Virus record (IMG/VR): IMGVR_UViG_3300046782_000291
Location: 1 to 64,000 of that record
Length of the DNA stretch: 64,000 bases
Strand: one strand, 5' to 3'
DNA from: a virus
How positions within the stretch are numbered: position 1 is the stretch's first letter; every line of letters begins with the position of its first letter. Position numbers and translations under genes: made by a program. The notes below the pieces were generated by a model. It saw only the letters and a list, made by a program, of their open reading frames with translations. It made no database searches and was not told the origin of the DNA. Below, piece by piece: positions 1 through 64,000 of this stretch.

Positions 1-25
1 CCACGGGAGTGGTGGGCTCCCGTGG
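1..25 (-). terminator. Hairpin downstream of the first leftward gene
   Basis: A perfect 9-bp inverted repeat (CCACGGGAG at 1-9, CTCCCGTGG at 17-25) with a 7-nt loop lies 18 nt beyond the stop codon of the leftward gene 44-388. There is no clear T-tract, so intrinsic termination is only probable. It may continue outside the window. Confidence 0.5.
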
Positions 26-43
26 GGCGCGACGGCGACGATC

Positions 44-388
44 TTACTTCTTGCCCTTCGCCTTCTTCCCAGCCGTCTTCTCACCCTTCGCCGGCAGACC
101 CTTCGCCACGCGTGCCTTCTCGCGGGCTTCCTTCCGCTCTGCGTTGAACGCCTTGAGGACGGCGCGTGCCTGCGCCACTTCCGGCGTCTCATTCGGCTTC
201 GGCACCACCAACGACGGCGGAGCAAACGGCGCAGTCATCTCCACCGTCTCCGGCTCACCCGCGAACCAGGTGGCAGGGATACGGCCAGCAGCGCGGTTGT
301 TCTCATTCTCGTAGAACAACCTGCCCTTCCCGATCTTCTTCAGCGTGAGCGTGATAGTCGTGGGTTCCACGGTTTCGATGTCAGCCAT
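44..388 (-). CDS. Small lysine-rich protein of unknown function
   Basis: A 114-residue protein. The ATG at 388 was chosen over longer in-frame starts because an AAGGAG Shine-Dalgarno sits about 7 nt upstream, and because the protein reads naturally from MADIETVEP. The N-terminal half looks folded (alternating hydrophobic strands, then a proline-rich segment). The C-terminal third is an alanine- and charge-rich helix ending in a tail of repeated lysine-glycine-alanine, which could bind nucleic acid. I recognise no family. It is divergent from the primase gene at 676 and followed by a hairpin. A lysine-rich tail is also seen in the unrelated protein at 43367-43798. Confidence 0.8.
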   Translation of the reverse strand: MADIETVEPTTITLTLKKIGKGRLFYENENNRAAGRIPATWFAGEPETVEMTAPFAPPSLVVPKPNETPEVAQARAVLKAFNAERKEAREKARVAKGLPAKGEKTAGKKAKGKK

Positions 389-675
389 CAAGACTCTCCT
401 TTTGAGTAACGAAACGAAGTAACGAACGGAGTCTAGCGAAGCCGGAGGAGGAGCGCAATACTTATTTGGGACGAAACTGAAACGAAATGATGACTGGGAC
501 GGTGCCTCGGTCCGACGACGGAGTGCGCGACGACGATCCTGAAAATGCCCATTGTTTCTGGGGTGAAACTCCGGTATCGTAGCGGTCCCGGTCGCGGTCG
601 CTCCGCCCTCGATTGTTCGGCGCTCATCCCGTTGAATGATGACCGGGTCAAATTTCTCAATCCACACGCGGAAGG
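389..675. promoter_or_regulatory. Divergent intergenic region
   Basis: A 287-base gap between two divergently read genes, so it should hold promoters for both. It contains repeats of the type acgaaac/gtaacgaa near 405-425 and 470-490. I could not identify a convincing -35/-10 pair on either strand. Extensions of the leftward gene into this region are not supported by ribosome-binding sites. Confidence 0.35.
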
Positions 676-2742
676 ATGAGGACCCGTGATGATGAACATG
701 CTGGTGACATGACGTCACCCAAACAACTCCCGCCCGACAAACTCGTCGCCTACTACCTCAATCAAAACTATCGTTGTGTCTTCTGGCCCACTATTGGCGA
801 CCAGAAGGGTCCGAGGGAGAAGGACTGGCCCACTGCCGCCTATCCGTTAGAAGCCTTCCGACCGGGGATGCGCGTGGGGCTGATGACCGGCGTTGAAATC
901 AGCCCTGGACGCCATCTGAGCGACATCGATATCGACTGGCCTGGCGGCATCGACATCGCCATCAAGCTTCTTCCCACCACCGAGTTCGTATATGGCCGCG
1001 CAGGCAAACGCGTCAGCCACTGTTTCTATACCACCAATGAGCCACTCGCCTCATTCAAGTTTGAGGATGTGGACAAAACCACCCTCATCGAGATTCGAGG
1101 CACGAAGACGGACGGCTCCATTGGCCTCCAATCGATGGCGCCACCCTCCGTCTGGGAAGACAAAACCGACGCGCACCGTGAGCCGCTGGAGTTCGTGCGC
1201 GATGGAAGCCCAGCCCATATCGCCGCACTGGTGCTCAAGGTGGCCGTCACCCACGCGGCCATCGCCATGCTCTTGGCCCGCCACCTCGGGACCCGAGGGT
1301 TCACCCATGAGGTGCGTCTGGCGTATGCTGGGACGCTGTTGCGCCTGGGCCTGGACGTGGAAGACGTGGTGCGCATCGGCGAGGCCATCCTGGGCTACAC
1401 GAAGAACCAAGACACCCAGGACATCCGCATGACGGTCGAATCGACCGCACGCCGATTGACGGATGTGCGCGAGAAGGTGAAAGGTGGCCCGGCGCTAGCG
1501 AAATCGCTGGGCCCACTGGGCAAGAAGGTCGTGGACCGGATCCACGAATGGCTGGGCCGTGAGCAAGACTTCCTGCGGAATGGGGAAGGCGTCATTCTCC
1601 GTGATAGCCTGGAGAACGTGCGACGGGCGGTGGAGCTATGCGAAGTGGAATTGAGCTACAACGAATTCAGTGATGTGTTGTTGATTGGTGGCCAGCCCCT
1701 CCAGGACCGCCAGTTGAGTGACCTCTGGTTTCGTATTGACAGTGAGTTCCACTTCCGTCCCACGGCAGAGTTCTTCGAGAAGAGCATCAAGCACCTCGCG
1801 TGGAAGAATGGATTCCACCCCGTCAAGATATACCTGGATGGTCTGGTGTGGGACGGCATCCCGAGGGTGAACACGTGGTTGCGTGATTATGCCGGGGCAG
1901 AGGATAGCGAGTATCTGCAAGCGGTGTCGTCGATCTTCTTGATGGCGGCGGTGCGGCGCATTGATGAGCCTGGGTGTAAGTATGATGAGATGCTCGTGCT
2001 GGAGTCGGGCCAGGGCGTGGAGAAGAGCACGACACTCGCGACGTTATGTCCAGACAAGGCGTGGTTCTGTGACGACCTCCCCTTGAATGTCTCCAGCCAG
2101 CGGCTCATCGAGGGTACACTGGGCAAATGGATTGTGGAAGCGGCGGATATGGCGGGCAAACGGAAGGCGGAGATTGAACAGTTGAAGGCGATGTTGAGTC
2201 GCCAAGTGGATGGCCCAGCGCGCATGGCCTACGCACGGTTGCCGGTGGAACGCGCTCGACAATTCGTGCTCGTGGGAACCACGAATAGCCAGACCTACTT
2301 GACAGACCCGACTGGGAACCGGAGGTTCTGGCCGGTGGAAGTATCTGACTTGAATATCAAAGGGCTGCGCACGGTGCGTGACCAGCTATGGGCCGAAGCC
2401 GCGCATCGGTCCCGAGGAGGAGAGTCCATCCGGCTTCCGAAGTCATTATGGGCCGAGGCGGGACGGAGGCAAGACGCTCGAAGGGAACGAGACGCGTGGG
2501 AAGAACCCATTATGCGATTGTTGGCTGCCGCTGGGGCCACGAGTACTGGCAGAGTGCGTGTCATAACCTCCGATATTTGGGACTTTTTACAGATAGAGAT
2601 ACCAAGAAGGGATAGATATGGGAGCATACGCATCAGCGAAATCATGCAGCGGCTGGGGTACAAATCCAAACGGCTCTGGCACGAAGGCAAAACAGTTGTG
2701 GGCTACGAAGGACCGCAGGTCAGTTTAGACTTTGAGAAGTGA
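676..2742 (+). CDS. PrimPol-VapE replication protein (primase-helicase)
   Basis: A 688-residue two-part replication protein. Residues about 30-170 resemble the archaeo-eukaryotic primase/polymerase (PrimPol) fold: a DIDID acidic motif at about 83-87, a histidine in KRVSHCF near 115, and IEIRG near 139. The C-terminal half is a virulence-associated E (VapE) family ATPase: Walker A GQGVEKST at about 445-452, Walker B-like VEAADM near 487, and the family signature GTTNSQTYLTDPTGNRRFWPV around 535-555. The expected role is initiation and unwinding at the phage origin. Start: ATG 676 directly abuts GGAAGG, so ATG 709 (MTSPKQ) is a realistic alternative; both precede the first conserved motif. It stands alone, rightward, before the packaging genes. 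Confidence 0.88.
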   Translation: MRTRDDEHAGDMTSPKQLPPDKLVAYYLNQNYRCVFWPTIGDQKGPREKDWPTAAYPLEAFRPGMRVGLMTGVEISPGRHLSDIDIDWPGGIDIAIKLLPTTEFVYGRAGKRVSHCFYTTNEPLASFKFEDVDKTTLIEIRGTKTDGSIGLQSMAPPSVWEDKTDAHREPLEFVRDGSPAHIAALVLKVAVTHAAIAMLLARHLGTRGFTHEVRLAYAGTLLRLGLDVEDVVRIGEAILGYTKNQDTQDIRMTVESTARRLTDVREKVKGGPALAKSLGPLGKKVVDRIHEWLGREQDFLRNGEGVILRDSLENVRRAVELCEVELSYNEFSDVLLIGGQPLQDRQLSDLWFRIDSEFHFRPTAEFFEKSIKHLAWKNGFHPVKIYLDGLVWDGIPRVNTWLRDYAGAEDSEYLQAVSSIFLMAAVRRIDEPGCKYDEMLVLESGQGVEKSTTLATLCPDKAWFCDDLPLNVSSQRLIEGTLGKWIVEAADMAGKRKAEIEQLKAMLSRQVDGPARMAYARLPVERARQFVLVGTTNSQTYLTDPTGNRRFWPVEVSDLNIKGLRTVRDQLWAEAAHRSRGGESIRLPKSLWAEAGRRQDARRERDAWEEPIMRLLAAAGATSTGRVRVITSDIWDFLQIEIPRRDRYGSIRISEIMQRLGYKSKRLWHEGKTVVGYEGPQVSLDFEK

Positions 2743-3135
2743 GAGTGGGAGCACTAAAAATGGAGTCTTACTCAGCAGTTTGTGGGAAATCGGGCGACTC
2801 TTACTCGGCACCCTTACTCTTCTTTTGGCTGCGTTTTGCGAAAACGCTAGGGATTTTGCGATCTTACCGTCTTACTGTCCATTACCCAGCAGTGCCCGGA
2901 GGGGTAAGGGGCACGGCTACCGGGGGGGGGTATACCTATTACTACTTATATAAATAAGAGTAAGAAGAGTAAGAAGAGTAATAGTAGGGAAATGCCCCAA
3001 CAAACGCGCACCCATTCCATTACTGATCTCCATTACCCTCGTGATCCAGATCCGTAAGGCGTCAACACCCTCGGGAATCGGGATGGCGCCCACGCTTGCG
3101 CTCCGCCTCGGGTCGAGGTACCGTCTACCTCGCCA
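2743..3135. other. Non-coding region before terminase, with iterated repeats
   Basis: A 393-base gap with no convincing gene. It holds three copies of AGAGTAA spaced exactly 9 bp apart (2957, 2966, 2975), and an inverted partner of the same motif, TTACTCTTCTT at 2814-2824, against AAGAAGAGTAA at 2962 and 2971. A run of nine G precedes an A/T-rich stretch (2922-2955). A 7-bp hairpin at 3114-3132 (CGAGGTA / TACCTCG) ends three bases before the TerS start. The position directly before the small terminase gene suits a packaging (pac/cos) or origin/regulatory site, but that is inference. Confidence 0.5.
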
Positions 3136-3585
3136 ATGGGTAGCCTCTTCGAAACGCTCAACCCGAGCACGGCCACCACCGAGCAAAAGTTACTGTGTCA
3201 GTTCATCACCCAGCGTGGTAGTCCATGCATGCGTGCCGCTGTCACAGGCTCCTCGGTTTGCGTCCTTCACGGTGGGAGCATCCCAGCCGCCAAGGAACAG
3301 ATTGAGCGCGCGCTCCTCGCTCTCCAGGAGTCGGCTATCGAAGCCCTCCGGGAAGTCTTCGCCACGGCCACGGACCGCGTGCTCGCAGACACGGCGTTCA
3401 AACTCCTCGATAGAACCGGCCACGGTCCACAGACCACGTTGAAGGTCCAAGAGGACACCGACGACTTGTCATCGTTGTCGAATGAAGAGTTGTTGAAGAA
3501 GCACCAGGAACTGGGCAAGTTCTTGGAAGCCACGCGCACTAATGGTACCATCGTCCTTGGACCCAATAGTGGAACAACTCACTGA
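3136..3585 (+). CDS. terS: Terminase small subunit-like protein
   Basis: A 149-residue protein just upstream of the large terminase. The N-terminus carries a putative zinc-binding pattern (C21, C31, C42, H45) ending in the CVLHGG signature often seen in small phage terminase-like proteins. A helical segment follows (residues 50-95) with the ALxxLxxxxxxxTDRVLADTAFKLLDR pattern expected for a DNA-binding oligomer. The C-terminus is acidic and coiled. Role: recognition of the packaging site and recruitment of TerL. Its last 44 nt overlap the start of terL. The ATG at 3136 sits just after a hairpin that includes the nearest purine-rich Shine-Dalgarno (GAGGT, 3115-3119). Confidence 0.68.
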   Translation: MGSLFETLNPSTATTEQKLLCQFITQRGSPCMRAAVTGSSVCVLHGGSIPAAKEQIERALLALQESAIEALREVFATATDRVLADTAFKLLDRTGHGPQTTLKVQEDTDDLSSLSNEELLKKHQELGKFLEATRTNGTIVLGPNSGTTH

Positions 3586-4834
3586 GGTCGTTGTAGACCG
3601 TGCGCAGGTCATTGCGCAACTGCGTGCGATGGAGGAGGAGGTCTCACGACGACAGCGCCTGGCGTCCATCCCTCCGGTCTTCCGTCCGATGTTCCAGCCC
3701 TCAAGGTACAAGGGTCTGTATGGCGGACGTGGCAGCGCCAAGAGTCATACGTTTGCTGAGTTGCTCATTCATCGGTGCCTCCAGAAGTCCACACGCGCCG
3801 TCTGCGTTCGTGAGTATCAAGTCTCCCTCGAGCAGTCGGTCAAACGACTGTTGGAGGACAAGATCAAGTTGTACAAGCTGGAACGAAAGTTCAGGGTGCT
3901 CAACACCCACATCGAGACACCATTCGATGGAATCATCATCTTCCAGGGCATGAACAACCAGACGGCGGTGTCCATCAAGTCGCTGGAAGGCTATGATGTG
4001 GCCTGGTTCGAGGAAGCCCAGACGGCCAGCGAGACCAGCTTGGACCTCTTGCGCCCCACCATTCGTGTCGAGGGTAGTGAGCTCTGGTTCTCGTGGAACC
4101 CTGACCAGCCCTCGGACCCGGTGGAACAGTTACTTCGAGGCGCCACACCCACGCCCAACGCCATCGTCATTCGCTCCACGTATCGCGACAACCCCCATTT
4201 CCCCGACGTGCTGCGCGGTGAGATGGAGTGGGACCGATCACGGGACATCGACAAGTATGACCACATCTGGGAAGGTGGCTATGAGAAGCATAGCGAAGCC
4301 CGTGTGTTCAAGAACTGGACGATTGAGCCGTTCGAGACGCCTGACGATGTGACGTTCTACCAGGGTGCCGACTGGGGCTACTCCATCGATCCCTCGGTCC
4401 TGGTGCGATGTTTCCTGCGTGGCCGAACGCTCCACGTGGATCGCGAGGCGTATCAGATTGGGTGCGAGATCGATAACCTGCCGGCGTTGTTCGATGCCGT
4501 CCCACGCGCACGCGAGTGGGAGACGATTGCGGACAGCGCCAGGCCGGAGACCATCAGTTACATGACGCGCAATGGCTACCCTCGGATGGTAGCCGCGAAG
4601 AAGGGGAAAGACAGCGTCAAGGAAGGCGTCATCTTCCTCCAGGGCTTCGACATCAAGGTCCACCCGCGTTGTACCCATACGATTGACGAACTCCGGAACT
4701 ACAGCTACAAGAAGGACCCGAAGACCGACGTGGTGTCGCCCATCCTGGAAGATAAGAAGAACCACGTCATCGACTCGCTGCGGTATGCGGTCGAGAAGAT
4801 GCGTGCGCCTGATGATGGGTGGTTCGTATCGTGA
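3542..4834 (+). CDS. terL: Terminase large subunit (PBSX/Terminase_3 type)
   Basis: A 430-residue packaging motor. The ATPase domain has Walker A GGRGSAKS (about 61-68) and Walker B VAWFEEAQ (about 153-160). The C-terminal RNase H-like nuclease has acidic residues at D277 (in ADWGYS), D341 (in IADSARPE) and D411 (in HVIDSLRYA). The order and motifs match the PBSX family of phage terminases. Start: ATG 3542, 12 nt after GGAAG, overlaps the end of terS by 44 nt in another frame; the internal ATG at 3629 has no Shine-Dalgarno. It cuts and pumps concatemeric DNA into the prohead through the portal encoded downstream. Confidence 0.95.
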   Translation: MVPSSLDPIVEQLTEVVVDRAQVIAQLRAMEEEVSRRQRLASIPPVFRPMFQPSRYKGLYGGRGSAKSHTFAELLIHRCLQKSTRAVCVREYQVSLEQSVKRLLEDKIKLYKLERKFRVLNTHIETPFDGIIIFQGMNNQTAVSIKSLEGYDVAWFEEAQTASETSLDLLRPTIRVEGSELWFSWNPDQPSDPVEQLLRGATPTPNAIVIRSTYRDNPHFPDVLRGEMEWDRSRDIDKYDHIWEGGYEKHSEARVFKNWTIEPFETPDDVTFYQGADWGYSIDPSVLVRCFLRGRTLHVDREAYQIGCEIDNLPALFDAVPRAREWETIADSARPETISYMTRNGYPRMVAAKKGKDSVKEGVIFLQGFDIKVHPRCTHTIDELRNYSYKKDPKTDVVSPILEDKKNHVIDSLRYAVEKMRAPDDGWFVS

Positions 4835-4872
4835 GTGGATGGCCGTTTACTCCCAATCCAAAAGGAGACTCA

Positions 4873-5148
4873 ATGAGCGCAGACAAACCGAAGCCTGACC
4901 AGGGACTACCCAAGCCGGGCAGTGGATTCAATCCGCCGAAGCCGGGTGGACCGAAGCCCGACCAGGGATTGCCTGGGCGCGGTCCCAGCCAGCGGCCCGG
5001 TGCCCATCCGGACCACACACTCCCAGGAGACACCGATGGCGAAGAGGGCGAGGGCGAGAACGGCGAAGGCGAAGAGGAAGGCACAGCCCCGAAACCAGAC
5101 CAAACGCTACCTCCGGGCAGCGGCGGTGGAGCGCAGCCGAAACACTGA
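4873..5148 (+). CDS. Proline-rich repeat protein, unknown function
   Basis: A 91-residue low-complexity protein between terL and portal. Its start at ATG 4873 is fixed by AAAGGAGA seven bases upstream. The sequence contains four copies of a motif of type (K/H)PD(Q/H)(G/T)LP, embedded in Pro/Gly-rich linkers and an acidic EGEGENGEGEEE stretch. It is almost certainly intrinsically disordered, with four short linear motifs that could dock onto a multivalent partner such as the portal or terminase ring. No family recognised. Confidence 0.75.
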   Translation: MSADKPKPDQGLPKPGSGFNPPKPGGPKPDQGLPGRGPSQRPGAHPDHTLPGDTDGEEGEGENGEGEEEGTAPKPDQTLPPGSGGGAQPKH

Positions 5149-5185
5149 GCGCGACACTGACACTGAGTAACTGAACGAGAGTCCA

Positions 5186-7159
5186 ATGCCTGACATCAAC
5201 GGAATCACGCTGGGTATACCAGACGAACTCCGTGCGGCCACTGAAGCCCTCGGCAGCCCACACGATCAGGAGGTTGTGCTGCGTGCACTCTCCTCATTGC
5301 TGGTTGAGCGGCTGCGGTTCGCACGTCAGGCTGGACTCTCGTTTGGCGACCTCCGCAACATGTACGCGGTGCTGGGATACGACGAGACGCTCACCACGTC
5401 TCGTATCCGCGCACGCTACAATCGCGGTGGCATCGCTGGGCGTATCGTCGATGCGATGCCGAAGGCGACATGGCGTGAGGGGTTCGAGATTTACGAAGAC
5501 GAGAACCCAGACGTGGAAACGCCGTTTGAACTCGCCATCAAGACTCTCGATGACCGGCTGAGTCTGGCCGCGAAGTTCCACAAGACCGATATCCTGGCGG
5601 GACTGAGCACCTTCTCGGTCCTTCTGATCGGCGTGGGTGACGGCGCACTGGACCAGCCGCTGCCCAAGGGGAATGGCACGCCGGACAATGTCATCTTCCT
5701 CCAGCCCTTCTCGGGCGGTGGCGGGCAAGTCAACACCTCATATCGCCACAAGACGGTAGCGGATGACGCGGATGCACGTGTGGACACGTACATCGAGGAC
5801 CCAAAGGACCCTCGGTTTGGCCAGCCAGCGACCTACCAGATCCGTCGCACGTATACGACCGACATCACGCTGGCGCGGACGGTCCACTGGTCGCGTGTCC
5901 TCCACGTCGCGCACCAGACGCTGGACGACAACGTGTACGGCTCTCCCACCCTCGAACGCGTGTGGAATCTCTTGGACGATCTGGACAAGGTCACGGGTGG
6001 CGGTGCCGAGGCGTTCTGGCTTCGCGCAAACCAGGGCACCGCGTTGAAGGTCGATGCGGATGCGAAACTGAGTCCAGAGGAGAAGACCGAACTGGAACAG
6101 AAGGTCGAAGAGTATGCGAACCAGATGCGCCGCTTCATGGTCATGCGCAAGGCGGAATTGCAGTCCATGGGCTCGGATGTCGCGAACTTCTCCAACCCAG
6201 CGGACGCCATCCTGACCCAGATCGCGGGCGCCACGGGCATTCCCAAGCGCATTCTGACCGGTAGCGAGATGGGCGAACTCGCCTCATCCCAGGACCGCGA
6301 GAACTGGCGCGACCAGGTGCGTGGGCGACAGACCCGTGAGGCGGGTCCGTACATCGTCAAGCCGTTCATCCAGCGCCTGATTGACTACAACTACCTCCCA
6401 GCCGTCAAGAAGGGGAACATCTGGCAGATTGAGTGGCCCAACATCGAGGCGATGACCGAGACGGAGAAGGCAGACGGCGCGAACAAGTGGGCCACCGCGA
6501 ACAAGACCCAGGGCACCGTCGTCTTCACTGATGATGAAATTCGTGAGCACTGGTATGGGATGGAGCCGTTGACGCCCGACCAGAAGGTCCCGATTGCGGC
6601 TCCGGAGAAGATCACCGCCACGACTGAGCCTGCCCAGGATAACACACCACCTCTGGATGCTGCGCCCGTCTTGTTGAAAGCGGCGGGAGACGTGGCGGGC
6701 CACGAGTTCCACGGCAATCAATACTCCGGCTCGGACGCCATCGTGAAGAAGTCTCCGGATGAGCCTGGCGAGCATCACGTGACGTTCCCGGATGGCCGGC
6801 AATACGCCATCTACCGTGATGCATCGAGTTCCATCAAGGGCTGGGAGACGGTGGGACTGGAGAATAGCTCGGCAGGCGGTGCCGCGTTCAACAAGAAGGA
6901 GATGCTGGACCACCTCGGGAAACTCAACGAGAACCGACCGTATGTGGACAAGCACTCTGGCTACAAGTCGGGCAAGACGGTCAAGGAACATCTGGACTCG
7001 ATTCGGGCGCACACCAAGTATCGCACCGCAGAGACGGCGGAGGATGTGGCCCTTCTCCAAGCCCTGACTGCCGCCATCGAGTCGAACAACGTCGAAGTCA
7101 TTGACCGGATTCTCGGCACCAAGCACCCATTGGACCTTCGTTCCCAGAACGACGTGTGA
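5186..7159 (+). CDS. Portal protein (DUF1073-like) with C-terminal extension
   Basis: A 657-residue protein. Residues about 1-480 follow the phage portal pattern of the DUF1073 type: LTTSRIRARYNRGGIAGRIVD, the stem/clip region, ASSQDRENWRDQVRGRQ, and IWQIEWPNIEAMTETEKADGANK. The dodecameric ring would be the DNA channel at the capsid vertex. After about residue 500 there is a shift: the short motif GHEFHGNQYSG introduces a separate domain of about 150 residues (VTFPDGRQYAIYRD...), which standard portals lack. A similar NQYT motif occurs twice in the protease gene downstream. The stop overlaps the MuF start as TGATG. Confidence 0.9.
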   Translation: MPDINGITLGIPDELRAATEALGSPHDQEVVLRALSSLLVERLRFARQAGLSFGDLRNMYAVLGYDETLTTSRIRARYNRGGIAGRIVDAMPKATWREGFEIYEDENPDVETPFELAIKTLDDRLSLAAKFHKTDILAGLSTFSVLLIGVGDGALDQPLPKGNGTPDNVIFLQPFSGGGGQVNTSYRHKTVADDADARVDTYIEDPKDPRFGQPATYQIRRTYTTDITLARTVHWSRVLHVAHQTLDDNVYGSPTLERVWNLLDDLDKVTGGGAEAFWLRANQGTALKVDADAKLSPEEKTELEQKVEEYANQMRRFMVMRKAELQSMGSDVANFSNPADAILTQIAGATGIPKRILTGSEMGELASSQDRENWRDQVRGRQTREAGPYIVKPFIQRLIDYNYLPAVKKGNIWQIEWPNIEAMTETEKADGANKWATANKTQGTVVFTDDEIREHWYGMEPLTPDQKVPIAAPEKITATTEPAQDNTPPLDAAPVLLKAAGDVAGHEFHGNQYSGSDAIVKKSPDEPGEHHVTFPDGRQYAIYRDASSSIKGWETVGLENSSAGGAAFNKKEMLDHLGKLNENRPYVDKHSGYKSGKTVKEHLDSIRAHTKYRTAETAEDVALLQALTAAIESNNVEVIDRILGTKHPLDLRSQNDV

Positions 7160-7968
7160 TGCTCGACTTCCCATTGCCCTCGGATCGTGCGGCGCGACTC
7201 GTGGTGGCGTATCTCCGCACCCTCGCGGTTACCACCCGGGACAATCGCCCCGTCCACAAGGCCGCAGACTCCCGGTATAAGCCCTTCCTGGTCGCAGTCC
7301 AGTATGCGTTCAACAAAGGGCGCAAGGCGGTGAAGGGCAAGTCAGTCAAGACGGCTCCGGACGCGGGCGCCACTGCCGTTCGCAAAGCCCTCTTGGACGT
7401 GTTACCCTCGGAACTGTTGAAGGCAGTGGGTGCCGGTGGGACGGCTGGCGCGGCGGAATTGACCAAGACGTTGCGTCATGCGTCCTTCCGGACGGCAGCG
7501 GACCCGCTGGTCAAGAAGATTGGGCCCATCACCATGCGCTTCGACATCAAGAGTCCAGAGGCGATCAAGTGGGCAAAGGAACACGCCGCAGACCTCGCGA
7601 AAGGCATCAGTAGCACCACACGGGATGATATCGCAGCGGCCATCGAGCGGTCACTGGAGTCTGGGGACGACCCATTCGAGGATATCGCGGATGCGGTTGG
7701 CAGTGATGCTCGTGCGCAACTCATAGCTCGCACGGAGACGATGGCCGCTGCGAACGAAGGCCAGCGCCAGTCCTGGGACCAGGCGGTTGAGGATGGACTC
7801 CTCCCGTCTGATGCGCAGGTCGGCTGGATTGCCACCTCGGGTTGTTGCGACGAGTGCGATGACCTCGATGGGGAGACGCGCGATCTGGATGGCGAGTATC
7901 CAGACCCAGGCGGAGACGGTCCACCACTCCATCCCAATTGCCGTTGTACGGAAGGGATTGTCGCATGA
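7159..7968 (+). CDS. MuF-like head morphogenesis protein
   Basis: A 269-residue minor head protein. The C-terminal half has the Mu gpF signature: LIARTETMAAANEGQ followed by GWIATSGCCDECDDLDG, closing with GPPLHPNCRC. It is read by translational coupling from the portal gene (the portal stop TGA overlaps ATG 7159; GTG 7156 is an alternative). Members of this family sit in the prohead near the portal and are sometimes ejected or processed. Its stop overlaps the next gene as ATGA. Confidence 0.9.
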   Translation: MLDFPLPSDRAARLVVAYLRTLAVTTRDNRPVHKAADSRYKPFLVAVQYAFNKGRKAVKGKSVKTAPDAGATAVRKALLDVLPSELLKAVGAGGTAGAAELTKTLRHASFRTAADPLVKKIGPITMRFDIKSPEAIKWAKEHAADLAKGISSTTRDDIAAAIERSLESGDDPFEDIADAVGSDARAQLIARTETMAAANEGQRQSWDQAVEDGLLPSDAQVGWIATSGCCDECDDLDGETRDLDGEYPDPGGDGPPLHPNCRCTEGIVA

Positions 7969-10550
7969 GGCACGTTCGCGGCGCATCCAATCCCGAGGGT
8001 ATCAATCAGTACACCGCTGGCGGCTCGGCACGCTTCGACGGGAAGTCAGCGGATGGGAAGGTCGAAGGCAGTATGGACGTGAAGATTGTGGACCCGCATT
8101 CCAACGCCCACAAGGTCACGGACACCACGAAGACGGGTAAGCGGGTCCGGATGTACGAGGGTGGGAACATCCATATCCCCACGGCCACGGTCCAGAACGC
8201 GCGTGGTACGACATTCGAGGCGTATCACCATACGCTCAGTCCGCTCAAGGGTGCCCAGATGCAGACAGAACTTCGCACGCTCCACTTCCGGACGAACGGT
8301 GCGCCCCTCCGGACCATCACCCACGAAGGTCGTGAGCACCTCGTCATCCCATGCGTGGCGTTGCGCGAGGGCGTGATTCACGCCGTCAACGCGGATGTGC
8401 CTGAGTTCGTCTCTGCGAAACGACTGGCCGCAGCCGCGTCCACCTGGAATGGACGCCCACTCGTCATCGGCCACCCGGTTCGCAATGGCCGCCAGATCAG
8501 TGCGAATGAGCCGGAGGTGCTGGCCGCGCAAGGCTTCGGCGTGATCTACGCGTCAGCGATGAACGGCGAGAATCTGGGAATGGAAGCCTGGGTGGATGTC
8601 ACCAAGCTGGAAGCCCTCGGGCAACACGGTCTCCTGGCGGACCTTCGCGCAGGGAAGACGACGGAACTGAGCGTGGGCGCGTTCGTCAAGACGCTGGCGC
8701 GGCAAGGCATTCATCGAGGCAAGCGATACCTGGCGGAGTGGACCGACATCGTTGGGGACCACCTCGCGTTCCTTCCGAATGCGAAGGGCGCATGCAGTAT
8801 CGAGATGGGCTGTGGAACCCATCGGATGGCGGAAGCCGCAGAGGAAGAACTGCGTGGCGCTTCGAATCCCGAGGGTATCAATCAGTACACGGGTGGCGGT
8901 GGATCCAAGGACTCCAAGGACTCCAAGGACTCTAGGAAAGGGCCACACGCTGTCGGCTCCAAAGTCAAAGGGTCGATGGTAGGTCACATCCGATATGGAA
9001 TGACTGGCACCGTCAAAGAGCCTCTCAAGAATGACCACTACAGGGTAGACTTCGGACATTCAGGCGGAGCCGAACTTATCCATAAGTCACAGATTCGTGG
9101 AGCAGAAGGACAATCCATGACCAAGTCACATCGTGCCGCCCGCGACATCCCACAGTCCCAACGTGACAAACTCAAAGATTCAGACTTTGCCGGGCCAGGC
9201 ACCTCGTTTCCCATTGTGAAGCCGGCAGACGTGTCCGCTGCCGCCCATCTCATTGGGAAGGCGAAGAACCCAGACGCGGTCAAGGCGCGCATCATCGCGA
9301 TTGCCCAGCGCAAAGGGAAGTCATTCACGGACAAGTTGCCCGAGGCGTGGGTCAAGGCCGCAGCCGCGTTCGACACGCCAGCCCAAGCCGCAAGCGAAGA
9401 AGCCGCTGAGCTCATCACGTATCAGACGATGCGCGATCTGATGGACGCCGTGGGCAAGCAGTGGGACAGCGCCTCGGGGCTGGTCGATGACCTCGTCGCA
9501 GCGGAGCAAGAAGACGCGGCCACCGAGACGCCTGCGGAAGAAGAAGCCGAGGAGGAGACTGAGTGCTCCCAGATGGAGTCACTGGCGGTCCTCTGTGGGT
9601 CGATGGCCGCTGCGCTGATGCAAGTCCAGAGTCTCTGTTGGAAGGAACTGGCGCCAGACCCGGCCTACCCTCCGCGCTACATGGAAGAGGGTGGTGAGCC
9701 GAAGACGCTGGTTGGGAAGACCATCAGCAAGAACACGATGAAGTCCATCCAGGGAATGCACGATGCCGCCCACGCGGCCCACGACCATTCCACCGCCCTC
9801 GGTGCGCAGTGCAATGGGATGCGGCTCATGGCGGCTGCGAAGATGGAAGACTGTCCTACCTGCGATGGCTCGGGCGAGGTCGATGGGAACCCGTGCGAGA
9901 CATGCGAGGGCGAGGGCGAAGTGCCGATCAAGGCGGCAGAGGCGAACGACAATCACGATGGGGCGGTTCCCATCATTGAAGAAGGAGATACGTACATGAC
10001 GAAGGACGAGAGGAACGCAACCATCAAAGCCCTTGCCGCGTGCGATTGCAGCGGATTCAAGGGTGACGCTGCAACGCTGGAGACGCTGACCGATGCGCGG
10101 TTGGAAGCCCTCCAGGCCGCAACCAAGCAGCGCGAAGACGCGGTGAAGACGGCGGAGACCGCGACCAAGGAAGCCACCGATCTCAAGGCAGCGGCAGCGG
10201 CAGTGAAGCCGGTGGAGCCCAAGGTCCTGACGGTCGAAGAGTTCATGGCCGTGGCGCCAGCTGAACTCAAGACCCTCATCGAGACGAAGAAGGCGGAAGA
10301 CGCGACGGCCACGGCCACGTTGGTCGCCCAGCTCAAGACGGCGCAGACCGCGTACACCGAGGACGAACTGAAAGCCCTCGACCTGGTGCACCTGCGCAAG
10401 CTGGCGTCCATCGCGAAGATCGATGCGCCGGCACCGGTCTTCACTGGCCTGAGCTTCCCGCGTGCGGCGGCACCGCCCGTCGATCATACCATCCCGCCTG
10501 ATCCCTACGCACCTGGGCTCAAGGCACTGGCGGAGCAGCGCAAGCACTAA
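7965..10550 (+). CDS. DUF2213-type prohead protease fused to scaffold-like region
   Basis: An 861-residue mosaic. ATG 7965 has GGAAGGG eight bases upstream and overlaps the MuF stop. Order of parts: a GASNPEGINQYT module at residue 6; a DUF2213-type domain (about 105-290) with VIPCVALREGVIHAVNADVPEF, WNGRPLVIGHP, TTELSVGAFV and DIVGDHLAFLPNAKGACSIEMGCG; a second GASNPEGINQYT module at about 298 followed by a triple KDS repeat; an SDFAGPGTSFPI...LPEAW segment; a predicted coiled coil; a CPTCDGSGEVDGNPCETCEGEGEV double CxxC zinc motif like DnaJ; and an alanine-rich coiled C-terminus. The last part also has its own start (9996). Expected role: maturation protease and scaffold for the capsid. Confidence 0.82.
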   Translation: MRHVRGASNPEGINQYTAGGSARFDGKSADGKVEGSMDVKIVDPHSNAHKVTDTTKTGKRVRMYEGGNIHIPTATVQNARGTTFEAYHHTLSPLKGAQMQTELRTLHFRTNGAPLRTITHEGREHLVIPCVALREGVIHAVNADVPEFVSAKRLAAAASTWNGRPLVIGHPVRNGRQISANEPEVLAAQGFGVIYASAMNGENLGMEAWVDVTKLEALGQHGLLADLRAGKTTELSVGAFVKTLARQGIHRGKRYLAEWTDIVGDHLAFLPNAKGACSIEMGCGTHRMAEAAEEELRGASNPEGINQYTGGGGSKDSKDSKDSRKGPHAVGSKVKGSMVGHIRYGMTGTVKEPLKNDHYRVDFGHSGGAELIHKSQIRGAEGQSMTKSHRAARDIPQSQRDKLKDSDFAGPGTSFPIVKPADVSAAAHLIGKAKNPDAVKARIIAIAQRKGKSFTDKLPEAWVKAAAAFDTPAQAASEEAAELITYQTMRDLMDAVGKQWDSASGLVDDLVAAEQEDAATETPAEEEAEEETECSQMESLAVLCGSMAAALMQVQSLCWKELAPDPAYPPRYMEEGGEPKTLVGKTISKNTMKSIQGMHDAAHAAHDHSTALGAQCNGMRLMAAAKMEDCPTCDGSGEVDGNPCETCEGEGEVPIKAAEANDNHDGAVPIIEEGDTYMTKDERNATIKALAACDCSGFKGDAATLETLTDARLEALQAATKQREDAVKTAETATKEATDLKAAAAAVKPVEPKVLTVEEFMAVAPAELKTLIETKKAEDATATATLVAQLKTAQTAYTEDELKALDLVHLRKLASIAKIDAPAPVFTGLSFPRAAAPPVDHTIPPDPYAPGLKALAEQRKH
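9106..9119 (+). promoter_or_regulatory. Candidate internal translation start in protease gene
   Basis: AAGGA (9106-9110) lies six bases before an in-frame ATG at 9117. That ATG would start a protein at MTKSHRAARDIPQS, exactly where the second NQYT module ends and the FAGPGTSFPI segment begins. It is weaker than the site at 9996 and could be chance. Confidence 0.35.
9996..10550 (+). CDS. Internal in-frame product: scaffold-like protein
   Basis: Inside the protease gene, AAGGAGAT (9982-9989) precedes an in-frame ATG at 9996 at ideal spacing. It would yield the last 184 residues as a separate protein: MTKDERNATIKAL, then a long Ala/Lys/Glu-rich coiled coil (about 30-80), ending in a proline-rich tail. 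This mirrors lambda, where scaffold Nu3 is the C-terminal in-frame part of protease C, and suits a gene lying directly before the decoration and capsid genes. The Shine-Dalgarno is one of the strongest in the window. Evidence for the start is direct; the scaffold role is inferred. Confidence 0.65.
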   Translation: MTKDERNATIKALAACDCSGFKGDAATLETLTDARLEALQAATKQREDAVKTAETATKEATDLKAAAAAVKPVEPKVLTVEEFMAVAPAELKTLIETKKAEDATATATLVAQLKTAQTAYTEDELKALDLVHLRKLASIAKIDAPAPVFTGLSFPRAAAPPVDHTIPPDPYAPGLKALAEQRKH

Positions 10551-10608
10551 CTGACGGACCGAGCATTCCCGTCTTTCACCGAAGTCGATCAACAGAGGAG
10601 TAGGAACT

Positions 10609-11043
10609 ATGGCAATCACGAGGCTCGATCCTAACAAGATCCACCTCGGTGGAGGCAAGGTCGATATCAACGACCTTGCGGCTTCCGAGGCGATCACGCC
10701 CGGTCATCTCATCGACCGGTTCAACAACGCGGGAATCATCCGGTTCCGCAAGCACAACACGGCGTCAGTTGTCACCGCACCCATCTTCGCGGAAGGCCAC
10801 TTCATGGCCAACAAGGGCGTGGATGACGCCTACGCAGTGAACGATCTCGTGGAGGCGTTTGTCGGCCAGTCCGGCACCTACGTCTGGGCATTCATCAACA
10901 GCGGTCAGACCGTGGTCGCTGGCAACAAGCTGGAGTCGGCGGGTGACGGCACCCTCAAGGTCGGAACCACTGCTCCCATCGCATCGGCGCTGGAGAACAA
11001 GACCGCCTCTGCTCTCACTCGGGTTCGCGTGGAGGTGCTCTAA
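10609..11043 (+). CDS. Head decoration-like protein
   Basis: A 144-residue beta-rich protein directly before the major capsid gene, with an AGAGGAGTAGG Shine-Dalgarno. The sequence (DLAASEAITPGHLIDR, then short strands with SGQTVVAGNKLESAGDGTLKVG) has the look of small capsid-stabilising proteins found at this position. The stop TAA overlaps the capsid ATG (TAATG). Assignment rests mainly on position, size and composition; I recognise no diagnostic motif. Confidence 0.6.
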   Translation: MAITRLDPNKIHLGGGKVDINDLAASEAITPGHLIDRFNNAGIIRFRKHNTASVVTAPIFAEGHFMANKGVDDAYAVNDLVEAFVGQSGTYVWAFINSGQTVVAGNKLESAGDGTLKVGTTAPIASALENKTASALTRVRVEVL

Positions 11044-12122
11044 TGGAGATCCGCTACTTGATGGAAGGTGGAGCAGCGAAGTCTCCTCTGGGCGACCTGG
11101 TGGGACGGGCGCTGGCGGAGACGGGTGGATGGTCGGTGCCAGCCATGCGAGCACCGGGCATCCGATTGCTGGAACAGGCCCAGAACGACCCACTGTTCCG
11201 GGCGCTGGCCCCGTTGCAGGAGAAGGCGCAGGTTCTGATTGACCAGGAAGTCGTCCAGGTCGGTCTCCAGCGTCTGACTATCGTCAAGGAGATCATGGCC
11301 GCTGGCCTGACCTACAACTTGACGGACCCGCTCAGCGTGACCCAGCTGGAGTGGTACAGTTCGAACAAGGTGGGAGCGGCTCAGCGGACCATGAACCCCA
11401 ACGCACGGGGTGAGAACAAGATGGTCTCGATGCTCCCCTCGCGTCTGCCGGTCTACTTGACCACGGACACGTTCGAACTGGACATCAGGACGCTCAAGAT
11501 GTCACAGCGGGTGGGCATGCCGCTGGACGTCACGCTCGCGGGTCAGTGCACTCGGTCGGTCAACGAGGCCATCGAGGACGCTATGATCTACGGCGCGACC
11601 ACCCTCGATGGACAGCAGCTGTACGACTCCGGGTATACCGCCTACGGTCTACTCACTGCGCCGAACGCGAATGTGCAGACACTGACGGCGGCAGCGTGGA
11701 ACGGCACGACGCCCAACGGCGCCACGGTCTTCAACGAGACCGAGGCGATGATTGGGAAGCTTCAGGGTGACTTGAAGTTCGGACCGTACCACATGTTCAC
11801 GGGAACGACCGTTGGCAACGTGCTGGACGGCGACTACAACACCGTGAACAACGCGCAGGGGCTGACGACTCGCGACCGACTGCTGCGCATTCCTACGCTC
11901 CAGGGCGTGTCGTCGGCGGACATGATGCCAGCGAACAAGGTGGTCCTCGTCCAGATGACGAAGGACGTGGTGGACATCGTCGTGGGCCAGCCGCCCACCG
12001 CGATTCCGTGGACCTCGCTCAATGGGTTCACCATCTACAACCTGATCATGGCCATCATGATCCCGCGCGTCCGCGCTGACTTCAGCGGCAACAGCGGCAT
12101 CTGCGTCGGCACCCTGGTCTAG
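11043..12122 (+). CDS. Major capsid protein (HK97-fold type)
   Basis: A 359-residue protein at the major capsid position, translationally coupled to the gene before it. The N-terminal helical part is followed by the TYNLTDPLSVTQLEWY strand region, a central P-domain-like segment with NEAIEDAMIYGATTLDG, and a C-terminal stretch (IPWTSLNGFTIYNLIMAIMIPRVRADFSGNSGICVGTLV) typical of HK97-fold capsids that share an encapsulin-like end. It forms the hexamers and pentamers of the shell. No long N-terminal delta domain is fused, consistent with a separate or nested scaffold (see 9996). Confidence 0.88.
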   Translation: MEIRYLMEGGAAKSPLGDLVGRALAETGGWSVPAMRAPGIRLLEQAQNDPLFRALAPLQEKAQVLIDQEVVQVGLQRLTIVKEIMAAGLTYNLTDPLSVTQLEWYSSNKVGAAQRTMNPNARGENKMVSMLPSRLPVYLTTDTFELDIRTLKMSQRVGMPLDVTLAGQCTRSVNEAIEDAMIYGATTLDGQQLYDSGYTAYGLLTAPNANVQTLTAAAWNGTTPNGATVFNETEAMIGKLQGDLKFGPYHMFTGTTVGNVLDGDYNTVNNAQGLTTRDRLLRIPTLQGVSSADMMPANKVVLVQMTKDVVDIVVGQPPTAIPWTSLNGFTIYNLIMAIMIPRVRADFSGNSGICVGTLV

Positions 12123-12153
12123 TTCCAGGCGTCGATGCGTCAGTCACTCGGGA

Positions 12154-12176
12154 GCGAGGTTCATGGGGAGCCTCGC
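12154..12176 (+). ncRNA. Hairpin with ATGGG loop, copy 1
   Basis: A 9-bp stem (GCGAGGTTC 12154-12162 with GAGCCTCGC 12168-12176, one T-G wobble) closing the 5-nt loop ATGGG. It lies between the capsid stop and the ribosome-binding site of the next gene. A second hairpin with the same loop and compensatory stem changes sits at 12546. No T-tract follows, so it is not an obvious terminator. Confidence 0.65.
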
Positions 12177-12196
12177 AACCACTGGAGGATAGTAGC

Positions 12197-12532
12197 ATGG
12201 CAGACAAACGCGACGAGAAGGATGAGAAGAACGGCAGCAAGAGGGAAGCCAAGGAAGCCCCACTGGAAGACCTCGTCATTGTGGGACAGCCTGGCGACCT
12301 CTTCAACGTTCGGTCGGACAAGGGTGGGCTGGGTTCGGGCGGAGTGCTGACCATCGGCGGGATGCCGGTCAAGACCACGCGGTGGGACGACAAGCACATC
12401 CGGGGAACGCTGCCGAAGGATGCGGAGGGTGCGATCCTGGTCGATGGTGTCAATCGTGGGGTCTATCCCACGCCACCGCCGCCAGACCAGACCGCGACGG
12501 CAACGGCGAAGACGCCGGTTCACAAGAGCTAG
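12197..12532 (+). CDS. Small head-region protein, unknown
   Basis: A 111-residue protein between capsid and connector genes, with GGAGG nine bases before ATG 12197. A charged, lysine/glutamate-rich N-terminal 25 residues is followed by a compact beta-type core (LVIVGQPGDLFNVRSDKGG...VLTIGGMPVKTTRWDDKHIRGTLP) and a proline-rich tail. The core reads like a small beta-barrel (KOW/SH3-like) but I cannot assign it. It is flanked on both sides by the paired ATGGG-loop hairpins. Confidence 0.7.
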   Translation: MADKRDEKDEKNGSKREAKEAPLEDLVIVGQPGDLFNVRSDKGGLGSGGVLTIGGMPVKTTRWDDKHIRGTLPKDAEGAILVDGVNRGVYPTPPPPDQTATATAKTPVHKS

Positions 12533-12545
12533 CACGACGAGGGTG

Positions 12546-12570
12546 AGCGGGGTTCATGGGGAACCCCGCT
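12546..12570 (+). ncRNA. Hairpin with ATGGG loop, copy 2
   Basis: A perfect 10-bp stem (AGCGGGGTTC 12546-12555 with GAACCCCGCT 12561-12570) closing the loop ATGGG. Compared with copy 1 at 12154 the stem bases differ on both sides in a compensating way while the loop and adjacent TTC/G pairs are kept. It again lies between a stop codon and the Shine-Dalgarno of the following small gene. Confidence 0.65.
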
Positions 12571-12586
12571 TCAATCGAGGCGTCCC

Positions 12587-12793
12587 ATGGATGAGAAGAA
12601 GTTGCGAGAGTGGTCACCACGCCAGGTGTTTGTCCCTCGGGAGTCCAGAGACCTCCAGACAGGAACGTCGCAGTTTGCCACCAGCGACAAGCATTTGTAC
12701 GAACGTGGGAAGGACGGCGTCATCCGGTCGATGCACAGTAAAATCCGCAGCAAGAAGGAACGCGTCAAGCAACGACGGGCGAAGAGGAACTAA
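12587..12793 (+). CDS. Small basic protein, unknown
   Basis: A 68-residue, strongly basic protein (C-terminus KIRSKKERVKQRRAKRN). GAGG lies six bases before ATG 12587. The stop overlaps the next start (TAATG). The central part, VPRESRDLQTGTSQFATSDKHLYERGKDG, matches nothing I know. Because of position it may be a head-completion accessory; the basic tail could bind DNA. Confidence 0.65.
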   Translation: MDEKKLREWSPRQVFVPRESRDLQTGTSQFATSDKHLYERGKDGVIRSMHSKIRSKKERVKQRRAKRN

Positions 12794-13569
12794 TGGCCAC
12801 TGTCATTGAGACTCCCGGCGCATACAACGCGAACAGCTATGAGTCTGCGGCGGAAGCCACTCAGTATTTCGATGAGCGGTTGCCACTCAATCCGCCGTGG
12901 CCCACTGATCCAAATACTCAGGCGCAGGCGCTCATCATGGCCACGCGCACGTTGGACTCGTATTCTCGACCGTACACCTACAAGACCGTCATCAATGGCG
13001 TTCTGTACGACGTGACGCGTCAGAAGTGGACGGGAGCACCCGCCACCGCCACCCAGGCGCTGGCGTGGCCGCGCATCGGAATGTACGACGGGAACGGGTA
13101 TCCACTCGATGTGGCCGTTGTGGGCATTACCGCGACGACTCCGACCATCATCCAGACGGGTACACCCCATCGACTCTCGACAGGGAAGACGGTGTTCCTG
13201 TTCAACACGAACAGTCTCCCGAACATCGATGGGGCGTATGTCGTGACGGTCATCACGTCCACGACCTTCTCCATTCCCACCACGGTCCTCACAGCGGGCA
13301 ATCAGGGCACGGCCACCGTGATTCCCAAAGAGCTCAAGTGGGCCACCTCGGAGTTCGCTGGGCAGTTGATCGGGGAAGACCGGACGCTGGACAGCGATAT
13401 CGCGAGACAGAAACTGACGGCACTGCGCGCTGGGTCGGTGGCGCTGAGCTTTGGCGATGGGGTGACGGCTCAAGTCATTCCTGACGCGGTCACCACGCTC
13501 TTGGTACCCTCGTGGTTGACCACCGAGGTCGTGGAAGGCGCTGTCTCGGCAGAGTGGACGGTGGTGTAG
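12793..13569 (+). CDS. Head-tail connector (gp6/adaptor type) with inserted beta domain
   Basis: A 258-residue protein. The split helical core (NSYESAAEATQYFDERLP...QAQALIMATRTLDSYSR and, at the end, KWATSEFAGQLIGEDRTLDSDI...) matches the DnaT-like/gp6-type adaptor that docks onto the portal. The two halves are separated by an inserted beta domain at about residues 108-180 (TPTIIQTGTPHRLSTGKTVFL...IDGAYVVTVITSTTFSIP), a module found in several phage tail and fibre proteins. It overlaps the preceding gene as TAATG and is followed after one base by the closure protein. Confidence 0.7.
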   Translation: MATVIETPGAYNANSYESAAEATQYFDERLPLNPPWPTDPNTQAQALIMATRTLDSYSRPYTYKTVINGVLYDVTRQKWTGAPATATQALAWPRIGMYDGNGYPLDVAVVGITATTPTIIQTGTPHRLSTGKTVFLFNTNSLPNIDGAYVVTVITSTTFSIPTTVLTAGNQGTATVIPKELKWATSEFAGQLIGEDRTLDSDIARQKLTALRAGSVALSFGDGVTAQVIPDAVTTLLVPSWLTTEVVEGAVSAEWTVV

Positions 13570-13570
13570 G

Positions 13571-14035
13571 ATGGGATGGGATGCGGTTGTCAAGAGTGGC
13601 GTCAAGCTTGCGGATAGCATCACCCAGACACTCCAGCCGTATGTCACTTACTCCGCGTGGATTGGCCAGGATGTCTTTGGAAATCCGCGCTACACCGCTG
13701 CCGTTCGACATCGGGCGCTGGTGGACACGACGGTGCGCAAGCGACGACTCCCGAGTGGGCAGGAAGTTAGCGTGCGCGCTCGGGTCTCCTTCTTCCGCCC
13801 AATGCCGAGCACCGTGGCTCCCACGGTCTTCACGCCTGCGTTCGCGCCCACCGCGTTTGCGCACTCCGCCTTTGCGACGGGTGCTGCCATCGAGATCAAT
13901 CGGGTCAATCCCATTGACCCTCGTGACTTGATTATTCTGCCGGATGGGACGACAGGCCCCATCGTGGACAGCGAGGGGCTGGTCAATCCATCGACCAATC
14001 GGCCCTACTTCTCAGAACTCTGGGTGGGAGTCTAA
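13571..14035 (+). CDS. Head-closure (stopper) protein
   Basis: A 154-residue protein. The layout, LPSGQEVSVRARVSFF, then PIDPRDLIILPDGTTGPIV and a final YFSELWVGV, is that of small beta-barrel head-closure/stopper proteins (SPP1 gp16, HK97 gp7-like). A short Ala/Phe/Thr-rich low-complexity stretch (about 80-105: VFTPAFAPTAFAHSAFATGA) interrupts the barrel and is unusual. The gene lies one base after the connector and before the fibre-like gene. Confidence 0.68.
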   Translation: MGWDAVVKSGVKLADSITQTLQPYVTYSAWIGQDVFGNPRYTAAVRHRALVDTTVRKRRLPSGQEVSVRARVSFFRPMPSTVAPTVFTPAFAPTAFAHSAFATGAAIEINRVNPIDPRDLIILPDGTTGPIVDSEGLVNPSTNRPYFSELWVGV

Positions 14036-14037
14036 CG

Positions 14038-16542
14038 GTGAAGATCAATCACGAATTTGTTACGACCGTTCCGGATGAGCCGACACCGGACGTCATCCAG
14101 CCCTCCGCTTGGAACGCACCGCTGAAAGTCTCGGAGGGGTTGCGTGGCGACCTCTTGGTGCGCGACGACAACATGCCCGATGGGCTCAATGGGGTGGAGA
14201 GTTCGGGGAACGTCGGGTGGGTGCTGACAGACCAGGGCTTCGGTGAGCTGCCTGAATACGGCCCACCATCGACACCCTCCTTCTTGGACCAGCAGGCGAA
14301 CGTTGTCTTGGCAGGACCCACGAACGGCCCAGCGACGCAGCCGTCGTTCCGAGTGCTCACCATTACGGACCTGCCGAACAACGTCGCACTGATTGGCGAC
14401 CTTGCAAGCTATGTTCCCACGAATCGGAAAGTCAATGGACACGCGCTGACGTCCGATGTGGTAGTGACGAAGGCGGATATTGGGCTTGGTGTCGTTGAGA
14501 ATACGGCACTCTCCACGTGGCCCGGTTCGGCTAGCATCACCACCCTCGGGACCATCACGGCGGGCACGTGGACTGCGAGTGCGATTGCCGCGCAGTATCT
14601 AGGCGCAGGCCCACTCACGAATGGCTTTGTACTTACGCTCGTGGGCGGTGTTTCGACGTGGGCGGCAGCAGCTACAGGAGGTTCACCACTCCCAACGGCA
14701 CCACTTGGTCAGGTCCTCATTAGCCAGGGCGCTGGTGTTGCCCCCATCTTCAGTGCGGCACTGAACGTCTCGTCTATTGCTATCGCAGATGCTCTCTTCA
14801 ATCAGTTTTCTCTCGCTCTTCCGCAAGGTAGAGTGAGTGCCTCTTCGATACGCCCTGTTCCACAGTCAGTGGCTGGTCCAGACGATACGCCCGGTGACTT
14901 GTTCAACTTCACCAATAGTACAGTGAGTGCTCCTGGTGGGATTGTTACAGGTGGTGGGTCGTTCAGTGTACTCGCACGATGGGATGGAACGAACTATGTC
15001 GTGATTGGGGGAGTCGCGGGCGCTGGTGGAGGCGGTCCAGTCTCGGCTGGCGCGCTCACCGGCACGACACTGGCGGCGAACGTCGTTACTTCGTCATTGA
15101 CGACCGTGGGAACGATCATCGCCGGCACGTGGAACGGTGATGCGCTTGGTCCTGCCTACCTCGGAGCCGGAACACCGACCAATGGGTTTGTCCTCACCAT
15201 CGCGAGTGGAGTTCCTACATGGCAAGCCGCTGCCGGCGGTAGTGGGAGTCTTGCCGTTGGAACCTCAGCTATCACTGGTGGCGCGGCGGGCAGTGTGCTC
15301 TATCACGCCGCTGGAAACGTGCTTGGTGAGATGACGACGACGGGCACTGGTACAACGCTCGCACTGTCAGACTCGCCCAGCTTCACGACAAAGGTAGCCG
15401 CACCACTCTACACGGGAACGACTGGCACGCTCAATATTACCGCGTCTATCCCTATTCAGGGCACCGTTACCCTGCAAGGTAACGCGCTGGTCATGTCGAG
15501 TTCCAATGCAGTGCCCGGCACAGTTAGTGGCAATGCGAACGGCGGCAACACGACGGTCACGACTGGTAACGGTGCACGCTTCTCCTCCGGTGACGCGAAC
15601 GGCGGGTTCTTACTTCTCACCACTGGATCAGGCCTAGGGCAAGGCTTCTCGGGTAGTGCTAGTCTCAAGTCATTGAGTGATATTGCCTCTGGCACGGTAG
15701 CGGTAGGCACCGGTGATGGGTCATCGTCAGCCGGTTCGACAGGCAACCTATCGTTGTTCACTGGGAATTGCACCGCGCAGAATGCCGCTGGCCCTGTTGG
15801 GAATGTGTTGGTCACGACAGGCTCTGCTAGTGTCACTCGGACCTCCGCGAACCCGACACTGAATGCGGGTATCTTCAACGTCACGACTGGCGCAGGTCAA
15901 TCGACCAGTAACACGGCAGGTATCGCCTCTTCTGGTGGTGCTATCCAGCTATTCACGGGTCCTGGTGGAGCGGCAACAGCCGTGACCGGTGTTCACACTG
16001 GCGGACCTAGTGGGAACTTCGTCGTGGCGACGGGCGCAGGAGGCAATGCGGCCGCTGGCGGAACGCCGACAGGCGGTGACTCCGGCTTCGTTCAAATTTC
16101 GACCGGACTGGCCGGCACGGGCACGACACCGGGGAACGTTGGAGTCATCTCGTTCAGGCCAGGCACGGTAACGATGCTCACGTTGTCTGCGACGCAGGCA
16201 TCCTACTCGATGCCCACACTCGCTGGTGCCGCCGCGAATGCGAGCATCCCAATCACGGTCACGTGGAATACGACGGGTGTGGTAGACGGTGCGCTGCGAA
16301 TTCAGGTGACGGAGACAGCCAAGGGTGCGAACTCACTCTACCTCGCGATTTACGGCGGAGTCGCTGGAGCCACCATCGAACACTCGATTGCGACTGGTGG
16401 AGTGAACTACAACCTTGGGAAGGTGCGCACAGATGATCGGTTCAACGTGGCTGGAACGGATGGCGTGACCGCCGGTCCGTTCACAACCATCACGGGCATC
16501 ACGGTCAAGGGTGGGATCGTCACCGCTATCTCGGGAACGTAA
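14038..16542 (+). CDS. Large Gly/Thr/Ser-rich fibre-like structural protein
   Basis: An 834-residue protein starting at GTG 14038 (GGGAG eight bases upstream). The N-terminus (NHEFVTTVPDEPTPDVIQPSAWN) resembles anchoring regions of phage fibres. A motif of type LGTI(T/I)AGTW...YLGAG.(L/P)TNGFVLT occurs twice (about 165-205 and 355-395). From about 480 to 720 there are roughly ten imperfect repeats ending in TTG.G or TG.G, with beta strands of the form GNVLVTTG, as expected for a trimeric beta-helix or fibre shaft. The C-terminus (about 735-834) looks globular. It lies among head-completion genes rather than with the tail tip, so a head or neck fibre is plausible. It could be the target of the glycosyltransferases downstream. 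Confidence 0.75.
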   Translation: MKINHEFVTTVPDEPTPDVIQPSAWNAPLKVSEGLRGDLLVRDDNMPDGLNGVESSGNVGWVLTDQGFGELPEYGPPSTPSFLDQQANVVLAGPTNGPATQPSFRVLTITDLPNNVALIGDLASYVPTNRKVNGHALTSDVVVTKADIGLGVVENTALSTWPGSASITTLGTITAGTWTASAIAAQYLGAGPLTNGFVLTLVGGVSTWAAAATGGSPLPTAPLGQVLISQGAGVAPIFSAALNVSSIAIADALFNQFSLALPQGRVSASSIRPVPQSVAGPDDTPGDLFNFTNSTVSAPGGIVTGGGSFSVLARWDGTNYVVIGGVAGAGGGGPVSAGALTGTTLAANVVTSSLTTVGTIIAGTWNGDALGPAYLGAGTPTNGFVLTIASGVPTWQAAAGGSGSLAVGTSAITGGAAGSVLYHAAGNVLGEMTTTGTGTTLALSDSPSFTTKVAAPLYTGTTGTLNITASIPIQGTVTLQGNALVMSSSNAVPGTVSGNANGGNTTVTTGNGARFSSGDANGGFLLLTTGSGLGQGFSGSASLKSLSDIASGTVAVGTGDGSSSAGSTGNLSLFTGNCTAQNAAGPVGNVLVTTGSASVTRTSANPTLNAGIFNVTTGAGQSTSNTAGIASSGGAIQLFTGPGGAATAVTGVHTGGPSGNFVVATGAGGNAAAGGTPTGGDSGFVQISTGLAGTGTTPGNVGVISFRPGTVTMLTLSATQASYSMPTLAGAAANASIPITVTWNTTGVVDGALRIQVTETAKGANSLYLAIYGGVAGATIEHSIATGGVNYNLGKVRTDDRFNVAGTDGVTAGPFTTITGITVKGGIVTAISGT

Positions 16543-16596
16543 CGCTCAGCGAGTATCATGGGGGTGCTCGCTCGGATCAACGCAAGGAACAAGACC

Positions 16597-17013
16597 ATGC
16601 TTCGTCGTGTCGTATTCGAACAGACTGCTGCGGGACGGGAACACTTCGACATCATCTACTCGGGCATGTTATTGGCCGTGGCCGATGCCTCTAGCAAGGC
16701 TGTGGACAAGCTGGAAGGCCGGATGGAGTCTCGTATCATCCGCAAGCTTCAAGCCATCTCGCAGATCAAGCTGGACGAGAAGACCGGCCAGCCAGTGACG
16801 TTCGCCACGGGTGAGGAGGTTCGCGAACTCACCGCCGGCACGGATCATACGCTGGACTTCGAACAGCAGGAGATCACGCTCATGACCGAGCGTATCGAGC
16901 GTGTGCGTTGGTTCGCGACGAAGCGTATGCGCGCATTCGATACCATTGACTACCTGGATGCTGCCGAGAAGGTGGAACCCTCGGAGTCCAAGCTGAGAGC
17001 CGTGGAGAAGTAA
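16597..17013 (+). CDS. Helical structural-region protein, unknown
   Basis: A 138-residue, mostly helical protein. ATG 16597 has AAGGA at good spacing, whereas the in-frame ATG at 16558 has none. The sequence carries several charged helices (KLEGRMESRIIRKLQAISQIKLD; LTAGTDHTLDFEQQEITLMTERIERVRW). It follows the fibre-like gene and precedes the glycosyltransferases. No family recognised. Confidence 0.7.
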   Translation: MLRRVVFEQTAAGREHFDIIYSGMLLAVADASSKAVDKLEGRMESRIIRKLQAISQIKLDEKTGQPVTFATGEEVRELTAGTDHTLDFEQQEITLMTERIERVRWFATKRMRAFDTIDYLDAAEKVEPSESKLRAVEK

Positions 17014-17015
17014 CC

Positions 17016-17666
17016 ATGGATACTCTCTGCTCGCTCTGCTCGCTCTGCGTGATGGTGTTCAATCGTTACGACTTGCTCGTGGACTGTCTTCGGTCTGCGA
17101 GCCGTGGGACAATCATTCCTGACCTTCTCTACGTCATCAACAACGGTCGCGACGACGGGAAACTGGAACAGGCCCTTCTCGCCTGGGAAGGGCACGCGAG
17201 GGTGGTCTATACGCCCAAGGTTCCGATGGGGGTGGCGGAGTCTTGGAATTGGTTCCTCGACAACGCTCCGGACCCTCGTATCATCACGAACGATGACGTG
17301 GTGTTTGGCGTCAGGACGTTCGAGGCGATGTTATCGGCGGAGGGTCTTTTCATTTCGCCGTTGAAGGATGCGGCGTTTTCTTGCTTCCTCATCCATGACG
17401 AATGCGTGAAGATCGTGGGCCGGTTCGATGAGACGATCTCACCTGGTTACGCCTACTTCGAAGACTGCGATTATTTCACTCGCATGCGCGCAGCAGGCGT
17501 GTCGGTCATTCAGGTCGAAAGTGATACTCAGCACGTCGGCAGCGCTACGCTGAAAGCCCAGTCACCGTTGGACTGGGAAGACCATCACCGTCGTTTCCTT
17601 CTCGCGCAGAACAACTACGTGAAGAAGTGGGGCAAGTTGCCGGAGGGTAGGGTGCTTCAAAGATGA
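17016..17666 (+). CDS. Glycosyltransferase, GT-A (family 2-like)
   Basis: A 216-residue protein with the GT-A nucleotide-sugar fold: a first strand and loop LCVMVFNRYDLLVDCLRSA, a metal-binding region RIITNDDVVFG (about 89-99), and the acceptor-side motif GRFDETISPGYAYFEDCDYFTRM. Start at ATG 17016 preceded by GGAG. The opening codons are built on a short tandem repeat (ctctgctcg). It is coupled by ATGA overlap to a second glycosyltransferase. A role in decorating virion proteins (or modified DNA bases) is inferred from position. Confidence 0.8.
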   Translation: MDTLCSLCSLCVMVFNRYDLLVDCLRSASRGTIIPDLLYVINNGRDDGKLEQALLAWEGHARVVYTPKVPMGVAESWNWFLDNAPDPRIITNDDVVFGVRTFEAMLSAEGLFISPLKDAAFSCFLIHDECVKIVGRFDETISPGYAYFEDCDYFTRMRAAGVSVIQVESDTQHVGSATLKAQSPLDWEDHHRRFLLAQNNYVKKWGKLPEGRVLQR

Positions 17667-18403
17667 CCCCAACCTTCACGGTTCTCATAGGGTCAATTGG
17701 TCGGCCAGTATTGAAGAATGCTCTGGACTCGATCAAGCGGCAGAGTCTTGTCGAGGGTGACCAGGTCATCGTCTCCATCGATAGCTTTGAACACGGTGAG
17801 CGGGAGGACGTGCAGACGTTGGTGCGGAGTTATGGTGAGGGCTTCCTCGCGACGCACTACAACTCCGGCTATCACTGGCTTGGCGTGGAACAGATCAACC
17901 ATGCGATGCGCACGGTTCCGATGACTGGGACGCATGTCTTGACGATTGGCGACGATGACGTGTTCGTTGACGGAGCCTACGAGGTGTTCCGTCATTACTG
18001 CGCGCAGGATACGCTTCGTCCGGTGTTGTGGAAGTTCCTCGCGCCGAATCGTTGGATACTCTGGCGTGAACCCAAGATGCAGTCGTGTCTGATCAGTGGG
18101 TGCTGCATCGCGGCTCCGATGCCGTTCAGCGAACTGATGCATACGCGACTGGAAACCACTCACGACTTCGATTGGATGGAAGCCGTCATCGCGAAGTCTG
18201 GGAAGACGCCGTTGTGGTTGGACTACGTGGGAGTGATCGCCCGCCCCGACCAGAACGGTAATGATGTCATGCATCAAGGTGTGTGGGGTTGTAACCGGTG
18301 CGGTCGTTGGCACTATCGCGAACACCTTGATTATGCATCGCCTTCGCACTGCTACTGCGGCAGAGTGATTGACTTCTTGCCTCGTGAGGTGGCCCAAGTA
18401 TGA
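17663..18403 (+). CDS. Glycosyltransferase, GT-A with C-terminal zinc ribbon
   Basis: A 246-residue GT2-like protein: FTVLIGSIGRPVLKNALDSI at the N-terminus, VIVSIDS, and a DDD metal motif in VLTIGDDDVFVDGAYEVF (about 90-105). Unlike the first transferase it ends in a four-cysteine zinc-ribbon-like module (CNRCGRWHY...HCYCG, about 208-238), perhaps for binding its protein or nucleic-acid target. Overlaps both neighbours by 4 nt (ATGA), so the three transferases are translationally coupled. Confidence 0.78.
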   Translation: MTPTFTVLIGSIGRPVLKNALDSIKRQSLVEGDQVIVSIDSFEHGEREDVQTLVRSYGEGFLATHYNSGYHWLGVEQINHAMRTVPMTGTHVLTIGDDDVFVDGAYEVFRHYCAQDTLRPVLWKFLAPNRWILWREPKMQSCLISGCCIAAPMPFSELMHTRLETTHDFDWMEAVIAKSGKTPLWLDYVGVIARPDQNGNDVMHQGVWGCNRCGRWHYREHLDYASPSHCYCGRVIDFLPREVAQV

Positions 18404-19644
18404 GCAAACCCATTCTCCTCTGGGTTGGTGATGGTGGAGTCAGTTCTGGTTTCGAGCGCAGCACTCGCTACGCGTGCGCAGCACTCCAGGCCGAGTTTGA
18501 TGTGCACGTCCTGGCATTGAACTATCACGGTGACCCGTGCTTCCAGAAGGGTGAAGTCAAGCCGTGGCCCTACACGATGTGGGGTTGCTACGCGGGCGTG
18601 GGCGGTGACTTGTTTGGGATCAAGCGACTCCCGGAGATGATTGCAAGGCTCAAGCCTGCGTGTATCGTGATCCAGAACGACCCATGGAACTTCCGCGCGT
18701 ATCAACAGACCATCGGTGAGACGATCCCGACCATCGGCATCGTTGCGGTCGATGGGAAGAACTGCCGTGGGGACGAACTCAATGGACTGAAGCTTGCCAT
18801 CTTCTGGACACAGTTCGGAGAGGAACAAGCCCGTCTCGGAGGGTACACCGGGCCATCGGCGGTCATTCCGCTGGGCGTGGACCTCACCATCTACAAGCCC
18901 TACAAACGTGAGGAGGTTCGCGCCAAACTCCGAGGTGTCAAGCAGATCTTCGAACAACACGGGATGGGCTTGGACGCCTTCGTGGTTGGTGCCGTTGGAC
19001 GAAACCAGCCGCGCAAACGGCTGGACCTCACCCTCGATTACTTCGCTGAGTGGGTCCACGGCGGACACGAGGTCGAGGGGCGGTCCAAGGACACGGTGGT
19101 GCACAAGGATGCGCTCCTCTGGCTCCACGTCGCGCCCACCGGGGAACAGGCGTATGAGCTGGACCAGCTGGCACACTACTACGGCATCACCAACCAGGTC
19201 CTCCTCGGGGAAGTTCCCGTGGACGGTGGGCTGGAAGAGTCTACACTGGCCCTCGTGTACAACGTCTTCGACATCGGCTTCACGACCACTCAGGGTGAGG
19301 GCTTCGGGTTGACGACGTTCGAGATGATGGCATGCGGCGTTCCTTCCATCGTTCCTGACTGGTCCGCCCTCGGAGAACTCACGGATAGCGCGTGCCTCCA
19401 GGTGGAGTGTACAACCACGGCGGCAACGACCAGTGGGATCAATTGCATTGGCGGCGTGATGGACAAGCGGCTCGCCATCGATGCCCTTGAGTTTCTGTAC
19501 AGCCATCCGGCCAGACGCGAGGCGTTTGCCCGACGTGGAGTGGCTCTTGTGAATGACCCTCGCTATCGCTGGGAGAATATCGGCCAGGCGATACTCCACG
19601 AGGTCAAGACGACGTTGAAAGAACTCAGCGAGGCGGTGGCTTAA
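18400..19644 (+). CDS. Glycosyltransferase, GT-B (family 4-like)
   Basis: A 414-residue two-Rossmann-domain transferase. The N-terminal domain begins ILLWVGDGGVSSGFERSTRY. The C-terminal nucleotide-sugar domain has GAVGRNQPRKRLDLTLDYFAEW and the classical GEGFGLTTFEMMACGVPSIVPDWSALGEL (about 296-325) containing the donor-binding E-x7-E pattern. Third in a coupled set of three transferases. No signal peptide or membrane segment is present, so it acts in the cytoplasm. Confidence 0.85.
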   Translation: MSKPILLWVGDGGVSSGFERSTRYACAALQAEFDVHVLALNYHGDPCFQKGEVKPWPYTMWGCYAGVGGDLFGIKRLPEMIARLKPACIVIQNDPWNFRAYQQTIGETIPTIGIVAVDGKNCRGDELNGLKLAIFWTQFGEEQARLGGYTGPSAVIPLGVDLTIYKPYKREEVRAKLRGVKQIFEQHGMGLDAFVVGAVGRNQPRKRLDLTLDYFAEWVHGGHEVEGRSKDTVVHKDALLWLHVAPTGEQAYELDQLAHYYGITNQVLLGEVPVDGGLEESTLALVYNVFDIGFTTTQGEGFGLTTFEMMACGVPSIVPDWSALGELTDSACLQVECTTTAATTSGINCIGGVMDKRLAIDALEFLYSHPARREAFARRGVALVNDPRYRWENIGQAILHEVKTTLKELSEAVA

Positions 19645-20093
19645 TGGCGGGTGGAGCGACTGGATCGGCGCTGGTGACTGGGTCGAAGGAAATTGCCAAG
19701 ACCCTTCGGCAGTTGGCCACGAAGTTCCCGGATCGCGTGCTTGCTGCGCTCTATCTTGAAGCTCAGATTGAGATGACTGAGAGCAAGCGGCGCTGCCCAG
19801 TTTCGCCCACCAAGTCGCAGATGAAGGCGATGGGCCGGAGTTGGTCCAAGAATACGAGACCAGGCACCCTCCGAGCCAGTGGCTACGTGGCTCAGCCAGA
19901 GCGGAATGGTCGCACCCTCTCGGTGGAGATGGGGTATGGGGGTGCGGCTGCGGACTACGCGATCCCGCAGCATGAACGCCTGGACTATCAACACACCACT
20001 GGGCAGGCGAAGTATCTGGAGTCGGTGTTGAATGAGTCGCGACCTTCGATGGCTCAACGAATTGGGGCGCGTGTCCAGCTGGGAGAAGACTAG
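19644..20093 (+). CDS. Neck/tail-completion protein (HK97 gp10-like)
   Basis: A 149-residue protein located before the tail terminator. The pattern (GSKEIAKTLRQLATKFPDRVLAALYLEAQ, then KRRCPVSPTKS...GTLRASG and YAIPQHERLDYQHTTGQAKYLESVL) is that of the HK97 gp10/minor tail completion family, in which (V/P)PVDTGxLRxS and YAxxxHE motifs are kept. Overlaps neighbours by one base on each side. Confidence 0.75.
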   Translation: MAGGATGSALVTGSKEIAKTLRQLATKFPDRVLAALYLEAQIEMTESKRRCPVSPTKSQMKAMGRSWSKNTRPGTLRASGYVAQPERNGRTLSVEMGYGGAAADYAIPQHERLDYQHTTGQAKYLESVLNESRPSMAQRIGARVQLGED

Positions 20094-20494
20094 TGTTCGC
20101 ACAGGAGATTGCAGACCGGCTGCAAAATCAAGCGGTGGGTATCTTTGGCCGGTCCATTTTCATCGGAGCCAGCGCGAACTTCCCAGTGGGTGAGGTCTGC
20201 GTCTCCGTCATCGAGACGGGTGGAACCGGACCGAGCCGAACGCACAACAATACCGCTACACAGCGACCGACTGCGCAGATTGCCACGAGGGCCAAAGGCT
20301 ATGACGTGGCCCGAGCAAAGGCGCAAGCCGCGTATGAAGCCCTCGGTGGGGCGAATGGGCTGTACAATATCACGCTCTCGTCAGTCTTCTATCTGAGCGT
20401 GACAACACGCCAGGAACCAACTGACGCTGGACTGGACGACAACGCACGGCAGGTATTCACGTTCAACATCGACGCTGAGAAGCAGCCGTCGTAA
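20093..20494 (+). CDS. Tail terminator-like protein
   Basis: A 133-residue protein starting at GTG 20093, overlapping the previous TAG. The sequence (IADRLQNQAVGIFGRSIFIGA...VSVIETGG, AKAQAAYEALGG, VTTRQEPTDAGLDDNARQVFTFNI) fits the minor capsid/tail terminator family that caps the tail tube, and the location just before the tube gene supports it. Confidence 0.72.
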   Translation: MFAQEIADRLQNQAVGIFGRSIFIGASANFPVGEVCVSVIETGGTGPSRTHNNTATQRPTAQIATRAKGYDVARAKAQAAYEALGGANGLYNITLSSVFYLSVTTRQEPTDAGLDDNARQVFTFNIDAEKQPS

Positions 20495-20528
20495 TAGCTC
20501 GCAAGAGCATTTGGAGAAGGAGAAGTCA

Positions 20529-20981
20529 ATGACCATTGCAGTCAGCGGGCACGGCACGCTTATCGCGCGAGCGCCAGCGGCAACGCCCACCGTCTTCACC
20601 ACCATCGCGGAGTTGGGTGACATCACGCTACCTGGCTTCACGAAGAACGAGTTCGACGTCACGACGCAGAACCTGAACATCGACAACTACGTCATGGGCA
20701 TTCCGCGTCGCAACCCGAACACCATCACTCTGCACTTCCTGGCGAGTGATCCGACCCACGACCATCTGACCGGATTGTCGAAGGCGTTCATCGACAACAG
20801 CTTCGACGGGTACAAGTTCACGATGGTGTCGGGTGGGTCCATCTACATGACCTACATCTACTCCGGCAACGTCAAGGCCATCGAGAACATCAAGGCCCCG
20901 GTGGACGGCCCGGTGATGGCCGATGTCACGCTCAGGTTCAGCGGACCGTACACGATCAACGGAGTCGTGGTCGGTCTGTAA
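20529..20981 (+). CDS. Major tail tube protein
   Basis: A 150-residue protein with a very strong AGGAGAAG Shine-Dalgarno before ATG 20529. The beta-rich sequence (GTLIARAPAATPTVFTTIAELGDITLPGFTKNEFDVTTQN, then DGPVMADVTLRFSGPYTI) matches the lambda gpV/SPP1 gp17-type tube proteins: N-terminal loop, DITLPG, D(V/I)TTQ, and a final strand. It is followed by a structured RNA and the tail chaperone genes. Confidence 0.85.
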   Translation: MTIAVSGHGTLIARAPAATPTVFTTIAELGDITLPGFTKNEFDVTTQNLNIDNYVMGIPRRNPNTITLHFLASDPTHDHLTGLSKAFIDNSFDGYKFTMVSGGSIYMTYIYSGNVKAIENIKAPVDGPVMADVTLRFSGPYTINGVVVGL

Positions 20982-20983
20982 TC

Positions 20984-21078
20984 TGCCCCATGCAGCGTAA
21001 GCCATCCCGGCTCTGCCGGTCTCACAGGATGGTTTGCGGAGGAGCGGGAGACCGGCGCATAACTTCTGCATGGGAGCA
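20984..21078 (+). ncRNA. Pseudoknotted RNA element covering the chaperone ribosome-binding site
   Basis: Between the tube stop (20981) and the chaperone ATG (21084) the sequence folds, by inspection, into three long helices. P1 pairs 20984-20995 with 21066-21078 (12 bp, one bulged A). P2 pairs 20996-21007 with 21027-21038 (12 bp, two G-U). P3 pairs 21015-21023 in the P2 loop with 21048-21056 downstream (GCCGGTCTC / GAGACCGGC, 9 bp perfect), forming an H-type pseudoknot enclosed by P1. The chaperone Shine-Dalgarno GGGAG (21072-21076) is inside the P1 3' strand, so the fold should block translation. A small alternative hairpin (21008-21018) competes with P3. This looks like a cis-regulatory or riboswitch-like element; no known class recognised. 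Confidence 0.75.
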
Positions 21079-21083
21079 ATGAT

Positions 21084-21437
21084 ATGACTGAATCGGTTCC
21101 GAAAGAGTCCAGTGTTCTGTCCCTCGCTGACTTCGAAACGCCGTCAGCCGTGGAATACGTCTTCGTGCCGGATGCCATCAAAGGCAAGGGCGCGTGGATC
21201 CAGTCCATCACCGCTGGCGACATGATTGAGTTCCGAGAGTCCAACGAAGGTCCCGCGAAGAAGACCGCCACGTTGCGGCTCATCATCAAGAGCGTGGTGT
21301 CCGGCGAGGGTGGCTATCCCATCCTCAAGGATGAACACCTCGGGATGCTTCGTGCGCTCAAGGAGCGGGAAGTCAATACCCTCGGCAAAGCCATCCTGAA
21401 GCTCAATGGCTACGAGGACGACGCAAAAAAAGGCTGA
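21084..21437 (+). CDS. Tail assembly chaperone, short form (G-like)
   Basis: A 117-residue protein at the lambda gpG position. The sequence (YVFVPDAIKGKGAWIQSITAGDMIEFRES..., ATLRLIIKSVV, LGKAILKLNGYEDDAKKG) fits the N-terminal domain of siphovirus tail assembly chaperones, which coat the tape measure protein before tube polymerisation. The zero-frame ends with GCA AAA AAA GGC TGA, a -1 slippery site, so a fraction of ribosomes should make the longer form ending at 21814. Confidence 0.82.
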   Translation: MTESVPKESSVLSLADFETPSAVEYVFVPDAIKGKGAWIQSITAGDMIEFRESNEGPAKKTATLRLIIKSVVSGEGGYPILKDEHLGMLRALKEREVNTLGKAILKLNGYEDDAKKG

Positions 21438-21814
21438 GGCGGTCTCGGTCACGGCGGTTCGCGTATCGGCTGGCCGTGGGACTTGGGATCGCCAACGTAG
21501 ACGCGATGCTACGGAGTCTCACGGCCAGACAGTTGGCCGAGTGGGAGTATTACTTCAGCCTGGAGCCATTCGGGTCGTTCCGAGATGACCACAATCTGGC
21601 CCATATTGCCCAGCTGATCCACAACGTCGCGGTGCGCAAAGAAGACCAGAAGCCCCTGAAAGATTTCCTCCTCAAGTTTGACCAGGAAGAGATTGATGAG
21701 CCAGTGGCGGCGAAGAAGAGCAACGTGGTCGAGTTCAAACAGAAGGAAGACGGTGCGGCCATCTTGCGCCAACACCAGACCTTCTTGAACTTGTTAGCTG
21801 TGACGAACTTCTGA
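21084..21814 (+). CDS. Tail assembly chaperone, frameshift fusion (GT-like)
   Basis: A -1 shift on A AAA AAA (21425-21431) joins the short chaperone to the downstream open frame with no stop in between, giving about 243 residues. The added part, VDAMLRSLTARQLAEWEYYFSLEPFGSFRDDHNLAH, is the characteristic T domain. The open frame has no ATG near its beginning (only a GTG at 21476 without a good Shine-Dalgarno), so frameshifting is the natural route. A 6-bp stem (CACGGC 21450-21455 with GCCGTG 21473-21478) may stimulate the shift. Confidence 0.85.
21425..21431 (+). promoter_or_regulatory. -1 programmed ribosomal frameshift site
   Basis: Seven A residues read as A AAA AAA in the zero frame (X XXY YYZ), six codons' distance from neither end but four bases before the zero-frame stop TGA (21435-21437). 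Slipping by one base opens the T-domain frame. This matches the position of the lambda G-T frameshift. Confidence 0.85.
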
Positions 21815-21824
21815 GGTGACCTAA

Positions 21825-24800
21825 GTGGACATTGGAGTTCTCACCGGCAAAATCGAGATTGAAGATACCCTCTCGACAACGCTGGAGTCTGCGGCGCAGA
21901 AGATCGAGAAGTTCTCCGAGAAGTTTGAGAACGTCTTTGGCGCGATGATTGTCGGCAGCGCGGCCGCAGTCACTGCTATTGCCGCCGTCTCCGGAGCCAT
22001 CATCACCCTCGGTCAGCGCGGTGCGGACATCAACGACGTGTCCGATACCCTCGAACACTTCGCAGGCTCGGCTGAGGCGGCTGAAGAAGCCATGGCTGGC
22101 TTGCGCAAGGGAACGAAGGACACGGTGGGTGACTTCGACCTGATGAAGACCGGTTCCCGGCTTCTCTCCGCCGGAGTGAAGTTGACGGCGGGAGACTTTG
22201 AGACGCTGGGCACTGCCGCGTTCGTGATGCAGAATCGCGGGCTGGGTCCGACAAAGGAGATGTTGGACCTCGTATCCGGCGCGATGATCACTGGACGCAC
22301 TCGGTCGCTTCAGATGAAGCTGGGCATCGTGGATGCGAAAGATGCCACCCAGGAGTTGGCGGACAAGCTGGGTGTCGAGGTCAATGAGCTCTCGAAGGCT
22401 CAGAAGGCGGAAGCCACGAGGACCCAGATCCTTGCGATGTTGTCGAAGGCGAACAAGGACGCCGGAACGCAGGTCAGAGACTTCGGTGAACAGTTTGAGT
22501 TTGCCCAGACGCAGATTGAAAACTGGTTCGATGAGCTGTCCCAAGGCGTGGCGAAGTCCACCCATGTCATGGGCGCACTCGATGCGATTGGGAAGGCGTT
22601 CTCAGACAACTTCGGTGGCGCTGGGAAGACGGCGATGGAGACGATCCAGGGCTGGATCGATAAGTTCGCGGATGCCGTCACCAAGTGGGCGCCCATCATT
22701 ATTGGGTGGATCAAGAACATCACCGACGCCATTCTGGGATTGTGGAATACAATCAACACGATCTGGAACAGTATCCCAGACTGGTTCAAGAACATCGCCT
22801 TCGATGCCGGCATCGCGGCGACAGCCGTATGGGGCCTCAATTCCGCGTTCCTCGCGTTGACAGGCTCCAGCATCGTCAGTGGCCTTGCGTCTGTTGGCGG
22901 GGCGTGGGCAGGAATCGCAACAGCCGTTGGAGTGGCGATTGACGCGGTGAAGGGTTTCATCGCCGCGATGGCGTTGACCTACCAGCTGGGCGGAGTAGGG
23001 GCCATTCTCTCGGGTATCGGGTCAGGGATTGCAAGTGTCTTTGCGTCACCCGCCCTCGTTGGAGGTGTCCTTGTTCTGGCCCTCGGAGGGCTGACTCAGG
23101 CGATTTACAAAGCCTACGAAGCCTGGAAGAGTGGGCGAGATATGTGGGAGTATTTCCTCGGCAAGACGCAGCCAGAGGACATGGACTTCCTGACTCGCCA
23201 CGTGCGCCAGTTGGGCTATGCGATCACTGGGTGGGAGAAGTTACACGACATCGTCTCCACCACAACACCTGCCCTCGGGTCCGTTGCGAAAGCCGGAGGG
23301 CAGGGTGAGTCAATCTTCAGTGCACCCGCCGCTGTCCCACCACCTCCAGACACTGGACTAGAAGGTGCTGCCGCCGCTGCTGCCAAGCGGGTCAAGGCGT
23401 TGTACGACTCGTTGTTCGGCTCAGACATCAAGAAGAAGGCCCAGGACCTTGAAGCGGCGGTGACTCAATTCACGGTCAAAGGGCTTGTACCCACGACGCA
23501 GCAGTTGGAAGCCCTCGCGAAAGAAGCCGACTCGGTTATGGAGAAGGGTGGCAAGCTGGGCCAGAATACGGCGATGCTTGTCGCGAAGTATGACCTTCTA
23601 CATACTGGCGTGTTCCAAGTAAGCGATGGTCTGGCGAAACAAAAGTTGACTCTAGGCGGAGTCTCCGGTGAGTGGGTCAATCTGAAGATGTCGGTGGCAC
23701 CTATTCCCCAAGACATCTTCCCCAAGCTTATCAACACGAACAACGATGTTGTCCTCGGGATCAACAAGCAGGTCAACATCGTTGCGTTGCTGAAGAAGGA
23801 GTATGCCGACCTCAAGTTCAACCAGCACATTCAGGAACTGGAAGACTACTCCGCTATCCTCAAGACGATTGGGCAGATCATGCCCGGTATTGCGGGCACA
23901 ATCGTCAGTGGCCTCGGGAACGTCGCGGCTGCGTGGGCACAAGCCGAGGTGATGTCGAAGAAGTATCTGGAGACGAGCACGCGAGCCACGGGCACTGAGA
24001 AGGCCCTCGGCATTGCCCAGGGTATCAGCCAAGTCGCTGGGTCCACGAGTTCTGGTGGGATTGGGTCCAGGACAGCGGGTGGTGCCCTCGCGGGCGCTGG
24101 CGCGGGCGCGCTGGTTGGCTCGATGATTCTACCGGGCATTGGAACGGCGATTGGTGCCGCTGTTGGAGCTATCGGCGGAGCGATCACGGGTCTCGTTCGT
24201 GGGATTGTCGCGGCGATGAACGATGGACGCAAGGCTGTTACGGCGTTCGCGGATACGTTCACTGATGGGTTCGTCGGACTCCATGAGCAACTCTCGGTTC
24301 TCGGTCCCCAGGGCGAGCAACTCTGGAAGAACTTGAGCGGTGTCGGACAAGGCGACAAGGAAGGTGCCGCGAAGGCCATCAAGGCCACCCAGGACGCGCT
24401 CCAGGGTCTCACGACTGATGTGCAGAAGTACAACCTCACGTGGGTGAACATGGACCCAGCGATGGCAATGAAGAATGCAAAGATTGCCTCAGACGACCTC
24501 CTCACCTCGTTCAACCGGTTGAAGAGTGCGGGCTATAGCACCCAGGGTATCCTCGTGGGGATGAGCGATGACCTGAATAAGTGGATCATCGATGCGATGC
24601 GCGCTGGGGTGAAGATTCCCGCTGCGATGGAACCCATCATCAAGAAGATGATTGAAACGAATACCATCACGATGGACGCGGCGAAAGCCATGCTGGGTCT
24701 GGAGGATAGTTCGGTTCCCTCCCTCGACCAGATCACCGAGGCGGCTGGCCGCTACGGTCTTGCCCTCGATGACCTCGGTCCGAAGGTCCAACAGATATCG

Positions 24801-25418
24801 ATCACGAACCAGGCCAATCAGATCGTCCAGGATTTCAACACACTGACGGCTGCTGGCGTTCCATTCTCCGCGATGATGCACGATACCGTGACGCAAGTCA
24901 CGGATGCGGGCGGAGAAGTCCACGATGTGGTCAGTGGGATGCACCACGACATCCAACAGATGGTGGATCAATCGACCGGGCCGTTGGGGATCAAACTCCC
25001 GGATTCGATGAAGCCTATCATCCAGCAGTTGATTGACGCGGGTGGCGACAATGGGCTGGTAGATCAGTTCGGGAATGCACTGACTGACTTGAGCCAACTG
25101 AACTTCGATGAACCGCTGTCCGCGATGGTTGATAAACTTCTTGACAAGCTCGATCAACTCATTGACAAGATCACGGGTCCTGGTGGAGTGACGGACGCCT
25201 TCGCGGGTCTCGCCCAGAATACGAACCCATCGAGTGCGTCCACAACCACGACCGATACGGGAACGCCAGCGTACAACTACCGGACGCCTACGGGCGGGAG
25301 TGGGACACCGAGCACCCAGTCTACCGGCACGCCGGTCGTCATCCCCGTAACCGTGACGGCGAATGGCGAAGTGGTTGGCCGGGCGGTCACGCGTCAGCTT
25401 GTTCGAGCGGGAGCCTAG
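21825..25418 (+). CDS. Tape measure protein
   Basis: A 1,197-residue protein, GTG start at 21825 with GAGGTGA upstream, directly after the chaperone genes. The N-terminal 300 residues are helical and coiled (TLESAAQKIEKFSEKFENVFG). Hydrophobic, membrane-active segments lie near 100-140, 335-430 and especially 745-795, where a glycine zipper (GAGAGALVGSMILPGIGTAIG) occurs. The C-terminus is Thr/Pro-rich. It sets tail length and is ejected at infection, with the hydrophobic parts likely to insert into the host membrane. At about 1.5 angstrom per residue it predicts a tail of roughly 180 nm. Confidence 0.9.
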   Translation: MDIGVLTGKIEIEDTLSTTLESAAQKIEKFSEKFENVFGAMIVGSAAAVTAIAAVSGAIITLGQRGADINDVSDTLEHFAGSAEAAEEAMAGLRKGTKDTVGDFDLMKTGSRLLSAGVKLTAGDFETLGTAAFVMQNRGLGPTKEMLDLVSGAMITGRTRSLQMKLGIVDAKDATQELADKLGVEVNELSKAQKAEATRTQILAMLSKANKDAGTQVRDFGEQFEFAQTQIENWFDELSQGVAKSTHVMGALDAIGKAFSDNFGGAGKTAMETIQGWIDKFADAVTKWAPIIIGWIKNITDAILGLWNTINTIWNSIPDWFKNIAFDAGIAATAVWGLNSAFLALTGSSIVSGLASVGGAWAGIATAVGVAIDAVKGFIAAMALTYQLGGVGAILSGIGSGIASVFASPALVGGVLVLALGGLTQAIYKAYEAWKSGRDMWEYFLGKTQPEDMDFLTRHVRQLGYAITGWEKLHDIVSTTTPALGSVAKAGGQGESIFSAPAAVPPPPDTGLEGAAAAAAKRVKALYDSLFGSDIKKKAQDLEAAVTQFTVKGLVPTTQQLEALAKEADSVMEKGGKLGQNTAMLVAKYDLLHTGVFQVSDGLAKQKLTLGGVSGEWVNLKMSVAPIPQDIFPKLINTNNDVVLGINKQVNIVALLKKEYADLKFNQHIQELEDYSAILKTIGQIMPGIAGTIVSGLGNVAAAWAQAEVMSKKYLETSTRATGTEKALGIAQGISQVAGSTSSGGIGSRTAGGALAGAGAGALVGSMILPGIGTAIGAAVGAIGGAITGLVRGIVAAMNDGRKAVTAFADTFTDGFVGLHEQLSVLGPQGEQLWKNLSGVGQGDKEGAAKAIKATQDALQGLTTDVQKYNLTWVNMDPAMAMKNAKIASDDLLTSFNRLKSAGYSTQGILVGMSDDLNKWIIDAMRAGVKIPAAMEPIIKKMIETNTITMDAAKAMLGLEDSSVPSLDQITEAAGRYGLALDDLGPKVQQISITNQANQIVQDFNTLTAAGVPFSAMMHDTVTQVTDAGGEVHDVVSGMHHDIQQMVDQSTGPLGIKLPDSMKPIIQQLIDAGGDNGLVDQFGNALTDLSQLNFDEPLSAMVDKLLDKLDQLIDKITGPGGVTDAFAGLAQNTNPSSASTTTTDTGTPAYNYRTPTGGSGTPSTQSTGTPVVIPVTVTANGEVVGRAVTRQLVRAGA

Positions 25419-25421
25419 AGG

Positions 25422-28400
25422 ATGGCATTGCAGCTACTGGTCGCGGGAACGGATCGCACGAACTTCCTGCTGACTACACCCACACCAAAATTCACCCGCA
25501 AACAGAATGAGCGGGCGATGGTCGAGATGTCGTTCAAGCCGGGGTTCCTCCCGGCGCAATACGCGGACTTCACGATCAACGACGGCGCCACCACCATCTT
25601 CCGAGGTGTCTTGATTCCCCACCTCGTGGAGTATGACCGTGGTCGGTCGCCCATCGGTGTCGAGTGCACAGGGTATGACTACGCCTTCTTCGAGGATGTG
25701 TGCTACTGGACAAAGAAGTACACAGGCCCAAAGACGGCGAAGCAGATTCTGACCGACCTGGTGGCGGAGAAGTTGAGTGTCTATGGCATCACGCTGGACC
25801 CAGCCCAAGACAACGGTGACACATTCACGGACTACGCGGTGGACGGCGTGCTCGTGGCGGACGTGTTGCGACAGTTGGGTGATGCCCATCTCACGCCTCG
25901 GGTCCATCTCATCTCGCCACTGCGCCAGCTGAAGCTGTATGTCCCAGGGACCGTCAATGCGCCGTTCTCAATCACCGACGCAGCGGCATCGTTCTATACC
26001 CTCGGGTGGTCCTATTCGGACGTCACACCAGTCAACGATATCACCATCGCGTTCGGTCCGAGTTCGGTGGGCGATACCGCGATCACTCAGATCTGGATCG
26101 GTGACGGGACCACTCGGGTCTTCTCGCTCAAGGGTATCAACATCCACTCATCGAGTGAATGGCCCGGTGTCTGCTTCGTGGGCGGTGTCCAGTTACCGGT
26201 CTGGCCACCAGGGCAAGGTCCGACCGATCACATCGAGTGGGACTATGCGACCAATGATGGGCAGCTGACGTTCATTGGGGGTGGGACAGCGAGTGCGCCT
26301 GGAGTCGGTGTTCCGATCCAGATCACTTACTTCCCGCAATACCCGTTCGAAGTCAACGCGACGACGGGTGCGACACCGAAGTTTGAAGTGCGCTTGTCCG
26401 ACGACCAGACACCGACCTACCAAGTGGCGGTGGCCAGCGTCCAGAGTGAACTCCTCAAGCGGAACATGGTTCCTCGGGAGTTGCTAGTTTCAACGTGGCA
26501 ATACTGCGAGCCAGGCCAGCGGCTCTCGGTCCAGAACGCGGCCAGAGCGTTGCCCACTGCAACGGTGTTCACGGTCGCAGAGATCAATGCGGAGTACACT
26601 GAGTTCTTCTCCCTCGGAACGCGGCTGTGGGTGTACACCATCCGCGCAACCGAGACGACCATCTACCAGGGTTCCTATCTCGACCAGATTCGTGAGCTGT
26701 TCAGCGGCGGTGGGAGCGGTGGCGGCGGCACCGTTCTGATCCCACCCTCGGGAGGTGGCGGCGGTGCGATGTCGCCTCTCCCTCCTGGCTACATCTACAT
26801 CGGCGATAGCACGAGCACTGCCGTTGCGAATCCGGTCACTGGTGACATCGTACTATCCACGACAGGTCGTATGGACATCGCGGCGGGTGCGATTGTCAAC
26901 GCGGATATCAGCGCGACGGCTGGGATCACCGATAACAAACTGGCGACGATTAGCACGTCTGGGAAGGTGGCGAATAGTGCGACAACGGCGACACCGAACA
27001 ACGTCGCGAACACGATTGTATTGAGGAACTCAAGTGGAGACTTCTCTGCTGGTTCTGGCTTCTTTGCTTCGCAAGTCGCAGGAGCGGAAGTCTATGCGAG
27101 CAGCTTCTTCATGGGTCCACTCCTCAAGACGAATGCGAACATAGACATAACGATCTCACCGGGAAATGGTGGTGGTGGGCATCTCCGTCTCACGCCCTCG
27201 GTGAACCTCTGGCTGGACCCGTTCAACGTGGTGGTGCTACGAGATACTAAGCCACTCACATCCTCGACGGTGTATGCGAGTGGCTTTGGTGGCACAGGCT
27301 TTACGCTCAATCATAGCCAGACGTTCACCAATCAGTCATACCTTGAACTCGACCAGCTACGCGTGCGCGGCGTGATGAATGTGTATGAGTTCGTCGTCAA
27401 TCAGATCCGTTCAACGAACGGAAATCTGTTCGTCACCAACTGCGCTCGCATTTCGAGTGTCTCTCTAGTCAATACGAATTACTACGACATCTTCACGGAA
27501 GCACCACACGGCTTTCAACCGAACGACCTCATTAGAGCGCAGCGCTTCTCTGCCGCTGGTGGGGGCGCTGCAGTCTTCCAGACTGATATCATCGTTAATG
27601 CGTTAGGTAGCGATGTCTGGTTTGGTGGAACAGTCCTCTCGGGACCTCCTCCCGCACCTGGGATGGACTTTGTGCGGTTGGGGAATACGACAGACTCCAC
27701 TCGTCGAGGGTCTATCTATCTGACGGCTGATGACGTGAATGCGCCGTACATCAACGTCTTGAATGGAGTGGACTCCATTGCGGCGTGGGGCGCGCAGTCT
27801 ACGCTGCGAGTGCGGCTCGGGAACCTCATTGGATCGTATGGATACTCCGGCGCACCGGTCTATGGGCTCGCCGCAGGCAATGCAGCTGGAGCGTGGTTCT
27901 CGATAGATGCCACGAACGGTCTGCGGATGAGCTACGGCTCGACCGTCTACATGCAGATTGACACGGTGGGAAACGCGACCTTCTCTGGAACGGTCCGAGT
28001 GGGTAACGTCACGATTGACCAGAGTGGTATCCGAGTTGCTCCTTACTCCGGGTCTTTCAGCTACACCGCTGCGTATATGTTCGATATTCCGGGGCCAGCG
28101 GCTCCCAGCAATGGTATCGGTTACTGGTCCAGCATTGATGGTAATGACATTCGGACGCTTGAAATCTCTCATGACTGGAATGGGAATGGGAATAAGCCGC
28201 ATCAACTCTGGCTTCATGCACGCGGTGACGGTATCGGCAGTGCTGGGGCAGGAGCCGTAAGTGCTAACATTTATCTCTATTCAGATGGTGGTGGTTCTAC
28301 CTACAGTCCACGTATTGATTTTGCCTTAGGTGTCGGTGGTGGACCGGTTGATAGATACCTCCGATTGCAGCCTTCCGGTCTTTCATGGGACACGGTGGTG

Positions 28401-29129
28401 GCTTACGGTTCCCATGCGGAAGTGATCATCGCGAACTCAGGCCTCATCGCTCGAAGAGATATCGGAAATGTTTTTGCGGGAGGCATGACTATCAACAACA
28501 CGCTGAATGTCAACGGTATAACGCAGTTCGCGACGGCGTGTTACTTCAATGGCCTCATCCAGTCGCAGAGCGTTAGTCCGAATATCCAGATGTTCAAGAC
28601 GAATGGCGCGGTCAACGAGAAGTATACGCGCTGGCTCTCAGACGCCTCGGAGTGCGACCTTCAGCTGGTAGACGACGGCTACTCGGTGGCAACGAATACC
28701 ATTCGCACGACGCGCATTCAGCATGTAATAGCCACTGTAGAACGTGGAGATAACCTCTCGACATTCAACGTCGTATCGGACATGAACGCGAAGACGAACG
28801 TGCGCCCAGTAAGCAAGGCGACTCAGCGCGACTTGATGCGGTCGCTGCAGATTTACGAGTTCGACTACACCGGCGACTTTGGCATCAAGGTGGGGCCTGG
28901 GATTGGGCCACTAGCGCAAGAGGCGATGGCGGTCTTCCCGAACTCTGTCCAGACGATCATGCGGTCGCGCCATTCTAGCGACCCAGACCCTGTAAACTGG
29001 AGTGCGGCAGAAGCCTTACTGGTGTTCAATCCGGATACGCTCTATATGGCACACGTCGCGTATACCCAAGCTCTTGACGATGAAGTTGAGCTATTGAAAG
29101 CACGAGTGACTGCGCTAGAAGGGCTGTAG
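25422..29129 (+). CDS. Tail hub/fibre protein with C-terminal S74 chaperone domain
   Basis: A 1,235-residue tail-tip protein. Residues 1-430 resemble a tail hub (FRGVLIPHLVEYDRGRSPIGVECTGYDY; YTGPKTAKQILTDLVAEKL...). A glycine linker (GGGSGGGG, about 428-450) leads to a fibre region with IVLRNSSGDFSAGSGFFAS and long beta-repeat stretches. The C-terminus (about 1125-1235) is a Peptidase S74 intramolecular chaperone: SDMNAKTNVRPV with the Ser-Lys dyad region, LMRSLQIYEFDYTGDFG, GPLAQEAMAVFP, and a terminal coiled coil. S74 domains fold trimeric fibres and then cut themselves off. The stop overlaps the next start (TAGTG). Confidence 0.85.
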   Translation: MALQLLVAGTDRTNFLLTTPTPKFTRKQNERAMVEMSFKPGFLPAQYADFTINDGATTIFRGVLIPHLVEYDRGRSPIGVECTGYDYAFFEDVCYWTKKYTGPKTAKQILTDLVAEKLSVYGITLDPAQDNGDTFTDYAVDGVLVADVLRQLGDAHLTPRVHLISPLRQLKLYVPGTVNAPFSITDAAASFYTLGWSYSDVTPVNDITIAFGPSSVGDTAITQIWIGDGTTRVFSLKGINIHSSSEWPGVCFVGGVQLPVWPPGQGPTDHIEWDYATNDGQLTFIGGGTASAPGVGVPIQITYFPQYPFEVNATTGATPKFEVRLSDDQTPTYQVAVASVQSELLKRNMVPRELLVSTWQYCEPGQRLSVQNAARALPTATVFTVAEINAEYTEFFSLGTRLWVYTIRATETTIYQGSYLDQIRELFSGGGSGGGGTVLIPPSGGGGGAMSPLPPGYIYIGDSTSTAVANPVTGDIVLSTTGRMDIAAGAIVNADISATAGITDNKLATISTSGKVANSATTATPNNVANTIVLRNSSGDFSAGSGFFASQVAGAEVYASSFFMGPLLKTNANIDITISPGNGGGGHLRLTPSVNLWLDPFNVVVLRDTKPLTSSTVYASGFGGTGFTLNHSQTFTNQSYLELDQLRVRGVMNVYEFVVNQIRSTNGNLFVTNCARISSVSLVNTNYYDIFTEAPHGFQPNDLIRAQRFSAAGGGAAVFQTDIIVNALGSDVWFGGTVLSGPPPAPGMDFVRLGNTTDSTRRGSIYLTADDVNAPYINVLNGVDSIAAWGAQSTLRVRLGNLIGSYGYSGAPVYGLAAGNAAGAWFSIDATNGLRMSYGSTVYMQIDTVGNATFSGTVRVGNVTIDQSGIRVAPYSGSFSYTAAYMFDIPGPAAPSNGIGYWSSIDGNDIRTLEISHDWNGNGNKPHQLWLHARGDGIGSAGAGAVSANIYLYSDGGGSTYSPRIDFALGVGGGPVDRYLRLQPSGLSWDTVVAYGSHAEVIIANSGLIARRDIGNVFAGGMTINNTLNVNGITQFATACYFNGLIQSQSVSPNIQMFKTNGAVNEKYTRWLSDASECDLQLVDDGYSVATNTIRTTRIQHVIATVERGDNLSTFNVVSDMNAKTNVRPVSKATQRDLMRSLQIYEFDYTGDFGIKVGPGIGPLAQEAMAVFPNSVQTIMRSRHSSDPDPVNWSAAEALLVFNPDTLYMAHVAYTQALDDEVELLKARVTALEGL

Positions 29130-29278
29130 TGAAACATCGCCATCCAATCGCGTGGACGGTCTGGGTTGGTCTCGCAGTGATGGCTATTGGAGTGATATTG
29201 ATTCTCGTCTACTTGGAAATGCGCGCAGTGCACACAGCATGGGGCTTTGGACATTTGCAGAAGGGTCGAGGTTACTAG
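29129..29278 (+). CDS. 49-residue single-pass membrane protein
   Basis: Starts at GTG 29129 inside the preceding TAG stop and ends at TAG 29278, one base before the next ATG. It has one strongly hydrophobic helix (TVWVGLAVMAIGVILILVYL) after a basic MKHRHP start, and a short cytoplasmic-looking basic tail. The size and fold would suit a small holin- or spanin-like factor, but there is no lysis enzyme next to it. Confidence 0.6.
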   Translation: MKHRHPIAWTVWVGLAVMAIGVILILVYLEMRAVHTAWGFGHLQKGRGY

Positions 29279-29279
29279 G

Positions 29280-31322
29280 ATGCCGTTATTGAGTCCAGAC
29301 AGTGGTTTCGTTCTTGCGGGTGTTGGCGGAGGTCGAATCTACCTCGGGAGTATGCCTGAGCCATGGTTGCTCGCGATTCCACCCGGTCTGGAAGACATGA
29401 TCGGCGGTGGTTGGGCATTTATCGACAACGACACCATCGGCGGGAACGGGTCCATCGACAACATCCACTGGAAGTTGTGGGCCTACTCCATTTCGACGCG
29501 CCAGCGGTGGGTGCTGGACGAACGTGGTGCATCGAACTTCTATGGTGGGGGAGGCAAGTGGTGCGCGTATCTCGCGGACCCGAGTGGTCTCATCAGTTTC
29601 GACAGCGATGGGATGGAGCGCACCGACCTCGTGGCCCGTGGAATGTCACCCAACGGGGAAGCCCTCTACAGCACGCACGAGAACAATGAGCTGTTCGTTG
29701 GGAGCATGAAGAACGGACTCTCACCGATTGCGTCGGGCACCGTCCTGTCCACGATGATTGGCGTCGATGACGTCGTGCTCTGGGCCAACTCCGCTGGCGT
29801 GCTCGGCTCAGATCCTGAGGCTCCGCCCGTCTGCCCCTATTCCGGTGGTGAGGGCGCACGATTCACCTCGGGTTCGGTTGCCGGCAATCGCGCACTGTGC
29901 CAGTGGGACCGAGGAACGAACGCGCTGGTGGTCTATCCCTGGCAGGCGACTCCGCCAGAACTGACCGGCTACAAGCTGAGCGTCGGCGTCGATGAGCATC
30001 GTCACGACATCGGCTACCATCACAGCGGAAACTATCTCATCGCCACCGGCGTCAACCTCGGGGAGACCCAGATCCGCATCTATGAACTCAACCTCGTCAA
30101 TCAGGAGTTCCGGCTCAACGGCGGAGGGTGGCAAGACCTCGTTCCCACTCGGCTCGATACGGCCCAGATCACCATCCCCACGTTCATCTTCAATCACGAT
30201 GTCACCCTCGCGGTGTTCAAGGACCTGGACGGCGACTCCGGCTCACCGGCGGAGATTCTGGTCAACCAACAGGACCAGATGGTCGCTCGGCCATACTTCA
30301 TGGCGGAAGACACGATGGATGGAGAGACGCAAGGTGAGTTGCTTGGCATCTACTCGGAAGCCGTCGATCCAAGCTACGTCGTGGACCTGGCGAATCAGTT
30401 TGAGACACGGGTCCTCCTCGGGCACGACAGCGTCTCTGACTGGGATCTTCCTCAGCTACCGCCGTGGTCCATCCCTGCGATTGAACTCTACCCTTCGGAA
30501 CAAGAGACAGCGGCCCAGAGTGCTGAACGTTGGCACCGGCAGATCCAGTCACTCCTCAACCAGTGGCCCGGCGACGTGGGCGTCATCCCCGCGTTCTACT
30601 GCATGGGCGGAGCACCTCCGGATGAGCTGTTTCCGGTCTCCCATATCATCGAGGGGCTGCACCATCTCCAGGACATTGTCAACACGAGCCATCGTATCAA
30701 GGTCATCGCGCCGTTTGCCTTCGACCGCGCGAATGGGATCGTGGCGCACGATGAGTTGATGGATGCCTGGAAGAACCTCGTGAGCGCGTGCCCACGGCTC
30801 GCGATGTTGACGCCTGTCGGTGAACCTGTTCCACCGGAGCCAGGACCTGGACCGGGGCCAGGACCTGGACCCGAGCCTATTCCACCCAACCCCGAACCTG
30901 GACCGGAGCCTGAACCCATGCCCACGTTACCCTTCAAGTGTTTTCTGATCGCTGGCCACAACAGCAAGATCCCGGCGGTGGAGCCTGGGTCGCATCATCT
31001 TGACCTGGACTACTCTGTCCAGGAGACCGGCCCATACCAGCAGGTCGAAGTCAAAGCCTCGGAAGAAGCCGGGCATGTCCTCGCACGCTACGTCGAAGAC
31101 GGCTGGTACCTCCGGCTGGACACGGTGCTCCTGATGGAGCGTAAGTATGACGCAGCACTCCAGCTGTACGATCCCAACAAGCCTGACCTCGACTCCGGCT
31201 GGCAGCGATTCAAGATTTACGGCTCGCTGCTGATTGGTGAAGGCCCGGATGTCAACGGCATCCGTGGTGCGGCGTACACCTTCACGATGGTGGACTCGGA
31301 CAAAAAACCGCTTTTCAACTAG
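29280..31322 (+). CDS. Tailspike-like protein, upstream part of a frameshifted pair
   Basis: A 680-residue protein; ATG 29280 preceded by GAGG. Residues 1-400 look like a beta-propeller (repeated blades such as KLWAYSISTRQRWVLDERG, LFVGSMKNGLSPIASG, RIYELNLVNQEFRLNG). Residues 400-515 contain TIM-barrel-like text (GVIPAFYCMGGAPP). A proline/glycine linker (PEPGPGPGPGPGPEP, about 518-545) precedes a small beta domain. The zero frame stops at TAG 31320 just after an A6 run, while convincing coding continues in the -1 frame for another 1.1 kb. The two parts together would form a tailspike or depolymerase of about 1,060 residues. Confidence 0.72.
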   Translation: MPLLSPDSGFVLAGVGGGRIYLGSMPEPWLLAIPPGLEDMIGGGWAFIDNDTIGGNGSIDNIHWKLWAYSISTRQRWVLDERGASNFYGGGGKWCAYLADPSGLISFDSDGMERTDLVARGMSPNGEALYSTHENNELFVGSMKNGLSPIASGTVLSTMIGVDDVVLWANSAGVLGSDPEAPPVCPYSGGEGARFTSGSVAGNRALCQWDRGTNALVVYPWQATPPELTGYKLSVGVDEHRHDIGYHHSGNYLIATGVNLGETQIRIYELNLVNQEFRLNGGGWQDLVPTRLDTAQITIPTFIFNHDVTLAVFKDLDGDSGSPAEILVNQQDQMVARPYFMAEDTMDGETQGELLGIYSEAVDPSYVVDLANQFETRVLLGHDSVSDWDLPQLPPWSIPAIELYPSEQETAAQSAERWHRQIQSLLNQWPGDVGVIPAFYCMGGAPPDELFPVSHIIEGLHHLQDIVNTSHRIKVIAPFAFDRANGIVAHDELMDAWKNLVSACPRLAMLTPVGEPVPPEPGPGPGPGPGPEPIPPNPEPGPEPEPMPTLPFKCFLIAGHNSKIPAVEPGSHHLDLDYSVQETGPYQQVEVKASEEAGHVLARYVEDGWYLRLDTVLLMERKYDAALQLYDPNKPDLDSGWQRFKIYGSLLIGEGPDVNGIRGAAYTFTMVDSDKKPLFN

Positions 31323-32467
31323 GCCCAGCGACTGAGCCGGTCACTGGGCCTATTCACGTTGACGGCGTTGCGTTCAAGACGGAGACTGGCGAGGGCTGGC
31401 AGTGGCGCGGGTCCACTGATTTCCTCCTCTACTGGCGCTGGCTGACTGGTCAAGACATCGAGCCGGTCTTGCAAGACCGGATCAGCGCTGGTGTCAACCT
31501 CGTGCGTGTCCTGGGCATGGTGGATAGCTTCGAGCACTTCTATCCACAGGAGCATCCCGAGTATTACACTCGGCTCCGCCCCTTCGCAGACATGCTCGCA
31601 TCCCGAGGGTTGCGCATGGAGTTCGTCCCATTTGCGGATGCACTCATCATCATGCCCTCGGAGTCGCAGCGTGAGGAGCACGCGAACCGAGTCATCGAGG
31701 CGTTGGCCCACCATCCCGCCGTCTTCATCGAACCGGCCAACGAACCGGGTCATGGCGACCAGATCAGCGAGGAAGAAGCCCATACCCTCGGACTGCGGAT
31801 GCAAGGGCAAGGCATTCCCATTGCCACGAGCATCTGGGCAGAGTCTATTCCCGAGGGGACAACAGCCGTTCCAACACTGGACTTTGGCACGCACCATCCG
31901 GACCGAGGTGATGAGTGGCCTCGGTTCTGCCGCGCACTCGATGAGGTGTGCAAGGGCTGGGGTTGGCCGGATGGAACCTCGTTTGCCGGTTTGCACGTGC
32001 CGATGGTGGGCGACGAACCGATGGGTGCGGCGGAGACGGATCAACCTGGTCGGCGTTCGAATGTACCCAGTGACTTCCGGGAGTATGCGAACGGGTGCGC
32101 ACTGATGGGTGCCGGCGCGACGTTCCATTCAGACGACGGCATTGACTCCGTGGTCTGGGGTCCGAAGCAGCGGGAGTGCGCACTGGCCTTCTTCGCGGGG
32201 CTCAGCTACGTTCCCGTCGAATGCCAGTTGGCTCCGTATCAGCGTGGCGGAGCGGGTGGCGGGTCAGGCGTGGGCAACATGCCCATCGTCCACTACGATC
32301 TGAACGAGAACACCGACCCAGGCGCGTTGCGCAGCTACGCGAAATTGGACAAGGACGGGAACGAATACGCACTGGCCATCCGCGCCACGGTTCCCGATCT
32401 GGTGCCACGCGACGGCTGGCGGTTGGTTGAGCAGCCGTTCCGAGGGATTGGCAAACTGACGCGGTAG
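31304..32467 (+). CDS. Glycoside hydrolase-like protein, downstream part of frameshifted pair
   Basis: The -1 frame is open from 31241 to 32467 with no ATG or GTG near its beginning; the first possible start is TTG 31469. Protein-like text nevertheless begins right after the A6 run: GPIHVDGVAFKTETGEGWQWRG, the usual opening of a clan GH-A domain, followed by ISAGVNLVRVLGMV and FIEPANEPGHGDQ, in which NEP is the canonical acid/base motif of GH5-type enzymes. The domain thus appears complete only if joined to the preceding frame by a -1 shift (programmed, or caused by an indel). Likely role: degrading a host surface polysaccharide. Confidence 0.7.
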   Translation, partial: KTAFQLGPATEPVTGPIHVDGVAFKTETGEGWQWRGSTDFLLYWRWLTGQDIEPVLQDRISAGVNLVRVLGMVDSFEHFYPQEHPEYYTRLRPFADMLASRGLRMEFVPFADALIIMPSESQREEHANRVIEALAHHPAVFIEPANEPGHGDQISEEEAHTLGLRMQGQGIPIATSIWAESIPEGTTAVPTLDFGTHHPDRGDEWPRFCRALDEVCKGWGWPDGTSFAGLHVPMVGDEPMGAAETDQPGRRSNVPSDFREYANGCALMGAGATFHSDDGIDSVVWGPKQRECALAFFAGLSYVPVECQLAPYQRGGAGGGSGVGNMPIVHYDLNENTDPGALRSYAKLDKDGNEYALAIRATVPDLVPRDGWRLVEQPFRGIGKLTR

Positions 32468-32470
32468 GAC

Positions 32471-32575
32471 GTGGACGAACCTGATCCGTATCTGTGGGTT
32501 CTGAAGCTCTTGCCCGCGTTCCTTGTCGTTGTAGGAGTCTTGGTATTCCTGCTGACTAGTAGACGAAGGAAGTAG
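32471..32575 (+). CDS. 34-residue membrane protein
   Basis: GTG 32471 to TAG 32575. Acidic start MDEPDPYLW, one hydrophobic helix (VLKLLPAFLVVVGVLVFLL), then a basic end TSRRRK, which gives an inside-positive topology for the C-terminus. No strong Shine-Dalgarno (TAGGAC). Very small; reality supported by the tight packing (three bases after one stop, eight before the next start) and clear membrane-helix design. Confidence 0.5.
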   Translation: MDEPDPYLWVLKLLPAFLVVVGVLVFLLTSRRRK

Positions 32576-32582
32576 AGGTCAT

Positions 32583-32723
32583 ATGAGATTGGTCTTGCTT
32601 GTGTTCGCGTTGGTGTGTTTTGTCCTCGCCACGTTGACGATGACGCAGCCCTACCATCCCCGTCTACTTGCGGCTGGGCTGGCATTCCTCACCGCGTCGA
32701 TGATTCCCTGGCCGGTGCTCTGA
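32583..32723 (+). CDS. 46-residue two-helix membrane protein
   Basis: ATG 32583 with AGAGGT nearby; ends at TGA 32723. Two hydrophobic stretches (VLLVFALVCFVLATLTM and LLAAGLAFLTASMIPW) separated by TQPYHPR make a hairpin in the membrane. Its size and topology would suit a small holin. It follows the 34-residue membrane gene by seven bases. Confidence 0.55.
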   Translation: MRLVLLVFALVCFVLATLTMTQPYHPRLLAAGLAFLTASMIPWPVL

Positions 32724-32877
32724 CGTGGCTGGAAGAAGGGCACGAAGTTCTCCGCCGACTCGGGGCGGAGTCGGGTAAACTCGGGAGGACCTCCGAGGGC
32801 TGGTCTTCGGGAGGAACCACTGGGCGTAGCTATCCTAGTGGAGTTGGTTGAATGCGCGTTCAAGAGAGTAGGTCCGA

Positions 32878-33549
32878 ATGAAGAAGACGTTGATGTTCCT
32901 CGCGTGTCTCGCTGTCGCTGGTGTGGCGTCAGCAAGCACCATCTTGCAATTCACCCAGGTCGGATTCAACACACCGTTCGTGTTCTCCGGCAATGGGACG
33001 ACGACCACGTTGGCGGCGACGAATGTGCCTATCGTGGTGGTGTTCGATCCGAACTTCTGCCTGGTGGTCGGCTGCGGCGGAGTGACGCCGGGGTTGTTCT
33101 CGTTGAACGTGTCCGCGACCAGTACGGGTCCGGACACGGTCGTGGGCACGGCGTTGACGCAGCAGTTCAGCGGGAGTCTGTCGATCACGCAGGGCGCGAC
33201 GAACTTGCTGAGCGTGCTGTTCTCGGATCTGACGAGTGGGAGCGTTGGTGGGTCGAATCCAACGATGCAGGCGAGTCAGCCGCCCAATACGTTCACGGGG
33301 TCGAGCAACGTGCTGGACCCGGCCAAACTCGGGTTGCCCAGGGGCTTCGCGTTCAGCTTCAGCAATATGAGTCCTGGCTTAGCCTCGTTCGGCACGTCCA
33401 TTCGTAGCGGACGGGCGGATGCGACGGGCACGTTCAACGCCACACCGGTTCCTCCGGTGCCGGAGCCGGCAACGATTGCGTTGTTCGGCACTGGGTTGAT
33501 CGGGATGGCGGCACTGGTGCGACGGAAGCGCCAGCAGCCGAGAGTGTAA
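32878..33549 (+). CDS. PEP-CTERM sorting-signal protein
   Basis: A 223-residue secreted protein. Residues 1-20 are a signal peptide (MKKTLMFLACLAVAGVASAS). The middle is a Ser/Thr/Asn/Gly-rich beta-type domain with two close cysteines (FCLVVGC). The C-terminus is a textbook PEP-CTERM signal: VPEPATIALFGTGLIGMAAL followed by RRKRQQ, that is, the PEP motif, a membrane helix and an arginine-rich tail. Such proteins are processed by exosortase (EpsH/XrtA) in Gram-negative, exopolysaccharide-making bacteria. It is in the same direction and spacing as the late phage genes and ends the operon, so it looks like phage cargo acquired from the host. A role in surface alteration or superinfection exclusion is speculation. 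Confidence 0.85.
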   Translation: MKKTLMFLACLAVAGVASASTILQFTQVGFNTPFVFSGNGTTTTLAATNVPIVVVFDPNFCLVVGCGGVTPGLFSLNVSATSTGPDTVVGTALTQQFSGSLSITQGATNLLSVLFSDLTSGSVGGSNPTMQASQPPNTFTGSSNVLDPAKLGLPRGFAFSFSNMSPGLASFGTSIRSGRADATGTFNATPVPPVPEPATIALFGTGLIGMAALVRRKRQQPRV

Positions 33550-33577
33550 GCCCTCGGGATTGGGCCCCGTGGGCTTT
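33548..33577 (+). terminator. Hairpin after the PEP-CTERM gene
   Basis: AAGCCC (33548-33553) pairs with GGGCTT (33571-33576), extended inwards past a T-T mismatch by CGGG/CCCG. It overlaps the stop codon of the last rightward gene and is followed by a few pyrimidines (TTTC-like). Probable terminator of the late operon. Confidence 0.5.
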
Positions 33578-33578
33578 C

Positions 33579-33609
33579 ACATGAACGCCGATGGACATGA
33601 ACGCCGATG
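33579..33609. repeat. Tandem repeat, two copies of a 16-bp unit
   Basis: ACATGAACGCCGATG occurs at 33579-33593 and again at 33595-33609, separated by a single G. It lies in the convergent gap after the late operon. Confidence 0.85.
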
Positions 33610-33787
33610 TCAACAAGGCGTGACTTCGCTGGGTGGAGAGAACCCAGCACTTTGAAGTCGCTGCTCAACACCACCACTGCTTGAACTCCAGTGGCCTCAA
33701 TCCGTAGTGATGTCTCTCCCTTATGGATTTGGTTTGAGCAGCGACTTGAAGGTGGTTGATGACGGCGGGAGGGCGGGAACGGTCCGA

Positions 33788-33802
33788 GGGCGGGAGGGCG
33801 GG
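33788..33802 (+). other. G-quadruplex motif with single-base loops
   Basis: GGG C GGG A GGG C GGG: four G-triplets with loops of one base, the pattern expected to form a very stable parallel quadruplex in the RNA of the rightward operon (and in single-stranded DNA). A mirrored motif is on the other strand at 39293-39307, also downstream of an operon. Confidence 0.7.
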
Positions 33803-33814
33803 AAGGATTGAGGA

Positions 33815-33908
33815 CGGCTCCGGGCCACCGTAGGGCTGGCGCGGACGGAACGCCTGGAGGGTACCCCAGCCCTCCAGGCGTTCGTCGTTTCTACGTGGCC
33901 CCGAGCCG
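33815..33908. terminator. Large two-level dyad, probable bidirectional terminator
   Basis: Inner stem: 14 perfect base pairs, GAACGCCTGGAGGG (33848-33861) with CCCTCCAGGCGTTC (33870-33883), 8-nt loop. Outer stem: 33815-33833 with 33891-33908 (about 17 bp, one mismatch and one bulge). Lies between convergent operons. Parts of its sequence (GGCTCCGGGCCAC, GTAGG, and CCTGGAGGG with CCCCAGCCCTCC) recur in the other large dyad region at 39270-39425. Confidence 0.65.
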
Positions 33909-33940
33909 AAATCCGGACGGCTCCGGGGCGGGTCCGAGGG

Positions 33941-34297
33941 TCACGCGTCCTCCTTCTTCGGCTCCGGGGTGATATCGGCCTTGTACTTGGCGTGGCGGAG
34001 TGCCTGCTGGATGACTCCTGCCACATTCTCCCTCGGGAGTCCAGCCGCCCGAGCCGCATGGACGGCTCTGGTGATGGCCCCACTGAGTTCGATCATGGCG
34101 GAGGTTTCAGCGGTCTTGCCTGAATGGACGGGTTTCATCGCTCTGATCTCCTGGTAGCAGTTGTCACAGACGATCTCCATTGGACCGCTGTCGTAGTCCA
34201 CGCCGAAGTTCCGCTTGAGTTCCTCGGCAGCATCCGCGTGCGAGGTGACCGTTTCAAACGACCGGCCACATGCCGCGCAGGTGAACATGACCGTCAT
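33941..34297 (-). CDS. Zinc-ribbon protein, unknown function
   Basis: A 118-residue protein with two CxxC knuckles (FTCAACGRSF near residue 6 and IVCDNCYQEI near 44), spaced as in zinc ribbons, followed by a helical C-terminal half (AARAAGLPRENVAGVIQQALRHAKY). Last gene of a leftward operon. Starts at ATG 34297, overlapping the TGA of the 28-residue membrane gene before it. Confidence 0.75.
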   Translation of the reverse strand: MTVMFTCAACGRSFETVTSHADAAEELKRNFGVDYDSGPMEIVCDNCYQEIRAMKPVHSGKTAETSAMIELSGAITRAVHAARAAGLPRENVAGVIQQALRHAKYKADITPEPKKEDA

Positions 34298-34380
34298 TGT
34301 TGGTTCTTCTTTTGTCCAAGGTTGTACCCGAGGATGAAGATGCCGACGAAGATGATGAGTTGGACCAAGTCATGCATCAT
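34294..34380 (-). CDS. 28-residue membrane protein
   Basis: ATG 34380 overlaps the stop of the upstream gene (ATGA) and its own stop overlaps the next ATG in the same way. It encodes MMHDLVQLIIFVGIFILGYNLGQKK plus three more residues: one membrane helix with a basic tail. The double 4-base overlap strongly suggests a real, translationally coupled gene despite its size. Confidence 0.6.
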   Translation of the reverse strand: MMHDLVQLIIFVGIFILGYNLGQKKNQQ

Positions 34381-35084
34381 TCACCCAATGCCTTTCTGAG
34401 CGCCTCAAGCTTGGCTCTCAATTCCGCGTTCTCATTCGTGGTTGCGATGAGATACTCGCGCATGTCCTGGAGACTCTTGATCATCGTGTCGAGAATCTCC
34501 ACCGACACGTCCACCATCTGCGCCGATGACCGGAGGATGGACTTTGGGACGCCGGTGCGGTGTTGCTTCTTGCGAAGGTTGCTCACCATCTGAGCGAGGG
34601 ACATCTCAGTGGTGACAATCTCCATCTCCTGCGCCTTGATGAGAAGGGCACGGGCATTCTCGATGTTCGTCTTGCTGAAGTCAACGAACGGATGGAGGGC
34701 TTTCAATCGGCCTTGCTTCGGTTCGGTCTCGTCACGGGTTTTCTTCTTCACGTCGTCCTCGCTGGTCTGGGTGGGTCGATGAAGGGCCAGGAGTTCTCGC
34801 ACCTGGCGTGCGATGACTCCGGTTCCCTCGGGGTTGAAGATGGTGATCTGTTTCTTCCGGGCTTCAGCGACGATCTTGCCGAAGGCGGCATGGCTGATGA
34901 ATCGCGTCATGAAGATGGCGCGTGTGTTCGAGGGAAGGTCCTTGTCGGTCCAGTGCTGATTCTGGCTTTCCCACATGACCACCCTCGGGTTCTCCTTGAT
35001 GTCATCATCAAAGTTGCTCGCCTTCGTGCCCACGAGCAAGACGACTCCGCTGTCTAGTGGCTGGAGGGGTTTGTCGGTGTTCAT
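34377..35084 (-). CDS. DUF2325-like N-terminal domain with helical C-terminus
   Basis: A 235-residue protein. Residues 10-100 have an alternating strand/helix plan, VVLLVGTKASNFDDDIKENPRVVMWES, TRAIFMTRFISHAAFGKIVAEARKKQITIF, reminiscent of the DUF2325 Rossmann-like domain in which strand 1 ends in a VGG-type loop and a SHA motif follows a strand. The C-terminal half is helical with a coiled coil (MIKSLQDMREYLIATTNENAELRAKLEALRK). Function unknown; possibly a regulator. Overlaps both neighbours by 4 nt. Confidence 0.6.
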   Translation of the reverse strand: MNTDKPLQPLDSGVVLLVGTKASNFDDDIKENPRVVMWESQNQHWTDKDLPSNTRAIFMTRFISHAAFGKIVAEARKKQITIFNPEGTGVIARQVRELLALHRPTQTSEDDVKKKTRDETEPKQGRLKALHPFVDFSKTNIENARALLIKAQEMEIVTTEMSLAQMVSNLRKKQHRTGVPKSILRSSAQMVDVSVEILDTMIKSLQDMREYLIATTNENAELRAKLEALRKALGE

Positions 35085-35482
35085 GGTTCAATTCTCCCAT
35101 CTGGGTGGATCACGTAGATGGTCCTCGATTGTTTCCGGGCGTAGCGCACCGTGGACCACGTGCCCGAGCGGAGGGTCTCCGAGGTTCGAGGCGCAGCGAT
35201 GAGCACGTGTGACGCGTCAACGATGTGCTTGTTCCTCTGGAGATACTTGAAACGCTCCGCCACGTGACCGCCTTGACAGAAGGCACGCTTGATGGACTCT
35301 ATCGGCGGATGGACCACGATCCGGATCTTGAGACTCCTCGCGAGATTGTGCGCCTGTGCGTCTGCGCCGATACAATCGCCATGATGGAGTTCGGTGGCTC
35401 CGAGTTGACCGAGGAGGTCCACCACGGTGGTGGATTGCTCCTCGGTCATCCCGTGTGAGGTGCCGGTGAAGCCGATAATCAT
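35081..35482 (-). CDS. SLOG-family Rossmann protein
   Basis: A 133-residue protein of the SLOG/DprA-LOG type: IIGFTGTSHGMTEEQ, LHHGDCIGADAQAHNLA, IRIVVHPP, RNKHIVDASHVLIAAP, and SGTWSTVRYARKQ, the last being the nucleotide-binding GGTxxxxxxA-like loop. ATG 35482 has GGAGGGCG directly upstream and overlaps the ligase stop. SLOG proteins bind nucleotides or nucleotide-derived ligands; a role in sensing or hydrolysing modified nucleotides is possible. Confidence 0.75.
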   Translation of the reverse strand: MIIGFTGTSHGMTEEQSTTVVDLLGQLGATELHHGDCIGADAQAHNLARSLKIRIVVHPPIESIKRAFCQGGHVAERFKYLQRNKHIVDASHVLIAAPRTSETLRSGTWSTVRYARKQSRTIYVIHPDGRIEP

Positions 35483-36348
35483 TCGCCCTCCTCCGCCCAG
35501 CGGTCCCACCGAGGGTGCCGATAGTTCGCGCCGATTTTCTCCTGGTATTCAATACGCAGGCGACGACCAATCGCGGGATGTCCATCCATCCAATCCACCG
35601 GGGCTTCTGCCTCGAACGCACGGCACTGCGCATCGTCGATGGTCTTGACTTGCGTCTCCACGCCGTCGTCATCCCTCAGCACCGTCACCGCGTAAGGTCC
35701 ACGATTCATGATGGTGCCTTTGGACGCCTGGAAGCCGATGACCGTGAGCACCGCCGTCTTCAGCCCCTTGAGCTTGATCCAGTCCTCCTTCGGACGTTTC
35801 CCTGGGCTGTAGCGAGCCGCAATGCGCTTGACGATGAGCCCTTCCTTGCCCATCGCGAACATGTCGGCCAGGAGTTGGTTCACATCCGGGAAGGAGTTCA
35901 CCTTGACCACCAGCGAGAGGCGGAGGTGGCGCGACTGGATGTGTGGTCGTTTGAATATCTCCTCCAGATACGCACGCCGTTCGGTCCACGGCTGCATGAT
36001 GGTATTGGTTCGGAGGAGTTCTAGCACGTCGAAGATGACGTACACCAGGCTGGACGCCTGGGTGAGTTCCGTCACATTGTGAGACTTACCCTCGGGTGCG
36101 ATGAGTTCGCCATCGTAGATGCCGTTGGGTAGCTTGACGAGGGCGGTGACGAGGTGGAAGGGCAACAACCGGACCTTCCCGTCACGACTCCACGCGGTGA
36201 TGACCGCCGTTCCGTTGAGCGGCACTTCGCTCCGTTCCACGATGAGCCGGTGCCCATCATATTTTTGTTCCGCTACGTATTTGCCTGGAGTAATCACCAG
36301 TGGCGTCTTGGGCATCGCTGCTGCTAGCATGGGTTCTATGAAGCTCAT
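35479..36348 (-). CDS. ATP-dependent DNA ligase
   Basis: A 289-residue minimal ligase. Motif I EQKYDGHRL (about 28-36; K30 is the AMP acceptor), motif III YVIFDVLEL (about 103-111), motif IV KEGLIVKR (about 169-176), motif V DWIKLKG (about 190-196), then an OB-fold C-terminal domain (TVIGFQASKGTI...RLRIEYQEK). It seals nicks in replication and repair and lacks the large N-terminal domain of cellular enzymes. It lies in the operon with an SLOG protein and an HNH nuclease. Confidence 0.92.
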   Translation of the reverse strand: MSFIEPMLAAAMPKTPLVITPGKYVAEQKYDGHRLIVERSEVPLNGTAVITAWSRDGKVRLLPFHLVTALVKLPNGIYDGELIAPEGKSHNVTELTQASSLVYVIFDVLELLRTNTIMQPWTERRAYLEEIFKRPHIQSRHLRLSLVVKVNSFPDVNQLLADMFAMGKEGLIVKRIAARYSPGKRPKEDWIKLKGLKTAVLTVIGFQASKGTIMNRGPYAVTVLRDDDGVETQVKTIDDAQCRAFEAEAPVDWMDGHPAIGRRLRIEYQEKIGANYRHPRWDRWAEEGE

Positions 36349-36689
36349 TTGAAACGTCCTTTGGTATCACGTGATTGGTTACTATGAGAACCTTCGAACA
36401 CTCCAGTCATCGCTCCTTCTCTGGCGTGGTCGGCTTGGTGTTGCTTCGCGTTGATAGCTTCTAGGTTGTCTGGGCTATCATCTGAGCGGTCGCCGTTGAT
36501 GTGGTGAGCTACTTCCTCCTGGACCAAGAGTCTGCCTAGCTTCTCCTCCAACACAAGGTCCGCACGCTTGGCGTAGTTCCTAGATGCCCGGTGGTATCCT
36601 GGTTTCCAGATGTAACAGTAGTCCTCCGTCCATTTGACTCCGCCCTTCCAATTCCAGTGGAGTGGGCCAGACTGGTCTTTCAAGCTCAT
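36345..36689 (-). CDS. HNH endonuclease
   Basis: A 114-residue protein with an HNH_3-type core: VAHHINGDRSDDSPDNLEAI (about 60-79) and a third element KQHQADHAR. A start-proximal WNWKGGVKW motif and C-terminal basic DTKGRFK fit free-standing homing endonucleases common in phages. It overlaps the ligase gene (ATGA) and the DUF3846-like gene, so it is either an operonic nuclease or a well-integrated homing gene. Confidence 0.85.
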   Translation of the reverse strand: MSLKDQSGPLHWNWKGGVKWTEDYCYIWKPGYHRASRNYAKRADLVLEEKLGRLLVQEEVAHHINGDRSDDSPDNLEAINAKQHQADHAREGAMTGVFEGSHSNQSRDTKGRFK

Positions 36690-36931
36690 TGTTTGTCTCC
36701 TGTCTCCAGAACCACGACGTTGCCGACGAGTGCCATGCCGAAGAGGTGCGAGGCTATCGCGTTGAAGGGCAGGCCGGTGAGCATTCCCTCCTCATTGCAG
36801 TAGGCACGGGCGTTGGTTCCCGGCACCGCCTCGATGTAGCCACCCACCGCCTGCTGGAGTTGCTCCAGAGTCACCTTGCGACCCTGGAGATCCACCTGTT
36901 CCATCGTCCCATCCGCCTTGTAGATTTTCAT
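36686..36931 (-). CDS. DUF3846-like small protein
   Basis: An 81-residue protein matching the DUF3846 plan: LEQLQQAVGGYIEAVPG, ...AYCNEEGMLTGLPFNAIAS and ALVGNVVVLE. This family is frequent in phage and plasmid early regions; its function is unknown. Overlaps neighbours by 4 nt. Confidence 0.8.
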   Translation of the reverse strand: MKIYKADGTMEQVDLQGRKVTLEQLQQAVGGYIEAVPGTNARAYCNEEGMLTGLPFNAIASHLFGMALVGNVVVLETGDKQ

Positions 36932-37257
36932 GAGTTCACCTCGTGTTCGAGGTCGTTGAGCGCCTCTGCGGTGCCCGGGTCCTCGATGGTGAGGTCATCG
37001 TGGTCCTGGACGAACGACTCGAACGTCGTGATGAACTCATCCACGGCTTCGCCGCGTTCACCCTCTTGCCACGCCTCTGACTTGTCGTCGAAGTCTCCAC
37101 GCATTGACGAGGCCAGGTCTTCCACGAACCCTTTGGCGAGGTTCAACTGGACGTTGTACGCGGTGACCGCTGCCTCCACCTCCGCGAACGCGGTGTTGAG
37201 GTTGTCGCGGTGCTTCATGAGTCGTTCGGTGTCGGTCTTCTTGAGTTTGAATGACAT
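36928..37257 (-). CDS. Helical protein, unknown
   Basis: A 109-residue protein that is almost all helix, starting basic (MSFKLKKTDTERLMKHRDNL) and becoming strongly acidic (FVQDHDDLTIEDPGTAEALNDLEHE). Shine-Dalgarno AGGAGAG in front of ATG 37257. No family recognised. Confidence 0.72.
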   Translation of the reverse strand: MSFKLKKTDTERLMKHRDNLNTAFAEVEAAVTAYNVQLNLAKGFVEDLASSMRGDFDDKSEAWQEGERGEAVDEFITTFESFVQDHDDLTIEDPGTAEALNDLEHEVNS

Positions 37258-37292
37258 GGTTCTCTCCTTGTTGGTTGACGTGAACTCGGGAT

Positions 37293-37529
37293 CTAGTAGC
37301 CTTCTCCGCTGCCGGAGGTTCCGCTGTGCCGCCCCCGGCCACCGGAGGGCTTCCCCGGCTGGCCGGACAACGCGGCGGTCAGGTAGTGCGTCGCGCCTCT
37401 GAGAAGGACCTCAGCCAGCGCCTCGATGTGCTGGTCTGCGGTCTTCGCATCGGTGTTTAGGTCGCTGTCCTCGATGACTACGGTGGCGAATCGTCTGGCC
37501 ATACGAGCAATGAATGCCGGGTCGCTCAT
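37293..37529 (-). CDS. Small protein with helical core and Gly/Ser tail
   Basis: A 78-residue protein. Helical MSDPAFIARMARRFATVVIEDSD...QHIEALAEVLLRGATHYLTAAL is followed by a disordered PGKPSGGRGRHSGTSGSGEGY tail. Starts four bases inside the end of the helicase gene. Unknown. Confidence 0.68.
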   Translation of the reverse strand: MSDPAFIARMARRFATVVIEDSDLNTDAKTADQHIEALAEVLLRGATHYLTAALSGQPGKPSGGRGRHSGTSGSGEGY

Positions 37530-39058
37530 CGGGTCTCCTTCCGGTCGTCAACGACGTAGACCAACTCATGCTTGGCCCGAGTGATGGCGACGTATTGAAT
37601 GTTGAGTTCCTCCTGGTTGTGGTGTTTCATCGTGTCCTGGAGCACGAACACGCGGTCTGCTTCCAGCCCCTTCGCCTTGTGGACCGAGGAGCACGTCACC
37701 ATGCCCGCGATGCCCATCCCATCGTCCTTGAAGAGTGCATCAATGCGATCCTCAACGTGGTTGACGGAGTCTGCCCCGTCTGCGAGGCTGATGAGCATCG
37801 AGGCTTGGTCACGAATCGCCTCAATCTTGCTCTCCACGGTCCGCTGGCGCTGGTCTGTCGAGCCGACCAACAGCATCTCCAGCCGGGCCACCTCGCGGGC
37901 TTCCCACAGGCCGATCTTGTTGAGTAGGTCCTCGACCGAGGCACCCTTCATCCGTCGCACGAGGCTGGTGAGCCCCATGCCGATGTCCCGTCCTGCAACG
38001 CGGGCACGCTTCCCCGCGCGGAGGAGCCGCATGGCGATGGAGACCAGCGGAGCGTTGACCCGGCTGAGTACGAAGTCACCTGGACCGGCTGCGCCCGGTA
38101 GTGCGGTCAACCCGAGGTGGCTCACAAGACCCTCGGGATTGTTGGGCCCAGCCTCAAAGTCTGGCACGAACATCCGTGCCTCCTCGACAATCGCGCGGCC
38201 GCAGCGGTAGGTGGTCTTGAGGCCCAGTTCGTCCGCGCTCAGTTCCTCCTTCAGCCGGTCCAGCGACTCGCTGTCGGCTCCTCGGAAAGCGTACACCGCC
38301 TGGCAGTCATCGCCCACAATGCACATCTTCCCACCGTCTCGGAGGATGCCGAGGGTGATCTCCAGCTGGGTGGTCGTCAGGTCCTGCGCTTCATCGACGA
38401 TGACGCGGTCATATTGCTTGACCAACCACCCATTCCGGACGGGCAGAAAGATCATGTCGCTGAAATCGATCAGTTCACCCGACTTGACCTGGGACGCCAG
38501 TTCCATCGCGTCCAGTGCCTTCTGCTCGACATATGCGGCCCCAAAGCCCATCCGTGTCCAACGCTCCTCGGGTTCGCATTCGAACTGGATCTGGAGGCTG
38601 GTGAGATCACCGAGGGTGGTGGCATGGGGCGCCATCTCCCGCCCCTTGGTCATGAGCTTGGAGACCAGCCGCTTGATGGTGTCTGGAACCTCCTTGCCGC
38701 AGACACCGTTCACGAGTCTATCAGCGCGCAGGCCGCGTTCCTCTTTGCTCTCTGGATGGAGTCGTTCCCGGAACATCAGCGAGCACGCGAAGCTGATGGA
38801 GTGGATCGTCTTGGAGATGGCCCTGGTGCCCTTCAATCGAGCGTTCAGAACTATCTCGATGGGCTTGTTGAACGCGCACACCATCACATCCTCGTGACTC
38901 GGGATGCGCCGCACGCCTTCGACGATGGTCGTGGTTTTGCCCGTGCCGGCACGAGCACGAACGACGAGGTGGTGGATGATCTCTTGTGGACTTGCGAACC
39001 AGTTGAAGATTGCCGTCTGCTGGCTTGACCAGACCACGGCGGTTGTCGTGCTACTCAT
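37526..39058 (-). CDS. UvrD-like superfamily 1 DNA helicase
   Basis: A 510-residue helicase starting at ATG 39058 (MSSTTTAVVWSSQQ). Motif Ia/Q region WSSQQTAIFNWF, Walker A ARAGTGKTTT (about 33-42), Walker B VIVDEAQDLT (about 218-227), motif III IVGDDCQAVYAFRGAD (about 250-265), motif IV TYRCGRAI, and C-terminal motifs VHKAKGLEADRVFVL and YVAITRAKHELVYV. It unwinds DNA in replication or repair. It is the first gene of the leftward operon that ends at 33941, and a long structured gap lies upstream of it. Confidence 0.9.
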   Translation of the reverse strand: MSSTTTAVVWSSQQTAIFNWFASPQEIIHHLVVRARAGTGKTTTIVEGVRRIPSHEDVMVCAFNKPIEIVLNARLKGTRAISKTIHSISFACSLMFRERLHPESKEERGLRADRLVNGVCGKEVPDTIKRLVSKLMTKGREMAPHATTLGDLTSLQIQFECEPEERWTRMGFGAAYVEQKALDAMELASQVKSGELIDFSDMIFLPVRNGWLVKQYDRVIVDEAQDLTTTQLEITLGILRDGGKMCIVGDDCQAVYAFRGADSESLDRLKEELSADELGLKTTYRCGRAIVEEARMFVPDFEAGPNNPEGLVSHLGLTALPGAAGPGDFVLSRVNAPLVSIAMRLLRAGKRARVAGRDIGMGLTSLVRRMKGASVEDLLNKIGLWEAREVARLEMLLVGSTDQRQRTVESKIEAIRDQASMLISLADGADSVNHVEDRIDALFKDDGMGIAGMVTCSSVHKAKGLEADRVFVLQDTMKHHNQEELNIQYVAITRAKHELVYVVDDRKETR

Positions 39059-39292
39059 TGCGTTCTGCCCTTCTTTGAATGCTGCCCAGCAAATGCCGAA
39101 GCAACCGGTTGCTCTACTTCCCCGACTGAAACTGACCCTCGATTCTACGTCCGGACGCCACCCGAGCGGGAGAACTAAATTGCGCCCGTTCCCGGAGCCG
39201 TCCGGAGCCGTCCGGGAGGACCAGCCGCCTGCCGCCCTCCCGCCCTCGGAGCCGTCCGGGAGACCCGCCCTGGAGGGTTCCCCAGCCCTCCG

Positions 39293-39307
39293 CCCTCCCG
39301 CCCTCCC
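39293..39307 (-). other. G-quadruplex motif on the leftward strand
   Basis: Read on the minus strand: GGG A GGG C GGG A GGG with single-base loops. It is in the sense strand of leftward transcripts, about 160 nt beyond the terminator hairpin of the ribozyme operon. Mirrors the motif at 33788-33802. Confidence 0.65.
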
Positions 39308-39352
39308 GGAGCCGTCCGAGGGCCCAGGAACGGCCCAGAAAACGGCTCCGGG

Positions 39353-39425
39353 CCACGTAGGACTGACGCAGATTTGGGGCCATCCTACCCTACAGGCCCC
39401 CTCCCCGATCGTCAGTCCTACGTGG
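39353..39425. repeat. 16-bp perfect inverted repeat (large dyad)
   Basis: Arms 39353-39368 and 39410-39425 are perfectly complementary; an inner 6-bp stem (39376-39381 with 39395-39400) sits in the loop. The left arm and preceding bases (GGCTCCGGGCCACGTAGG) are almost the same as in the dyad at 33815. Termination or protein binding are both possible. Confidence 0.75.
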
Positions 39426-39466
39426 CGGTAGCGGGTCGGAAATTGGCCGCGCAGGGACCCGGACAT

Positions 39467-39514
39467 GCGAAATGCCGCCCGGAAGGGTTTTCACCCTCCC
39501 GGACGGCATTTTGC
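39467..39514 (-). terminator. Terminator of the ribozyme operon
   Basis: A 16-bp hairpin (39467-39482 with 39499-39514; one mismatch, one G-T) whose arms contain AAATGCCG and CGGCATTTT, about 40 nt past the last stop codon of the leftward operon. The leftward reading ends in a short T run (ATTTCGC). The same GCGAAATGCCGCC word occurs in the terminator at 46254. Confidence 0.72.
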
Positions 39515-39553
39515 GTCCTGCACCGGTGACGTCCGTCACCGTTCCGTTCCTCC

Positions 39554-39637
39554 CTACAACGTCGCCAGCACGCAGAGCATCGCGAGGATGCCGGCGATGA
39601 CGAAGCCGATGATGAGGTCCTTCGTCCAGTTCTTCAC
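39554..39637 (-). CDS. 27-residue membrane protein
   Basis: GTG 39637 overlaps the previous stop (GTGA). Encodes MKNWTKDLIIGFVIAGILAM plus LCVLATL: a short basic start and one membrane helix. Last gene before the terminator hairpin. Supported by the 4-base overlap and composition only. Confidence 0.55.
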   Translation of the reverse strand: MKNWTKDLIIGFVIAGILAMLCVLATL

Positions 39638-39840
39638 TTGCCCTCCTCGGTGGCCTCGCGCACGTCGATGACCTTCACCATCGAGTCGTTCTGCGGGTGA
39701 TTCATCGCCATCTGCACGCGGCGCTCAACTTGCTTCGGCGTTTCGGAGCCGTCCGACTCGATCACGAGGACCCGAGCCTTGCCTGACCGTCTTCGTGACG
39801 TGGTCGTCATCGGAACAACGGTCACCAGATACTTCTTCAT
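39634..39840 (-). CDS. Small basic protein, unknown
   Basis: A 68-residue protein. ATG 39840 follows GGAGG at good spacing. Sequence MKKYLVTVVPMTTTSRRRSGKARVLVIESDGSETPKQVERR suggests a two-strand/one-helix fold with a basic loop. Unknown function. It is downstream of the first-listed ribozyme unit, together with genes 39853 and 39554. Confidence 0.65.
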   Translation of the reverse strand: MKKYLVTVVPMTTTSRRRSGKARVLVIESDGSETPKQVERRVQMAMNHPQNDSMVKVIDVREATEEGK

Positions 39841-39852
39841 CACATCCTCCAG

Positions 39853-40218
39853 TCACATGCCGTAAGTTCGATACGGGAACGCGGGCTTCACGAAGGAGAT
39901 GCGCTGCGTGTAGTCCAACGCTTCCCACCGTGCGAAGAGATTGGCGCGGTCTTCCGTCGTCCAGCTGCGCGTGCGCTCCTTGAAAATCTCCTCTGGTCTC
40001 CCGGCGTCCAAGCAGATCTCAATCACCAGCGAGCGGGAGACCGTGACGCTGTTTACGCTCTTGCCCTTCTCCTCTGCGATGCTCGTCAGAAGGTCATAGG
40101 CAACCTCATTCCAGACGTCAGCGACGCAGCCCTGGATGAGCTTGAGTTCCGCCTCGTTGAACTCGATCCACGTGCCGTCCTTCTTGTTCTTGAACCCTCG
40201 CGTTGTCGTTGTCTTCAT
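39853..40218 (-). CDS. Unknown protein of the ribozyme operon (121 aa)
   Basis: Starts at ATG 40218, two bases after ribozyme 1; its Shine-Dalgarno GAGGTG is the 3' part of that ribozyme. The protein begins MKTTTTRGFKNKKDGTWIEF and is mostly helical (ELKLIQGCVADVWNEVAYDLL; TTEDRANLFARWEALDY). No family recognised. Confidence 0.75.
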   Translation of the reverse strand: MKTTTTRGFKNKKDGTWIEFNEAELKLIQGCVADVWNEVAYDLLTSIAEEKGKSVNSVTVSRSLVIEICLDAGRPEEIFKERTRSWTTEDRANLFARWEALDYTQRISFVKPAFPYRTYGM

Positions 40219-40220
40219 AA

Positions 40221-40284
40221 GGCACCTCATCAGGCCGGATGATTCCGGCGACGGACCGCGCGGTGGCGATCCGTTTCGTATGCC
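40221..40284 (-). ncRNA. Hammerhead ribozyme (type II), copy 1
   Basis: Leftward reading: GGCATAC-GAAA-C...G-UC-stem I-CUGAUGA-GGUGCC. Stem III pairs GGATC with GGTCC; stem I is GCCGG/CCGGC with a 6-nt AAUCAU loop. Predicted cut after GUC, between 40250 and 40249. The upstream gene's TAG (40285-40287) is directly adjacent; GAGGUG in the 3' arm serves ATG 40218. Confidence 0.88.
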
Positions 40285-40383
40285 CTACTTCCAGAAGTTC
40301 CGGAGGATGTAGCCCCACGTGAACCCTTGCTGCTGGAGCAACCAGAATCGGCGGACTGCGAGTCGCAGGTTGATCCGTCTCAT
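40285..40383 (-). CDS. 32-residue basic/aromatic protein
   Basis: ATG 40383 overlaps the previous TGA; TAG 40285 touches ribozyme 1. Encodes MRRINLRLAVRRFWLLQQQG and FTWGYILRNFWK: amphipathic, highly basic and rich in Trp/Phe. Could be membrane-active or a peptide that binds a host protein. Supported by overlap and by filling the space between ribozyme units exactly. Confidence 0.55.
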   Translation of the reverse strand: MRRINLRLAVRRFWLLQQQGFTWGYILRNFWK

Positions 40384-40619
40384 TTGGTCTCCTTCTTCGG
40401 TCCGATCCACGTCAACAGGAAAGAGCCGTCTTGCTTGACCAGCCCTGCGTTGATGAGCGAGCCGATGAGCGCCTCGTAGGTCCGAAGGCTCATATGTCCC
40501 TGCATCCGAACGTACAGGTGGCCGGAGGGGATGGAGCCGACCTCCTGGATGATGTCCGCAACGGCTTTCACCACCTCTAGCATCGCCGTGACTTGCTTCG
40601 AGGTGATGCTAGAGTTCAC
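40380..40619 (-). CDS. Small protein, possible winged-helix fold
   Basis: A 79-residue protein from GTG 40619, overlapping the previous gene by 11 nt. The order of elements, TSKQVTAMLEVVKAVADIIQEVG, HLYVRMQGHMSLRTYEALIGSLINAGLVKQDG, SFLLTWIG, is that of a winged helix with a C-terminal wing. Could be a small DNA-binding regulator; family not recognised. Confidence 0.65.
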   Translation of the reverse strand: MNSSITSKQVTAMLEVVKAVADIIQEVGSIPSGHLYVRMQGHMSLRTYEALIGSLINAGLVKQDGSFLLTWIGPKKETK

Positions 40620-40764
40620 TGGACACCTCCGCCCGAATGTCGCGGTGGCGAGCCGGTCTGCGCTGGCCGAGGAACTTCATCATCGCGTCCACGTGCTTGT
40701 ACGGCGACAGGTCCACCGTGCGCGTTGTCTTCTTCGTTGTCTTGGTCGTCTTCTTCGTTTTCAT
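40609..40764 (-). CDS. 51-residue lysine/threonine-rich protein
   Basis: ATG 40764 lies three bases after ribozyme 2, whose 3' arm provides GAGGTG. N-terminus MKTKKTTKTTKKTTRTVDL is a repetitive basic tail; the rest (YKHVDAMMKFLGQRRPARHRDIRAE) is basic and helical. Ends at TAG 40609, overlapping the next gene. Probably nucleic-acid binding. Confidence 0.65.
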   Translation of the reverse strand: MKTKKTTKTTKKTTRTVDLSPYKHVDAMMKFLGQRRPARHRDIRAEVSSEL

Positions 40765-40767
40765 CGA

Positions 40768-40831
40768 GGCACCTCATCAGGCCGGTCCATTCCGGCGACG
40801 GATCACCCGGTGGCGGTCCGTTTCGTGTGCC
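40768..40831 (-). ncRNA. Hammerhead ribozyme (type II), copy 2
   Basis: Leftward reading: GGCACAC-GAAA-C...GUC-GCCGG AAUGGA CCGGC-CUGAUGA-GGUGCC. Stem II pairs GGCAC with GUGCC perfectly (GGCAU in most copies, a consistent change). Stem III is CGGA/UCCG plus further pairs. Cut expected between 40797 and 40796. Upstream stop TAG shares bases 40831-40833 with the 5' end; the next ATG is at 40764. Confidence 0.9.
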
Positions 40832-41361
40832 TACCAACGAGCCCACGTGGGCAGGCGCTGGTAGATGCGTTCGGCAATCTTCTCGTACACGGTGGCGGTC
40901 GTGATCTCACCCTTGAGCCGGAGCCGTTTGGCGGTGGCGATGTTGGCGGCATAGTTCGCCAACTGACCCATGGCCAGCCGCGTTCCACGTCCACCGTTCG
41001 GGAACACGCCACGGACGTTCCGCCCATTCTGGTGGTCCGACCAGAAATCCATGAGCGTGGAGGCGTCCATCGTGTCGAGGTTCGGCACGTTGGCCTCTGG
41101 AACGAAGGCTGGCGTACACTTGTGCTGGTGCATCCGACCAACCGGAAGATGCCGCCCGCAATCGCAGATGGCCATGACCCGGAGACCGGCCCAGTTGCGC
41201 CGCATGCCCGTCTTCGGCGGCAGCGGACGAACGTACACGCGCACGCCGTCGATCACCCTCTCGGGCATCCCTTCGGCGGGCAGCGAGCCTTGCGTCACTC
41301 CGAGGTAGGTGTACATGTCGGTGGCGTTCGCATAGCGATACCGCCCAGTGATCAATTTCAT
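40831..41361 (-). CDS. Unknown protein of the ribozyme operon (176 aa), Cys-containing
   Basis: ATG 41361 two bases after ribozyme 3; stop TAG 40831-40833 is built into ribozyme 2. The protein begins MKLITGRYRYANATDMYTYLG and has a possible zinc site (AICDCGRHLPVGRMHQHKCTP, about 64-84). C-terminal half is helical (GQLANYAANIATAKRLRLKGEITTATVYEKIAERIYQRL). Function unknown. Confidence 0.8.
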   Translation of the reverse strand: MKLITGRYRYANATDMYTYLGVTQGSLPAEGMPERVIDGVRVYVRPLPPKTGMRRNWAGLRVMAICDCGRHLPVGRMHQHKCTPAFVPEANVPNLDTMDASTLMDFWSDHQNGRNVRGVFPNGGRGTRLAMGQLANYAANIATAKRLRLKGEITTATVYEKIAERIYQRLPTWARW

Positions 41362-41363
41362 AA

Positions 41364-41420
41364 GGCACCTCATCAGGCTGGTCCATTCCAGCGACGGGCT
41401 TGCGCCCGTTTCGTTATGCC
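41364..41420 (-). ncRNA. Hammerhead ribozyme (type II), copy 3
   Basis: Stem I has changed on both sides to GCTGG/CCAGC, keeping pairing. Stem III is GGGC closed by a GCAA tetraloop (GNRA) and GCCC. Core GAAA, GUC and CUGAUGA intact; cut between 41393 and 41392. The 5' strand reads GGCATAAC: the upstream stop TAA (41414-41416) is inside the ribozyme, explaining the extra A. Confidence 0.92.
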
Positions 41421-42322
41421 TCGTCATCGCCTGTATGGAAACGAACGACTGCGTTGTCGAATGGCGTTGGAACAACCGTCACGTTCACGACCACAGGCCG
41501 TTTGCCGAAGGAGAAGGATGGATCGTCCTTGCTCCGTTCGAACGTGGCCGTGATCGTCACCGTGTCGGTCCGGTTGATCTCCGCCTTGGCCGGGCACGTG
41601 AGCCAGACCTTGGCGTTGTTCTCCAGCTTCATGAGCATCTTCGTGACCACGCCAAAGTCAGTGGCCTGTTCCTTCATGCTCAACACGACGCCCGTGACGG
41701 TCACCCGTCCTTCCGGAGCCTCACCTTTGACCTCGGTGGCCTCTACCGCACGCCGTGCAGCGTTCTGGATATCGCGGGCCAGGGACGAAAGCACGGCAGC
41801 AATCTGGCGCTCGCTGAGCGAGCCGTACAGGTTGAGCTTCGCGAGCACGTCCTGCGCAAAGAGGTTCTTGGCGTGGACGGGGTTCTTGAGTTGTTCGACC
41901 GCGTCAGCGACCTCCGGATGTGTCGCGAGGAACGCGGTGCGCAGGTTCCAGATCTTCATCCTCGCGTGCCCGGCTTCCGCCTTGCTCTTCAGCTGGGCCA
42001 GCTTGAACGCCATCTGGTTCGCGAAGCCGAGCCGTTCAGTGCAATCGGCTCCGAAGACGACCACCTCACCGGTGGGCTGGTGACGGACGGCGGTGATCCA
42101 CCGGACGTTCCCGTTGCCGCAGTGGACGCAGTGGTGAATCTTTGCGCGCCAGTTCGCGCCGAAGGTTCGCAGCATGTTTTCCTGGAACCACTTGACCTCC
42201 AGCGCATACTCCTCGCTGGTCTGGCCATAGAACGGCGGACGTTTGTTGTCGAGGTAGTCCACGACTTCGTAGTGCGAGGGTTCGAAGTTCGTGGGGTTGT
42301 GGACGGTAGGCTTCTTGGCCAT
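41414..42322 (-). CDS. Unknown protein of the ribozyme operon (302 aa) with zinc motif
   Basis: ATG 42322 two bases after ribozyme 4; TAA 41414 lies inside ribozyme 3. Largest protein in the array. The N-terminus contains HHCVHCGNGNVRWITAVRHQPTGEVVVFGADCTERLGF, a likely zinc-binding beta domain with C/C/C ligands (about 66-100). The C-terminal third is a beta domain that reads like an OB fold (GRVTVTGVVLSMKEQ...TKMLMKLENNAKVWLTCPAK...DTVTITATFERS). A nucleic-acid-binding role is likely, perhaps an SSB-type function. Confidence 0.8.
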   Translation of the reverse strand: MAKKPTVHNPTNFEPSHYEVVDYLDNKRPPFYGQTSEEYALEVKWFQENMLRTFGANWRAKIHHCVHCGNGNVRWITAVRHQPTGEVVVFGADCTERLGFANQMAFKLAQLKSKAEAGHARMKIWNLRTAFLATHPEVADAVEQLKNPVHAKNLFAQDVLAKLNLYGSLSERQIAAVLSSLARDIQNAARRAVEATEVKGEAPEGRVTVTGVVLSMKEQATDFGVVTKMLMKLENNAKVWLTCPAKAEINRTDTVTITATFERSKDDPSFSFGKRPVVVNVTVVPTPFDNAVVRFHTGDDEA

Positions 42323-42324
42323 GG

Positions 42325-42385
42325 GGCACCTCATCAGGCCGGTTGATTCCGGCGACGAGGGTGGTTGGCCCTCGTTTCGTATGCC
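42325..42385 (-). ncRNA. Hammerhead ribozyme (type II), copy 4
   Basis: Stem III GAGGG/CCCTC with a 7-nt loop; stem I GCCGG/CCGGC with AAUCAA loop; CUGAUGA and GAAA intact; cut between 42354 and 42353. Upstream TAG 42385-42387 overlaps its 5' end; GAGGTG precedes ATG 42322. Confidence 0.92.
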
Positions 42386-42648
42386 TAGCGTGTCTTGTTC
42401 CGTTCCTCGCAGTAGCCTGCTGCCGCCTCCAGCGAGACGAACGGCTCAGTGTTCACCGCGTCATCGCCGTAGTAGATGTGGTACAGCTTGCCGAGGAGCC
42501 GCACGTGGTAGTGCTTCACCCCTGGCTGGTAGACGCGTGCGGCATCCTCCGCCTCGCCACGGCTGGCGAAGCCTCCAGCGAGGAGACCGTTGTCATTGTA
42601 GATGGCCCAGTGGCGGTCGAGGGTGCGCTGTCGCTGGACGACGATCAT
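42385..42648 (-). CDS. Unknown small protein (87 aa)
   Basis: ATG 42648 with GGAGGTG upstream, overlapping the previous TGA (TGATG). MIVVQRQRTLDRHWAIYNDNGLLAGGFASRGEAEDAARVY reads like two repeats of a strand-helix unit seen in small single-strand/nucleic-acid binding proteins; the second half (KLYHIYYGDDAVNTEPFVSLEAAAGYCEE) is similar in plan. TAG 42385 abuts ribozyme 4. Confidence 0.75.
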   Translation of the reverse strand: MIVVQRQRTLDRHWAIYNDNGLLAGGFASRGEAEDAARVYQPGVKHYHVRLLGKLYHIYYGDDAVNTEPFVSLEAAAGYCEERNKTR

Positions 42649-42860
42649 CACAGCACCTCCTTCTCGATGACCGGTTGCTGAGCGAGCCGATGCCCGTTCA
42701 TCCGCGCCAGCGCGGCGTTGACGTTGGAGTAGGCTTCGCTGAGCGTGGCCGTGTCCCAGACGGAGGGAACGGTGACGGCTGCGAGTTTGTCGAGCCGTCG
42801 TGCAGCTGTTCGGAGCATCCGAGCCGCATCGTTGAGCGGGTGGGTCTTGTTCGATTGCAT
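42648..42860 (-). CDS. Unknown helical protein (70 aa)
   Basis: ATG 42860 two bases after ribozyme 5, using its GAGGTG. Encodes MQSNKTHPLNDAARMLRTAA and further helices (DTATLSEAYSNVNAALARMNGHRLA). No family recognised. Coupled to the next gene by a one-base overlap. Confidence 0.7.
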   Translation of the reverse strand: MQSNKTHPLNDAARMLRTAARRLDKLAAVTVPSVWDTATLSEAYSNVNAALARMNGHRLAQQPVIEKEVL

Positions 42861-42862
42861 AA

Positions 42863-42924
42863 GGCACCTCATCAGGCCGGTCAATTCCGGCGACGAGGGC
42901 TTGCCGCCCTCGTTTCGTTATGCC
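42863..42924 (-). ncRNA. Hammerhead ribozyme (type II), copy 5
   Basis: Stem III GAGGGC/GCCCTC with loop GGCAA; stem I loop AAUUGA; CUGAUGA/GAAA intact; cut between 42892 and 42891. As in copy 3 the 5' strand contains an extra A because the upstream stop TAA (42918-42920) lies within it. Confidence 0.92.
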
Positions 42925-43262
42925 TGATCGGAGAACTGCGTCACGAACGTTGCCCAGGCAATCGTGCGCGCCTGGTCGGCAAGATTCGAGGTGTGGGAGG
43001 TAGACGACTCGGGAGACCGGGCACCGCGCAGCGCCTCGCGCATCGCGTAGGACAGGCAATACGCGGGTCCAGCCTTCGGGTTGTCGTTCATGCAGCGGAG
43101 TTGGTCGGTCACGTTCAGCATGGCTGAGGCTTTGATCGCCTCGTCACCCCAGCTGAACGCATAGAACGGGTCCTTGCCGAATCGTTCGGAGAACTTCGCC
43201 AATTCACGCTTGGCCATCTCCTCCATCGAGTCGATCCACTTGGTGATTCGTTCGTTGGTCAT
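42918..43262 (-). CDS. Unknown protein of the ribozyme operon (114 aa)
   Basis: ATG 43262 four bases after ribozyme 6, with Shine-Dalgarno GAGGAA. The protein (MTNERITKWIDSMEEMAKREL..., DPFYAFSWGDEAIKASAMLNV) is helical. Its stop TAA is inside ribozyme 5. No family recognised. Confidence 0.75.
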   Translation of the reverse strand: MTNERITKWIDSMEEMAKRELAKFSERFGKDPFYAFSWGDEAIKASAMLNVTDQLRCMNDNPKAGPAYCLSYAMREALRGARSPESSTSHTSNLADQARTIAWATFVTQFSDQA

Positions 43263-43266
43263 GATA

Positions 43267-43325
43267 GGTTCCTCGTCAGGCCGGTCCATTCCGGCGACGG
43301 ACCACGTGGTCCGTTTCGTGAACCC
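43267..43325 (-). ncRNA. Hammerhead ribozyme (type II), copy 6 (covaried stem II)
   Basis: Stem II is GGTTC/GAACC instead of GGCAT/GTGCC: both strands changed and pairing is kept. Core is CUGACGA (position 7 is free in hammerheads) and GAAA. Stem III is self-complementary GGACCACGTGGTCC. Cut between 43296 and 43295. The 3' arm gives GAGGAA for ATG 43262. The upstream gene's stop is 42 nt away, an exception. Confidence 0.92.
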
Positions 43326-43366
43326 GAACCGGTGGCGAGCCGATGCCCGCCACCGGGCGTGTCGTC

Positions 43367-43798
43367 CTACTTCTTGCCCTTGCCCTTGCCCGCGACGGGC
43401 TTGGCCGGAGCGTCAGCCGCCGGAGCGTCAGCCGCCGGAGCCGCAGCCGCCGGAGCCGCAGCCGCCGGAGCCACCTTGGGCGTGCCCACCGGCAACGAGG
43501 TGGGCGAGGGAACCTCGGTGAACCGGGAGGTCACCGCGCCAACGCTGGCCGACTTGCGCACCCAGCCCTTGGCGATCGCATCGGTCACCAGGGCATCGAA
43601 CTTCGCCTTGGCCTTGGTCTGGGCATCCTTCTCGGTGAGGCTGATGGTCGTGCGCGCACCGCTCATCGCCCGCTCACCGGGGCGGATGGCGCTGATGAAG
43701 ACGTGGATGCCGGTCTTGCCGGTGCGAGCGCGCACGGACATCTTGACGCCGGTGCTGTGGCTGAAGTTGACGGTCTGCTTGAAGTTGTTGGTAGCCAT
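43367..43798 (-). CDS. Small protein with Ala/Pro repeats and lysine tail (143 aa)
   Basis: ATG 43798 has its own AGGAGAG, so unlike its neighbours it does not depend on the ribozyme arm. The N-terminal 95 residues look folded (NFKQTVNFSHSTGVKMSVRARTGKTGIHVF..., ALVTDAIAKGWVRKS). The C-terminus is repeats of AAPAAAAPAADAP followed by KPVAGKGKGKK. The tail resembles that of the protein at 44-388. Possibly a DNA-binding, abundant protein. A small GC-rich hairpin (about 43327-43352) follows the stop. Confidence 0.75.
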   Translation of the reverse strand: MATNNFKQTVNFSHSTGVKMSVRARTGKTGIHVFISAIRPGERAMSGARTTISLTEKDAQTKAKAKFDALVTDAIAKGWVRKSASVGAVTSRFTEVPSPTSLPVGTPKVAPAAAAPAAAAPAADAPAADAPAKPVAGKGKGKK

Positions 43799-43826
43799 GG
43801 TCGTGTCTCTCCTGAGAACTGAATGA

Positions 43827-43886
43827 GGACATCTCATCAGGCCGGTTGATTCCGGCGACGGGCTTCGCAGCCCGTTTCGATTGTCC
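43827..43886 (-). ncRNA. Hammerhead ribozyme (type II), copy 7 (covaried stem II)
   Basis: Stem II is GGACA/TGTCC, a third variant that keeps pairing. Stem III GGGCT with GNRA loop GCGA and AGCCC. Stem I loop AAUCAA. CUGAUGA and GAAA intact; cut between 43857 and 43856. The upstream TAG (43886-43888) overlaps the 5' end. The next start (43798) is 28 nt away with its own Shine-Dalgarno; correspondingly the arm reads GAGATG instead of GAGGTG. Confidence 0.93.
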
Positions 43887-44170
43887 TACCGCTGTCGGTG
43901 GACCACCTCGACCTCGTGGTCCATGAGTTCCAACGTCCGTCCGTCCGTCGTGAGCACCGTCCAGCAATACTCCACGTTGTCCTCGGTCACCGTCGTGTCG
44001 GTGGCGACTCCGGATGCCGTCAGGCTTGGTCCTGCGTAGTCACCATCAATCGTATAGATGGCGGTGTTCAACCCGAGCACGAGCACGACCTGGCCGATGT
44101 CCGCGCTGGAGGGCGGAAGTTCACGTCCATTGTAGCCGTCTCTGTCGTGGGCGACGATCTTGAGTTTCAT
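43886..44170 (-). CDS. Unknown protein of the ribozyme operon (94 aa)
   Basis: ATG 44170 two bases after ribozyme 8. Beta-rich: MKLKIVAHDRDGYNGRELPP, IGQVVLVLGLNTAIYTIDGDY, VEYCWTVLTTDGRTLELMDHEVEVV. Could be a small beta-barrel. Stop TAG abuts ribozyme 7. Confidence 0.75.
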   Translation of the reverse strand: MKLKIVAHDRDGYNGRELPPSSADIGQVVLVLGLNTAIYTIDGDYAGPSLTASGVATDTTVTEDNVEYCWTVLTTDGRTLELMDHEVEVVHRQR

Positions 44171-44172
44171 AA

Positions 44173-44233
44173 GGCACCTCATCAGGCCGGTCCATTCCGG
44201 CGACGAGGGCGGCAAGCCCTCGTTTCGTATGCC
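44173..44233 (-). ncRNA. Hammerhead ribozyme (type II), copy 8
   Basis: Stem III GAGGGCTT.../CCCTC type with short loop; stem I GCCGG AAUGGA CCGGC; CUGAUGA, GAAA and GUC intact; cut between 44202 and 44201. TAG of the upstream gene at 44233-44235 overlaps; GAGGTG serves ATG 44170. Confidence 0.92.
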
Positions 44234-44454
44234 TACTTCTCTGGAGCGTGGAACCAGCATCCATCCATATCCTTCTCCGGCTCCGTTGGACCGAGGTAGT
44301 CCAACAGATCGTACAGCGCATCCTTCTTCGTTCTGCGCCATCCACCACCAACGCTCGCATCGGTCTCCAGATACCACCGCCACCCGTCTGGGGTCTTGGC
44401 GATGATGTACGCACCGAGCCGGTAGAATCCAGCGCCGATCTTCTTGGTCCTCAT
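44233..44454 (-). CDS. Unknown protein of the ribozyme operon (73 aa)
   Basis: ATG 44454 two bases after ribozyme 9. MRTKKIGAGFYRLGAYIIAK then TPDGWRWYLETDASVGGGWRRTKKDALYDLLDYL: a three-strand/one-helix plan also visible in the 63- and 70-residue proteins of this array, suggesting duplicated small genes of one fold. Unknown function. Confidence 0.75.
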   Translation of the reverse strand: MRTKKIGAGFYRLGAYIIAKTPDGWRWYLETDASVGGGWRRTKKDALYDLLDYLGPTEPEKDMDGCWFHAPEK

Positions 44455-44456
44455 TT

Positions 44457-44517
44457 GGCACCTCTTCAGGCCGGTCCATTCCGGCGACGAGGGCTTGCCA
44501 CCCTCGTTTCGTATGCC
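44457..44517 (-). ncRNA. Hammerhead ribozyme (type II), copy 9
   Basis: Core CUGAAGA (A at the free position 7) with GAAA; stem I loop AAUGGA; stem III GAGGG/CCCTC; cut between 44486 and 44485. Upstream TAG 44517-44519 overlaps; arm supplies GAGGTG for ATG 44454. Confidence 0.92.
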
Positions 44518-44810
44518 TACAGGTTGTCGAGCGTCACGCCGATGCGCGTCATCAGGTCCGTCCAGGTGCTCATGTCCGCACCCTTCTTCGTCTTGAGCAC
44601 CTTCAGGTGATCGATGATTTCGTTCTTGTAGTCCGTCACGGCTTCGTCACCGTAGTCTGAAATTGCGTTCTCCATCCCAGCGAGTTCGAAGCACTCGTGG
44701 CAGATGTCGCCGCAACCGGATTGGTCGGCTTCGACGTGTCGCGTCAATCGCGTGCATACGCGGCAGTTGAAGGTTGACGACCCACGGCGGAAGGTCTTGA
44801 TCGTTCTCAT
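44517..44810 (-). CDS. Zinc-ribbon-like protein (97 aa)
   Basis: ATG 44810 two bases after ribozyme 10. Contains two CxxC-type pairs: FNCRVCTRLTRHV (about 14-26) and GDICHECFELAG (about 33-45), expected to bind zinc. The C-terminal half is helical with several lysines. Unknown function; a nucleic-acid or protein adaptor is likely. Confidence 0.76.
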   Translation of the reverse strand: MRTIKTFRRGSSTFNCRVCTRLTRHVEADQSGCGDICHECFELAGMENAISDYGDEAVTDYKNEIIDHLKVLKTKKGADMSTWTDLMTRIGVTLDNL

Positions 44811-44812
44811 TT

Positions 44813-44871
44813 GGCACCTCGTCAGGCCGGTCCATTCCGGCGACGGACCGCAGCGGTCCGTTTCGTATGCC
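44813..44871 (-). ncRNA. Hammerhead ribozyme (type II), copy 10
   Basis: Core CUGACGA/GAAA; stem III GGACCGC.../GCGGTCC; stem I GCCGG AAUGGA CCGGC; cut between 44842 and 44841. The upstream gene ends with TAA (44872-44874) exactly at its 5' end. Confidence 0.92.
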
Positions 44872-45063
44872 TTACGCTCGTGAGTGTCCGTTCCACGTGT
44901 CGCCGTCGCAATCTGGGCCCCATACCTGGTGCCACTGGATGCCTTCATCTTCCAGCCAGCTCACGAAACGGAATGCTTCATCCTTCGTGCGGAACTTGCG
45001 TGACTGGATACGGCCAAAGGGCTTCTTGCTGAACTCAACTCTGTAGGGGAAGGGCTTGCTCAT
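44872..45063 (-). CDS. Unknown protein of the ribozyme operon (63 aa)
   Basis: ATG 45063 four bases after ribozyme 11. MSKPFPYRVEFSKKPFGRIQ, SRKFRTKDEAFRFVSWLEDEGIQWHQVWGPDCDGDTWNGHS: strand-strand-helix-strand plan, similar to neighbours. Unknown. Confidence 0.75.
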   Translation of the reverse strand: MSKPFPYRVEFSKKPFGRIQSRKFRTKDEAFRFVSWLEDEGIQWHQVWGPDCDGDTWNGHSRA

Positions 45064-45067
45064 CTCG

Positions 45068-45131
45068 GGCACCTCGTCAGGCCGGTCCATTCCGGCGAAC
45101 CGGGCCCAAGTGGGCTCGGTTTTCTAATGCC
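45068..45131 (-). ncRNA. Hammerhead ribozyme-like element, copy 11 (diverged)
   Basis: Stem III is rewritten: AACCGAGCCC/GGGCCCGGUU with one mismatch, giving a UUC cleavage triplet instead of GUC (still NUH). CUGACGA and GAAA remain. The base before GAAA is A, which breaks the conserved G10.1-C11.1 pair of stem II, so activity may be reduced. Predicted cut between 45097 and 45096. Upstream TAG at 45131-45133. Confidence 0.72.
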
Positions 45132-45343
45132 TACTTCTTGTTGAGCGTGTAACGCGCATAGACCGATGAATTTACTGGCACATCGATCAGGCCATCTTTG
45201 CGCATCCGCCATCCAGTTGGCCCTGATGTCCTGCGCCCGTCGTCAAAAAACAGCGCCGATGAATAACCACCGCCACATGTCGGCAAGTCACCAGCGCGCA
45301 TCCTCCGCAACGCTTCTGCTCGTGAGAGGAATCGAGTCTTCAT
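45131..45343 (-). CDS. Unknown protein of the ribozyme operon (70 aa)
   Basis: ATG 45343 two bases after ribozyme 12. MKTRFLSRAEALRRMRAGDL, then a Gly/Cys turn (PTCGGGYSSALFF) and beta strands (GPTGWRMRKDGLIDVPVNS). Unknown function. Confidence 0.74.
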   Translation of the reverse strand: MKTRFLSRAEALRRMRAGDLPTCGGGYSSALFFDDGRRTSGPTGWRMRKDGLIDVPVNSSVYARYTLNKK

Positions 45344-45345
45344 TT

Positions 45346-45406
45346 GGCACCTCGTCAGGCCGGTCAATTCCGGCGACGAACCGCAGCGCGGTCCGTTTCG
45401 TATGCC
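45346..45406 (-). ncRNA. Hammerhead ribozyme (type II), copy 12
   Basis: Core CUGACGA/GAAA/GUC; stem III GGACCGC/GCGGTTC (7 bp, one G-U); stem I loop AAUUGA; cut between 45375 and 45374. Upstream TAG 45406-45408 overlaps its 5' end; GAGGTG serves ATG 45343. Confidence 0.92.
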
Positions 45407-45504
45407 TAGCGGTGAACCTCGGAGAGCGCCAGCGCGGCGCCCATCACGAGGGTGGTTGCGAGATCGTAACAGAGAAGGAAGAGAGCGACAATCGGAGAAT
45501 TCAT
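45406..45504 (-). CDS. 32-residue membrane protein
   Basis: ATG 45504 with GGAGGT upstream, overlapping the previous stop (ATGA). Encodes MNSPIVALFLLCYDLATTLV then MGAALALSEVHR: one membrane helix. Stop TAG abuts ribozyme 12. Confidence 0.6.
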   Translation of the reverse strand: MNSPIVALFLLCYDLATTLVMGAALALSEVHR

Positions 45505-45617
45505 CGTGACCTCCGGGCCACCACGCGGTGGGCGTGGACGTTCATGTCGAACGATTCGACTTCTTCACCCTGCAGAACGCACACGGAGACGAGGAGGAGA
45601 GCGAACAAATGCTTCAT
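45501..45617 (-). CDS. 38-residue protein with signal-like N-terminus
   Basis: ATG 45617 is six bases after ribozyme 13. MKHLFALLLVSVCVLQGEEV resembles a signal peptide (possibly lipoprotein, cysteine at 13), followed by a short basic tail ending VVARRSR. First gene of the ribozyme operon. Shine-Dalgarno is weak. Confidence 0.5.
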   Translation of the reverse strand: MKHLFALLLVSVCVLQGEEVESFDMNVHAHRVVARRSR

Positions 45618-45622
45618 TGGAT

Positions 45623-45680
45623 GGAACCATCATCAGGCCAGTTAATTCTGGCGACGGGCTTGTGGCCCGTTTCGTATGCC
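45623..45680 (-). ncRNA. Hammerhead ribozyme-like element, copy 13 (first transcribed)
   Basis: Stem I has changed on both sides (GCCAG/CTGGC, loop AAUUAA) and stem III is GGGC/GCCC. GAAA, GUC and CUGAUGA are kept; cut between 45653 and 45652. Stem II pairs poorly (GGCATAC against ATGGTTCC), so it may be weak or use other partners. It is the 5'-most copy in the transcript, with no gene ending at its 5' side. Confidence 0.7.
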
Positions 45681-46046
45681 ATGTCGTTGCTGGAATCCAA
45701 CCAGCGGCCCAGCGGGCTGCAAGAGCACGACGTTGCGAGAGCACGCCACCACCCGGTCGATTGGGCGGTGGCGGCGGGTCGGTTTTGGTCTTCGGGGTTT
45801 GTCTTCGGGGTTCCTCGGAGAGAGTCGCCTGGGCCTGGGCTGAACGTGCTCCCTAGACTCTCTCCGTCTTACTTCGTGACCGCGTCCATCTCGACGTTCG
45901 GGGGTGCTGACCTCGTCTCTCGACGATTCATCCCGGCGCATCGCGCTGGTCGTTTCCGTTCTGGCGCCTTTGGCTCCGGTCTTCTGGACAGTAAGGGCAA
46001 CCCGTTCCCGGTCACGGTCCGCTTAACACGACAGCGAACTCCTCCA

Positions 46047-46075
46047 AATATACGCGGAGGGCAGCAACCGCGCAA
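46047..46075 (-). promoter_or_regulatory. Candidate sigma70-type promoter of the ribozyme operon
   Basis: Leftward: TTGCGC (46075-46070), a 17-bp spacer, and TATATT (46052-46047). The -10 matches 5 of 6 consensus bases and the spacer is ideal; the -35 is weaker. It faces the ribozyme operon. Confidence 0.45.
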
Positions 46076-46107
46076 GTGGAAAACGCACCATTTGAGCAGA
46101 AAGTTGA

Positions 46108-46132
46108 TAAACTGCCTAATTACAGCAGTTTA
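46108..46132. promoter_or_regulatory. Operator-like inverted repeat
   Basis: TAAACTGC (46108-46115) and GCAGTTTA (46125-46132), perfect 8-bp arms separated by nine bases (ctaattaca). It lies about 33 bp upstream of the promoter candidate and has the geometry of a repressor or activator site for a dimeric helix-turn-helix protein. Confidence 0.45.
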
Positions 46133-46203
46133 CGGGCACCAAATAAATGCGTTCTGCTGCCCTCCAGACGGCTGCGCGCCCCACGAGGGCGCATTCCTAG
46201 CTC

Positions 46204-46289
46204 CAGAAAACGGAGCCGATTTTGCCCGGTTTTCTGCTGCCCAAATGCGCGAAATGCCGCCCCAGAGCATCTCGGCTCCGAGGCGGCAT
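46204..46289 (-). terminator. Tandem terminator hairpins after gene 46320
   Basis: Two hairpins: ATGCCGCC (46254-46261) with GGCGGCAT (46282-46289), with an inner GAGC/GCTC stem; and CAGAAAAC (46204-46211) with GTTTTCTG (46229-46236). In leftward transcripts they follow the stop of gene 46320 by about 30 nt. The first shares GCGAAATGCCGCC with the terminator at 39467. Confidence 0.6.
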
Positions 46290-46319
46290 CCGGTTGCGAG
46301 CGTTTGCGAGGTCGATGCG

Positions 46320-47213
46320 TTAGAACGGAGCCTTGCCGCCGCGCGGCGTGGATGCTCCGGCATCCACCTCGTCATCGTCTGACCCAGCTTCACGGTCGAT
46401 GACGATGGTCTTGTCGGACAGGTCCTGCGCGTATTCCATCGCCTTGCGATACCAGGTCGGTCCAGGCTCATTGGTCGGGACATAGCCCACCTGGTCGATG
46501 ACCGGCACGCCGTACACGCCACCCTCCTTGCCCGGCACCGGACGGGTGCGGATCGAGTAGATGACGCCGTAGATGGGCACCGACTGGTCGCCCTGGCTCG
46601 CGTGCATCTTGATGAAGCCGTTCAGGTCCGTGACGGCACGGCGATTGTCCTTGTTCGAGTGCTTGATACTGATGGCCACCGGCACCGCGTCACCGTTGCC
46701 GAAGAGGAGCAACGAGATGTACTCATCGAACATCGTCGCCTTCGGCGCCAGCCGCGTTCCGTCCGGACCCGCCGTCCAGTTCAGCCGTTCGTCCACGAAC
46801 TTCCCACCACGATACGCGGTCGGCACGTTCATGTCGATGATGCCACCACCTTCCTTGCGCGGTCGGAACTCAATGGCCTTCACATCACGACGGACGGGAA
46901 TGAAGAACAACGGCCCATTGCCGTAGATCTGCTTGGTCGAGTCGTTGAACATCTGGGTGACTTCCAGCCCAGGGATGCGCTTCTCACCGGGCAGGACCTC
47001 ATCCGAGGTGCCCTGGGCGATGACCAGCCTGGGCAGTCGAATCTCGTGCGCGCCGATATCCTCGGTGCCGCTCTTGTCTCCCGAGGGAATGAAGTCAGGC
47101 CGGTTGTGGAAGCCGAGTTCACCTGCGTCGATGATGAGCGACATCGCATCGGTCTGGTCGATGACGGCGAGGGCTTGCTTGACGGGTTCTGGTTGTGTTG
47201 GTTTCTTTGCCAC
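46320..47213 (-). CDS. Conserved-looking phage protein, unknown (possibly DNA-binding)
   Basis: A 297-residue protein. GTG 47213 chosen because AAGGTGG lies at proper distance; GTG 47222 is in frame but too near the purine run. Core sequence: EIRLPRLVIAQGTSDEVLPGEKRIPGLE, GNGPLFFIPVRRDVKAIEFRPRKEGGGIID, then a beta-rich C-terminal half and acidic tail (DREAGSDDDEVDAG). This kind of protein is often found beside phage recombination/SSB genes, and an acidic C-terminus is typical of SSBs, but I cannot assign it. Confidence 0.7.
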   Translation of the reverse strand: MAKKPTQPEPVKQALAVIDQTDAMSLIIDAGELGFHNRPDFIPSGDKSGTEDIGAHEIRLPRLVIAQGTSDEVLPGEKRIPGLEVTQMFNDSTKQIYGNGPLFFIPVRRDVKAIEFRPRKEGGGIIDMNVPTAYRGGKFVDERLNWTAGPDGTRLAPKATMFDEYISLLLFGNGDAVPVAISIKHSNKDNRRAVTDLNGFIKMHASQGDQSVPIYGVIYSIRTRPVPGKEGGVYGVPVIDQVGYVPTNEPGPTWYRKAMEYAQDLSDKTIVIDREAGSDDDEVDAGASTPRGGKAPF

Positions 47214-47259
47214 TGTTTCCACCTTCTCTGTTCGGTTGTCTATCGTCAGTTTGTGATTG

Positions 47260-47278
47260 GTCCCGACACCCTCGGGAC
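47260..47278 (-). terminator. Intergenic hairpin between two leftward genes
   Basis: A perfect 7-bp stem (GTCCCGA 47260-47266 / TCGGGAC 47272-47278) with a 5-nt loop, 20 nt from the stop of the 182-residue gene at 47285 (that is, just downstream of it). No T-tract. Attenuator or RNA-processing site possible. Confidence 0.4.
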
Positions 47279-47284
47279 AACGGG

Positions 47285-47833
47285 TCAGTCGTCGTCGTCC
47301 TTGCCTTTGCTCCCTGCGCGGCGTGGGACGACCTTCTCAATCAGCTGCGCGGCTGTACCCTCGGGCACCGTCGCACCAGCCAGGAGCCGTTCCTTCACGA
47401 TGGCGTTCATCCGAGTGGGCCACAACTGGAGTTCGTGACCCAGCCCATTCTTGATACACCAGAGACGGAACTGTTCCTTGTCCACCACCTTCCCTTTCGG
47501 CTCGGATCGCACAAACACCGAGTCACCCGTGGACAGCTTGACCTGGTTCGGCTTCGCGCCGTACAAGCCCCATCCGGCTTCCGCCCGGTTGGCGGATTCG
47601 ATGAGCAGCTGTTCGATGGCGTTCAACGTGATTTGGTTCGCATAGCGTTCTTCCTCGATGCGGTCATCCACGTCGCGTGCCGCGAAGTACAGCGCAGCGA
47701 GGGCTTCTGGATTGATGTCCGTGGCCGCGCTGAGCCGTGTCTTCTCTTCGACAACCTTCAGTTGGTATGCGGTATCCTCCGGTTCTGCCTTCTTGAGTGT
47801 CTTCTTGACCTCGTCATACTTGCCTTTGGCCAT
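47285..47833 (-). CDS. Unknown phage protein (182 aa)
   Basis: ATG 47833, with GAAGGACGTGGG upstream and a small CTCGGA/TCCGAG hairpin (47847-47862) before that. Lysine-rich helical start MAKGKYDEVKKTLKKAEPED; middle with TDINPEALAALYFAARDVDDRIEEERYANQITLNAIEQLLIES; beta segment (VKLSTGDSVFVRSEPKGKVVDKEQFRLWCIKNGL); acidic end GKDDDD. Lies between SNF2 helicase and gene 46320; likely part of the replication/recombination set. Confidence 0.75.
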   Translation of the reverse strand: MAKGKYDEVKKTLKKAEPEDTAYQLKVVEEKTRLSAATDINPEALAALYFAARDVDDRIEEERYANQITLNAIEQLLIESANRAEAGWGLYGAKPNQVKLSTGDSVFVRSEPKGKVVDKEQFRLWCIKNGLGHELQLWPTRMNAIVKERLLAGATVPEGTAAQLIEKVVPRRAGSKGKDDDD

Positions 47834-47905
47834 CCCACGTCCTTCTCTCGGAGCGTTCCGAGGAGCCGAGTCTACTAAAATCGAGGGTGAATAGCGACCG
47901 TAAAA

Positions 47906-49531
47906 TTACTCATCCATCAGCAGTTCGCGCCACGCGCTAGTGGTCATATCCGCCAGACTCTCTTTGGCCATCAGTGTCGCGAGGACCTTATGGTCAATGG
48001 TCTTCTGGCCCTTGGGTCCCGTCGCAATCAGGTCGAAATAGCTCACCGGTTGCGTCTGGCCTGGACGGTGTACGCGGTCTTCGCTCTGGAGCCGCGTGCC
48101 ATAGCGGTAGCTGTTCGACATGTACAGCACCGTATGCGTCGCGACGAGGGTGAGCCCACGACCACCCGCCGCTGGATTGCCCACGACCACCACTGGACCC
48201 GAGGGTGCCGTGTCTGGGCTGAGCAATCGTTTTGCGGCTTCGCGCTCCTCCTCGGGTTGTCCACCGTAGATGCCACCCACGTGGATCGTTCCATTGCGGA
48301 ACGTCTTCAGCTCAGCGATGGCTCGCAACAGTTCCGGACGGAACGTACACCATACCAACAGCTTGAAGTTCGGCTCCTCTTCCAGCCGGTCGGTGAGCCA
48401 TCCGAGGAAGTGGTCCAGCTTCTCCCGCCCCACTTCCTGGACACGGTAGTCTTTCTGCGGGATGACGATGGCGTCCGCAGCCTGTTCCCATGACTCGCCA
48501 TCGATGTCGTGGGTCACGCCTGGAATCATCGCGTCCTGTTGTACGAGGTCGATGTCCTCGACACCGCCCACGAAGCCGTTGGTGATTTGCGCGAGCCGCA
48601 TGATCTTCGTGATGACCTGGGGAGACGTGGACATCGAGGAGTCGCTCAACCAGACCATCATCTCATCGCGCATCTTCTTGTAGACCGTCCACGTCTCGGT
48701 GGTCAATGGAACGGTCATCACGACACTCGGCAGTTTGGCCGGAAGGTCCTTGAGACAATCGGTCTTGAGCCGTCGAAGGACGTAGGGTGCGAGGCGTTTC
48801 TGGAGGTCTGGGATGTTCACCCAGCTGCCTACGGTGCGAATGGGGAAGCCTCGTGGACTGGTGAGCGGTCTCCCGCTCTGGCTCAGCACCGGCTTCATGA
48901 TCGCGTAGCGGAGACAGAACTGGGTGTACGACTTGCACACCAGGATGTTCTGGCTCATCAGGTTCGCCTGGCTGAACAGGTCGCCCACCGAGTTCTCGAT
49001 GGGTGTTCCATTGAGCAGCACGACACGTCCGCACTTCGCTCGCAGCTGGACGCACGCTGCCGTCTGTTTCGACTTGTGGCCTTTCACCGCGCTGGACTCG
49101 TCCAAGACGAGGAGCGTGCGCGCCGTCGCATAGGGCATCAACGTCGCGAGCCGTTGAGAACTCCGCCCGATGAACTCATAGTTCGTGATGATCCACTGGA
49201 GCCGTTTGTCCGTCTCTGGGCCCCACATCCACCCTCGGAGTCGCTGGTGGTATTCGAGAATCTCTGCCGAGACACTGGACCATAGGTGCTTCGACAGTTC
49301 TCCGAACTCCGGTTCATACCAGACGCCTCGCACCGCTGCCGGCGCAATGACGATGGCGCGGTCGATGAGCCCTCGCATCCACAGGACCATCGCCGCGTCG
49401 ATGACCTGTTTCGTCTTCCCCACGCCCATCTCGTCTGCGAGGAAGAAGAACGGCTTGGCCACCAGGCGCTCAATGCCCATCAGCTGATGTTCGTAGGGTG
49501 GGAGTCTGGCGTGTTCGAGTTCGGGAATCAC
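47906..49531 (-). CDS. SNF2-type DEAD-like helicase/translocase
   Basis: A 541-residue protein. Start: GTG 49531 with AAGGAG six bases upstream (VIPELEHARLPPYEHQ). Motif I ADEMGVGKTKQ (about 31-41), motif II LLVLDESSAVKGHKS (about 138-152), motif III VVLLNGTPIENS, and motif VI in LQSEDRVHRPGQT (about 492-504), all characteristic of SNF2-like translocases. Phage versions support replication or recombination by moving on duplex DNA. The stop is followed by a short gap to the 182-residue gene. Confidence 0.92.
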   Translation of the reverse strand: MIPELEHARLPPYEHQLMGIERLVAKPFFFLADEMGVGKTKQVIDAAMVLWMRGLIDRAIVIAPAAVRGVWYEPEFGELSKHLWSSVSAEILEYHQRLRGWMWGPETDKRLQWIITNYEFIGRSSQRLATLMPYATARTLLVLDESSAVKGHKSKQTAACVQLRAKCGRVVLLNGTPIENSVGDLFSQANLMSQNILVCKSYTQFCLRYAIMKPVLSQSGRPLTSPRGFPIRTVGSWVNIPDLQKRLAPYVLRRLKTDCLKDLPAKLPSVVMTVPLTTETWTVYKKMRDEMMVWLSDSSMSTSPQVITKIMRLAQITNGFVGGVEDIDLVQQDAMIPGVTHDIDGESWEQAADAIVIPQKDYRVQEVGREKLDHFLGWLTDRLEEEPNFKLLVWCTFRPELLRAIAELKTFRNGTIHVGGIYGGQPEEEREAAKRLLSPDTAPSGPVVVVGNPAAGGRGLTLVATHTVLYMSNSYRYGTRLQSEDRVHRPGQTQPVSYFDLIATGPKGQKTIDHKVLATLMAKESLADMTTSAWRELLMDE

Positions 49532-49695
49532 TAGGTTTTCTCCTTCTGCGCCTTCTTCACGGGCCACTCCCACGACACGCCGTCGAAGGTGTTGCGCCCG
49601 TCGTGGGTTCGGTCGTATTGCTTGAGCCACTCCTCGGAGATCTGAGTGCGTGATCGGACCAAGGATTTCAACAACGAGATCCATTTCTTCAACAT
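49531..49695 (-). CDS. Small protein (54 aa), unknown
   Basis: ATG 49695 has GGAGGAGACC directly upstream; its TAG overlaps the GTG of the helicase (TAGTG), so the two are coupled. MLKKWISLLKSLVRSRTQIS, EEWLKQYDRTHDGRNTFDGVSWEWPVKKAQ: basic amphipathic helix and a compact C-terminal part. Unknown. Confidence 0.65.
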   Translation of the reverse strand: MLKKWISLLKSLVRSRTQISEEWLKQYDRTHDGRNTFDGVSWEWPVKKAQKEKT

Positions 49696-49716
49696 GGTCT
49701 CCTCCTCTTGCCATAG

Positions 49717-50319
49717 CTAATAATCCCTGACCTCCCATATGATCGTGTTCCGTCTCGGAAGCACGCCCACTGGGCATGAGAACGCTGCCAGCTCTATGGC
49801 CGCCTCGGGATACCACTGGAGTAGTAGCATCACGTCTTCGAAGGAGGCAGGATCCAGACATCGTCGCAGCGCCATCATCGTCTGGAGATAGCCCATCGGC
49901 TGGTGGTAGCCTGCCGCCATCGTCCACCGCATCGGCGGAAGCCCAGTGGGATACCCGTTCTTGGCGAGGGTCTCCAGGTCTGCCACGGTCATCGTGGCGC
50001 GTTCACAGAAATACCCTTCCAGCCCCTTCTCCGTCCGCACCATCTCGCCCTGGAGGATGGCGCTCAGGTTCGGCACCGCGCCGTCCATCATGAACGTGTA
50101 CCCTCGGGCACTCCATTCCTGCGCGGTGGCGTGTGCTTGGTCCCGAGGGACAAGACACCATGCGCCCTTTGCACCCTTCGCCGTGTTGAGTTGGCGGAAG
50201 CCGATCATGGGAACGCCTGACGCATAAGCGTCATCGACACTATGCCATAAGAGGGTGCGGTTGCCGAGTCGTTCTTGTTCCCAGAGGGTGAAGAACTCCC
50301 GTTTGTTCTGAATCTTCAT
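49717..50319 (-). CDS. Unknown protein (200 aa) next to thymidylate-synthase homologue
   Basis: ATG 50319 overlaps the stop of the thymidylate-synthase homologue (ATGA), so expression is coupled to it. MKIQNKREFFTLWEQERLGN, GFRQLNTAKGAKGAWCLVPRDQ, ...YGYHQPMGYLQTMMALRRCLDPASFEDVMLLLQWYP. The pairing suggests a role in nucleotide or base modification, but no family is recognised. Confidence 0.75.
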   Translation of the reverse strand: MKIQNKREFFTLWEQERLGNRTLLWHSVDDAYASGVPMIGFRQLNTAKGAKGAWCLVPRDQAHATAQEWSARGYTFMMDGAVPNLSAILQGEMVRTEKGLEGYFCERATMTVADLETLAKNGYPTGLPPMRWTMAAGYHQPMGYLQTMMALRRCLDPASFEDVMLLLQWYPEAAIELAAFSCPVGVLPRRNTIIWEVRDY

Positions 50320-51371
50320 CTCATCCAACGCCGTTCCAGCCACTCGATGCCGGCACAGGTCCAATCGTAGTGGTTGGTGGAGGACCGTTCCAACATCTCG
50401 ATGGCGTCTCGGGTCTCCCCATCTTTGTGGAGCCGGTGCGCCATGAACATCTGCATGATCGTCTTCGCCCACGGCTCGTCATACTCCCGGTAGTTGCCCA
50501 TATCGGCACTCTCCAGGAGTTGCCGGACGGCTTCCACGTGGTCGTATCCGAAGAGGGTGGGCTGGAACAGCTTGACCGGAAACAACAACGGCTTCACGGC
50601 ATCCATCGTCGTGTAATAGTCGCCATGGTCTGCCGGCTTGTGTCTCAGGTCCTTCACCTTCTCCAGCGTGGTGAGATACCCGTGCCAGTTCACGCTGATC
50701 TGGGTGTAGGTTCCAACCGGCACGCCGATCCAGAGCGCCATGTATTCGAGGAGCATACTGAAGTGGACCGCGTTTGCGCCGTAGGCACCCCAGACGATGT
50801 CGTTGGACCGACAGAAGACGACGAGGTGGAGCCGTCCGTCCGGACCGATCTGGAAGGTGGCCGTGTCGTTACAGGGCAGGTCCTTCCCTTGCCGGCCCAG
50901 GTCGAGTTCGGCAGACCACATCTGGAGGACGCATCGACGGTCGGTGGGATCGTGGGTGAGCTGTTGCGCGATGATCGCCAGCTGGTCAAAGGGCTTCCGG
51001 AACTCATACGCGCTGGCGCCTTGCGCGGACCGAGCCTTGAACGCCTTCCGCCAGCGGTAACCATACGCCCCATGCAGCGTCTTCCCGTCGTCGCTGAAGT
51101 TGTTCATGTTCGAGGAGTAGCGTGCCGGCCCAGCCACGTCATTCCGGCCAGCTAGCATCCACAGCGCTTCGTACAGATGGAAGAACGGATTGGCGTCACG
51201 CTCCGGCCAGAACATGACCCGCTCGCATGGATGGGTGTAGATGGTCGCCACCGGCACCGGAGCCTGGAGGACTGGGCCGTTGCGCGAGTCGCGTTTGATG
51301 CCGACCTCGTACAGCAGCCGAACGGCTTGAGGGAGTGCCTGGTGGACGTTACGCACGTGGAGTGTGATCAT
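50316..51371 (-). CDS. Thymidylate synthase family protein (possible dUMP hydroxymethylase)
   Basis: A 351-residue ThyA-fold protein. Conserved parts: DRRCVLQMWSAELDL with the phosphate-binding arginines, catalytic cysteine in KDLPCNDTATFQ, LVVFCRSNDIVWGAYGANAVHFSML (the asparagine in GAN aligns with the one that selects dUMP rather than dCMP), and GTYTQISVNWHGYL. In phages with hypermodified thymidine a ThyA homologue makes 5-hydroxymethyl-dUMP; the neighbouring kinase/transferase set favours that role here, but ordinary thymidylate synthase cannot be excluded. Overlaps the endonuclease VII gene by 23 nt. Confidence 0.82.
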   Translation of the reverse strand: MITLHVRNVHQALPQAVRLLYEVGIKRDSRNGPVLQAPVPVATIYTHPCERVMFWPERDANPFFHLYEALWMLAGRNDVAGPARYSSNMNNFSDDGKTLHGAYGYRWRKAFKARSAQGASAYEFRKPFDQLAIIAQQLTHDPTDRRCVLQMWSAELDLGRQGKDLPCNDTATFQIGPDGRLHLVVFCRSNDIVWGAYGANAVHFSMLLEYMALWIGVPVGTYTQISVNWHGYLTTLEKVKDLRHKPADHGDYYTTMDAVKPLLFPVKLFQPTLFGYDHVEAVRQLLESADMGNYREYDEPWAKTIMQMFMAHRLHKDGETRDAIEMLERSSTNHYDWTCAGIEWLERRWMR

Positions 51372-51753
51372 CGCTAGTTACCCTTTTCCGTCTACCCATA
51401 TTGAACTTCGGATTCTTCCATGCATTGATGGTGCCTTCGCGTTGTTTCTCCCTTGCCAGTCTGGCCCTTTCAGGGTCATTGGGCGGAAAGAATTTGAGGG
51501 GCAGTGTCGGGTCTCTCAGATAGTCAGCGGCTCGGATTAACAGCCGTGGGTTGTCTCTGAACCCACCAAGACCAATGTTACACCCGTTGCACAGAAGACC
51601 TCGAACCATTCCTGTCTCATGGTCATGGTCTATACAGAGTCCAATTCCTGTTGGTACACCACCGCAGATATCGCAAAGACCTCCGGTCTCCCTTTTGTAC
51701 TCATCGATGAACTCCCGTTGGAAGGGAGCCAGCTTCTGCCTCCTAGACATCAT
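51349..51753 (-). CDS. Recombination endonuclease VII-like protein
   Basis: A 134-residue protein with the endonuclease VII/His-Me core: LCDICGGVPTGIGLCIDHDHETGMVRGLLCNGCNIGLGGF followed by DNPRLLIRAADYL. CxxC pairs bind zinc, and the DHDHETG segment holds the catalytic histidine. Resolves branched DNA before packaging, or acts as a homing nuclease. Basic C-terminus (NMGRRKRVTS). Starts inside the stop of the next upstream gene (ATGATG). Confidence 0.88.
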   Translation of the reverse strand: MMSRRQKLAPFQREFIDEYKRETGGLCDICGGVPTGIGLCIDHDHETGMVRGLLCNGCNIGLGGFRDNPRLLIRAADYLRDPTLPLKFFPPNDPERARLAREKQREGTINAWKNPKFNMGRRKRVTSDDHTPRA

Positions 51754-52292
51754 CTACCCTTCCATTGGACTTGGCTTCCGGCTTTACGCCATAACAACTC
51801 GACGATGCCGTAAGGTTGTGTACCAGATACGTCTACCATATCATTCCAATCCAGTGCTGCTTCTATAGTTGCCCAACTAGTCCAATAATCGAAGAAGCCT
51901 GCACCTTCATAGATCCCTCCTCCATGGCCATGACAAAACTCTGAGTGAGCGCTGCGAGGGTGAAGTCCAAGAAACAAAATGGGCAATCCATATCTCTCAC
52001 TAGAGTCGTCTTTGCTTGCTGGGTGACCTGATAGCTCAAACTCCTTGTGAACCTCTAACGGCTTCACTTCAACAAAGAAGGAATGACCGCCCCCGCATTC
52101 ACTATGCCCGCATCCAAATGTCATGCGAAAATCAGGAACCCAATCTCTGAAATCTACGGGTTCGTATTCCCATTGCCACCCACAAAGATCGAACATAGCT
52201 GCCCATCGTGCTTCGAGACGGGAACGAAATTGTACTCCAGCATATATCGTTGGATTCGCCTTAATCAAACCTTGTGTAATCACCACTATCAT
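51750..52292 (-). CDS. PD-(D/E)XK nuclease-like protein
   Basis: A 180-residue protein. QFRSRLEARWAAMFDLCGWQWEYEPVDF...WVPDFRM...SFFVEVKPLEVHKE matches the small restriction-like nucleases often called phage-associated: R-S-R-L-E-A-R-W-A helix, PDF strand (catalytic D) and EVK (catalytic E and K). A Cys/His-rich insertion CGHSECGGGHS between them may bind zinc. Base composition is more A/T-rich than its neighbours, suggesting separate origin. Confidence 0.78.
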   Translation of the reverse strand: MIVVITQGLIKANPTIYAGVQFRSRLEARWAAMFDLCGWQWEYEPVDFRDWVPDFRMTFGCGHSECGGGHSFFVEVKPLEVHKEFELSGHPASKDDSSERYGLPILFLGLHPRSAHSEFCHGHGGGIYEGAGFFDYWTSWATIEAALDWNDMVDVSGTQPYGIVELLWRKAGSQVQWKGR

Positions 52293-52582
52293 CCTTGGTG
52301 AACAGAACTCGGAAGCCGTGCCGGACTGGACACGACCACCAACGCTTCAAACTCGATGTTCCGCTGCCCGGTTCGACGTTCGGTGAACGCCAGCGGGAAC
52401 CGAACCAACGCCATACCCTCGCATCCCTCCCATCCTGGGGCAACCTCGACCACGAGACCGACGTGCCCCACGAGGCTGCGCCGGTCTTCTTCCGACTCGC
52501 CCGAACCCTCCCAGGCGTCCGGTACACTGTCTACTCGCACGTAGTCACCCAGATGTGGATCCACACGCATTGGATAGCCCAT
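52289..52582 (-). CDS. Small beta-rich protein (97 aa), unknown
   Basis: ATG 52582 overlaps the previous stop. MGYPMRVDPHLGDYVRVDSV, RRSLVGHVGLVVEVAPGWEG, MALVRFPLAFTERRTGQRNIEFEALVVV: the spacing of strands is that of a small SH3/KOW-like barrel. Lies in the middle of the modification cluster. Unknown. Confidence 0.72.
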   Translation of the reverse strand: MGYPMRVDPHLGDYVRVDSVPDAWEGSGESEEDRRSLVGHVGLVVEVAPGWEGCEGMALVRFPLAFTERRTGQRNIEFEALVVVSSPARLPSSVHQG

Positions 52583-53460
52583 TACGCTCCTCCGTTGTAC
52601 TTCGCTCTGGGTGTGCCCTCGTTGAACTTGACGCGGCAATACTTGTCGAACTCGCACAACGAGTGCTCGATGTCCCGCATCTCGAAATGGGGAAACTGAA
52701 GAGGTTCCCCGGAGCTAACTGGATGGATGAAATCGGTCTCCAACTCGATTCCATGGCGCAACAGATGGCGCATCGAGTCGATGGCCTTCGCGTCTGGCTT
52801 GGACGCCATCCTCAGTCGCTGGAGTCCACGCTTGGCGCCGGGCCCAGGGTTCGCCCACGTCATGATATCCGAGGCGTCTTCCAGGAGCCGTGTGTGGCGG
52901 TAGTCCGTCACGATCTCATAGGCCATGAAGCCACCGATGCTGTCCACGGTCCGAAGGACGTTGAACACCTCCTCCAGCCGGTTCGATGTCCGTGCGGTCA
53001 CGGCAAGAGTCTCCCGGAGGTTCCACAGGTCCGTACAGACGTCCACGATGGCGTCGATCTTCGGCAGGCCTGGTCGAGAGTAGACGATGTGTGCGCCTGT
53101 GAATACCTGTTCACCCTCGTCCAGCGCCGCAGTCAACATCTCGATGACCGCCTGCGGGTTCCAGTCGTCCTGCCAGCCGAGCCGCTCACCGGTGCCCCAC
53201 CAGTTGAACATCCTGAACCAACCGCAATTGAACGCGAGGAGGGCTGGATCATCCCAACGATGCGGCGTGAGGAAGTTCTCACGCAGCCAGACCGTGCCCG
53301 TATCGTTCTCCCGGAACGGATTGGTGAATTTGTACGACTGGAGGATGGGATCGTCCGTCCACGGCTTCGGATGACCCGCCTGTCGCTTCAAGTAGATGCG
53401 ATGGCGCTCTGCAACCCAATACCAGAACAACGATTCAGGAGCCGTCGTCAAGTCACGCAA
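52582..53460 (-). CDS. 5-hmdU DNA kinase helical-domain protein (HMUDK_hel / aGPT-PPlase clade 3)
   Basis: A 292-residue protein whose N-terminus, FWYWVAERHRIYLKRQAG, PKPWTDDPILQSYKFTNPFREND, is the signature of the helical domain linked to 5-hydroxymethyl-dU DNA kinases (formerly alpha-glutamyl/putrescinyl-thymine pyrophosphorylase clade 3). DNA-glycosylase-like helices follow (SIGGFMAYEIVTDYRHTRLL, WANPGPGAKRGLQRL). With the P-loop kinase at 53958 it should phosphorylate 5-hmdU in DNA to the pyrophosphate ester. Here the two parts are separate genes with a methylase gene between them. Confidence 0.82.
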   Translation of the reverse strand: MRDLTTAPESLFWYWVAERHRIYLKRQAGHPKPWTDDPILQSYKFTNPFRENDTGTVWLRENFLTPHRWDDPALLAFNCGWFRMFNWWGTGERLGWQDDWNPQAVIEMLTAALDEGEQVFTGAHIVYSRPGLPKIDAIVDVCTDLWNLRETLAVTARTSNRLEEVFNVLRTVDSIGGFMAYEIVTDYRHTRLLEDASDIMTWANPGPGAKRGLQRLRMASKPDAKAIDSMRHLLRHGIELETDFIHPVSSGEPLQFPHFEMRDIEHSLCEFDKYCRVKFNEGTPRAKYNGGA

Positions 53461-53965
53461 CGCTCACCTCATTCCCAAGACATGTCCAGCCCTCACGCGT
53501 CTTGCGCGAGAACAACTCAGCATACGGTCCTGCTCGCAGTGTCTCCACAATGGTGTAGAACTCCTCGGGCTTCTCCGAGTGCCGGCCCACGACGGCTTCA
53601 AACGTGGACCGCACCGATTTGTCCAGCGTCTCTGGCTTCCCTCGGACGCCAATGAGACACGTCTCGTGCTCTGCGCGAACGGTGCGCCCCATCCCAAACC
53701 AACGCTTCCCTCCCGAGGTGCGTTTCAACCAGACCAGTTCCGTCTTGAGCGTGAAGCCCCACGCGTCCATCACGCTCAAGGCTTCCTGCTGCATCGAGGA
53801 GACCCGCCACAAGAACAACGTCGCGTTTGGCGTCATGGGTGGGATCGAGAACCGCATGATCTCCTCGACACTCATCGTCAAGTAGTGCTTCGCGGCACCT
53901 CTCGCTGGGCCCGGCAGCGAGTCTCCGAATTGCCACGGTGGGTCCGCCACGAGCACGCTATACAT
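53453..53965 (-). CDS. MT-A70 family adenine methyltransferase
   Basis: A 170-residue protein: VADPPWQFGDS (the DPPW catalytic motif at about 8-11), ATLFLWRVSSM, MDAWGFTLKTELVWLKR, and a short RxEHETCLIGVRG segment are the hallmarks of MT-A70-type N6-adenine DNA methylases. Likely methylates phage DNA. It is inserted between the two halves of the hmdU kinase system, overlapping each by 8 nt. Confidence 0.9.
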   Translation of the reverse strand: MYSVLVADPPWQFGDSLPGPARGAAKHYLTMSVEEIMRFSIPPMTPNATLFLWRVSSMQQEALSVMDAWGFTLKTELVWLKRTSGGKRWFGMGRTVRAEHETCLIGVRGKPETLDKSVRSTFEAVVGRHSEKPEEFYTIVETLRAGPYAELFSRKTREGWTCLGNEVSVA

Positions 53966-54524
53966 CGTCCAACCCGAGGGCGGAGAGGACCGCGACCAAC
54001 GCCTGTTCGCGGCTGAGCCACTTGCAGTCTACGCCCGCATCCTTCAATCGCGGGATCATCGACTTCTTCAACCGGTCCAGACGGCTGATGGTGTTCTTGG
54101 GATTCAGTTCCCGGTCATCCCCACGTGTGTCGCGACGGGACTGGATCCCTTTGAGACACTCCTCGATGGGTGTCGAGAGGGCGATGACCTTGAGCGGTGG
54201 ATGCGCCTTCGAGAGTTCGACGCATCGCCGCACGTCGTCACCGATCATGATACCCTCGTACAGAACATCGCAGCCGTTCTGGGCCGCTGCCGTGACCAAT
54301 TCGTACACCATGTCCGGCTTCTGGATCGTATCGCAACCGCCGGTCGGTGTTTCGTAGTGGCCTGGGACGTACAGCGGGGGCTTGAACTCTCGGGTACAGA
54401 GATACGCGAGTGGTTGCTTGCGCCCGTCGATGAAATGTGGCGTCCGTCCAGGATACTTGGACATCACCGTTCGCACCAGCGTGCTCTTGCCACTCCCGCC
54501 CGTTCCTCGGAGATTGATAATCAT
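53958..54524 (-). CDS. P-loop kinase, 5-hmdU DNA kinase-like
   Basis: A 188-residue P-loop protein starting at ATG 54524 (overlap ATGA). MIINLRGTGGSGKSTLVRTV is the Walker A region and its RGTxGSGKSTLVR form is typical of phage 5-hmdU DNA kinases. Further: DVLYEGIMIGDDV (Walker B-like), a lid VIALSTPIEECLKGIQSRRDTRG and a helical end. Expected substrate: 5-hydroxymethyl-uracil in DNA, together with the protein at 52582. Confidence 0.8.
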   Translation of the reverse strand: MIINLRGTGGSGKSTLVRTVMSKYPGRTPHFIDGRKQPLAYLCTREFKPPLYVPGHYETPTGGCDTIQKPDMVYELVTAAAQNGCDVLYEGIMIGDDVRRCVELSKAHPPLKVIALSTPIEECLKGIQSRRDTRGDDRELNPKNTISRLDRLKKSMIPRLKDAGVDCKWLSREQALVAVLSALGLDDV

Positions 54525-55888
54525 CGCACCACCTTCAGGTTCCACGGCTTCCGGAGCATTGGGAGTCTCAACGCCGGAGCCGAGGTCAAAATGTCCGAAC
54601 CACACAACGACTCCTCGTGCCCATCACCGCACCGCAGACAGCCCGAGGGTGGACAGACCTCCATGGGCTCAAACCGTCCTGGTTCGACACGACGGTGCAT
54701 CGGGACGCGATGCCCGTGACACTGGTCAGCGGTCAAGAACTCCGGACCCATCGAGGTCCACCGCCCGGTCTCCGGATGCTTCGTGTATTCATAGCACAAG
54801 GAATACGTCATGCCCAGCTGGGTGGCCTTCTTCTGGTAGCGGGCATGGCCTTCGCGTCGATACTCCTCTTGGATGGACTTCTGCCCGCCGCACTGGTTCT
54901 CGGTGAACAGTTCCGCGAACCTGTCGCCGCGTGGCCCTGGGAACTTCGCCTGGATGCGCTGGACCATCGCTCGCGCCCACGCGTGTCCGGCTTCGACGAA
55001 CTTGATGATGACGTGATTGTTCCCCACCGCTGCCAGCCGCTCGAACAGCCGCTCCACGTCCTCATGGTCCACCACTCCGGGCACAATCGGATTGCACTGG
55101 ATGGACGTGTAGATGCCCGCCTGGCGGAGCACTCGAATCTCTTCCAGGTGCTCGTTGAGGCTGATCGCTCCGGGAGAGAGTCGATGCCACGTGTCTTCGT
55201 CCGAGGTGTTGAGCGACTTCTGCGCATAGCTGTACTTGTTCTGGCGCAGAAGGTCGATGGCCCACCCAGGGTAGTGGAGACGGCTGAGGAAGAAGACCGG
55301 CAAACCGGCATCCACGAACGCCTGCGCGCCCTGCTGGGTGTTATGGTAGTAGTCTTCAATCGAGAGGAACGGATCGATGAATGAGCTGAAGTAGCCTGCC
55401 GCGCTGACTTCCATCGACCTGAGTTGCTTCGCGACGTGCGCGCCGTAGTCCGTGGGGACGGTGATGAGCCCACTTCCCCGATACCCTCGGGTGCCGCTAT
55501 TGATGTAGCAGAACTGGCATCCCACCGTGCAATACCCGCCGTAGGGTTGCGTCAGGATGGCGTCCGTCTCGCATGGCCGGTCACGGCTTCCCGCGTTCGC
55601 GCCGTCGTCCTTCCCGCTGTACCAGCCTTGCAGGTCCTTGCCCTTCGCCTGGCGGATGTGAGGCGTGGGATCAAGGTACACCGTGGTCTCGTGGCGCTCG
55701 GTGGCTCCACGAATCATGGCAATACGCGCCCACCGCTGCTTCATTACCCGTCCAGTCACCTCGTCGTGTTTCTCCTCGATAGGTCCGAGGAACTCACGCA
55801 TGTCAGGATCGACGCGCATGAAGTAGGCGTAGGTCTCCTGGAAGTCTTCTTGCTCTTTGTCCGGGTTGTAATCCGTTTCCGCTTGCAT
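54521..55888 (-). CDS. Radical SAM enzyme
   Basis: A 455-residue protein with AGAAGGAG before ATG 55888. The iron-sulphur motif CTVGCQFCYIN (CxxxCxxC, about 119-126) follows the TQPYGGY lead-in; the TIM-barrel continues with AGYFSSFIDPFLSIEDYY, GLPVFFLSRLHYPG, ISLNEHLEEIRVLRQAGIYTSIQCNPIVPG. A C-terminal cysteine group (VCPPSGCLRCGDGHEESLC) may hold an extra cluster or zinc. Resembles SplB-like DNA-acting radical SAM proteins. In known thymidine-hypermodification clusters a radical SAM enzyme rearranges the amino-acid adduct; that role is inferred here. Confidence 0.88.
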   Translation of the reverse strand: MQAETDYNPDKEQEDFQETYAYFMRVDPDMREFLGPIEEKHDEVTGRVMKQRWARIAMIRGATERHETTVYLDPTPHIRQAKGKDLQGWYSGKDDGANAGSRDRPCETDAILTQPYGGYCTVGCQFCYINSGTRGYRGSGLITVPTDYGAHVAKQLRSMEVSAAGYFSSFIDPFLSIEDYYHNTQQGAQAFVDAGLPVFFLSRLHYPGWAIDLLRQNKYSYAQKSLNTSDEDTWHRLSPGAISLNEHLEEIRVLRQAGIYTSIQCNPIVPGVVDHEDVERLFERLAAVGNNHVIIKFVEAGHAWARAMVQRIQAKFPGPRGDRFAELFTENQCGGQKSIQEEYRREGHARYQKKATQLGMTYSLCYEYTKHPETGRWTSMGPEFLTADQCHGHRVPMHRRVEPGRFEPMEVCPPSGCLRCGDGHEESLCGSDILTSAPALRLPMLRKPWNLKVVR

Positions 55889-55967
55889 GGTGACTCCTTC
55901 TGTGTCCGAATATCCAGAACATCGTGTCGTGGTCGATGAGGTCCCAATGGTCGAATGTAATCATGCC

Positions 55968-56771
55968 CTACGATCCCACGTTCCAGAAGAGAATCGGTTG
56001 TTCCAACGACTCGATGACGCCTGGGACGTTGAGCCATGCCCAGGCCGGTGTCTCATAGTGGAGATGGGCTGGGAAGGGTGGCAACATCCCGGCACGCACT
56101 TCGAAGTAGGCACGCTTTTGATCCACCACGCGGAGCCGGTCCAGGTTTGCGTTCGGTTTGCCCCACGCCATGCGCGCCACATCACGCCTGAATCGGGTCT
56201 CCTCGCGTGCATAGCCTTGGACGGCCACGACGGAGCCGGGGAAGCCCCGGAGGACCCCAGCCAGGTGCGTCCCGGTCCCCGTAGGAATGACGATTGTCCC
56301 CGGAGCCAGGGGAAGCCCCAGGACCTCCGCCTCAACCGCCTCTACGGTCTCCGGAAGCCGCAGCCCGGTCGGAAACAAGAACCACTCTTCACCCTCCAGC
56401 GCATCGAGGTGCTGCTGCATCGCATAGCGCATCACGAACTGACGATTGGCCGCGAGTGGAATCAACTCCACACCCAAGGATTGCACGGCCATTGCCGGTC
56501 CAGGGATCGCATTCGGTGTTTTTGCATACCTCGGGTAGCCCACCTTGACGGTGCGTCCGAGGGTGAGACCAATAGTGGCGACCAACTGGCCGTTCAAACT
56601 CCGTCCGGTATCCACCACGGCGAGGGATGCGGTAGGACGGCGCTCAATGGCGGCCCAGACGCCACGCGCCTTGGACAACGGTGGGAACGGCCAGCACAGG
56701 TCCTCCCGCTTGACGTGGACCGTGATTCCACGAATGGGATAGGGTTCAATGGGCGTGGGCCGGAGTCTCAT
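55968..56771 (-). CDS. PLP-dependent enzyme, fold type II
   Basis: A 267-residue protein related to tryptophan-synthase-beta/ACC-deaminase-type PLP enzymes: VHVKREDLCWPFPPLSKARGVW (candidate Schiff-base lysine in SKARG), VVDTGRSLNGQLVATIG (substrate-carboxylate loop), and IVIPTGTGTHLAGVLRGF (phosphate-binding glycine loop). Shorter than cellular homologues (about 320-400). PLP enzymes are known parts of thymidine hypermodification pathways, acting on aminoacyl-thymine. Overlaps the AADT-like gene by 4 nt. Confidence 0.85.
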   Translation of the reverse strand: MRLRPTPIEPYPIRGITVHVKREDLCWPFPPLSKARGVWAAIERRPTASLAVVDTGRSLNGQLVATIGLTLGRTVKVGYPRYAKTPNAIPGPAMAVQSLGVELIPLAANRQFVMRYAMQQHLDALEGEEWFLFPTGLRLPETVEAVEAEVLGLPLAPGTIVIPTGTGTHLAGVLRGFPGSVVAVQGYAREETRFRRDVARMAWGKPNANLDRLRVVDQKRAYFEVRAGMLPPFPAHLHYETPAWAWLNVPGVIESLEQPILFWNVGS

Positions 56772-57661
56772 ACGGCCTCAGTCGGCGCAAGCACGCGCCC
56801 AGTATCGCGATAGACGGTCAACCGGTCCATCCGCCGTCCATTCCAGCCAGACATCTCTCCGAGGAGTTCAGCTGGGAAGACGGCACGACGTGCGGCCCAG
56901 AACACCGAGTCAGGCGGCAGCTTCTCAGTCATCATGTCGATGTCATGGCCCACGTAGTAGGTGCCCTTCGCGAGACTGTTGAAATCGCACAGCGCCGTCT
57001 CGAATTGGTCCAGCCCAGTGAATGGGACGCCTGCGCGCAACGCTCGCTGATACCAGGCTTCCTGGAGTTCGCGATTGGTCGCGCATTGTTCGAGTGTTTC
57101 CCCAGTCAACAACGCGAGACCGGGCACCGGCCCAGCGGTCACGCTTCCGCCACCGAGACCGATATCGTTGGCGGTGATCTTGTAGTCCATGACGTTCTTC
57201 AAGAGGTCAGCCCACTTGTAGCTGGACCACGAACCTGCGCCCCATACCTCTTCGAAGTCAGACCGAATCGCCCACCAACCGGTCTGCGGGTCTGGCGCAT
57301 CGAGCAACGAGAAGTCTACCCAACCCTTCAACGAGTGATACGGCTTCGCGTTCCGAAATACGCTCTGGATGAACTTGTTCACCGCCTCGGCATTCCCTCG
57401 CATCCCACGGCGTTCCACGCCGGTCGGAAGGGCTGGGAGTAGACGCTCATCAAACGGATGTGGATGATACGTCCAGGCAAACTCCGCGCTGCCAAGGTGG
57501 TAATACGTGACATACAGAATCAGCCGCCACAACTGGAGTTCTTCATCCAAGTGCTCCGTCTGGAAGACAGAGCGCAGGACAGGGTATGCCGGGTCTATGT
57601 CTTGACTCGTCAGTTGGTATTTCGCGAACGTCGTGAAATCGGTCCATCGGTCTTTCGGCAT
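56768..57661 (-). CDS. Amino acid:DNA transferase-like (AADT / aGPT-PPlase clade 2)
   Basis: A 297-residue helical protein. LQLWRLILYVTYYHLGSAEFAW and later GSWSSYKWADLLKNVMDYKITANDIGLGGGSVTAGPVPGLALLTG and DFNSLAKGTYYVGHDID fit the family of alpha-glutamyl/putrescinyl-thymine pyrophosphorylase clade 2, now known to couple an amino acid to the pyrophosphorylated 5-hmdU in DNA. Assignment is from sequence look and from the surrounding kinase, PLP and radical SAM genes. Confidence 0.72.
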   Translation of the reverse strand: MPKDRWTDFTTFAKYQLTSQDIDPAYPVLRSVFQTEHLDEELQLWRLILYVTYYHLGSAEFAWTYHPHPFDERLLPALPTGVERRGMRGNAEAVNKFIQSVFRNAKPYHSLKGWVDFSLLDAPDPQTGWWAIRSDFEEVWGAGSWSSYKWADLLKNVMDYKITANDIGLGGGSVTAGPVPGLALLTGETLEQCATNRELQEAWYQRALRAGVPFTGLDQFETALCDFNSLAKGTYYVGHDIDMMTEKLPPDSVFWAARRAVFPAELLGEMSGWNGRRMDRLTVYRDTGRVLAPTEAV

Positions 57662-57702
57662 CCAAGTATCCTAGTGGGAAGGGGTCCCCAAGTAAAGGGA
57701 AA

Positions 57703-58323
57703 TCATATGGCGGAGACGTTCGATCCCAGCAGTTCGCGAAACTGTTGAAGGAACAGTTCCTCCGACTGTCTCCACGTCCATGGAGCCCACGGTCCTACGC
57801 GGGCCATCTCCTTGATGGTGGGCGGTGGATAGTCTGGCAGGTCAAACATCGCATGGGTCGGTGAGTTCTTGTAGGCTTCGAACCGGACCATGAGCGTGTC
57901 CGCGATGTTCACCAGTGGATGCTGAATCTCTGCACACCCAAACCGGCGATAGATAGTGCGCTGCGTCGTGGCTTCCACCCGACGATACGCGGCAAACTCC
58001 GGCGAGGCTTTGAGCCACTTCGTCACGTCACCCAGATACGCCTCGGAGGCATCGTGAAGCAACGCTTGGAGCGCCACCTTGCTCGCCCCACACGAACATG
58101 TGCCCCGTGACAATCCGCCGAAGGTACAATTCACCTCGTGGAGATCGCACAACCGACTGACGTACACCGAGTGTTGCGCGACGGAGTTGGGCCGCTGGGT
58201 ATGCCCACAGAACCGGTTGATGAGCGCGAGGGAGTGAGCGATGTCCTCGATGACAATGTCCGTCTCCTTGACGAAGAGGGGATTGACGCGGAGACCGGTG
58301 AATGTTTCGATGATGGGTGTCAT
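57703..58323 (-). CDS. HD-domain nucleotidase (YfbR-like)
   Basis: A 206-residue protein from ATG 58323. VNPLFVKETDIVIEDIAHSLALINRFCGHTQRPNSVAQHSVYVS and ALLHDASEAYLGDVTKWLK carry the H...HD...D metal ligands of YfbR-type 5'-deoxynucleotidases. Phages with modified bases often encode such enzymes to remove the normal deoxynucleotide pool. A CSCGASK segment inserted between the motifs is unusual. About 40 nt separates it from the AADT-like gene. Confidence 0.85.
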   Translation of the reverse strand: MTPIIETFTGLRVNPLFVKETDIVIEDIAHSLALINRFCGHTQRPNSVAQHSVYVSRLCDLHEVNCTFGGLSRGTCSCGASKVALQALLHDASEAYLGDVTKWLKASPEFAAYRRVEATTQRTIYRRFGCAEIQHPLVNIADTLMVRFEAYKNSPTHAMFDLPDYPPPTIKEMARVGPWAPWTWRQSEELFLQQFRELLGSNVSAI

Positions 58324-58325
58324 GG

Positions 58326-58736
58326 TTAGCGCATGCGCCTGGGCTGATGGTGGAGTTCTCGAAGGAACGCGACGATGAACTTGTGGTTGAATCCGGTGGT
58401 ATGGCACATGGGCGTGTATTCCCCAGATGGGTACATATCCCGAGGGTGAACAATCAAAGTGCGCTTGGTTCTTTCAAGCTCCTCGTACACCGCATACCAG
58501 CAGTCACCCTGGATCGCGAGTCGCTTACACGTGAGGTTCTGAAGGTCGGTCTGGTCGATGTCCGGGTTCGCGTGCTTCACTTCCAGCCAGGACGTTCGCC
58601 CACTCAACGTCATGCTGATATCGGGTCCTCCCGCCGTCGAATCGTTGTGCTTGATGAGCACCGCGTTCTTGAAGAACGGACGGAGGTGATTGTTCAACAA
58701 GTCATGCAGTAGTGTATGCTCGGTCTCCGTCTTCAT
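58326..58736 (-). CDS. PD-(D/E)XK-type nuclease-like protein
   Basis: A 136-residue protein from ATG 58736. VLIKHNDSTAGGPDISMTLSGRTSWLEVKHANPD shows the PD...ExK catalytic spacing found in VRR-NUC and Holliday-junction-resolvase-like nucleases; LHDLLNNHLRPFF precedes as the usual helix. Lies between polymerase and HD enzyme, overlapping the polymerase gene by 4 nt. Confidence 0.72.
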   Translation of the reverse strand: MKTETEHTLLHDLLNNHLRPFFKNAVLIKHNDSTAGGPDISMTLSGRTSWLEVKHANPDIDQTDLQNLTCKRLAIQGDCWYAVYEELERTKRTLIVHPRDMYPSGEYTPMCHTTGFNHKFIVAFLRELHHQPRRMR

Positions 58737-60769
58737 GCACACTCCTTCCAGTTGCGGCCAGTGGATACATCCCACAAGATGGGGATGCGCAGTTCGGGAA
58801 ACGACTGGTGGTTGAGCACGCGGCTGACGCGTCTCGCACTCTCCTGGTCGGGCACGTCCCCATCCGCCTCGTCGTGGACCGTGTAGCGGAGGATGAGCCC
58901 GGTATCCTTGCGCGCCTTGTGCAGCTCAACAATCTTCGTCTTCATGATGTCCGCCGCGCCACCCTGGTCTACCATGTTGAATGCCTTGTGCGCTTCCCGG
59001 TTCTCTTCAGATCGGCTCCGGCGTCCCATGAAAGTAGTGACGTAGCCTCGGTGCTCATATTGGGCGTGGAGTTGGTCGCCTCGATGACAGCGGTCCGTAC
59101 ACTTCGACATGTACAGATGAGACGCCAGATCCAGAAGCCCTCGGACCTCGGGAAGTTCCTGGTCATAGATGGCGCGCACTTCCTTCGTGGCGGCGAGGGC
59201 GGGATGTTTCCACTGCTTGAGATCCTTGATCTGGTGGTACAGCGCCTCGCTGATATGGCCGAGCATCAGCGCCTGTTTCAGCATCTGGGCTCCGTACACG
59301 TAGGCGAAGTTCAGATCCTTCTGCTGACGATAGGTCTGGTCAGGCTTATGCGGCTTGATGCGCGACCACATGTACTTGTGGAAACTGATGGGCTCATTCG
59401 GGCTTCCCTTCGGCTGGCCCTCCTCCACCCACTTCCAGAATCGTTCCACCTCACCCTCGTATTGCTCGGTGACCCGAGGGTTGTTCGCGTAGTGGGCGAA
59501 GATGCGATACTCCACCTGCATCGCATCGGCGGCCAGCCACAGCCGTCCACGTTCTCCGGGAATGCGTAGCTGGCGGATGAGGAACAAGTCATCGTCGTGC
59601 GAGTCATCGTCCTCATCGACGCCGAAGGCCACGCGTTGCTTCGCCACCTTCATCTCTTGCTGGATGTTAATCCCGACGTAATGGCCGTGTCCATCGTCCA
59701 GCGCCGCGCTGCTGAATCGACCAGTGATGGTTCCGGCTTTCCCGCCATGGTCGCTGAGCGGGTCTTTCGTCGTCCGCAGCTGATGGAGTGCATAGCGGAG
59801 GATGCCACAGCTATCTACGTTCTTGCGATACTTCGTCAGATACTTACTGTTCAGGTTCGACAGCTTCGCCGCGTAGCGCATCAATCGAACGGCGGGCAAG
59901 TGCGCGTGTTGGGCCACCACCTTGTCGGTGAACGAGGGTGCGCCTGACGGGAGGTATTCGAGGGGCAGATGGAGATACTCCCACAGCCGCTGGCGGTCCG
60001 CTGGCGACCGAGGGTTCACCACAAACCCTACCATCTTCGCCAGGTCATACAACGCCTTCTCCGCCCGTCGTTTGACCTCCGGGATCCACTTGTCGAGCAA
60101 CTCCACGTCGATGGGCGCGCCATTCCGTTCCATCTCGCAGACCGGGAAGATGACCTGATCCTCGAGCGCCCGCACACGCTGGAGGTTCTGCTCATCGAGC
60201 ATCGGCCAGAAGACCTCGCGCAACTGATGGACGGCTTCCACCTGGTACAGTGCGCGGTCTACGGTCTCCGCCGCATGATACTCGACCATCCGGCTTTCAT
60301 CCACCCTCGGGATGGTGGCTCCACCTACGTAGTCCGTCAACAGTTGGTCGAGGTTGAATCGGAGCCGGTGGTCATCGAGCAATGCCGCGTAGTGCGAGAC
60401 ATCGCTGACCGTACAGTTCTGGGCTTCCAGATCAATACCCCAGGCGTACATCTGGTGGATGTCGAACTTCGTATGGATGTTCGTCATGTGGAGGTCGCGC
60501 AGTTCACGCTGGGCCCAGCGTTTGCACGTCGCCTCGTCCAGATTCCCTCCGGCATAGCCCCATGGGAGGAAGTGCTTGGAGCCGTCCGGCAGGCGCACCG
60601 CGATACTGATGGGCAGGTCTCCATCGTACCACTGCACACCCGTCGTCTCCACGTTCATGACGATGTCTTTGATCCCTCGGGAGGCAATCTGGGGTGGCTC
60701 TGACGGTCGCCAGTCGCTGTGGCGCTCCTCTCGGAGCGTATCAAAGAGGGAAGGCTGGCGTTGTCTCAT
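58733..60769 (-). CDS. polA: Family A DNA polymerase
   Basis: A 678-residue DNA polymerase I-type enzyme. Polymerase motifs: A LAADAMQVEYR (D415), B RQQKDLNFAYVYG (481-493), C VHDEAD (632-637). The 3'-5' exonuclease domain (about 30-200) is present, but its first motif reads VMNVETTG (N39, E41) where the family has D-x-E; motif NIHTKFD (D103) is kept. The loss of the first aspartate suggests reduced or no proofreading. The N-terminus holds QPSLF (residues 5-9), which looks like a beta-clamp-binding peptide. Overlaps neighbours by 4 nt. Confidence 0.95.
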   Translation of the reverse strand: MRQRQPSLFDTLREERHSDWRPSEPPQIASRGIKDIVMNVETTGVQWYDGDLPISIAVRLPDGSKHFLPWGYAGGNLDEATCKRWAQRELRDLHMTNIHTKFDIHQMYAWGIDLEAQNCTVSDVSHYAALLDDHRLRFNLDQLLTDYVGGATIPRVDESRMVEYHAAETVDRALYQVEAVHQLREVFWPMLDEQNLQRVRALEDQVIFPVCEMERNGAPIDVELLDKWIPEVKRRAEKALYDLAKMVGFVVNPRSPADRQRLWEYLHLPLEYLPSGAPSFTDKVVAQHAHLPAVRLMRYAAKLSNLNSKYLTKYRKNVDSCGILRYALHQLRTTKDPLSDHGGKAGTITGRFSSAALDDGHGHYVGINIQQEMKVAKQRVAFGVDEDDDSHDDDLFLIRQLRIPGERGRLWLAADAMQVEYRIFAHYANNPRVTEQYEGEVERFWKWVEEGQPKGSPNEPISFHKYMWSRIKPHKPDQTYRQQKDLNFAYVYGAQMLKQALMLGHISEALYHQIKDLKQWKHPALAATKEVRAIYDQELPEVRGLLDLASHLYMSKCTDRCHRGDQLHAQYEHRGYVTTFMGRRSRSEENREAHKAFNMVDQGGAADIMKTKIVELHKARKDTGLILRYTVHDEADGDVPDQESARRVSRVLNHQSFPELRIPILWDVSTGRNWKECA

Positions 60770-60957
60770 GCATCCTCGAACAACGATGGTTGCGTTGGTT
60801 GGGTCCGTTGCCCGGTCGTGTAGCGGAGACAGTTCTCACACCGCCAGAGCCGCATGCCCACGAGGAGGAACCGACACGACGTGCAGACCGGACGCGGTGG
60901 GATGGGGTCCGGTTGGTCACGTAGCGTCGCACCTCGGTCCGTCAGAAGCACGCTCAT
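60766..60957 (-). CDS. Zinc-ribbon protein ending in a clamp-binding-like motif (63 aa)
   Basis: MSVLLTDRGATLRDQ, then PVCTSCRFLLVGMRLWRCENCLRY (two CxxC pairs, about 23-45) and the tail QPTQPSLFEDA. The tail QPSLF is the same pentapeptide as at the start of the polymerase encoded next, so both may dock on the host sliding clamp. Overlaps polymerase by ATGA. Confidence 0.75.
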   Translation of the reverse strand: MSVLLTDRGATLRDQPDPIPPRPVCTSCRFLLVGMRLWRCENCLRYTTGQRTQPTQPSLFEDA

Positions 60958-61304
60958 TCCCGGTCATCCTTCACTTCACCTTTCGCCACCTGGACGGCGT
61001 GCGAGTGACCGGCGATGGCCTCTTCCTGCGACGTGTAGCGCCACTGGTCTTGGTCGTGTTCACCATTGAAGACCATTGTCTCCCAGAGCACCGGTGGCCC
61101 ATCACCGAAGCTATGGTCCAGGCCGAGGAAGACGGTGGAGACCAGGATCTTCTCGGTCACCACATCGCCATCCAGCACACGCGTGACGCTGAACTCGTCC
61201 TTTGCCACGTGTCTATCTTGCCCCTCGAACCACTCAGCCCATTCGATGATATTTTTACAGAGTTGCGGCTTCCCCTCTTCGTCCAAGATGTAGTTCATTC
61301 CCAT
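60954..61304 (-). CDS. Unknown phage protein (116 aa)
   Basis: MGMNYILDEEGKPQLCKNIIEWAEWFEGQDRHVAKDEFSVTRVLDG, VSTVFLGLDHSFGDGPPVLWETMVFNG, YTSQEEAIAGHSHAV: a protein type seen frequently in phage early regions with the GLDHSF and LWETM(V/I)F segments. Function unknown. Start at ATG 61304 (or ATG 61298). Confidence 0.8.
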   Translation of the reverse strand: MGMNYILDEEGKPQLCKNIIEWAEWFEGQDRHVAKDEFSVTRVLDGDVVTEKILVSTVFLGLDHSFGDGPPVLWETMVFNGEHDQDQWRYTSQEEAIAGHSHAVQVAKGEVKDDRE

Positions 61305-61305
61305 G

Positions 61306-61509
61306 TTATGACTCCTCGTCCAAGTAGTGCGTGTTCATGACCACCTCACCTCGTCGTGGCCGCGCCAGTGAGAGGACCGAGGAGAGGTCTGCCGTGGTGA
61401 GGATGTTCTCGACACGAATGAACCCGTATTCCACGTCATTGATTCGGATGCGCTGTTGGTCTATTTCTGACTTGATGCGCGAGAAGTAGAAGATCCCGAC
61501 TCGCCTCAC
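61306..61509 (-). CDS. Unknown small protein (67 aa)
   Basis: MRRVGIFYFSRIKSEIDQQR, IRINDVEYGFIRVENILTTADLSSVLSLARPRRGEVV. Beta/alpha plan. Overlaps the upstream gene by 4 nt. No family recognised. Confidence 0.68.
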   Translation of the reverse strand: MRRVGIFYFSRIKSEIDQQRIRINDVEYGFIRVENILTTADLSSVLSLARPRRGEVVMNTHYLDEES

Positions 61510-61751
61510 GGCTGGCCCTCCGGCTGGACTTCAGACGGGAAGGTATCGAGGGCCACGGGAATGATCGTGCTGGGCTCCGGCGTGGCGAGGAGCGCAGCCG
61601 CGTGGGCGTCCTGAAGAGGCTTCCTCCGAGCCGCACGACGAAGCCCACTCGGACCGTTCCGCCGTTTACTGCGCCGAAGGGCCATGCGTTCCGGTGGCGT
61701 GTAGTGCTTTGGCTTCTTGACGTGTTGACGACGGGTCTTTGCTTGTCTCAC
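61506..61751 (-). CDS. Small very basic protein (81 aa)
   Basis: N-terminal half is extremely basic (MRQAKTRRQHVKKPKHYTPP, MALRRSKRRNGPSGLRRAARR); the C-terminal half is Ala/Pro-rich and acidic. Likely binds nucleic acid. Overlaps both neighbours by 4 nt. Unknown. Confidence 0.66.
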   Translation of the reverse strand: MRQAKTRRQHVKKPKHYTPPERMALRRSKRRNGPSGLRRAARRKPLQDAHAAALLATPEPSTIIPVALDTFPSEVQPEGQP

Positions 61752-62008
61752 TGGGTCTCCTTCTTGGGTACAACGTAGAGTTGAAAGATCGAATCGATAT
61801 GCGCGATGTCACCCTGCCGATGCGCTGGGCACTGCGGTAGCGTCACCTCGTGGAGACAGAGATTGCAGAGGTGCCCGCACCGGACGCCTTCCGCATACGT
61901 CCCATCGCCTCGTGGACGGCTGAAATGAAACACTTCCACCGCGTAGACCGGGTGGACACAAAGCCTATGGCGTGCGAGGAGTTTCAGAAGTGCGCGTGGG
62001 ATCGTCAT
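61748..62008 (-). CDS. Cys-rich small protein (86 aa)
   Basis: Basic start MTIPRALLKLLARHRLCVHPVY; then VRCGHLCNLCLHEVTLPQCPAHRQGD with several Cys/His that could bind zinc (about 43-68). Overlaps neighbours by 4 nt. Unknown. Confidence 0.68.
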   Translation of the reverse strand: MTIPRALLKLLARHRLCVHPVYAVEVFHFSRPRGDGTYAEGVRCGHLCNLCLHEVTLPQCPAHRQGDIAHIDSIFQLYVVPKKETQ

Positions 62009-62326
62009 GACGGGTTCTTGGCGGCTTCTTCAGCCATCTGTATGTGATACTCTTGGGCAGAGACCCGTTGCCCGTCGATCCGATACCATCGCGGTCCTGG
62101 GATGAAGACGTGATACAGGTCGGCGGTATATCCAGACGTCACGTGCTCTCTACATACGCGGCATTCGGTGTGACCGAGGGCAAACCCCTCTTCATCTTCC
62201 CCATCCTTGATCCACATCAGCGTGGGTAGGTCATACTGGACTCGATCCTCCTTCTTCTCGATGGACCAACGATGGACATGACCTGCCTTGTCGGCGTAGC
62301 TCCACGAGGGGGTCAGGATGATTCAT
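62005..62326 (-). pseudogene. Phage Cys-containing protein with a probable frameshift
   Basis: The open frame has an ATG only at 62217 (MWIKDGEDEEGFALGHTECRVCREHV...), but protein-like text continues upstream in the same frame (SWSYADKAGHVHRWSIEKKEDRVQYDLPTL) without a start. A properly placed start with GAGGT exists at ATG 62326 (MNHPDP) in the +1-related frame. The two join at a run of five C (leftward strand, 62312-62308). One C fewer would give a single gene of about 106 residues. So either an indel error, a real mutation, or frameshifting. CRVCREHV is a half zinc knuckle. Confidence 0.6.
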
Positions 62327-62370
62327 GCTTGTTACCTCAAGCATCTCGCAGCCGGTCTCGAAGGTCTTGG

Positions 62371-62478
62371 TCATTCGTTCCACCAGTGTCCCCACCATTG
62401 CCAGAGGATGAACGCGGCCATCGCGAGGAGGAGTCCAGCCAGGAACCACTTCTCAGCTTCACGCTTGAGGTCTGGCAT
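62371..62478 (-). CDS. 35-residue membrane protein
   Basis: ATG 62478 lies inside the end of the upstream gene (20-nt overlap). MPDLKREAEKWFLAGLLLAM then AAFILWQWWGHWWNE: charged start, one membrane helix and a Trp-rich end. Real gene likely but based on composition and packing. Confidence 0.55.
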   Translation of the reverse strand: MPDLKREAEKWFLAGLLLAMAAFILWQWWGHWWNE

Positions 62479-62878
62479 GGATCGCTTCCCACAGGGCCTT
62501 GAACTTGTCACGCTCATCAGTCACAGCCACGAGCAAGTCAGAGACACGGGCGTTGACTCCGGTCAGTAGGTCGCGCTGCGTGCGTGCCTCATTGCGTTCA
62601 GTCAGTAGCGTATTGGCTTCCACGCCCATTCGGAAGATCAGGTCTTGTGCTCTACTGACCTCGATAGACCGGGCTTCTAGTTGCTTGACGAGGTGTGCAC
62701 GTTCGCCCATTAGCACCTGTTGCCCGTGCTTGAGCGCGGCGACTTCGCCAGTCAGTGCGGCGATCTGCTGCTGTGCCTCTGAGAGTGCTCTAGCCGCGTC
62801 ACCTTGTTCAAGGACAAGCTCCTTCGGAACATGGATACGGTTGGCTTCTTTGCTTGGAATCTCACTCTGTTTCGTCAT
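62459..62878 (-). CDS. Coiled-coil protein (139 aa)
   Basis: Almost continuous heptads: AARALSEAQQQIAALTGEVAALKHGQQVLMGERAHLVKQLEARSIEVSRAQ. MTKQSEIPSKEANRIHVPKE forms a short non-helical start. Probably a dimeric rod. Unknown function; overlaps the upstream gene by 4 nt. Confidence 0.72.
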   Translation of the reverse strand: MTKQSEIPSKEANRIHVPKELVLEQGDAARALSEAQQQIAALTGEVAALKHGQQVLMGERAHLVKQLEARSIEVSRAQDLIFRMGVEANTLLTERNEARTQRDLLTGVNARVSDLLVAVTDERDKFKALWEAIHARPQA

Positions 62879-63111
62879 CGTTCCCTCCGGGTGACCCGCA
62901 CGCGCCCATGGAGTTGTTCCCGCGCCACTTGGTCACTTCGACGGTCCACGTATTCCTTGCCGGCGGCATTGAGTCGGAAACACCAGACCATCCCTGTCCG
63001 CGTATCCGCGACAAAGCATCGCATCGTCACATCGATGCCGTTGAGCCAGACAATCGAACGGTGGCACTTGTTCTTGTGTCGCAGCGACCGTCGATGGGCA
63101 TCGAGTCTCAT
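62875..63111 (-). CDS. Small basic protein (78 aa)
   Basis: MRLDAHRRSLRHKNKCHRSI, VWLNGIDVTMRCFVADTRTGMVWCFRLNAAGKEYV: a basic start and a beta hairpin-type core. Start ATG 63111 overlaps the stop of a 9-codon mini-gene. Unknown. Confidence 0.66.
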   Translation of the reverse strand: MRLDAHRRSLRHKNKCHRSIVWLNGIDVTMRCFVADTRTGMVWCFRLNAAGKEYVDRRSDQVAREQLHGRVRVTRRER

Positions 63112-63137
63112 TTGAGCACCGCGTCAATTTTGCTCAT
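63108..63137 (-). CDS. Nine-residue mini-gene
   Basis: ATG 63137 to TGA 63108 encodes MSKIDAVLK. It overlaps the stop of the upstream gene and the start of the downstream gene by ATGA each, and GGAGGTCAA lies directly before its ATG. It may serve only to couple translation between its neighbours. Confidence 0.4.
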   Translation of the reverse strand: MSKIDAVLK

Positions 63138-63448
63138 TTGACCTCCGGCGTCTTCTTCGAAATGGTCTCGCTCAGGATGTACTCCACGTCGATGACGTCA
63201 CTCTCGGTGATGACGTCCCACCGTTCACGAATGAACTGGTGGGCTATCTTCATCGTGCGACCCTCGCGAGGGTTCCACTCATAGGGGTCATGCTGCATCG
63301 TCATCTTCGCGAGATTGAGCAAGAGGATAGACCGCTGCTCCCCAAAGCCGGCACGCCACGCGAGGCGATGGTCATACTTACTGATCTCAATCGCGAGGGC
63401 GGGAATGAGCGTGCCTCGGTCTCGAATCTCTAGGAACTTCGTGATCAC
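63134..63448 (-). CDS. Unknown protein (104 aa)
   Basis: MITKFLEIRDRGTLIPALAIEISKYDHRLAWRAGFGEQRSILLLNLAKM, ...YEWNPREGRTMKIAHQFIRERWDVITESDVIDVEYILS. Reads like a small phage protein with a conserved beta-alpha core (the type preceding many replication operons). Overlaps neighbours by 4 nt. Function unknown. Confidence 0.72.
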   Translation of the reverse strand: MITKFLEIRDRGTLIPALAIEISKYDHRLAWRAGFGEQRSILLLNLAKMTMQHDPYEWNPREGRTMKIAHQFIRERWDVITESDVIDVEYILSETISKKTPEVK

Positions 63449-63720
63449 TCGGTGGTCTCCTCGATGATTATCACGTTGATGGTTTTGTAGAGCGTATTGC
63501 CACGCAGATTGATGAATGGGGCGACCGCATGAAGGAACTCTGCGATCTTCGTCTTGCCTGTTCCTTGTGGGCCGGAAATGGTAATACGGACGACAGGCGT
63601 TTCAACAGCCGCCTCAATACCCGCATCGAGGGTGGCTTGGATCCGTTGCAAGTTCCGCTTGGTACGCTTCTTGAGCGCCCTCGTATGTTGCGAGTTGAGC
63701 GCCGACAAATTGCGTTTCAC
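63445..63720 (-). CDS. Small P-loop protein (91 aa)
   Basis: GTG 63720 with GGAGGAGACC upstream. Basic helical start (VKRNLSALNSQHTRALKKRTKR), then VVRITISGPQGTGKTKIAEFLHAV with a Walker A (GPQGTGKT, about 53-60) and a final strand INVIIIEETTE. Too short for a complete ATPase; probably a nucleotide-binding accessory or a degenerate kinase. Confidence 0.7.
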   Translation of the reverse strand: MKRNLSALNSQHTRALKKRTKRNLQRIQATLDAGIEAAVETPVVRITISGPQGTGKTKIAEFLHAVAPFINLRGNTLYKTINVIIIEETTE

Positions 63721-63920
63721 TGAACGGTCTCCTCCGGCGCATGTTCTTGAATCCACTGGGCGCGTGCCTGGGCCACGGCTCCCGCCGCCAACCCGAGGGC
63801 AAATGCTCGTTCGGGTGGGAACTTCGCCGGCAGTTCATGCGCCACCTCTAGGAAGGCACGAACCAACTGCTGGAGTTCCCAGGCGACGGCTCCGGCATCC
63901 AACTCGACAATAGTGCTCAC
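63717..63920 (-). CDS. Helical protein (67 aa), unknown
   Basis: GTG 63920 overlaps the preceding stop (GTGA). Ala-rich helices: AVAWELQQLVRAFLEVAHEL, ERAFALGLAAGAVAQARAQWIQEH. Unknown. Confidence 0.66.
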   Translation of the reverse strand: MSTIVELDAGAVAWELQQLVRAFLEVAHELPAKFPPERAFALGLAAGAVAQARAQWIQEHAPEETVQ

Positions 63921-64000
63921 TGGGGCCGTCCACCGACAACCATCTGAGCCAGCTGTTCCTTCGTGATCTTCCGAACCTCTTCACGCGTTGGCCGTCGCAC
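63917..64000 (-). CDS. C-terminal end of a gene cut by the window edge
   Basis: Open from the window edge to TGA 63917; the visible 27 residues include RREEVRKITKEQLAQMVVGG-type helical text (VRRPTREEVRKITKEQ...). Overlaps the next gene. Function cannot be judged. Confidence 0.5.
   Translation of the reverse strand: MRRPTREEVRKITKEQLAQMVVGGRPQ

Follow-up and report, generated by a model that had tools for sequence, protein, structure and literature searches.

A phage genome was found to carry, at the end of its virion operon, a gene for a protein that by every sequence feature tested belongs to the PEP-CTERM class. The gene (32878-33549, + strand) lies in what we call the window, i.e. the whole stretch of 64,000 nucleotides that was analysed, which forms the first part of an IMG/VR record of 64,691 bp. 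The class itself is already known; what is new is that phages carry such proteins as a recurrent, modular and conserved family. We see an even chance that the protein is a phage-encoded substrate for the exosortase of the host, with which the phage alters the surface or exopolysaccharide of the infected cell, most likely for superinfection exclusion.

The PEP-CTERM protein

The gene starts with ATG and encodes 223 amino acids. A signal peptide is predicted at residues 1-19 (32878-32934, + strand), reading MKKTLMFLACLAVAGVASA-S, from a hydropathy peak of 2.3 and an AxA site before S20, and it is conserved in alignment A1. The ectodomain that follows (residues 20-193; 32935-33456, + strand) is beta-rich in the structural model, rich in Ser, Thr, Gly and Asn, and almost without charge. 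At the C-terminus, the architecture VPEP-ATIALFGTGLIGMAALV-RRKRQQPRV combines PEP, a hydrophobic helix and a basic cluster. The VPEP sorting motif (residues 194-197; 33457-33468, + strand) is invariant in A1, the transmembrane helix predicted from hydropathy at residues 198-214 (33469-33519, + strand) appears as helix 197-218 in the model, and the basic cytoplasmic tail could be read directly from residues 215-223 (33520-33546, + strand).

The family model PF07589 matched residues 193-216 with 29.9 bits against a cut-off of 20.7 (E = 5.3e-7), and TIGR02595 scored 29.6 bits against a cut-off of 16; both matches stop 5-7 residues short of the C-terminal end. When the whole record was searched in six frames, this gene was the sole match to TIGR02595 (E = 4.9e-9). 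A loose test for PEP, helix and basic tail, applied to reading frames of at least 120 amino acids, gave one hit in the window as it is, compared with zero in 300 codon-shuffled versions of it. The FLAC of the protein does not fit a lipobox, and A1 shows no conserved Cys at this place. As origins of the reading frame, chance, chimera and frame artefact were weighed and judged unlikely. The original prediction of a complete PEP-CTERM sorting signal was confirmed, with both models above cut-off, a signal peptide by hydropathy and AxA site, VPEP, the helix and the RRKR tail.

An AlphaFold2 model (17 sequences, pLDDT 74) consists of an all-beta ectodomain, with pLDDT mostly between 65 and 92, and a C-terminal helix. 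A Foldseek search with this model returned nothing significant. VIA-align returned generic up-and-down beta-barrels (cyclases, dirigent proteins, small outer-membrane barrels) with a best Z of 8.8, and Z values up to 8.8 are usual for unmatched models according to the tool. As the fold matches were generic beta-barrels only, we assign the protein no enzymatic or binding function from them.

The phage genome and the surroundings of the gene

The genome is complete and circular or circularly permuted, because contigs from two other samples, more than 99.99% identical to the record, span its end (base 64691) into base 1. The stretch 32337-45497 was covered by no independent contig, and co-assembly across the PEP-CTERM gene comes from one assembly. 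The codon usage of the gene matches the phage model. The gene was predicted to be phage-encoded, and this was supported.

The virion operon lies on the + strand, and the replication and DNA-modification genes lie on the - strand. Family matches on the + strand identified a terminase (3542), portal (5186), major head protein (11043), head-tail adaptor (12793), tail tape measure (21825) and a fibre with an S74 chaperone domain (25422-29129). Downstream of the terminase, portal, capsid, tape measure and fibre genes, the PEP-CTERM gene is the last gene of the + strand and faces the convergent replication genes of the - strand; it closes the virion operon, as had been proposed. A strong intrinsic terminator-like hairpin of 15 pairs (33848-33883, + strand), which would close the late transcription unit, begins 300 bp past the gene end, and a search of 32300-34000 revealed no sigma-70-like promoter. 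The simplest assumption is therefore that the gene is transcribed by read-through from the late operon.

The gap from the last tail gene to the PEP-CTERM gene holds two tiny hydrophobic open reading frames without family matches. The first (32471-32575, + strand) would encode a possible single-helix membrane peptide of 34 amino acids with a GTG start and an RRRK tail. The second (32583-32723, + strand), directly upstream of the PEP-CTERM gene, would encode a possible small membrane protein of 46 amino acids with two hydrophobic stretches. Judged by where they lie and by their hydrophobic nature, they may belong to an envelope or lysis cassette. Family matches revealed no holin, endolysin or spanin in the vicinity of the PEP-CTERM gene.

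No exosortase was found in the window or the record, and no tyrosine integrase in the complete record; the tRNA genes of the phage gave no pointer to the host. The original prediction had made the protein dependent on an exosortase from outside the phage, and this stood: the PEP-CTERM protein is complete, and the phage record lacks an exosortase.

Other parts of the genome were also annotated. Two long reading frames without family matches follow the fibre gene (29247-32467, + strand); the second has ANEPG, which resembles the acid/base motif of glycoside hydrolases, and is possibly a polysaccharide-degrading part of the tail. The structural operon also holds glycosyltransferase-like genes (17016-19644, + strand), namely one with a weak family-2 match (17016-17666) and one matching phrog_2170 (18400-19644). 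On the - strand, a cluster at 50316-57661 probably encodes a thymidine hypermodification pathway, and the virion DNA is probably modified. It comprises a thymidylate-synthase-like gene (50316-51371), an HMUDK helical domain (52582-53460), a kinase-like gene with a weak HMUDK match (53958-54605), a radical SAM/photolyase-like gene (54521-55888), a PLP-dependent enzyme (55968-56771) and the amino acid:DNA transferase ADDT (56768-57661). The cluster also includes an MT-A70 methyltransferase (53453-53965).

Relatives, conservation and carrier phages

Exact-peptide scans of viral and bacterial contigs, phage records and plasmids returned no full-length close homologue of the window protein. These empty contig scans reflect the insensitivity of exact peptide seeds, because a motif-pattern scan of the same collection found relatives at 68-71% identity. 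A tblastn search with the consensus tail also returned nothing, probably owing to low-complexity masking. The degenerate DNA pattern, written for VPEPxTxxLxGxG(L), matched 108 stretches in viral contigs, and in nearly all of them the motif lay at the C-terminus of a reading frame and was followed by a helix and basic residues. The full-length relatives fall at 68-71%, at 55-59% and then at about 35% identity; the first level holds L191 (70%) and L193 (68%), the range being that across comparisons, and about 20 further full-length relatives were found at 32-38%.

Two further scans used the ectodomain only and thus had no bias towards the tail. The scan with alignment A3, which represents the branch of the window protein, L191 and L193, added L206, L207 and L208; the complete ones, L207 and L208, each have the PEP tail. 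The scan with another branch (A5) matched 88 viral contigs; 80 loci, forming about 60 clusters, were kept, and 76 of these had a complete C-terminus. PEP, helix and basic tail were present in 73 of the 76, while the three degenerate tails have SEP or VEP, again followed by a helix and a basic tail. Because scans without this bias still recover the tail, the sorting signal is, judged by sequence, a conserved part of this phage protein family. Values of dN/dS of 0.13-0.34 in the pairs compared indicate that the family is under purifying selection.

Whether relatives keep the C-terminal motif was one of the points on which the original prediction had been staked, and nearly all do so in the A5 set, as do L207 and L208. 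The same prediction had described the gene as unusual cargo. That it is phage-borne held, but it is no one-off: the family recurs in at least 88 other virus sequences.

The displayed part of the protein is exchangeable. The ectodomains of L142:1931-2581 and L174:2437-3093 are 92% identical overall and nearly identical in most blocks of 60 bases, whereas their signal peptides are only 57% and their tails 71% identical. The signal peptide and tail of L174 are closer to those of L100, L173 and L127. Since a common ectodomain is thus combined with different signal peptides and tails, the sequences indicate an ectodomain exchange between two sorting signals, in which both signals were kept while the displayed part was exchanged.

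The carriers are diverse. The L191 copy lies near an HK97-type head protein, a terminase and RecT; copies of the L174/L142 type lie between the portal (phrog_156) and major head protein (phrog_334) on contigs of about 42 kb; and the L207 copy lies 1.5 kb before a terminase. Neighbours of the PEP clusters match terminase, portal, primase/helicase, methyltransferase and integrase families. The gene thus follows the tail genes in the window, lies between portal and capsid in the group of about 42 kb and beside the terminase elsewhere; its place at the end of the virion operon holds for the window phage but is not a rule of the family. In the wider set PEP genes also occur near replication genes, so that 'late' may not hold for all. 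Small single-helix genes adjoin the PEP gene in relatives too, and in L207 a lipoprotein-like and a two-helix reading frame lie between PEP gene and terminase.

When the stretches around the genes were compared, loci with close relatives had almost no detectable proteins in common with the window besides the PEP protein. The exceptions were one small gene in L191 and a primase/helicase in the more distant L149. This argues that the gene moves between unrelated phages. The gene was absent from 42 records of terminase relatives and from the nearest relatives of the replication and tail genes, and the ectodomain was not found in 99 Desulfobacterota genomes, in a search without a positive control. 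Two further records may be mentioned. L085 is a contig with an integrase-like gene and a fibre/tail gene 37% identical to that of the window, without a PEP-CTERM gene, and L185:2-1113 holds two tandem genes of the PEP-CTERM type in a record of 38.9 kb with a terminase.

None of the records of 23 long relatives contained an exosortase. Another test found one in a single record of 45 virus records, that of L140; overall, one of 67 virus records carries an exosortase. In this record (G084:C1:54485-55035) an exosortase-like reading frame directly adjoins the PEP-CTERM gene; the record is either an island of a host genome or a phage that brings a dedicated exosortase.

Many PEP genes are accompanied by a Pro/Gly repeat protein with (K/R/H)PDQGLPG units, which was found nearby in 44 of the 80 A5 loci (31 of 60 clusters). 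In controls, the same loose test found a PDQGLPG-repeat gene in five of 85 loci, and all five were copies of the window's own virus. These matches located the gene in the window itself, where it encodes 91 amino acids between terminase and portal (4873-5148, + strand) and is linked to PEP genes by association only. Such proteins also accompany the PEP-CTERM genes of several unrelated phages (L174, L190, L183, L207, L208, L167 and L089), without a family match where they were scanned. Rather than acting as a functional partner of the PEP gene, the repeat gene may be a marker of phages that share a host group.

Proposed role and comparison with known systems

PEP-CTERM proteins are known or proposed to be exported by Sec, held by a helix and processed by exosortase (PMC1569441), and their exosortase requirement and their roles at the surface and in exopolysaccharide have been described (PMC1569441, PMC12188702). 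On this basis, the phage gene would be read through from the virion operon late in infection. The protein would be exported by Sec, lose its signal peptide and stay anchored in the inner membrane through the C-terminal helix. A host exosortase of the XrtA/EpsH type would then recognise VPEP, cut off the tail and pass the beta-rich ectodomain on to the surface of the cell or to its exopolysaccharide layer. The altered surface would most likely block adsorption or injection by progeny and competing phages.

A change of surface or exopolysaccharide during infection is the likeliest purpose, because how the host behaves in the long term matters little to a lytic phage. Superinfection exclusion would be the likeliest benefit, as blocking re-adsorption and competing phages fits an exchangeable ectodomain best. 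The family as a whole suggests that many phages redecorate the host surface via the host's own sorting machine. More broadly, and just short of an even chance in our estimate, phages of exosortase-bearing bacteria would have widespread modular surface proteins that hijack the host exosortase, with interchangeable ectodomains between conserved export and sorting signals and often a PDQGLPG-repeat partner, and would thereby alter the exopolysaccharide-associated surface in lytic infection.

The main rival is release from slime. The phage would flood or jam the host exosortase, or loosen the protein-exopolysaccharide matrix, so that progeny can leave slime-coated or flocculated cells, and the adjoining small membrane proteins would be a lysis or envelope cassette. 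This would be consistent with the final position of the gene in the late unit, behind the two small hydrophobic reading frames, with the single-helix genes next to relatives and with the two small reading frames of L207. Furthermore, floc and biofilm formation has been linked to PEP-CTERM proteins (PMC9850573, PMC12188702). However, a bare exosortase competitor would not need an ectodomain under purifying selection, and the small reading frames match no holin or spanin family; we regard this explanation as unlikely.

Somewhat less probable still is that a host surface gene was taken up by phages and serves the host, either in lysogenic conversion or as a passenger. PEP-CTERM proteins are commonplace in exosortase-bearing bacteria, and some carriers have integrases (e.g. 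the records of L193 and L146). Yet a tyrosine integrase is absent from the window and from 19 of the 23 long relatives' records, so that lysogenic conversion is not the family's general use, and in unrelated phages and structural operons the family turns up repeatedly, at low dN/dS. Its place in structural operons might also point to a virion component that is exported or membrane-associated, but this is very improbable, as a Sec signal and sorting tail would take the protein out of the cytoplasm, where tailed phages assemble, and no virion family matches it. Least probable of all is an assembly chimera with a host gene, which the single-assembly stretch and the 42 terminase-relative records without the motif would allow, but against which stand a circle closed by contigs of other samples, phage-like codon usage and ectodomain relatives at 55-76% inside other phages.

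If the broader reading, a modular class of phage proteins that hijack the host exosortase, is true, no earlier description of phages using the PEP-CTERM/exosortase pathway would exist. A search at title and abstract level of the open-access literature, a scope that excludes most subscription journals, found no report of phage-encoded PEP-CTERM proteins, and the one paper examined in detail concerns host genes. Our scans indicate that phage PEP-CTERM genes are common in a public virus collection. The sorting system is tied to exopolysaccharide, flocs and biofilms, and few of its substrates are understood; repeated acquisition and retention of the tag by phages would mean that the pathway is worth hijacking in infection. 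The family would supply small single-copy substrates for the study of exosortase, link phages to exosortase-bearing hosts and point to a testable surface-modification step.

Like bacterial PEP-CTERM proteins (TIGR02595, PF07589), the window protein has a signal peptide, PEP, helix and basic tail at the very C-terminus, and a low-charge ectodomain rich in Ser, Thr, Asn and Gly without known relatives. Unlike them, it is phage-encoded, usually present as a single copy and without its own exosortase; bacterial genomes with PEP-CTERM proteins carry a median of eight (PMC1569441). With the named NCBIfam PEP-CTERM families (THxN, EDSAP-1, PepA and others) it has mainly the C-terminal ~25-40 residues in common, but none of these families reaches its cut-off on the window protein, and the ectodomain forms a family of its own. 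Small exported proteins by which phages exclude superinfection through a change of the host surface include the T5 lipoprotein Llp and the Cor lipoproteins. The known phage surface proteins of this kind are lipoproteins or inner-membrane proteins. The window family would be a functional analogue of Llp and Cor, but it lacks a conserved lipobox Cys and would be delivered via the host exosortase.
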